Shown here one piece after another: positions 1 to 21,871 of a DNA stretch of 21,871 nt. The position numbers and the translations under genes were made by a program. Position 1 is the stretch's first letter, and each line of letters begins with the position of its first letter. The notes under the pieces are model-generated. The model saw only the letters and a program-made list of their open reading frames with translations. It did not search any database and was not told where the DNA came from. This DNA is from a virus, in the IMG/VR virus record IMGVR_UViG_3300031851_004567, positions 1 through 21,871 of that record. One strand, written 5' to 3'.

Positions 1-2135
1 GACCGCATAGAACGATATGGAAGGTCAATCGTAAGTTCGCCATTCTGATAATCCTTCATCCGAAGGTATGGTCTCATTCTCACAACCACACCATTGGCGT
101 ATTCGCCATCAGGAATGGTACCTTTGGTTAATGATGTATCTAATTTTGCAATTTGATTTGCATAATCAAAGATAGGTGCAGATACACCCGTTGCTGAGTT
201 TGCAGAAGACTGATCGATTGCTTGTGGGTTAATTCTCTTAACACGTAATGTGTTATTACCCTGAACGGTTGTACCAGTTACACGAACAACTTCACCAGGA
301 CGCAATTCCGTACCAAAGTTGGAACCGAAACCAGTAAGATCATTATCTGTTGCTTGATCAACTTCAACGTTATAGCAATCAATAGGATACTGATCATTGA
401 GTGACAGGTTTGCACCAAAGACAACAGCGTTGCCAGGGTTCCTACCGATCATAGATCTGGTATCTTGGAACTGGTATGAGAAGATGGCATCAAGTTCACC
501 AACGATGCGACCATCTCTGACGATCACTTCACCATCAGTAAACCTACCAGATACCTGATAAATTGTTACATACTTTCTATTTTGAGCAGTTGTTGCACCC
601 TCAAATACATATGCACTAGCACCAGATGTACGACCAAAAATTCTATCACCAGCAGACAGAGATACATTTGCTTTGAAGTTCAAAGCAGTAAACATCTGAA
701 TATCAAACAGATAAACATTATGGAAATCTGTTCCTAGGGCACTATCGGAACGCAGATATTTCATCTGCACCATTCGTGCTTTACCAATCATGTTACCCTG
801 ACCAGAACCAGTCTCGTCGGAGTAATCAGTTTCGTTGGCAGCAGCAATCATCCAGTTGTCACGGAGTTCCAAAGTTTGATATGCTTTGGATACACCATCA
901 CCTGTCAGTTGTGGGTTACCATAAACGTCGTATACCTCAACAAACTGTCCAAGTTCAAACGAGATAATACCGTTCTGTCTTTCCTTAAACGTTCTTGGTT
1001 TTGGTACAGATGCATACTGAGGTGTTAAGAATTCAGTTCTATAACCTCTAACATATGCTCTACCAGGACCAACTTCTACTGCCAGATATTCATCTGATGC
1101 AGCAACACCATCGGTACCAATCGAACCTGAAGTGTATACACCATTGTTAAAGAAGTCGTCAAGGTGTTCCCTTGCCGTTACGTCGAAACTATCGACAACG
1201 TAGTCTCCACTCTCTTCAAACGTACGACGTGCAAGAGATCTCTCAAGTTCAGAATATGCAGTCTTATTAACAACTTGCTCAACCTTACTTTGATTGATAC
1301 GGAGAAGTTCAATGAAGTTCTTATCAGTATCATCATTAATTGCTTTTTTGACCAGTGTGGTCTTAATGCGGAATCTGTGTCCACCAGGTGCAGAATAGTT
1401 AGAAGCACCAGCAGCGTTATCATTCAGTGACGGATCGTCTTCTGGAGTGATAATAGATTCACTAACTTCCAAACCAATACGGTAGGAAGGGTTATTGGTA
1501 TACTGATCCAACAACAGATACGATGAAGGAACGTCTACAAAATAACCACGAATGAAATATACACCTGCATTTACATATGCAACGGAACCAGTTGCGGTTG
1601 CATCAGCGGGGAGAAGTTGAGAGAACGGGGAGTTAACCTCAATTAGGGTTGTTCCGAACGTGATCTCATTCTCAGCATACAACTGTTCGTTGTTTTGAAA
1701 TTCTTTAATACCCTCATCTGATGTAGTATCACCAGAATCAACGTACTTGACATACAGTGTAATGTATCCAATATCCGACTCACTAGCAGGAATTGAATAC
1801 AGAACTTTTCCTTTAACGCCAGAAGTTACACCAGTGATAACCTGACCGTTTAGTTGAGTTCTATAGTTCTCAACGTTTACACCCAGGAAGTTCTGTTGTA
1901 GGATAACTGCCTTAACATTCAGATCATAACCAATCTGACCAGGGATGACCATCGCACCTTCTTTGAAGAAGTGCTGTCCCATCGATTCAACTTGATTCTG
2001 CAGAATCGATTGCATCGTAGTAAGTTCCCTTGCCTGAATGGGGAATCCAGGTCGGAAGAGAACTCGGTAGAAATTTTTGTCCTTATCAAAGTCATCAAAA
2101 TAAGGACTGATATTCAGATTGGTATTCTGAGGCAT
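1..2135 (-). CDS. DUF4815 virion structural protein (baseplate/tail-fibre associated), C-terminus cut by window edge
   Basis: An open frame runs from an ATG at 2135 to the left edge without a stop (711 complete codons), so the C-terminus lies outside the window. The N-terminus (MPQNTNLNISPYFDDFDKDK, then VLFRPGFPIQARELTTMQ) carries the signature of DUF4815 proteins, which are common virion structural proteins of T4-like marine phages. Its exact place in the particle is not established; next to gp8 it is probably baseplate or proximal fibre. Around residues 490-510 there is a 'GDRIFGRTSGASAYVF' stretch, a small beta motif shared with neighbouring genes. The start lies 4 bases after the gp8 stop, inside the string TAAAAAAATG. 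There is no Shine-Dalgarno sequence and no late promoter in the gap, so translation is probably coupled to gp8. The reading frame and family are clear; the molecular role is not. Confidence 0.88.
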   Translation of the reverse strand, partial: MPQNTNLNISPYFDDFDKDKNFYRVLFRPGFPIQARELTTMQSILQNQVESMGQHFFKEGAMVIPGQIGYDLNVKAVILQQNFLGVNVENYRTQLNGQVITGVTSGVKGKVLYSIPASESDIGYITLYVKYVDSGDTTSDEGIKEFQNNEQLYAENEITFGTTLIEVNSPFSQLLPADATATGSVAYVNAGVYFIRGYFVDVPSSYLLLDQYTNNPSYRIGLEVSESIITPEDDPSLNDNAAGASNYSAPGGHRFRIKTTLVKKAINDDTDKNFIELLRINQSKVEQVVNKTAYSELERSLARRTFEESGDYVVDSFDVTAREHLDDFFNNGVYTSGSIGTDGVAASDEYLAVEVGPGRAYVRGYRTEFLTPQYASVPKPRTFKERQNGIISFELGQFVEVYDVYGNPQLTGDGVSKAYQTLELRDNWMIAAANETDYSDETGSGQGNMIGKARMVQMKYLRSDSALGTDFHNVYLFDIQMFTALNFKANVSLSAGDRIFGRTSGASAYVFEGATTAQNRKYVTIYQVSGRFTDGEVIVRDGRIVGELDAIFSYQFQDTRSMIGRNPGNAVVFGANLSLNDQYPIDCYNVEVDQATDNDLTGFGSNFGTELRPGEVVRVTGTTVQGNNTLRVKRINPQAIDQSSANSATGVSAPIFDYANQIAKLDTSLTKGTIPDGEYANGVVVRMRPYLRMKDYQNGELTIDLPYRSMR

Positions 2136-2139
2136 TTTT

Positions 2140-3675
2140 TTAGAACTCGATTACGATTTTAATATCTTCGATTTGGTCACCAGCACGGGAGATCGCGCTT
2201 CTATTATCTATGTAAATTACATCACCCGAGTTTGGTTCAATCTCAGGATTTGCATATCCGTTTGTAAATGACATACCCAGGTCATACTCAGTGTTATTAA
2301 TGACACGAGTAGATGATCCAGCAATGATTGGGAAGTTGATGTCGGGGTCTCCAGATGTACCAGAGGTAGAACCAACAACAGCATTACCACCCTCAAACTC
2401 AACAAGGTTACCTGTAATTTCAGGGAACACACCATCAACTCTGTTCTGATAATATTTCAGAACTTTGGTGGTGGAGTTCCAAGAGATGACACGTCCACGA
2501 GCAGTAACCTGCTGACCACCAACAGTACGAGACTGTGTGATGATTTCATCAGTAGAGAACTGACCTGTAAATGTCGGGGAGAAAATTACAGCACTTGTAC
2601 CAGACAAAGTAAGGTCTGCAACAAGTTCAGATGTACCAAATCTAAATGGATTGATAACGAGACCAATACGGCGATAGTCGTTATCAGTAGGGAAGTCACC
2701 TGATCCTTCATCGTAGGTGAACTTCGTGTTAATCATGACACGGTAACCACCCAACTCTACAGTGGGGTCGGAACCATGACCACCATCAGGTGGGATGATA
2801 ACGTCAATAGTTGCACCAGAACCAGTACCAGCACCGATACCATTAATCTCGTCAATGATAACTTTACCGAAGGTGTAGTTAGAACCACCAGATGTCACAG
2901 TTGCAGATACAACCTTACCACCATCAACAACGATAGAAACACGACCACCAGTACCGTCTCCTTTAATAGAAACGTTTTCGTAGGTGCCGTTGTTATAACC
3001 AGAACCAGAAGATTGGATTACAATAGTATCAATCTCACCACCGACAGCATCAGAAATAACTGCAGTGTCAGTCAGTACAGGCATGTACTCGTTAGAGAAG
3101 AACTTCAACACCTGCCCAACAGGGATGGTGTACATATACTTCCAACGATACCCATCAGCAGTTGTAATAACTGAGGTGGATGTACCTGTAGGTTCAATCG
3201 TAGATGGTTTACCGTTCGGATCAGAAGGGGATGTTCCGTTATAGATTGCCTTGTAAACCTGGTACGACGAGTTAACGACAAAGAAGTCTGCGTCATACAG
3301 TTTAGTTGCACCAGAAGATGCAGTTTTAGTAGAACTGTAATCGTGACGATACATGTCATAGACATAACCCAAACCACCAGTGGTTTGTTCGGGAGGTGTC
3401 CAGTCAACACGACGAATAACCTGAATAGTGTCGTTTGCCAACACTCGTTTCAGGGAGATTAGATCATCGAACACGTCAGAAAACTCTTGAAAAGAGTCCA
3501 CTGGTGTCGGAGGATTATTCTCGTTGTCCCATGCTTGTGGGCGACCGATGAAAACATACAGTCGATCTCTCGCGCTACCTGCATCAGTATCAGACTGGAT
3601 CGGGTCGGGACCCTCCAATGCCTTGATAAACTTATTTGCGGTAAAAATTCTGAATTGGTCAGTAAGTAGAGCCAT
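2140..3675 (-). CDS. 8: Baseplate wedge subunit gp8 (T4-like), enlarged
   Basis: 511 residues, against 334 in T4 gp8. Three regions resemble T4 gp8 from memory: residues 41-61 (VFIGRPQAW..., PTPVDS; T4 has a FGR..PW motif and PTDS), residues 172-200 (DGYRWKYMYTIP then NEYMPV; T4 has DGYVWEYLFEIP and NEYIVV), and the end (YIDNRSAISRAGDQIEDIKI; T4 has YMENRPPI...DQTEEINI). gp8 is a wedge component of the contractile-tail baseplate, where it binds the neighbouring wedge proteins. The extra length sits between these conserved parts: a glycine-rich segment at about 208-315 with GSGY and GSNY motifs, and a beta-rich segment at about 350-445. YRRIGLVINPF between the two corresponds to the T4 stretch around ISIITNP. 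A TATAAATA late promoter lies just upstream, and the DUF4815 gene follows after 4 bases. The assignment is strong; the role of the insertions is unknown. Confidence 0.9.
   Translation of the reverse strand: MALLTDQFRIFTANKFIKALEGPDPIQSDTDAGSARDRLYVFIGRPQAWDNENNPPTPVDSFQEFSDVFDDLISLKRVLANDTIQVIRRVDWTPPEQTTGGLGYVYDMYRHDYSSTKTASSGATKLYDADFFVVNSSYQVYKAIYNGTSPSDPNGKPSTIEPTGTSTSVITTADGYRWKYMYTIPVGQVLKFFSNEYMPVLTDTAVISDAVGGEIDTIVIQSSGSGYNNGTYENVSIKGDGTGGRVSIVVDGGKVVSATVTSGGSNYTFGKVIIDEINGIGAGTGSGATIDVIIPPDGGHGSDPTVELGGYRVMINTKFTYDEGSGDFPTDNDYRRIGLVINPFRFGTSELVADLTLSGTSAVIFSPTFTGQFSTDEIITQSRTVGGQQVTARGRVISWNSTTKVLKYYQNRVDGVFPEITGNLVEFEGGNAVVGSTSGTSGDPDINFPIIAGSSTRVINNTEYDLGMSFTNGYANPEIEPNSGDVIYIDNRSAISRAGDQIEDIKIVIEF
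2731..3054 (-). other. Glycine-rich GxGY insertion within gp8
   Basis: Residues about 208-315 of gp8 have no counterpart in T4 gp8. They contain two beta-repeat units with GSGYNNGTYENVSI and GGSNYTFGKVII, followed by GAGTGSGATIDVIIP. The same repeat type dominates the upstream 618-residue protein and a section of the giant protein, which suggests exchange of a common module between structural genes. The boundaries are approximate. Confidence 0.6.
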
Positions 3676-3697
3676 TATGCTGTTTTACCCTTCCCTT

Positions 3698-3705
3698 TAT
3701 TTATA
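3698..3705 (-). promoter_or_regulatory. T4-type late promoter TATAAATA upstream of gp8
   Basis: The minus strand reads TATAAATA, a perfect match to the T4 late-promoter octamer recognised by the phage gp55 sigma factor with the gp45 clamp. It lies two bases after the stop codon of the 618-residue gene (3708-3710) and ends 22 bases before the gp8 ATG. By T4 geometry, transcription would start near 3692, leaving a leader of about 17 bases. A purine-rich GGGAAGGG at 3688-3695 could serve as a distant ribosome-binding site; its spacing of 12 bases is long. Confidence 0.75.
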
Positions 3706-3707
3706 GG

Positions 3708-5564
3708 TTATTCTGGTTCGTTTCTCAGGAGAACGCTATATTCAGCGGACCACACATTTGCAGACCCACCTGACGTTCCACCAGATAGTGTTTCACCAGA
3801 AGTGAATTTGAATACATTTCCGTTGCCAACGGGATCTTTAAGAACCAGTGTGACATATCCAGAACCATATCCTGTTGCCGAAGCAGTGAAGGAGTCCACG
3901 GTTGCGGTGACTCCACTTGTACCACCAGACACGGTTTCTCCAACAGTGAAGTTGGGAATAGACCAGTTAGTACCAATAATATTAATGATTGCATCATGTT
4001 GATCACCATCACCCAGAGCACCAGCGCCCTGAACAGTAGCAACCAACGGTGTAGTATTTCCATCATAAATTTTGTCACCGATAGCAAGGAGTGTGGTGTT
4101 TTGTCCACCAATAGTTTCCTCAATACCGTAAAGTGAAGAGGCAATCCCACCATCAAGACTTGTTTCCAATTCAAAGTCTGTACCAGTATTTACCAAGTCA
4201 GGGATACCGTCACCAGCACCACTTAACTCATCATCATCTTCAAACTTCCTATCTGGCAGTGAAGAGAGAGGATTAGTAAACAATACAATGTCACTACCTT
4301 CTAGTTCAACCAGAACATGTGGTTCAACACCAGTTCCACTAGAACTTGCAACTCCACAAATAAAGGCAACAATTTTACTTTCTTCGGTAGAACGACCAGC
4401 GTCAATAAACGCTAGTTCATCAACTTGGAACACCAGATATAGGTCTCTAGTTTCAGGTCTCCAGTCATAAACGATAGCAATCTTGTTATCGCTAGATTCA
4501 GAGAGACGCCTTACACGGTCATTAATATTAAATGAGTAACCCGTTAAACCAGTATTTGGATTATCTTGTAAACTATCAAGACGAATTTTTTGATCAAATT
4601 TGAAGTTGACACCTCTAGTAACACCCTTAAACTGTGTGCCAGTTTTGGATGTATATCTAAAGATCTCTCTTCCAACCAGTGCTTTACCAGAACCAGGGAA
4701 CGCTGCAGTTGTTTCAACGTTAATCGTTGTATCTGATTCTGCAATGTCACCAGTAAGACCAGTAATATTGAACACTGTAGAGTTCAATGACTGTCTGTTT
4801 CTGGCAGTCCTTACAAGGTTTGTATTCCTTGCAAAAATAACTTGAGGTGGAGAAGTATATCCACCACCAGGATTGACAATGTTAATATTATCAATTACGC
4901 CAAGGTTAATCTGAGCCTCAGCAGCACCACCACTACCTCCACCACCAATCAACTGAACGATAGGTGGAGTCTCAAAGAACTCACCAGCGTTGCTGATATT
5001 AATGTTTTCGATTTGACCGAACTCATTTACCTCAGCAACCCCAGTTGCGCCTTCGCCGCCCCCGCCACCAATAACCAGAGCAACATCTTGTCTGGTATAA
5101 TTTCGTCCAACGTTTTCTAGGGATAAACCTGTAACACTACCAGTGACAGGAACCAGTTCACTACCTGCTCCACCGCCACCTTCGATACGTGCTACGGTTT
5201 GTGAGAAGTAGTTATCTCCGTTGGACCTTATTTGAATATAATCAACACCACCAGTTGCATTTAGAAATACATCACCAGCAGCACCATTGGCACCAAGATC
5301 ATCACTTTCAATAATCAAACGTAAAGGACTATATCCCTCACCAGGATCCAAAACTTCAACTGCTTGAATTTCTCCAGCAGTATTGATAATAGGACGCAAC
5401 ACTGCATCACGAACTGGAGTGCCGCAATTACCAATAGTTAATTTTGGAGGGTCGGAAGCAACATATCCAGAACCACCAGTAATAACAAATACATCTTTAA
5501 CGCCGTATGTACTGTTAAAAACTGGTTCAATGGATGCGCCACTACCTGGGACTGTTCTTGTCAT
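3708..5564 (-). CDS. Glycine-rich GxGY-repeat virion structural protein
   Basis: 618 residues with no identified enzymatic motif. Residues about 25-247 hold six beta-type repeats of roughly 35-40 residues, each with a G-x-G-Y-like turn (GGSGY, PGEGYSP, NGDNY, VGRNYT, AGEFFETPP, PGGGYTSPP) often followed by a GGGG run. Residues about 268-320 (AESDTTINVETTAAFP, then GREIFRYTSKTGTQFKGVTRG) match a small module seen in other phage baseplate and fibre proteins. The C-terminus has two copies of a 'GETVSGGTSG..A.V' motif (residues 542-555 and 590-604). The ATG is 3 bases after the stop of the cupredoxin-domain gene, so translation is probably coupled; the preceding GGTGGT is at best a weak ribosome-binding site. 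Its position just before gp8 suggests a baseplate or short-fibre component. I cannot equate it with a T4 protein. Confidence 0.85.
   Translation of the reverse strand: MTRTVPGSGASIEPVFNSTYGVKDVFVITGGSGYVASDPPKLTIGNCGTPVRDAVLRPIINTAGEIQAVEVLDPGEGYSPLRLIIESDDLGANGAAGDVFLNATGGVDYIQIRSNGDNYFSQTVARIEGGGGAGSELVPVTGSVTGLSLENVGRNYTRQDVALVIGGGGGEGATGVAEVNEFGQIENINISNAGEFFETPPIVQLIGGGGSGGAAEAQINLGVIDNINIVNPGGGYTSPPQVIFARNTNLVRTARNRQSLNSTVFNITGLTGDIAESDTTINVETTAAFPGSGKALVGREIFRYTSKTGTQFKGVTRGVNFKFDQKIRLDSLQDNPNTGLTGYSFNINDRVRRLSESSDNKIAIVYDWRPETRDLYLVFQVDELAFIDAGRSTEESKIVAFICGVASSSGTGVEPHVLVELEGSDIVLFTNPLSSLPDRKFEDDDELSGAGDGIPDLVNTGTDFELETSLDGGIASSLYGIEETIGGQNTTLLAIGDKIYDGNTTPLVATVQGAGALGDGDQHDAIINIIGTNWSIPNFTVGETVSGGTSGVTATVDSFTASATGYGSGYVTLVLKDPVGNGNVFKFTSGETLSGGTSGGSANVWSAEYSVLLRNEPE
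4824..5492 (-). repeat. Six GxGY beta repeats in the 618-residue protein
   Basis: Six divergent protein-level repeats share the pattern hydrophobic-x-x-x-G-x-G-Y-x-x-x-P/D-x-hydrophobic-x-hydrophobic, most followed by GGGG and an alanine or glycine stretch. The central tyrosine is replaced by phenylalanine in the fifth copy (GEFFETPP). The DNA copies have diverged, so this is an old duplication rather than recent slippage. Confidence 0.65.
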
Positions 5565-5567
5565 GAA

Positions 5568-7064
5568 TTAGACCACCACTAAGTTTCCTACCATGCCACC
5601 GTGGATTGTGCACTGGTAAACATAAGTTGTACCAGCAGCGACGGAGTACGGGACCTCCCATAGCAAAACACCAGTGGTGGAACCACTAATACCGTCAGTT
5701 ACCGCTGAACCACCAGATCCAACTCTGATCTCAAACGGGTGACCAGATCCAGTTGTGTTGTTGAATCTATAGGTGAATCCACGATAAACATAGATCGTTG
5801 GGTTGCCAGTAGAACTACTAACGCCAGGACCATCAAAGAGATAACCTGTACCAGTGCTACCAGAAACAGACCAACCTAGAACAGGAGATCCATAAGCGGT
5901 AAAGGTGTTGGTTCCTGTTGCAACAATGTTCTGATTTTCAGTTACAGAAGGAAGAGCACCAGCAGAATTATTAATGGTAAGAGTATTACCAGACATCACT
6001 GTGGTGATGTTTGTTCCACCAGCAATCGTTAAAGTTTCAGAAGCACTATTTGCTCCTGTACTTCCACTATCACCTGCAACAGTAGCAAAAATGTTTTGAA
6101 CAACGTTTGGTGAGTCGTTTGTAATCGTTAGATTATCACCAGCCACAGCAGTGGAGATCCCAGTACCACCAACAAAATTAACAGTAGTAGTAGTGCTATT
6201 AGCAGTTTTGGATCCCGAATCAGACCCAACAACAGAGAAGAGATTTTGATCAGGATCACCTAACGCCCCCGTCATGTTAATGGTTAATACATCACCAGTA
6301 ATTGATGTACCAATATTGGTACCACCAGCGACAGTTAAAACATCTTGTGCTGCACTTGCAGTTGTTGAACCAGTGTCAGCGTTGAATTGTTCAAACAAGT
6401 TTTGAGTAGTTCCACCACCACCGCCACCAGATGAATCATCATTGGCAGGTTCAAACTTAGAAGTAGATGAATTCCACTTAAGGATTTGACCATTAGAGGG
6501 ACCACCACCAACAGTCATGTCTACATCGGAGAGATCACCAACGCCACTGTTTTCGTCCACCAGAGGCACCCAGACGCCCCCATGAGCGAAGTAACCCTTA
6601 CCTGTGGCATGAACATGTGCAAACATGCCATGATGGTTTACAGCGTCAGGAAGACTTGCTAGATCAGTGTATGGTGCATAGTATTTTAGGAATCCATCTG
6701 CACCATCAATGTAGGTGTATGCAGATCCACTACCACCACCCCAAAATTTAATATCACCTGTACTATCAGGTTTAATTACAACATCTCTTGCGCTAGTTGA
6801 TACAATATTAAATGTCGAAACATCTAAATTACTTGTCAACTCATCAAAGTTACCTCCAACAAAAGAGGGGTTTCCTGCTGTAGACCACTTAAGAACTTGA
6901 CCTTCAGTGATACCCGATCCAATATTGACAAGGAGATCAGTCTCGTTTCCCAGACGATCATAAATCTCATCAATAACAGAATTGAGTTTTACACCAGCAT
7001 CCCTCAGGGTATCACCAGTGCCATCATTAGCGGAAGAACCAATACCAATGCTTTGTTTTGCCAT
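5568..7064 (-). CDS. Tail-fibre-like structural protein with C-terminal cupredoxin-like (type-1 copper) domain
   Basis: 498 residues. The N-terminus (GIGSSANDGTGDTLRDAGVK) is a segment common at the start of marine phage fibre-like proteins. Two copies of a G-Q-(V/I)-LKW motif lie near residues 55-60 and 192-197, and a histidine-rich stretch near 143-162 includes NHHGMFAHVHATGKGYFAHG. A glycine linker near 213-218 leads into three repeats of about 45 residues at 222-368. The last 75 residues resemble a cupredoxin: GHPFEIR (His442) and YQCTIHGGMVGN (Cys485, His488, Met491) supply the four ligands of a type-1 copper site, with amicyanin-like C-x2-H-x2-M spacing. Fibre-like architecture is inferred from the repeats and the neighbours; copper binding is predicted only. 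A late-promoter-like octamer lies 22 bases upstream. No good Shine-Dalgarno sequence is visible. Confidence 0.87.
   Translation of the reverse strand: MAKQSIGIGSSANDGTGDTLRDAGVKLNSVIDEIYDRLGNETDLLVNIGSGITEGQVLKWSTAGNPSFVGGNFDELTSNLDVSTFNIVSTSARDVVIKPDSTGDIKFWGGGSGSAYTYIDGADGFLKYYAPYTDLASLPDAVNHHGMFAHVHATGKGYFAHGGVWVPLVDENSGVGDLSDVDMTVGGGPSNGQILKWNSSTSKFEPANDDSSGGGGGGTTQNLFEQFNADTGSTTASAAQDVLTVAGGTNIGTSITGDVLTINMTGALGDPDQNLFSVVGSDSGSKTANSTTTTVNFVGGTGISTAVAGDNLTITNDSPNVVQNIFATVAGDSGSTGANSASETLTIAGGTNITTVMSGNTLTINNSAGALPSVTENQNIVATGTNTFTAYGSPVLGWSVSGSTGTGYLFDGPGVSSSTGNPTIYVYRGFTYRFNNTTGSGHPFEIRVGSGGSAVTDGISGSTTGVLLWEVPYSVAAGTTYVYQCTIHGGMVGNLVVV
5571..5795 (-). other. Cupredoxin-like domain with complete H-C-H-M ligand set
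   Basis: Residues 424-498 contain the beta strands and ligands expected of a plastocyanin/amicyanin-type fold. A first histidine (442, in GHPFEIR) comes after a TYRF strand, and a C-terminal loop has Cys485, His488 and Met491, followed by the strand GNLVVV, which ends the protein. It is not a photosynthetic plastocyanin: it has no signal peptide and is fused to fibre repeats. Confidence 0.7.
5961..6401 (-). repeat. Three ~45-residue fibre repeats (N-(L/I)-F ... DSGS ... GGT(N/G)I ... LTI)
   Basis: Residues 222-267, 274-317 and 324-368 are tandem copies. Each begins NLF or NIF and continues D-(T/S)-G-S, a T/A/S-rich stretch, a GGTNI or GGTGI turn, and a closing LTI(N/T) strand. This beta-repeat type is typical of fibrous, probably trimeric, segments of marine phage fibres. 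The number of copies often varies between relatives, which could adjust fibre length. Confidence 0.75.
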
Positions 7065-7086
7065 AGTTCTTAGACTTTTACAGTGT

Positions 7087-7094
7087 TATTTAGG
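7087..7094 (-). promoter_or_regulatory. Late-promoter-like octamer CCTAAATA overlapping a stop codon
   Basis: The minus strand reads CCTAAATA, matching six of eight bases of the T4 late octamer TATAAATA. The TAA stop of the YHYH gene (7090-7092) lies inside it. It ends 22 bases before the ATG at 7064, about the same spacing as the perfect octamer before gp8. The match is imperfect, so this is a candidate only. Confidence 0.45.
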
Positions 7095-8676
7095 TTTGAT
7101 CGAAGCTAGTTGATGTGCTATCGAGTGTAATACCTGTATTATCGAAGGTATTATTCGTAGAACCACCAATACCAGTTACGGTCAGAGTTGCAACATCAGT
7201 TGTGAGAGGTGAATTGGTTGCTGCTGTAGCACCAACGGGACCTTCAATAACAAGTTTGTACTTATACCCTGTCATATATGACAAAGCAGTAAACGCATAC
7301 GTCGGGGATGTTGCACCGTTGAGTTGCGAGTATGCAAATCCACCATCAGTAGATCTAAACCACTGATAAGACTTGGGACCATTTTCTGGAACAATAGTAG
7401 CGGAAACAGTAAATGTAACTGTCTGACCACTATTAACTGTTGCATTCTGTGGTTGTGCTGCAATCTGCAGAGTTGCAGGAGGTGCCACACCATCACCACC
7501 GCTAGGAGGTGCAGGAGGTGTAGCAGCACCATTGTTAGCTGGTTGATCAAGCACTTGACGTGCAGTAAATCCCATAAGGTATGGGAAGGATGGTTCACCC
7601 TGATCGTCTAATGATAAGAAATATGCATAGGTTCCAGATTGATATTCTGGAGTAATACAAAATCTTCCATTGTGAGAATCGAGAATTCCATTACCCTCAA
7701 CATATTCCCAGTCTTGTACAAAGGAACCTGCAGGTGGGTTTTGAAGTGTGCTCCCATATGAAGGTCTTCCCGATGTTTCTATGGGTTTTACTTGATATGA
7801 AGAACTCATGTCTATAACGCTTGAGGATGTATCCCAAGGATCAGTATATGCATGAGGACCATATACAGGGAATCCATCAAAAGCAAATCCCAAAATTTTA
7901 GAATGACCGTCTGGATGTCTTAGAACATCACCGTTGTACTGAGATAAACCATAGTAATCATTGTATGTTGCCATGACTGATCCCTGTTGCCAGCAATCAA
8001 TGAAGTGGGAGTCATGGTAATGATATTGACCCGTTTGTTCTGGATGTCCACCACATGAATCATCTCCAAAATCAGCAGGAGATGTTGGGTAATGTGCATT
8101 CCAACTAAATCCTGCTGGTGGGTTTCCACCAGCACCAGCAGAAGGATTGAAGAAAACTACACCGTTACCTGCAACACCAATAGCACCCAATGGAGTAGGA
8201 TCGCGTCCTAATCTTTGATCATAGTAAGTATATGTACCTGTATTGCTATAGTTAGAATCAGGAACAATTAACTGTAAATTTGTATCTGTACTTCTCCAAC
8301 AATATCCTGCTGTAGAAATAAAGGTTGTACCATTGTAAACAAACTTCGCCTTTCTACCATCACTAAAAACAAATAACAGATTATCTCCAGGACGAATTGA
8401 ACCACTATCAACCGTGGCAGATAGCAATGCATTATCATCTACCGACAGTGGAATATTGATGGTAAACCCTTCTTGTGAATAGGTATTATCATCAAATGTC
8501 CTTTCAATTCCAAATGTACCACCCCTATAATAGAAGTCGTGATTGAAATCTTGTTCCGTAACTGTATTCGGATTGTTCGCATTAGGGAACACACCGTAGG
8601 TGACGGGACTAGGTAACCCGTCACCATCTACAGTCAGGATCCTTGTAGCAGGTACATAGGAAGCGGTTGCTGTCAT
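7090..8676 (-). CDS. YHYH-domain and Ig-like structural protein
   Basis: 528 residues in three parts. Residues about 1-140 are beta-rich and unassigned. Residues about 145-375 form a YHYH domain, with GGHPEQTGQYHYHDSHFIDC near 209-228, GFAFDGFPVYGP near 263-274, and a closing HNGRFCITPEY...GTYAYF...FPYLMG block near 335-369. The YHYH family occurs in marine bacteria and phages and has no known biochemical role; its clustered histidines and acidic residues could bind metal, which is inference. After a proline/glycine linker (about 385-401), residues 402-502 form an Ig-like domain (GQTVTFTVSA, YQWFRSTDGG), a common surface-binding module of phage virions. The gene starts 13 bases after the stop of the giant gene and overlaps no other. 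It is probably a virion surface or fibre-tip protein. Confidence 0.87.
   Translation of the reverse strand: MTATASYVPATRILTVDGDGLPSPVTYGVFPNANNPNTVTEQDFNHDFYYRGGTFGIERTFDDNTYSQEGFTINIPLSVDDNALLSATVDSGSIRPGDNLLFVFSDGRKAKFVYNGTTFISTAGYCWRSTDTNLQLIVPDSNYSNTGTYTYYDQRLGRDPTPLGAIGVAGNGVVFFNPSAGAGGNPPAGFSWNAHYPTSPADFGDDSCGGHPEQTGQYHYHDSHFIDCWQQGSVMATYNDYYGLSQYNGDVLRHPDGHSKILGFAFDGFPVYGPHAYTDPWDTSSSVIDMSSSYQVKPIETSGRPSYGSTLQNPPAGSFVQDWEYVEGNGILDSHNGRFCITPEYQSGTYAYFLSLDDQGEPSFPYLMGFTARQVLDQPANNGAATPPAPPSGGDGVAPPATLQIAAQPQNATVNSGQTVTFTVSATIVPENGPKSYQWFRSTDGGFAYSQLNGATSPTYAFTALSYMTGYKYKLVIEGPVGATAATNSPLTTDVATLTVTGIGGSTNNTFDNTGITLDSTSTSFDQT
7171..7473 (-). other. Ig-like domain of the YHYH protein
   Basis: Residues 402-502 show the pattern PQNATVNSGQTVTFTVSA, then YQW, then an SPTYAF strand and a closing VATLTV strand. 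It closely parallels the Ig-like domain at the C-terminus of the giant protein encoded just upstream (NPSNVTVNQGQTAAFTVIA ... YQWQ ... NSAVLNV). Ig-like domains on phage virions are thought to help weak binding to cell-surface sugars. Confidence 0.75.
7552..8244 (-). other. YHYH domain
   Basis: Residues about 145-375 contain the family-defining YHYH tetrapeptide (218-221) with flanking His211, His224 and His257 (HPDGHS), the GFPVYGP motif and the FPYLMG end motif. Cysteines occur at 208, 228 and 340. Boundaries are approximate, but the family call rests on several separate motifs. Confidence 0.8.
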
Positions 8677-8686
8677 TGTTTTTGAC

Positions 8687-8694
8687 TATTTATT
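8687..8694 (-). promoter_or_regulatory. Late-promoter-like octamer AATAAATA overlapping the giant gene's stop codon
   Basis: The minus strand reads AATAAATA, seven of eight bases matching the T4 late octamer, and the TAA stop of the giant gene (8690-8692) is inside it. It ends only 10 bases before the ATG at 8676, so T4 geometry would give a leader of about 5 bases. This is either a nearly leaderless transcript or a chance match. Confidence 0.5.
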
Positions 8695-11600
8695 GTGCAA
8701 AGATCGAGTTCGGTACGAAGTTGGAGATTACAGTTGCACCAGTCTGGACGTTAAGAACAGCAGAGTTGGAGTAGACAGGTGTTGCACCTGCATACGTGAT
8801 TGCAACTCTGTACTCATCACTGTCGTCTGCTTGAGAAGCAGATCCAGTGTCATATGTTGCCTGGTTTGCACCAGTGATATTTGTCCAGTTGGTTTCCCCG
8901 TAGTTCTTCCTCTGCCACTGATAATTCAGACCAGAAGTTGTTCCGACAGGATCGCCATCCTCAGCATTGAAGACTGCGATAACTGTGAATGCTGCAGTTT
9001 GACCTTGGTTTACAGTCACGTTGGAAGGATTCCGTGTGATCTGAATTGCACCATTCTCGATGGTGATTGTTTGACCAGTGTTGGGATCAATACCCTCACC
9101 AGCATAAACATCCAAACCATCATTGACAGGTGCACCTTCAGGCGTAACAAAATCATCCTCAACAACGTTGGAAACGGTGACTTCAGGTAGTGAATAACCA
9201 ACACCAGGTGTCTTAATTGCAATATTTGCAATTCCCATCAGAGCACGGATACGACCATCAAAACCACTGGAGGAAATAACCGCGACATTTGGGCGCGTGG
9301 TATAACCGTTACCAGGGTTGGTAATGATTGCGGCATCAATTGTGCCTCTACGGATAGTCGCAAGCGCGGAAGCGTTACGACCTTTAACCGTTCCCGTGTA
9401 CTCAAAGGTAACCAAAGAGTTGGAAGATTCAATCAGAGCAACCTCACGAGGATCAGACTCATCTTCACCTTCGATAAAGAGTTTGTCACCTGCTTCAATT
9501 GGAGGAACAACGTAAGACGCGATAACGTCTGCTTCAGAACCAACGTAGGAGAATGCCACGAATGTGGATCCTGCGCGAGGCGTTTCAGCAAAGATGATCC
9601 TAGAACCAACCAGTGTGTAACCAATGCCAGGTTCCTGAATAACACCGTTCAAGGAACAGATGATGTTATTTTCAGGTTTGATCGTGTTAGAAGAAACACC
9701 CTCAGTCAGAGTTAGTGAGTAGAAACCGCCAGTAATCTTGAGGTTGAAAGATGAACGTAAGGAGTCAAACTCGAAACTAATGTCATCCAACTGACGCAAT
9801 TTACCAACGTAGTATCCAATAAACTCAGACCCAATTTCAGGTGGTTCAGTGAATGTGATCTCATCCGAAGATGCAGTGAATGCGTTGTTTGCACCAGGTG
9901 GTTGCATAATACCATTCACGAAGATCATCATATGACCTGCAGGATCGGGCAGATATTGCTCACCATTTGCGATAGTGAGTTTGAAGATTGTCTGCTCACC
10001 ATCAAATCCACGGAAGTAACGATCAACACGTCCAACCAAATCACTTGCAGTAGATGTTGCTGCAATCCATCCGTTATCTGAGATAAGGGTCATGTTGTCG
10101 CTGAATGTTCCAACAACATCTTCCAACCACACGCGAGCGGTAATACCACTCTGCTCGATGCTTACGATGCGACCGTAAGACTCATATGCGGTTTCTGTAT
10201 ATGCACTAACCTCACCGTAGATAACAGGGAAGTTGTTAAGGTTTTCAAACTTACCGATTGTATAACCACCCAAACCAACAGTGCTTGCAGGGACACTTGG
10301 GTCACCAGATACGCTACCGATGTAAAGATCATTGATACCCTCATCTGGGCGATAATCCCAGCTAGTGACATATGCAGTCCATCCAGGAACAGCAATTGCA
10401 GTTCCCTGAAGCAGATACAGTTGATCTCCAACAGTGAAGTTACCCGTGTAACCTGTGTCACGTACAACGCTAGAGAGGGACAGTTTGATAGTTCTGTCGC
10501 CGTGGATGTATGTGTTGATTGTGATTGGTGAACCACCATCTCTGATACCCACGAGGTCAAGAATTTTTTCAGTCTTAGAACCATAGATAACATCACCAGA
10601 CTCCCAACCGCTATTGATCGTTTCCACGTCAACCGTGATACGACCACCTGTGTTGCCAGTAAGAACGCCTCTCTTATCATTGAAGACGGATACTTTTGCT
10701 TCTGTGGATGTGGTGTCTTTGAACAACCAGTCACCTGTGAAGAATTGACCCAACTTAGTATTGATAAGTAGACGATCCTCAACGGTAGATGTGACAGTAG
10801 CAGTTGCACCACTATCAACACCTTCGAGGACATCTCCTGCGGAGATTGTGCCAGTGATACTTCTGATACGAATGTGACCGTTATTCAGTTCATTGCGAGC
10901 AATTGTCTGAAGGGCAATACCCTGGTTGACAGTTGCACCTTGCACCTGAATGACTTCGCCGTCAACGAACTTCTCCTGCGACATTGCAGAAAGACCGAAG
11001 TATTTGTATGTTTTAACAACTTCAGCACGGTTAAGAAGTTGACTGGAAACTTCACTGGAAGCACCAGTTGCAGTACCAATCAGAACGTCAGCAATATTGA
11101 AACCTGCACTAATTGGAGTTTGAATATCGCGTGTGCCATAGTTAATTGTATTTCTAATAATTCCAGAACGACGTGCAGTAGTAAAGTTCTGGTTACCTGA
11201 GTTTGTTGTATCCAGACGGAATGGACGATAGCGACCATCATGTTGAGGTACGCGAGCGATCTCAAACCAGTTTGCCTGAGCATTCAGAACATAATAGAAG
11301 TCCTGATCATTGGCACCATCAAGTGAAGTTGCAGATGCAAGAGTGTATTGCAGCAGATCACCACGACGGAAGAAGTTAGTTCTGTTAATGCGAACGCGAT
11401 TTTCTTCACGCTCAAATCCAACTTCAATAGTAGGAGTAAGCAGAACCAGTGCAGGATCAGTATTATAATCTTCACCCTCGTCATATACATTGGTGAGATT
11501 TACAGCGTCGGTAGATGCAGTAAATGTGACAACATTTTCTGATGGGAAAGTGGAACGCTCAAGTGCAAACTCAAGGCAGTTGAGGGAAGAATCCATACTG

Positions 11601-14600
11601 AATTCAGAGTATTCCTGATCATATTCAATTCGTGGTTGATAACCACCAACTGCAGGAGGATAGAAAGTATCATATCCAGACCAACCAGGACCGTTGTAGT
11701 TCATCACAATATCCTTCGCATATTCGCGAACTTTATTCATCGCGAAGATTAGACGAATACGATCAATATCGGGATATGCAATGAAGGTACCTTCACCATC
11801 GAACCATGTGGCAGCAAGTTCAAACGCACCAGCATTACCGCCAGTTGCGAGGTCATAGATCATTGCCTCAAGAATTGCCTGGGCGTATGTTGTATCTGGG
11901 TTAGTTCCAGTTGAATACTGTGTCACAGTTTGATCAATTGCTCTCTGTGCGATTGCATGATCGTTGAATCTGATGAACTCAGCGATGGTGTGATCTGTAT
12001 GCTTAGCGGCACCTAAAGTACCAGACAACAGATCATACAATGTCATGGTTGCCGACAGTACGTTATAACAGGTGTATGCCTGATACTTGGTATTTGTGTA
12101 GACCGATGCAGGTGTAGTTCTACTAATTGTTCCGAGGTGAGGAGTAGTGCCCAACCATGCTGCTTCGATGGTATTGATACCAACGTCGAACAAAGTATTA
12201 ATGGCAGACTCAATAGTCGCACAAGTAGAATTCCATCCAGCAGCAGCGTTGTCATAACTAACGCTGAGATCACGATCAGCGTGGTTGCCAGAATACTTGA
12301 TAGGCCAAATAGCAGGCAGAGTACGCTGAACACTAGCAAGAGATGTAGGTGTGGTGATTGTATCGGTAACAATCTGCATGATCGTATCGATTGCTGCCTC
12401 AACGTTAGAGCAAGGACCACCGTTGTTAGCAACCGTACGTGTCTGACCACTCATAGAGTTGGCAGTGAGAATATCCTCAACGGTTTGCATCAGCGTTTGT
12501 GCAGCAGAAACCTCAGTAGGACATGCAGGTTGTGTCACGTCAGTTGTGATTGTGAGATCACGATACTGTTGCAGTGATGTGTAAGAACCCCAGTTAGTTG
12601 TAATGTTAGAGGGGATCAGTTCGTTACGGATAATGTGATCAATGATATTAGAACGGATGTAACTAATAATTGATGTTGAACGCTGTCTTTCTGTAGCATC
12701 CAGGTGAGGATTGTTAACGTATTCTTCACCGATGTCATAGATGTAAGAGTTACCAGCGTATGCAACGTGGTATGCAACCGATTGAATAATACGCTCAACG
12801 TCATCAACACATGCAACAGTTCCAGTAGGAATAGTCCAACCGTTGTTTGCAACGTACATTCCAACTGTACCCTCTGCAATGTAGCGGGCGTTGTTACGGA
12901 TCAACCAGTATGCGTCAGCAGCACGAGACTTATTAGCATCGGTAGCACCAGCAAGGGAGGTTTGCTCCATTGTGGGGTTGTCGCGGCTGCGTTGTCTGTA
13001 TGGATAGAAGTCGAGATCTTCGTAGAACTTCTGACTATAGTTGTGAACGTGGTTACCAGTGTTAAGAGTGGGAACACTACGCATCACGTCAAACATGATC
13101 TTCTTCGCTTCTACCATTGCATATACAGTCTCAGTTGCCTGAGATCCAACATGCAGGAGAGCATTGGAAGCATTCACGTAGAACTGAGCAGCATCCACAA
13201 CTTTGCTATTACCACCGTACTTGAGGTGGAAGACCAGTGCTTGCAGAATGTCAGTGATGTCATGGACACAATCGACACTACCAGCACTGGTTACAGCGTT
13301 AGGAAGTGCACTTACGAATGTGTGATCATATTGCTGACCAACAGGTGAGGCACCAACGTTGACTGTAATCGTAGTTGCATCAGCAGCAGTAATTGCCAGA
13401 GATGCATCATATGCAGGGTCGGTGTTACGAGGATATGCATGATTGGATGCATTACCATCCTGTGTACAGGTGAATATAATTGACTCAAGTTCAATGTATA
13501 CCTTGTTGCTTGTTGTCAGACTGTGAGTACCAATGGTAAGAACCATCTCACCATTAGATGCAGTGTAGACAGCATTTTCTACATCAAACTGAACACCACC
13601 CGATCTCGTTCCTGCCTGTCCACCATTGATGGAGAAGGAAGGATACTCTTGAGTTGTACGATGAACTGCCTCTTCAGCGATGAAACGGATGTTTCTATCG
13701 ATGAGGTTTGCAGCGTCAACATAACGCGAGAGCATTGGGTTTTGATCGTAAGAATCATCACCAGGATCATTCTCTTCACCAACACCGAAACCGTAGACAA
13801 GATCTTTACCGAAACCATTTCTCATGGTCAAGACTGCCATGTCTCTCGCCTGCTTGTAGACGTAGATAGATGCCTCTTCCTCACCCTCAATATGCTTCAG
13901 TGAATTATCTTCTGGTTCGATGTAAAGTTCAGCAGCATCATAAACCTTGCTGTTACCACCAATACGGAGGTCATGAATGACAGCATCCAGGTAATCCTTA
14001 ACATCATCCATACAGTTAACCTGTCCACCAGGAACCTCGATGTTGGAGAACTTAGAAAGATCGTTCATCGACATAACTGCTTCAGAAGCAATCTGATCTT
14101 TGTTCACCTCGATCATGTTCGCTGCATCCAGGTATCTGTGGATGTCAGAACGGTTAAAGTCGTAACCTACAGGATCAACAGTATTGTTGATAGCGTCATC
14201 TTGCTGTCTATATGCTGTCTGTTGGGTATACTGTGCGACGTAGTAATCGTCAGAATAATCAGCACCCTGATCGGCAGGAGGTGCCTGACCGAAGGTAACA
14301 AGGAGTTGGTTGATTGCCTTGAGTGACAAATACTTACAATATTCAATAGCATCAACCATCGGCAGAAGTTCTTCATCAACGTGAAGAATATCTTTGTTGG
14401 AATCTAGATATTGATCAATGACATTGTTTACAGCAGAGTTACCGCCAGTAATCAGGTCACTGATGATTGCAGGAATAACAAAGTCCTTAAGATCCCTCAA
14501 GCAATATGGTTCACCATATCCAGGCATAACGAGTTTGTCATAAGCATTGCCGTTGATGGTAACTTGCCACTTGTTCTGAATGTATCCAACTGCTTCCTCA

Positions 14601-17600
14601 GCAATGTAAGTTCTATTCTTCCAGAGGGAATTGCCAGCATCACGATAACGATCACCAGTAGGTCCAAGGATGTCAAGAATATTATTAGTAAGAGTATCAA
14701 TTTCATTCTGTACGGTGACAGAAGCACCACCAGAAATTCCATGAGGAATACGAAGAATTTGAGTTTCAGGATCAGTTAAATCAGTGTCACTTGTGGTAAC
14801 AACATACTTGGCAAGTCTGCCTGCTTCTTGCCAAGCGAAGAGCGTTTGCAGCAATTCTTTCTCGACAAAATCAACAGAACCATCTGTAGCAAGATAACCT
14901 CTAGCAATAGTAGTTGTATAGTAATCGCCACCATACTTAAGATCTTTAATGATTGCATCTAAGATATAATCTCTAGTGTCACGAATACATGCTGTTGTGC
15001 CACCATAACTTTGAATTGCAGCATTGTCGCCAGGGATAATAAAGTCTGGATATTCGGTTTGCATTCTACCGACAGCAACCTCAGCAATCCATAGATCATT
15101 CTTCTCAAGGATTTCAGCAACAACACGATGACCATCACGAGACAGATCGATGTCTTCGATGATGACACGTTTGTTGTCATAATCGATTGACTTGGCAGTT
15201 GCAGACGAAACTGTTGTACCTGTGAAGGTTGCGTAAACTTCAGTTGTAGAAAGAATGAATGGAGTATCACCCGTCAAACCAAGGACAATATTGGTGTCAC
15301 CATATGAAACAGTGCTAGGTGCAGTAAAGGCAGAAGTGTAGTATGCTTCACCTTTTCTGACTGCAACGTTATCCATGTTTCCAATGAAACCACTGGAACC
15401 ATTACGATCAGCACCGATGTAGCAAGGACCGTAACCAAAGTCTGTACTGTTGCTTGCATTACTTCCTGCTTGTGTGCCATTGACATATGCAGACATGACA
15501 GATTCATTTCTGACAACTGCAACATGGTACCAAGTGTTAGTAGTGGTAAAGACATTACCTGACAGAATAATGTTTGTAGTGTGATCAAATACACGCAGTG
15601 TTTGATCCACCATTCTGATATTCAAACCACTGGTTGCACTGCCTCTACGGCAATCAAAGATGTACTGTGTACCAGAGATGCCAGTAGGGTAGATCCATGC
15701 CTCGAATGTTAGGTTACCAGTGCCGAAGTCGAAGTCATAAGAATCAACTTGCTTCAGATACGAGTTGGTAACAAACTTCAAAGATTTGTTGCTATTAGAA
15801 AGACTTTTGTTGGTAACAACAATACTTTGAGTAACAGCAGACGAACCAGGGTTTGTCAGTGTGGAGTTTGTGATATACTCACGATCTTGAAGAGTTGCAC
15901 TAACGCCAGTGGCATCGGCAAACAACCACTTCAAACCAGCGTTAACACCTGCGAGTTTGAAGGTTGCACCAGAAGTTTTTGCAGTGATATTGTCGCCAAG
16001 GGCAAACAAACCACTAGACCTATCTTTGTATGCAATCTTATTAACACGAACAGTTTCACCCTCACGGAATGAACCATCATCGATATTTGCAAGAGAGTTG
16101 ATGTAATCAAGATTGCCAACTGCTATGGTCTTAAGACCGATGTCAGTTAGTGTATTAATTGTTGATTGTACGTTCGCACAGTTAGAAACGGATTGTCTAC
16201 CGCCAGATGCATAATCAACATCGTAGGAATGTGCAGTTACGCCACCACCTGTGTATACAGCACCAGCACTGGCATTAATGAATGTGTGAGTAAATCCACC
16301 ACCAGCAGAAATAGCGTTAGCAGATGCACCACTATAAGTGTGGGCATATTGCTGAGAGGCAGGAGATGTGCCAACGTTTACAGTAATTGTTGTGGCAGTC
16401 GCGCCTTCAATCATCAGAGACGCACCTGACGCCATGTCTGTAGTGCGAGGATATGACTCAACTGATACGTCACCGTCTTGTGTGCAAGTAAAGGAAATTG
16501 ATTGATCGGCAATCGTTACATGCTTACCTGCTTCCAAAGAGTGAGCACCGATTGTGATTTCCATGTCACCCGTTGCTGGGGTATAGGTAGCACCAGTAGG
16601 AGTAAACTGCACCAAAGGAGATGCACCAACATTAACTGTAATTGTGGTTGCACTTGTTGCAGAAATTGCAAGATCATCCTCAAACGGAGTGGAATATGGT
16701 TGTGGATAAGTTTTAATTGCTTGACCACCATCCATGTCGCATTGGAACGACAAAGAATGAGGTCTGATGGTAACTGTATCAGAGGTAGTCAACGAGTGAG
16801 AACCAATAGTCAGAACCATACTTCCACTGTTAGGTGTATATACCGCAGCAGTAGGAGTGAACTCTACAAGTGCTGTACTAGAATCATATGTAGAAGGATC
16901 ATTAAGGTTGTACACACCGTTGTCACCAGTACCACTGGTAGGCATTACCTTGTAATATAGAAGGTTGTTAATTGCTCTATATGTGAGATCTCTTGCCTTA
17001 GAAAGTGCAGTCCAGGTTTCTGCTTGCTCACCAACAACACCGTTATTGATGAATGTTGCACCTTCAAAGTAGGACTTAGAAAAACTAACGGTGTTTGTGT
17101 TACCACCACTTCTGACATCCTTAACAATAGCGTCAACGAAGAGACCAACATCTCTGCGGCACTTAGTTTCATTGCTGTTATAACTGGTAGGTTCAGTAGG
17201 AGTAATGTCGCTGAAGTCTTGATTTGAAAGAAGAGTTTCAGAGATCGTAGCAGCGAGAGTATCAAGTGCAGCCTGAATATCAGCACAAGCACCAGCATCA
17301 TCATTATTGATAGCACTACCAGATCCACCATAGTTTGCAAGACCAGGAGTGATTGATGTATCTGCGTAATGTGTATATGTAATACCATCAACTGCCGTTG
17401 AACCAGTAAGTTGATTAGTCAGTGCTGACTTCATATAGTCGGCTGCCTTGTTATAACCCCAAACAGTTTCAGTTACCTGAGCGTTGATGTATGCAAGGTT
17501 GCCGTTACTATAGTATTCTTCAATAAATTTACGAGCATACTTGTTACCACCTGCAAATACATCATATGCAATTGCATCGACGTAGTATGTAAGGTCACGC

Positions 17601-20600
17601 TTACACTTAGTGCTGTTAGGAATAACCAAAGATGGATATTGCTGAGTCATATCGTAGAATGCTTTAGCTACGATATACTCTTTGTTCTTCTGGATCAGAC
17701 GATATGCATCACGATAACGTGAACGTCCATCAGTTTGAGATGCCCCAGGATAGTAGAAGTCTGGATGCATGACAGCAATTTCTGCTGTTGCAAAGTCAAC
17801 AATCTCATCCTTATTGCCAGCAATCATGAAACTAGCGTCAGCATGACGGTTTGCAGCAACGCCGTAGGAAGAACCAAGAATTGGGTTGTTATAGTTGACC
17901 TTGATATTTCTAACAGTGTCGCCTTCACTGAAGACGCCGCTACTCAGGTCAGTATATGTAATTTCAGAGGAACGAACTTCTTCAAAGTCAAGGAAGTTAG
18001 CGTTGATTCTGCTATCAGAGTCAAGCAATTCGACAGGAGTGATACTAGATTTAGAAATATCATCCAACAGAACGTTAGGATAAGATTGACTAATCAAACG
18101 CTCAAAGAGTAGACCATAGAACGATGAACCAGCAGTCAGTTCTTGTGTATCAACAACGTCGTTGGTAATAGGATCGCGATAAGGTGCAAGAACAGTAATT
18201 CTTGCAGCAAGATTAGATCTTGTGGAGTAAACAATGTCTTGTAGACGGAAGTCAAATACACCAACCTCATACTCAGCGGTACCTGATGTCTTAGACAAAA
18301 CAATATCATTACCAGCAGTACCATCAACATTCAAGTTAATAGCATTAATTTGTGCAGTCGGGTTACCACGAGAGCGATTGGTGCAAACCAGAGTTTCGTC
18401 AAACTGGAAAAGGTTTTCCTGAGAAACACTTAACTGACTATCAATTAGTGCACTAAATCCAAGGGCACTAACATCAATTCTTTCATTGTTCTGGAAAGGA
18501 CCACCTGTGATGTCAACAATATCTACAGTGTTACCTGCAGATGAAATAACAGTTGCAAATGCATCACTCTGGTTACCTGTAATTTGGTAACCAATTTCTG
18601 GGAAAATACCAGACACATTGGAAAGTGTCAATCTGGTAATTGGTAGGAAGTCAATAGTTGCATCTCTATAGACAACTTTAGAAGGTGCCTTGGGTGCTTC
18701 TTTGAATACGATGTTACCACCAACAATGTCATAAGAAACAACAGGTGCCTGAACAACACCGTTAAGCAGGATCAACAACTGATTGTTGTTAACGATGACC
18801 TGTTCACCTTCAACAGTGATTGGGAACTGGGTCTCAATACCGTCAAACTGACCTGCAATGTCATCCAACTTCTTAACGATAGAAGTCAAGATTTCCTCAG
18901 AGTTGGTCAAACGCTTTCTACGGAAGAGAACTTCAGTGTTATTAAAGTCGGAATACTGAGGTTCAGCAGCAGCGAATGATGTAACTTCGTTAACGTTGGA
19001 GTATTCGTTGATGTTCACCTGTTTGATGAACTCAGTTCCAACCTTACGACCAGAGATGTCCTTACCGCCAGTCAGTTGTAACTGACCGAACATGTTGAAA
19101 CCAGCGGGGTGGTTGTTCTCCAGAATTTGTGCTTTCCAGAGGTTAATAGGACTTTGTGTCTTAATAACGTAGGAGAAGTTCTGATAGAAGAAGGAGTCTT
19201 GAATCTTCTGAACGATCTCGGAAGGTTTACCAACGTCATCGATAAACTTACCAGGTGTCTCAGTCAGAGAACCGATATTCAGCACACCTTTAGCAAGAGA
19301 GATGTTGTCAATAACACCAGATGCACGGGAGACTGTTCCATTGACACGTTGACCAGCAACAAACTCACCATCAAGATCTACAAGTTTCAAGATCTTAGGA
19401 CCGATCTGCCAACCATTGTTATTAGATACAGTTGCGAAAACAGTTGCAAGTTCTTCGCTATCGCCCATGTAAACTCTCTCACCCTGGAGGAATCTAGAGG
19501 TTTCAACGATTGCTTCAGCAGCACCACCAAATACTTCAGTAAGTAAAACTTGACGACCTGCACCCTGTGTCAGGAAGGTGATATAGTTACCAGACTCCGC
19601 ATCAGCAGGTGTCAGTGCAAATCTAATTTGATCACTTTCAAGAGAGTTTACATCACCAGCAATTGCATAATAGATCTGGTTTGCAACCAAACTGGTCAAA
19701 CCTGCAGAACTTGGTTTTGGAAGTTCGCCTTCAGTGGAACCAACATCATCTGCTCTAAATGAAATTGCAGCACCCTGGGTAATACCATGAGGGAAGTTAA
19801 ACTGCAGATAATTTAGGTCAAGGTTAACAACATAGTTAAACTCAGACTTCAAATTAACAACAGGTTCCGAAGAGTAACCTGCACCAGGATTCTTAATTTG
19901 AATCTCATTCAGTCTGTTGTTTTTAACGATTGCAACTGCTTCAGCACCAAATCCACCGCCACCTACGACAATAACGCTAGGAGCAGATGTATAACCAGCA
20001 CCAGGATTTGTGATCTTGATCTGGGACAAGATAGAGGTGTTGAACAACTGAAGGTTGACAGGGAATGTAATCTCAGGTTTCAGTGTATAGTCATGGGAGT
20101 AACCATAACCAAATTCATTGTTCTTAAGTTTTTTGATCTTACCGATGTTCTTACCCGTCAAGAACACAGATGCACCTGTACCCTCATCAGGGATGACGAC
20201 TTCTAAATCGGCACCTGAACCAGTTAACTGAGGTCCAAGAATACCTTGAATTGAATCAACATCAACACTACCAGTAGTATATCCTTTACCAGGATCAGTA
20301 ATTACAACGCTAGTGATAGTACCAGAACCGATTTCCTCATCAACAGCAACAGTAATACGACAGAGACCACCTTCACCATCACCAAGGATGGATACTTGAT
20401 CATATGTGCCGATTGCATATTCGGAACCACCAGAGGTAATATTGATACGTTCAATCTGACGGAAGGATGCAATATCCTGAATGATAGGCAACTTCTTATA
20501 GAAACCACCAGCAGAGATCAGTTTGATATTTGCAATAGGTCCGATTGCACGTTTAGATGATGTTGAGTATGTGGAATAAGGTACATCCTGATCATTCTCG

Positions 20601-21871
20601 CCAACGTTTGCATTCTGGAATTCAGGTTCACGAATCAACGGGAATTTGAAAATTGTATCACTTTCAGTTTCAGTAACAGTATATGTTCCATCAAAAGGTG
20701 TCTTCTTAACATCAACAAATGATGTTGAACCCACAGGAGAATTAGCACCAATTCTAGAAGGATCAAAATAATATGAGATATTGGTAACCTGACCATCAAC
20801 TTTCAACTTAACGAATGGTGAATTAGTACCATCAAACACACCAGGGGTGCCTTCTCTTTCAATATTATTGAATGAGTATTCAAGTTTGAATTCGTTATCT
20901 TGAGAGAATGATAAGAAGTACCCAGCGTTACTACTATCACTCATATCAAAGATATAGTTGTGATTTCTTGTTAGTATAAGAGTTGGGTGCTTAGTATAGA
21001 TGTTAACTCTTGCAATGCTATTCTGAACAAAAGCAGGTTCAGCAGCAGGAATACCACGCAATGTAAAAATGAAATTCCTAGAAGAGAATACCTCTTTAAT
21101 GAAGAATGAACCATTAAAATCGTTAGTTGTAAATCCTTCAGTAAACAGAATGTCACCAGCAGTGAAGTTGTGTCTAGAGTTGGCGACACAGAACACTTCA
21201 TTAGATCTAGTCTGAGATACAACCTTAATAGTTTTATCAAGTACAGCAGTTACACTAACTTGCTCAACGCTAGTTACGTTATTAATTTGCAGAACAGTAG
21301 GTTGGTCAACTTTAGGGTTAACGGTAACTGTACCGCCAATGCTTAGACTATCATTAGCAATGAAATTGGAATCACTAAAGATTTTATCAATTCGGATTGC
21401 ATACCAGTTTTCTGTAGCATCAAAGTCCTTAAACGTTGCATAATCACTCAGAGGATCGAACGTTTGAGTATGGGTCCAAGTAACAGTTCCATCGGTAGCA
21501 GTCCCGCTACCATGGGAAGGTGCGACCTTAGATGTTCGGCCTGCAACAGAACAAGTGTAGAGATTTCTTCCGTAATAAATTTGATCTCCAATGTCATATA
21601 CTATGAGCGATTGCCATAGAGGTTGTCTTGGAGTTGGGTATGCAGTATTGGAAAGATCCACTTCAATTGGATTAGTAGATCCCTGAGTGTAATCCCAAGA
21701 AACGCCACCATCAGTAGCATTACCAGTATCATGTGTTGGAGCGTTTAGACCAGAAGTACCAACAGTGGTTGCTGTATAAATTCTGCCAGCAGAATAAACT
21801 ACATCACCAGTAGTGTATGACTTTGCTTGCTCCCACTCTGTATATGCACGGGATGCAACAAAAGAAATACC
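8690..21871 (-). CDS. Giant modular virion structural protein (at least 4393 residues), N-terminus outside window
   Basis: A single frame is open from the right edge to the TAA at 8690-8692, giving 4393 codons plus the stop with no interruption. A GTG at 21661 can be read as a start, but the 70 codons before it are open in the same frame and encode another copy of the repeat that follows, so the true start lies upstream. Visible order (numbering from the edge): two carbohydrate-binding-like repeats (13-136); GxGY repeats (about 464-678); an 'NG..Q' module near 1030-1075; helical modules with C-x-x-D and GGN motifs, interrupted by beta modules and a LamG-like domain (about 1381-3394); small beta repeats (about 3500-3900); two more 'NG..Q' modules; GxGY repeats; and a C-terminal Ig-like domain. 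No enzyme motif or membrane segment was seen. It probably forms part of the outer baseplate or a long fibre. It occupies a position like T4 gene 7 upstream of gene 8, but I saw no convincing gp7 similarity. Confidence 0.9.
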   Translation of the reverse strand, partial: GISFVASRAYTEWEQAKSYTTGDVVYSAGRIYTATTVGTSGLNAPTHDTGNATDGGVSWDYTQGSTNPIEVDLSNTAYPTPRQPLWQSLIVYDIGDQIYYGRNLYTCSVAGRTSKVAPSHGSGTATDGTVTWTHTQTFDPLSDYATFKDFDATENWYAIRIDKIFSDSNFIANDSLSIGGTVTVNPKVDQPTVLQINNVTSVEQVSVTAVLDKTIKVVSQTRSNEVFCVANSRHNFTAGDILFTEGFTTNDFNGSFFIKEVFSSRNFIFTLRGIPAAEPAFVQNSIARVNIYTKHPTLILTRNHNYIFDMSDSSNAGYFLSFSQDNEFKLEYSFNNIEREGTPGVFDGTNSPFVKLKVDGQVTNISYYFDPSRIGANSPVGSTSFVDVKKTPFDGTYTVTETESDTIFKFPLIREPEFQNANVGENDQDVPYSTYSTSSKRAIGPIANIKLISAGGFYKKLPIIQDIASFRQIERINITSGGSEYAIGTYDQVSILGDGEGGLCRITVAVDEEIGSGTITSVVITDPGKGYTTGSVDVDSIQGILGPQLTGSGADLEVVIPDEGTGASVFLTGKNIGKIKKLKNNEFGYGYSHDYTLKPEITFPVNLQLFNTSILSQIKITNPGAGYTSAPSVIVVGGGGFGAEAVAIVKNNRLNEIQIKNPGAGYSSEPVVNLKSEFNYVVNLDLNYLQFNFPHGITQGAAISFRADDVGSTEGELPKPSSAGLTSLVANQIYYAIAGDVNSLESDQIRFALTPADAESGNYITFLTQGAGRQVLLTEVFGGAAEAIVETSRFLQGERVYMGDSEELATVFATVSNNNGWQIGPKILKLVDLDGEFVAGQRVNGTVSRASGVIDNISLAKGVLNIGSLTETPGKFIDDVGKPSEIVQKIQDSFFYQNFSYVIKTQSPINLWKAQILENNHPAGFNMFGQLQLTGGKDISGRKVGTEFIKQVNINEYSNVNEVTSFAAAEPQYSDFNNTEVLFRRKRLTNSEEILTSIVKKLDDIAGQFDGIETQFPITVEGEQVIVNNNQLLILLNGVVQAPVVSYDIVGGNIVFKEAPKAPSKVVYRDATIDFLPITRLTLSNVSGIFPEIGYQITGNQSDAFATVISSAGNTVDIVDITGGPFQNNERIDVSALGFSALIDSQLSVSQENLFQFDETLVCTNRSRGNPTAQINAINLNVDGTAGNDIVLSKTSGTAEYEVGVFDFRLQDIVYSTRSNLAARITVLAPYRDPITNDVVDTQELTAGSSFYGLLFERLISQSYPNVLLDDISKSSITPVELLDSDSRINANFLDFEEVRSSEITYTDLSSGVFSEGDTVRNIKVNYNNPILGSSYGVAANRHADASFMIAGNKDEIVDFATAEIAVMHPDFYYPGASQTDGRSRYRDAYRLIQKNKEYIVAKAFYDMTQQYPSLVIPNSTKCKRDLTYYVDAIAYDVFAGGNKYARKFIEEYYSNGNLAYINAQVTETVWGYNKAADYMKSALTNQLTGSTAVDGITYTHYADTSITPGLANYGGSGSAINNDDAGACADIQAALDTLAATISETLLSNQDFSDITPTEPTSYNSNETKCRRDVGLFVDAIVKDVRSGGNTNTVSFSKSYFEGATFINNGVVGEQAETWTALSKARDLTYRAINNLLYYKVMPTSGTGDNGVYNLNDPSTYDSSTALVEFTPTAAVYTPNSGSMVLTIGSHSLTTSDTVTIRPHSLSFQCDMDGGQAIKTYPQPYSTPFEDDLAISATSATTITVNVGASPLVQFTPTGATYTPATGDMEITIGAHSLEAGKHVTIADQSISFTCTQDGDVSVESYPRTTDMASGASLMIEGATATTITVNVGTSPASQQYAHTYSGASANAISAGGGFTHTFINASAGAVYTGGGVTAHSYDVDYASGGRQSVSNCANVQSTINTLTDIGLKTIAVGNLDYINSLANIDDGSFREGETVRVNKIAYKDRSSGLFALGDNITAKTSGATFKLAGVNAGLKWLFADATGVSATLQDREYITNSTLTNPGSSAVTQSIVVTNKSLSNSNKSLKFVTNSYLKQVDSYDFDFGTGNLTFEAWIYPTGISGTQYIFDCRRGSATSGLNIRMVDQTLRVFDHTTNIILSGNVFTTTNTWYHVAVVRNESVMSAYVNGTQAGSNASNSTDFGYGPCYIGADRNGSSGFIGNMDNVAVRKGEAYYTSAFTAPSTVSYGDTNIVLGLTGDTPFILSTTEVYATFTGTTVSSATAKSIDYDNKRVIIEDIDLSRDGHRVVAEILEKNDLWIAEVAVGRMQTEYPDFIIPGDNAAIQSYGGTTACIRDTRDYILDAIIKDLKYGGDYYTTTIARGYLATDGSVDFVEKELLQTLFAWQEAGRLAKYVVTTSDTDLTDPETQILRIPHGISGGASVTVQNEIDTLTNNILDILGPTGDRYRDAGNSLWKNRTYIAEEAVGYIQNKWQVTINGNAYDKLVMPGYGEPYCLRDLKDFVIPAIISDLITGGNSAVNNVIDQYLDSNKDILHVDEELLPMVDAIEYCKYLSLKAINQLLVTFGQAPPADQGADYSDDYYVAQYTQQTAYRQQDDAINNTVDPVGYDFNRSDIHRYLDAANMIEVNKDQIASEAVMSMNDLSKFSNIEVPGGQVNCMDDVKDYLDAVIHDLRIGGNSKVYDAAELYIEPEDNSLKHIEGEEEASIYVYKQARDMAVLTMRNGFGKDLVYGFGVGEENDPGDDSYDQNPMLSRYVDAANLIDRNIRFIAEEAVHRTTQEYPSFSINGGQAGTRSGGVQFDVENAVYTASNGEMVLTIGTHSLTTSNKVYIELESIIFTCTQDGNASNHAYPRNTDPAYDASLAITAADATTITVNVGASPVGQQYDHTFVSALPNAVTSAGSVDCVHDITDILQALVFHLKYGGNSKVVDAAQFYVNASNALLHVGSQATETVYAMVEAKKIMFDVMRSVPTLNTGNHVHNYSQKFYEDLDFYPYRQRSRDNPTMEQTSLAGATDANKSRAADAYWLIRNNARYIAEGTVGMYVANNGWTIPTGTVACVDDVERIIQSVAYHVAYAGNSYIYDIGEEYVNNPHLDATERQRSTSIISYIRSNIIDHIIRNELIPSNITTNWGSYTSLQQYRDLTITTDVTQPACPTEVSAAQTLMQTVEDILTANSMSGQTRTVANNGGPCSNVEAAIDTIMQIVTDTITTPTSLASVQRTLPAIWPIKYSGNHADRDLSVSYDNAAAGWNSTCATIESAINTLFDVGINTIEAAWLGTTPHLGTISRTTPASVYTNTKYQAYTCYNVLSATMTLYDLLSGTLGAAKHTDHTIAEFIRFNDHAIAQRAIDQTVTQYSTGTNPDTTYAQAILEAMIYDLATGGNAGAFELAATWFDGEGTFIAYPDIDRIRLIFAMNKVREYAKDIVMNYNGPGWSGYDTFYPPAVGGYQPRIEYDQEYSEFSMDSSLNCLEFALERSTFPSENVVTFTASTDAVNLTNVYDEGEDYNTDPALVLLTPTIEVGFEREENRVRINRTNFFRRGDLLQYTLASATSLDGANDQDFYYVLNAQANWFEIARVPQHDGRYRPFRLDTTNSGNQNFTTARRSGIIRNTINYGTRDIQTPISAGFNIADVLIGTATGASSEVSSQLLNRAEVVKTYKYFGLSAMSQEKFVDGEVIQVQGATVNQGIALQTIARNELNNGHIRIRSITGTISAGDVLEGVDSGATATVTSTVEDRLLINTKLGQFFTGDWLFKDTTSTEAKVSVFNDKRGVLTGNTGGRITVDVETINSGWESGDVIYGSKTEKILDLVGIRDGGSPITINTYIHGDRTIKLSLSSVVRDTGYTGNFTVGDQLYLLQGTAIAVPGWTAYVTSWDYRPDEGINDLYIGSVSGDPSVPASTVGLGGYTIGKFENLNNFPVIYGEVSAYTETAYESYGRIVSIEQSGITARVWLEDVVGTFSDNMTLISDNGWIAATSTASDLVGRVDRYFRGFDGEQTIFKLTIANGEQYLPDPAGHMMIFVNGIMQPPGANNAFTASSDEITFTEPPEIGSEFIGYYVGKLRQLDDISFEFDSLRSSFNLKITGGFYSLTLTEGVSSNTIKPENNIICSLNGVIQEPGIGYTLVGSRIIFAETPRAGSTFVAFSYVGSEADVIASYVVPPIEAGDKLFIEGEDESDPREVALIESSNSLVTFEYTGTVKGRNASALATIRRGTIDAAIITNPGNGYTTRPNVAVISSSGFDGRIRALMGIANIAIKTPGVGYSLPEVTVSNVVEDDFVTPEGAPVNDGLDVYAGEGIDPNTGQTITIENGAIQITRNPSNVTVNQGQTAAFTVIAVFNAEDGDPVGTTSGLNYQWQRKNYGETNWTNITGANQATYDTGSASQADDSDEYRVAITYAGATPVYSNSAVLNVQTGATVISNFVPNSIFAQ
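8720..9055 (-). other. C-terminal Ig-like domain of the giant protein
   Basis: Roughly the last 110 residues follow an Ig-like pattern: NPSNVTVNQGQTAAFTVIA, YQWQRK, a DEYRVAITYAG strand and a closing NSAVLNV strand. The domain resembles the one in the YHYH protein encoded next, although the intervening loops differ in length. Confidence 0.75.
9538..9930 (-). repeat. Paired 'NG(V/I)xQxP' modules in the giant protein
   Basis: Two adjacent copies share the pattern NG-(I/V)-x-Q-x-P, a variable loop, (E/R)I(T/I)F-x-E-(P/T)P and a GS-x-F-(I/V) strand ending in (Y/S)YVG. The copies are at about 9800-9930 (VNGIMQPPG ... IGYYVG) and 9538-9665 (LNGVIQEPG ... FSYVG). A third copy lies about 9 kb upstream in the same gene at 18650-18785 (LNGVVQAP ... 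NIVFKEAP). Confidence 0.65.
12030..12525 (-). repeat. Four short Cys-led helical motifs (C-x-x-(V/I)-x-(A/S) ... T-(L/I/M))
   Basis: Between the seventh and eighth helical modules there are four copies of a short motif: CPTEVSAAQTLMQ, CSNVEAAIDTIMQ, CATIESAINTLFD and CYNVLSATMTLYD. Two more copies occur near 17270-17290 (CADIQAALDTLAA) and 16150-16185 (CANVQSTINTLTD). Each is predicted to be a helix with a leading cysteine, and most follow a loop rich in N, G, S or Y. Confidence 0.6.
13280..13600 (-). repeat. 'Third copy of IGxHSL beta module, nested inside a helical module
   Basis: The stretch contains AVYTASNGEMVLTIGTHSLT, FTCTQDG, AYPRNTDP and TITVNVGASP. It sits between the first helix of the sixth helical module (ending in SFSINGGQAG) and that module's C-x-x-D part (CVHD), so one domain is inserted into the other. 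The paired copies lie about 3 kb upstream at 16360-16885. Confidence 0.7.
15262..15840 (-). other. LamG / concanavalin A-like domain in the giant protein
   Basis: About 190 residues show the hallmarks of a Laminin_G_3-type jelly roll: a LKFVTNSYL strand, GNLTFEAWIYPTG, W-Y-H-V-A-V-V-R, a VNG turn, CYIGADRNG, and FIGNMDNVAVRKGEAYYTSA near the end. Domains of this family often bind carbohydrates, which fits a receptor-binding role. No calcium-binding residues were assigned. Confidence 0.8.
16360..16885 (-). repeat. Tandem pair of IGxHSL beta modules in the giant protein
   Basis: Two consecutive copies of about 85 residues each follow the pattern F-T-P-T-x-A-x-YTP, (L/I)TIG(S/A)HSL, S-(L/I)-SF-x-C-x-x-DG, SYPR or TYPQ, and TATTITVNVG-(A/T)-SP. 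A third copy lies at 13280-13600. This module recurs in long structural proteins of marine T4-like phages. Its cysteine and aromatic positions are conserved in all three copies here. Confidence 0.75.
19840..20480 (-). repeat. GxGY beta repeats in the giant protein
   Basis: Units include GGSEYAIGTYDQVSI, PGKGYTTGSVDV, PGAGYTSAPSVIVVGGGG and PGAGYSSEPVVNLK, the same type as in gp8 and the 618-residue protein. Two more units occur near the C-terminus, around 9190-9310 (PGNGYTTRPNVAVI and PGVGYSLPEVTV). Confidence 0.65.
21464..21835 (-). repeat. Tandem carbohydrate-binding-like repeats at the right edge
   Basis: Two copies of about 51 residues, 73 residues apart, share W-x(5)-Y-x-x-GD-x-(V/I)-Y-x-x-(G/R)-x-(I/L)-Y-(T)-x(n)-(A/V)-A-P-(T/S)-H-x-(T/S)-G-x-ATDG-x-V-(S/T)-W. 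The first copy spans 21683-21835 and the second 21464-21616. The W...Y..GD.V.Y.G..Y core is reminiscent of CBM5/12-type chitin-binding modules and recurs in phage structural proteins. More copies may lie beyond the window edge. Confidence 0.65.

Follow-up and report, generated by a model that had tools for sequence, protein, structure and literature searches.

A cupredoxin-type domain with a predicted type-1 copper site in the gp9-like baseplate protein of marine T4-like cyanophages

The C-terminal 100-120 residues of cyanophage gp9 are shown, by structure prediction and profile comparison, to form a cupredoxin-type domain, whose predicted type-1 copper site is, judging from its sequence relatives, complete and selectively maintained. 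Cupredoxins are well known; here, one is found on a tail-baseplate protein of cyanophages. The near-invariance of the four ligands suggests that these viruses may carry copper in their tails. The domain was found in a stretch of viral DNA of 21,871 nucleotides (IMG/VR record IMGVR_UViG_3300031851_004567, positions 1 to 21,871), referred to as the window. Among metals, iron is already known from phage tails (PMC11705849), and phage plastocyanin genes (petE) are a separate matter, also known (PMC3037559). In the open-access literature searched, cupredoxins were not linked in any relevant way to the tails, baseplates or tail fibres of phages, or to cyanophages, and the novelty of a tail cupredoxin is provisional.

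The gp9-like gene and its neighbours

Inspection of the open reading frames places the coding sequence at 5571-5795 on the minus strand, the plus strand there being without coding. The genes considered are the following:

2140-3675, minus: gp8-like baseplate wedge protein (PF09215, 60.3 bits; phrog_438)
3708-5564, minus: baseplate wedge-related protein of 618 aa (phrog_22827/phrog_708)
5568-7064, minus: gp9-like baseplate wedge / tail-fibre connector of 498 aa (phrog_677, PF07880, gene order)
7090-8676, minus: virion structural protein with a YHYH domain (PF14240, 124 bits; phrog_25852)
8690-21661, minus: giant virion protein of 4323 aa, two genes from gp9

The sequence-only reading had described the 498-aa product as a phage fibre-like protein. 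That it belongs to the tail was upheld, and phrog_677, PF07880 and the gene order of S-SM1 now refine the description to the gp9 connector of T4-like cyanophages. The protein matches phrog_677 ('baseplate wedge tail fiber protein connector') over its full length with E 3e-142, and its cupredoxin domain alone matches the same family with E 5.5e-40. Residues 3-57 match Pfam T4_gp9_10_N (PF07880; 30.8 bits, cut-off 25), and the PDB relatives of the N-terminus are T4 gp10 (E 9.5e-5) and T4 gp9 (E 0.003). The order of genes in S-SM1 (large protein, gp9, large protein, gp8) is the same as here, homologues are named gp9 in isolate records, and the nearest isolates by this protein are S-WAM1, S-SZBM1, P-TIM40 and P-RSM6, at 57-61%. 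The virus belongs to the marine T4-like cyanophages or is closely related to them, and the protein is best assigned, from these matches, as the T4-gp9 homologue of such a phage. For the S-SM1 virion, 41 proteins are named by proteomics (PMC3037559).

Regarding the neighbours, the cupredoxin profile had no match in the 618-aa protein, and no PDB relative was found for the YHYH-domain protein. One BFVD fold match of the cupredoxin domain is itself a YHYH-domain phage protein and, in consequence, the two domains may belong together; that the YHYH domain might be a second metal site is speculation.

The giant virion protein has features of its own. Similarity to phycobiliproteins marks a domain within its residues ~1318-2990 (~12700-17710), where Pfam Phycobilisome scores 56.3 bits (cut-off 22.2, E 4.9e-15). 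It also matches phycocyanin alpha in the PDB (E 1.4e-5), KCKRDLTYYVDAIAYDVFAGG being aligned to the 21-residue stretch around the bilin-binding Cys, and it contains seven C-x-[RDH]-D segments (residues 1353, 1501, 2225, 2387, 2550, 2798 and 2951). Since the role of phage phycobilin-synthesis genes was called a mystery (PMC3037559), a putatively bilin-carrying tail protein merits a study of its own. Moreover, residues 1973-2101 (15359-15745, minus) correspond to a Laminin_G_3 / concanavalin-like lectin domain (E 3.9e-19), likely a sugar-binding part.

Fold and predicted copper ligands of the C-terminal domain

Within the gp9-like protein, the following parts can be differentiated:

6894-7058, minus: T4 gp9/gp10-like N-terminal segment, putative baseplate anchor, residues 3-57 (PF07880; PDB T4 gp10/gp9)
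5949-6401, minus: three consecutive QN-F...DSGS...TLTI-GGT-I-T...G-LTI-N repeats, residues 222-372 (direct reading of the sequence)
5571-5930, minus: predicted cupredoxin domain, residues 379-498 (AlphaFold2 model, Foldseek, family profile)
5571-5873, minus: core of the cupredoxin profile match, residues 398-498
5739-5741, minus: His442, first predicted copper ligand, in the GHPF motif (sequence; invariant in 77 distinct domains)
5610-5612, minus: Cys485, predicted copper ligand (sequence; conservation)
5601-5603, minus: His488, predicted copper ligand (sequence; conservation)
5592-5594, minus: Met491, predicted axial ligand (sequence; conservation)

A helix is modelled at residues 19-38, and the repeats would build a trimeric fibre stalk. 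Both stalk and trimer stay putative, since the full-length monomer model (pTM 0.34) has low confidence outside the C-terminal head, repeats included. The domain starts at residue 398 by the profile match and at about 379 by the confident model, which gives it a length of 100-120 residues. It had been placed in the last 75 residues (424-498; 5571-5795): all the ligands do lie inside that segment, but its limit cuts off the first strands.

The idea of a cupredoxin-like domain on a phage tail protein was borne out by two independent routes, namely structure prediction and profiles that find plastocyanin and amicyanin. Structure prediction, proposed from the outset as a check, yielded a confident cupredoxin-like model (pLDDT 93.1 and pTM 0.88 for the domain alone, modelled with 27 relatives). 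When this model was compared with the PDB by Foldseek, the best 50 matches listed were all cupredoxin-class copper proteins (best E 2e-4, amicyanin being the first), and those listed comprised amicyanin, rusticyanin, copper nitrite reductase, laccase, plastocyanin, pseudoazurin and Fet3p. The TM-scores against solved cupredoxin structures reach only a modest level (0.40-0.54) and, hence, the phage domain is a distant member of the class.

At the sequence level, a single-sequence query had amicyanin as its only match (E 1.2), while a profile of close relatives matched type-1 copper proteins only (best E 0.011). A profile built from ten divergent copies found plastocyanin (6.3e-6), amicyanin (2.3e-5) and rusticyanin (1.3e-4) in the PDB; it matched 80 PDB sequences and, of the 60 listed, nearly all are type-1 copper proteins. 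The domain scores under the cut-offs of both Pfam Copper-bind (PF00127; 13.3 bits versus 21.2) and NCBIfam amicyanin (TIGR02657; 14.7 bits versus 110.2), the latter score indicating that it is not an amicyanin; weak PF00127 matches occur in 21/27 relatives. In the profile alignment to amicyanin, each of the four ligands falls opposite its counterpart. Some profile alignments leave the register of His442 against plastocyanin uncertain by two residues, proline being paired with proline; the amicyanin alignment resolves it, together with the fact that His442 is the only possible partner histidine in the domain.

The ligand set that had been read from the letters, His442, Cys485, His488 and Met491 (C-x2-H-x2-M), is present in the 498-aa reading frame exactly as claimed. 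In the model, the penultimate strand ends with the cysteine, and the histidine and methionine are in the loop preceding the last strand, an arrangement that fits a common site. His442 and His488 are the only histidines after residue 161. Cys485 is the sole cysteine of the 498 residues, so its conservation is not explained by a structural disulfide within the chain, and that reading was rejected. A chance motif was likewise rejected, given the conservation and the rarity of the pattern in shuffled domains (3e-5 of shuffles for H-x38-48-C-x2-H-x2-M; 4e-4 for a looser pattern).

Relatives chosen independently of the motif were obtained from an IMG/VR scan that used patterns from residues 1-280 only; some other search patterns contained the ligand motif, a bias controlled by this N-terminal scan. 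The ligands are not often lost, as the proposed survey of homologues made clear: all four are kept in 48/48 distinct complete C-termini fetched by the N-terminal patterns and in 100/100 distinct complete relatives pooled over the scans. In the pooled set, the loop reads C-x2-H-x2-M in 90 relatives, C-x2-H-x3-M in 7 and C-x4-H-x2-M in 3, and the codons at the ligands vary (CAC/CAT 79/21 at H442, TGC/TGT 78/22 at C485, CAT/CAC 58/42 at H488). Since synonymous codons vary while the residues stay, it is selection on the amino acid, and not recent descent, that keeps the ligands.

Conservation extends to remote copies. An alignment of ten divergent copies has only ten invariant columns, all four ligands among them, and across divergent copies the best-kept columns are Tyr, Cys, His, Met, the first His and a few Gly/Pro. 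Among 43 copies that include cellular proteins, the cysteine and the second histidine are present in 43/43, the methionine in 42/43 and the first histidine in 40/43, the three exceptions being halocyanin-like proteins with the histidine two residues later (M-P/D-H-N). The only loss of the axial methionine seen is that of an S-CAM3 copy (KU686198.1, residues 1005-1094), which reads C-V-S-H-P-E-A, with Ala in its place.

Occurrence of the domain in other proteins

By tblastn, the domain was found in ~350 phage records, nearly all of them from marine cyanophages, with a few from Pelagibacter and Methylophilales phages. Apart from gp9, three groups of carriers can be distinguished: (i) fibre proteins of cyanophages, podoviruses and pelagiphages; (ii) subtilases, with the domain at their C-termini; and (iii) secreted collagen-stalked bacterial proteins. 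The putative proximal fibre of P-SSM2 has two of the four copies of its genome. Of the gp9 profile, P-SSM2 matched the C-terminal part alone (341-493), and the match lies at the extreme N-terminus of this fibre. In the podovirus proteins of P-GSP1 and P-SCSP2, the domain is close to the N-terminus. Further carriers are the S-H34 'minor tail protein', S-SKS1 and the HTVC028P fibre. The isolate genomes outside the gp9 set were picked for matching and say nothing on the universality of the domain. The family profile also finds halocyanin-like archaeal proteins.

The bacterial proteins, from three sampled genomes of one bacterial class, begin with a signal-like N-terminus, continue as a collagen-like stalk and end in a head with GHPF and C-x2-H; they may be regarded as a cellular counterpart to the stalk and head of the phage proteins. 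Across carriers, the plan that seems to recur is that of a head displayed on a stalk. A bacterial or archaeal origin of the gp9 form itself was rejected, as the five assembly matches that carry ~500-aa gp9-type proteins look like phage contigs. One of these matches, in Nonlabens xiamenensis (NZ_RMVE01000006.1), is a 188-kb contig with a 498-aa cyanophage-type gp9, and it may represent a complete phage genome that was assembled along with the bacterium.

Two variants of the domain were also observed. In the S-CAM1 subtilase (KU686193.1, 2263-4518), residues 198-309 match profile positions 81-101 first and then 3-79, with the Cys, His, Met and HPF His all present in permuted order; this copy appears to be circularly permuted. 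In S-CAM8, P-RSM1 and S-MS29, the large baseplate gene after gp9 contains a degenerate GHP(L/M)...YYxC-x2-H-x2-M segment (E 1e-3 to 1e-2), perhaps a second and more distant copper-type domain in the same baseplate.

Possible roles and comparison with known systems

The T4 gp9 protein is a trimer that is fixed to the wedge at one end and attaches the long tail fibre at the other. By analogy, cyanophage gp9 would be a trimer on the baseplate: its N-terminal segment would sit in the wedge as the anchor, the repeats would build a stalk, and three cupredoxin heads would occupy the distal position at which T4 gp9 attaches the fibre. One predicted copper ion per head would pin the Cys-His-Met loop to the His442 strand and stiffen the head; the metal would mainly be a structural staple of the docking head, not an electron carrier. 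This explanation as a whole, in which a trimeric stalk bears a structural head that holds copper at the joint of baseplate and fibre, with a maintained predicted type-1 site, is given an even chance of being right. The joint is favoured by P-SSM2, whose proximal fibre starts with the stretch that matches the end of the gp9 profile, as if a connector head had been fused onto the fibre; the position close to the N-terminus in the podovirus proteins of P-GSP1 and P-SCSP2 points the same way. Against the explanation stand the modest TM-scores (0.40-0.54) and the Pfam and NCBIfam models under their cut-offs. As a general account, the joint does not explain the C-terminal copies of subtilases, and a purely structural role alone gives no reason for keeping the full type-1 set, Met included.

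Other explanations must be weighed against the same evidence. The three copper heads could instead face the host as an adhesin, touching the cyanobacterial surface with a metal that shapes or makes the contact, comparable to the Trojan/Ferrojan Horse use of iron that has been proposed for tail fibres; iron-holding HxH motifs are present in T4 gp37 and reported in cyanophage tails, in line with the Trojan Horse idea (PMC11705849). Secreted collagen-stalked proteins of the three sampled genomes of one bacterial class bear the same head, which would, in consequence, suit surface display. Nevertheless, the ligands and core are far better conserved than the remaining surface, the copies of P-GSP1, P-SCSP2 and the proximal fibre of P-SSM2 lie near the N-terminus, normally the end on the virion side, and the head is without any link to a receptor, all of which makes an adhesin unlikely. 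Of the roles that had been suggested from the sequence, the binding of host copper proteins found no support in this analysis, and the N-terminal copies of two podovirus proteins and of one proximal fibre do not suggest a receptor-binding tip. It could also be that the fold was simply reused, as a virion domain with no metal or with zinc or iron, the residues being kept for folding alone. Free copper is scarce both in the cytoplasm and in sea water, and the distant S-CAM3 copy has lost its Met; yet the four ligands are retained jointly in nearly all copies, despite changes of loop length and circular permutation, and a Cys-His2-Met set is characteristic of copper, so that reuse of the fold is held to be improbable.

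The site lacks none of the ligands of electron-transfer cupredoxins, the axial Met included, and some cyanophages carry electron carriers that include plastocyanin petE (PMC3037559, PMC2984593). A type-1 site of this kind could pass electrons, sense the redox state during infection, or remove copper or oxidants near the host. However, the tail has no known partner protein or route for electrons, and the domain stands far from plastocyanin, without obvious descent from petE (a derivation from the phage petE plastocyanin was rejected as unsupported, the similarity being remote); such a redox device is considered highly improbable. The stronger proposal that marine cyanophages show copper-loaded, redox-competent type-1 sites on the baseplate, with copper loading or reduction as a part of infection (e.g., as a trigger or host-surface sensor), is very unlikely; if it were true, phage particles would also be copper carriers in the sea.

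If copper is bound, then: (i) a tail component shared by many marine T4-like cyanophages would have a kind of metal site new to the phage-tail literature searched; (ii) colour, EPR and metal content would be a direct handle on how these phages hold their fibres; and (iii) copper would join the metals, so far mainly iron, that are possibly carried by ocean phage particles. In any case, tail proteins given by PHROGs and many records only as hypothetical or tail fibre now have a predicted fold and a testable site.

Compared with amicyanin (TIGR02657; PDB 1aac, 3ply), a free periplasmic electron carrier, the phage domain is part of a tail protein, but it shares the cupredoxin fold and the order H...C-x2-H-x2-M. 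The amicyanin-like loop that had been claimed thus holds for the C-to-M spacing and not for the first His, which is followed by Pro-Phe (HPF) instead of Asn; a minority of relatives have other loop lengths. Plastocyanin and halocyanin (PF00127) have the same fold and ligands (family profile E 6.3e-6), but in the phage the order His-Pro is reversed with respect to Pro-His-Asn and the C-to-M loop is shorter. Laccases have their first His in the motif HPFHLH. Multicopper oxidase type-1 sites resemble the phage site in the H-P-F context of the first His, and two-domain laccases are among the fold matches, while the phage domain is single and lacks the His residues of the trinuclear site.

With T4 gp9, the protein shares the N-terminal segment and the gene position beside gp8. 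The similarity is confined to residues 3-104 (phmmer); the same search detects none to the C-terminal domain of T4 gp9, and the phage C-terminus is instead a cupredoxin-type domain after fibre-like repeats. Finally, other metal-holding tail parts, such as the HxH iron sites of T4 gp37 and spike tips, also have their ligands within trimeric tail parts (PMC11705849); but while T4 gp37 holds octahedral iron by HxH pairs across the trimer axis, the site described here is a predicted single-chain Cys-His2-Met site of the copper type.
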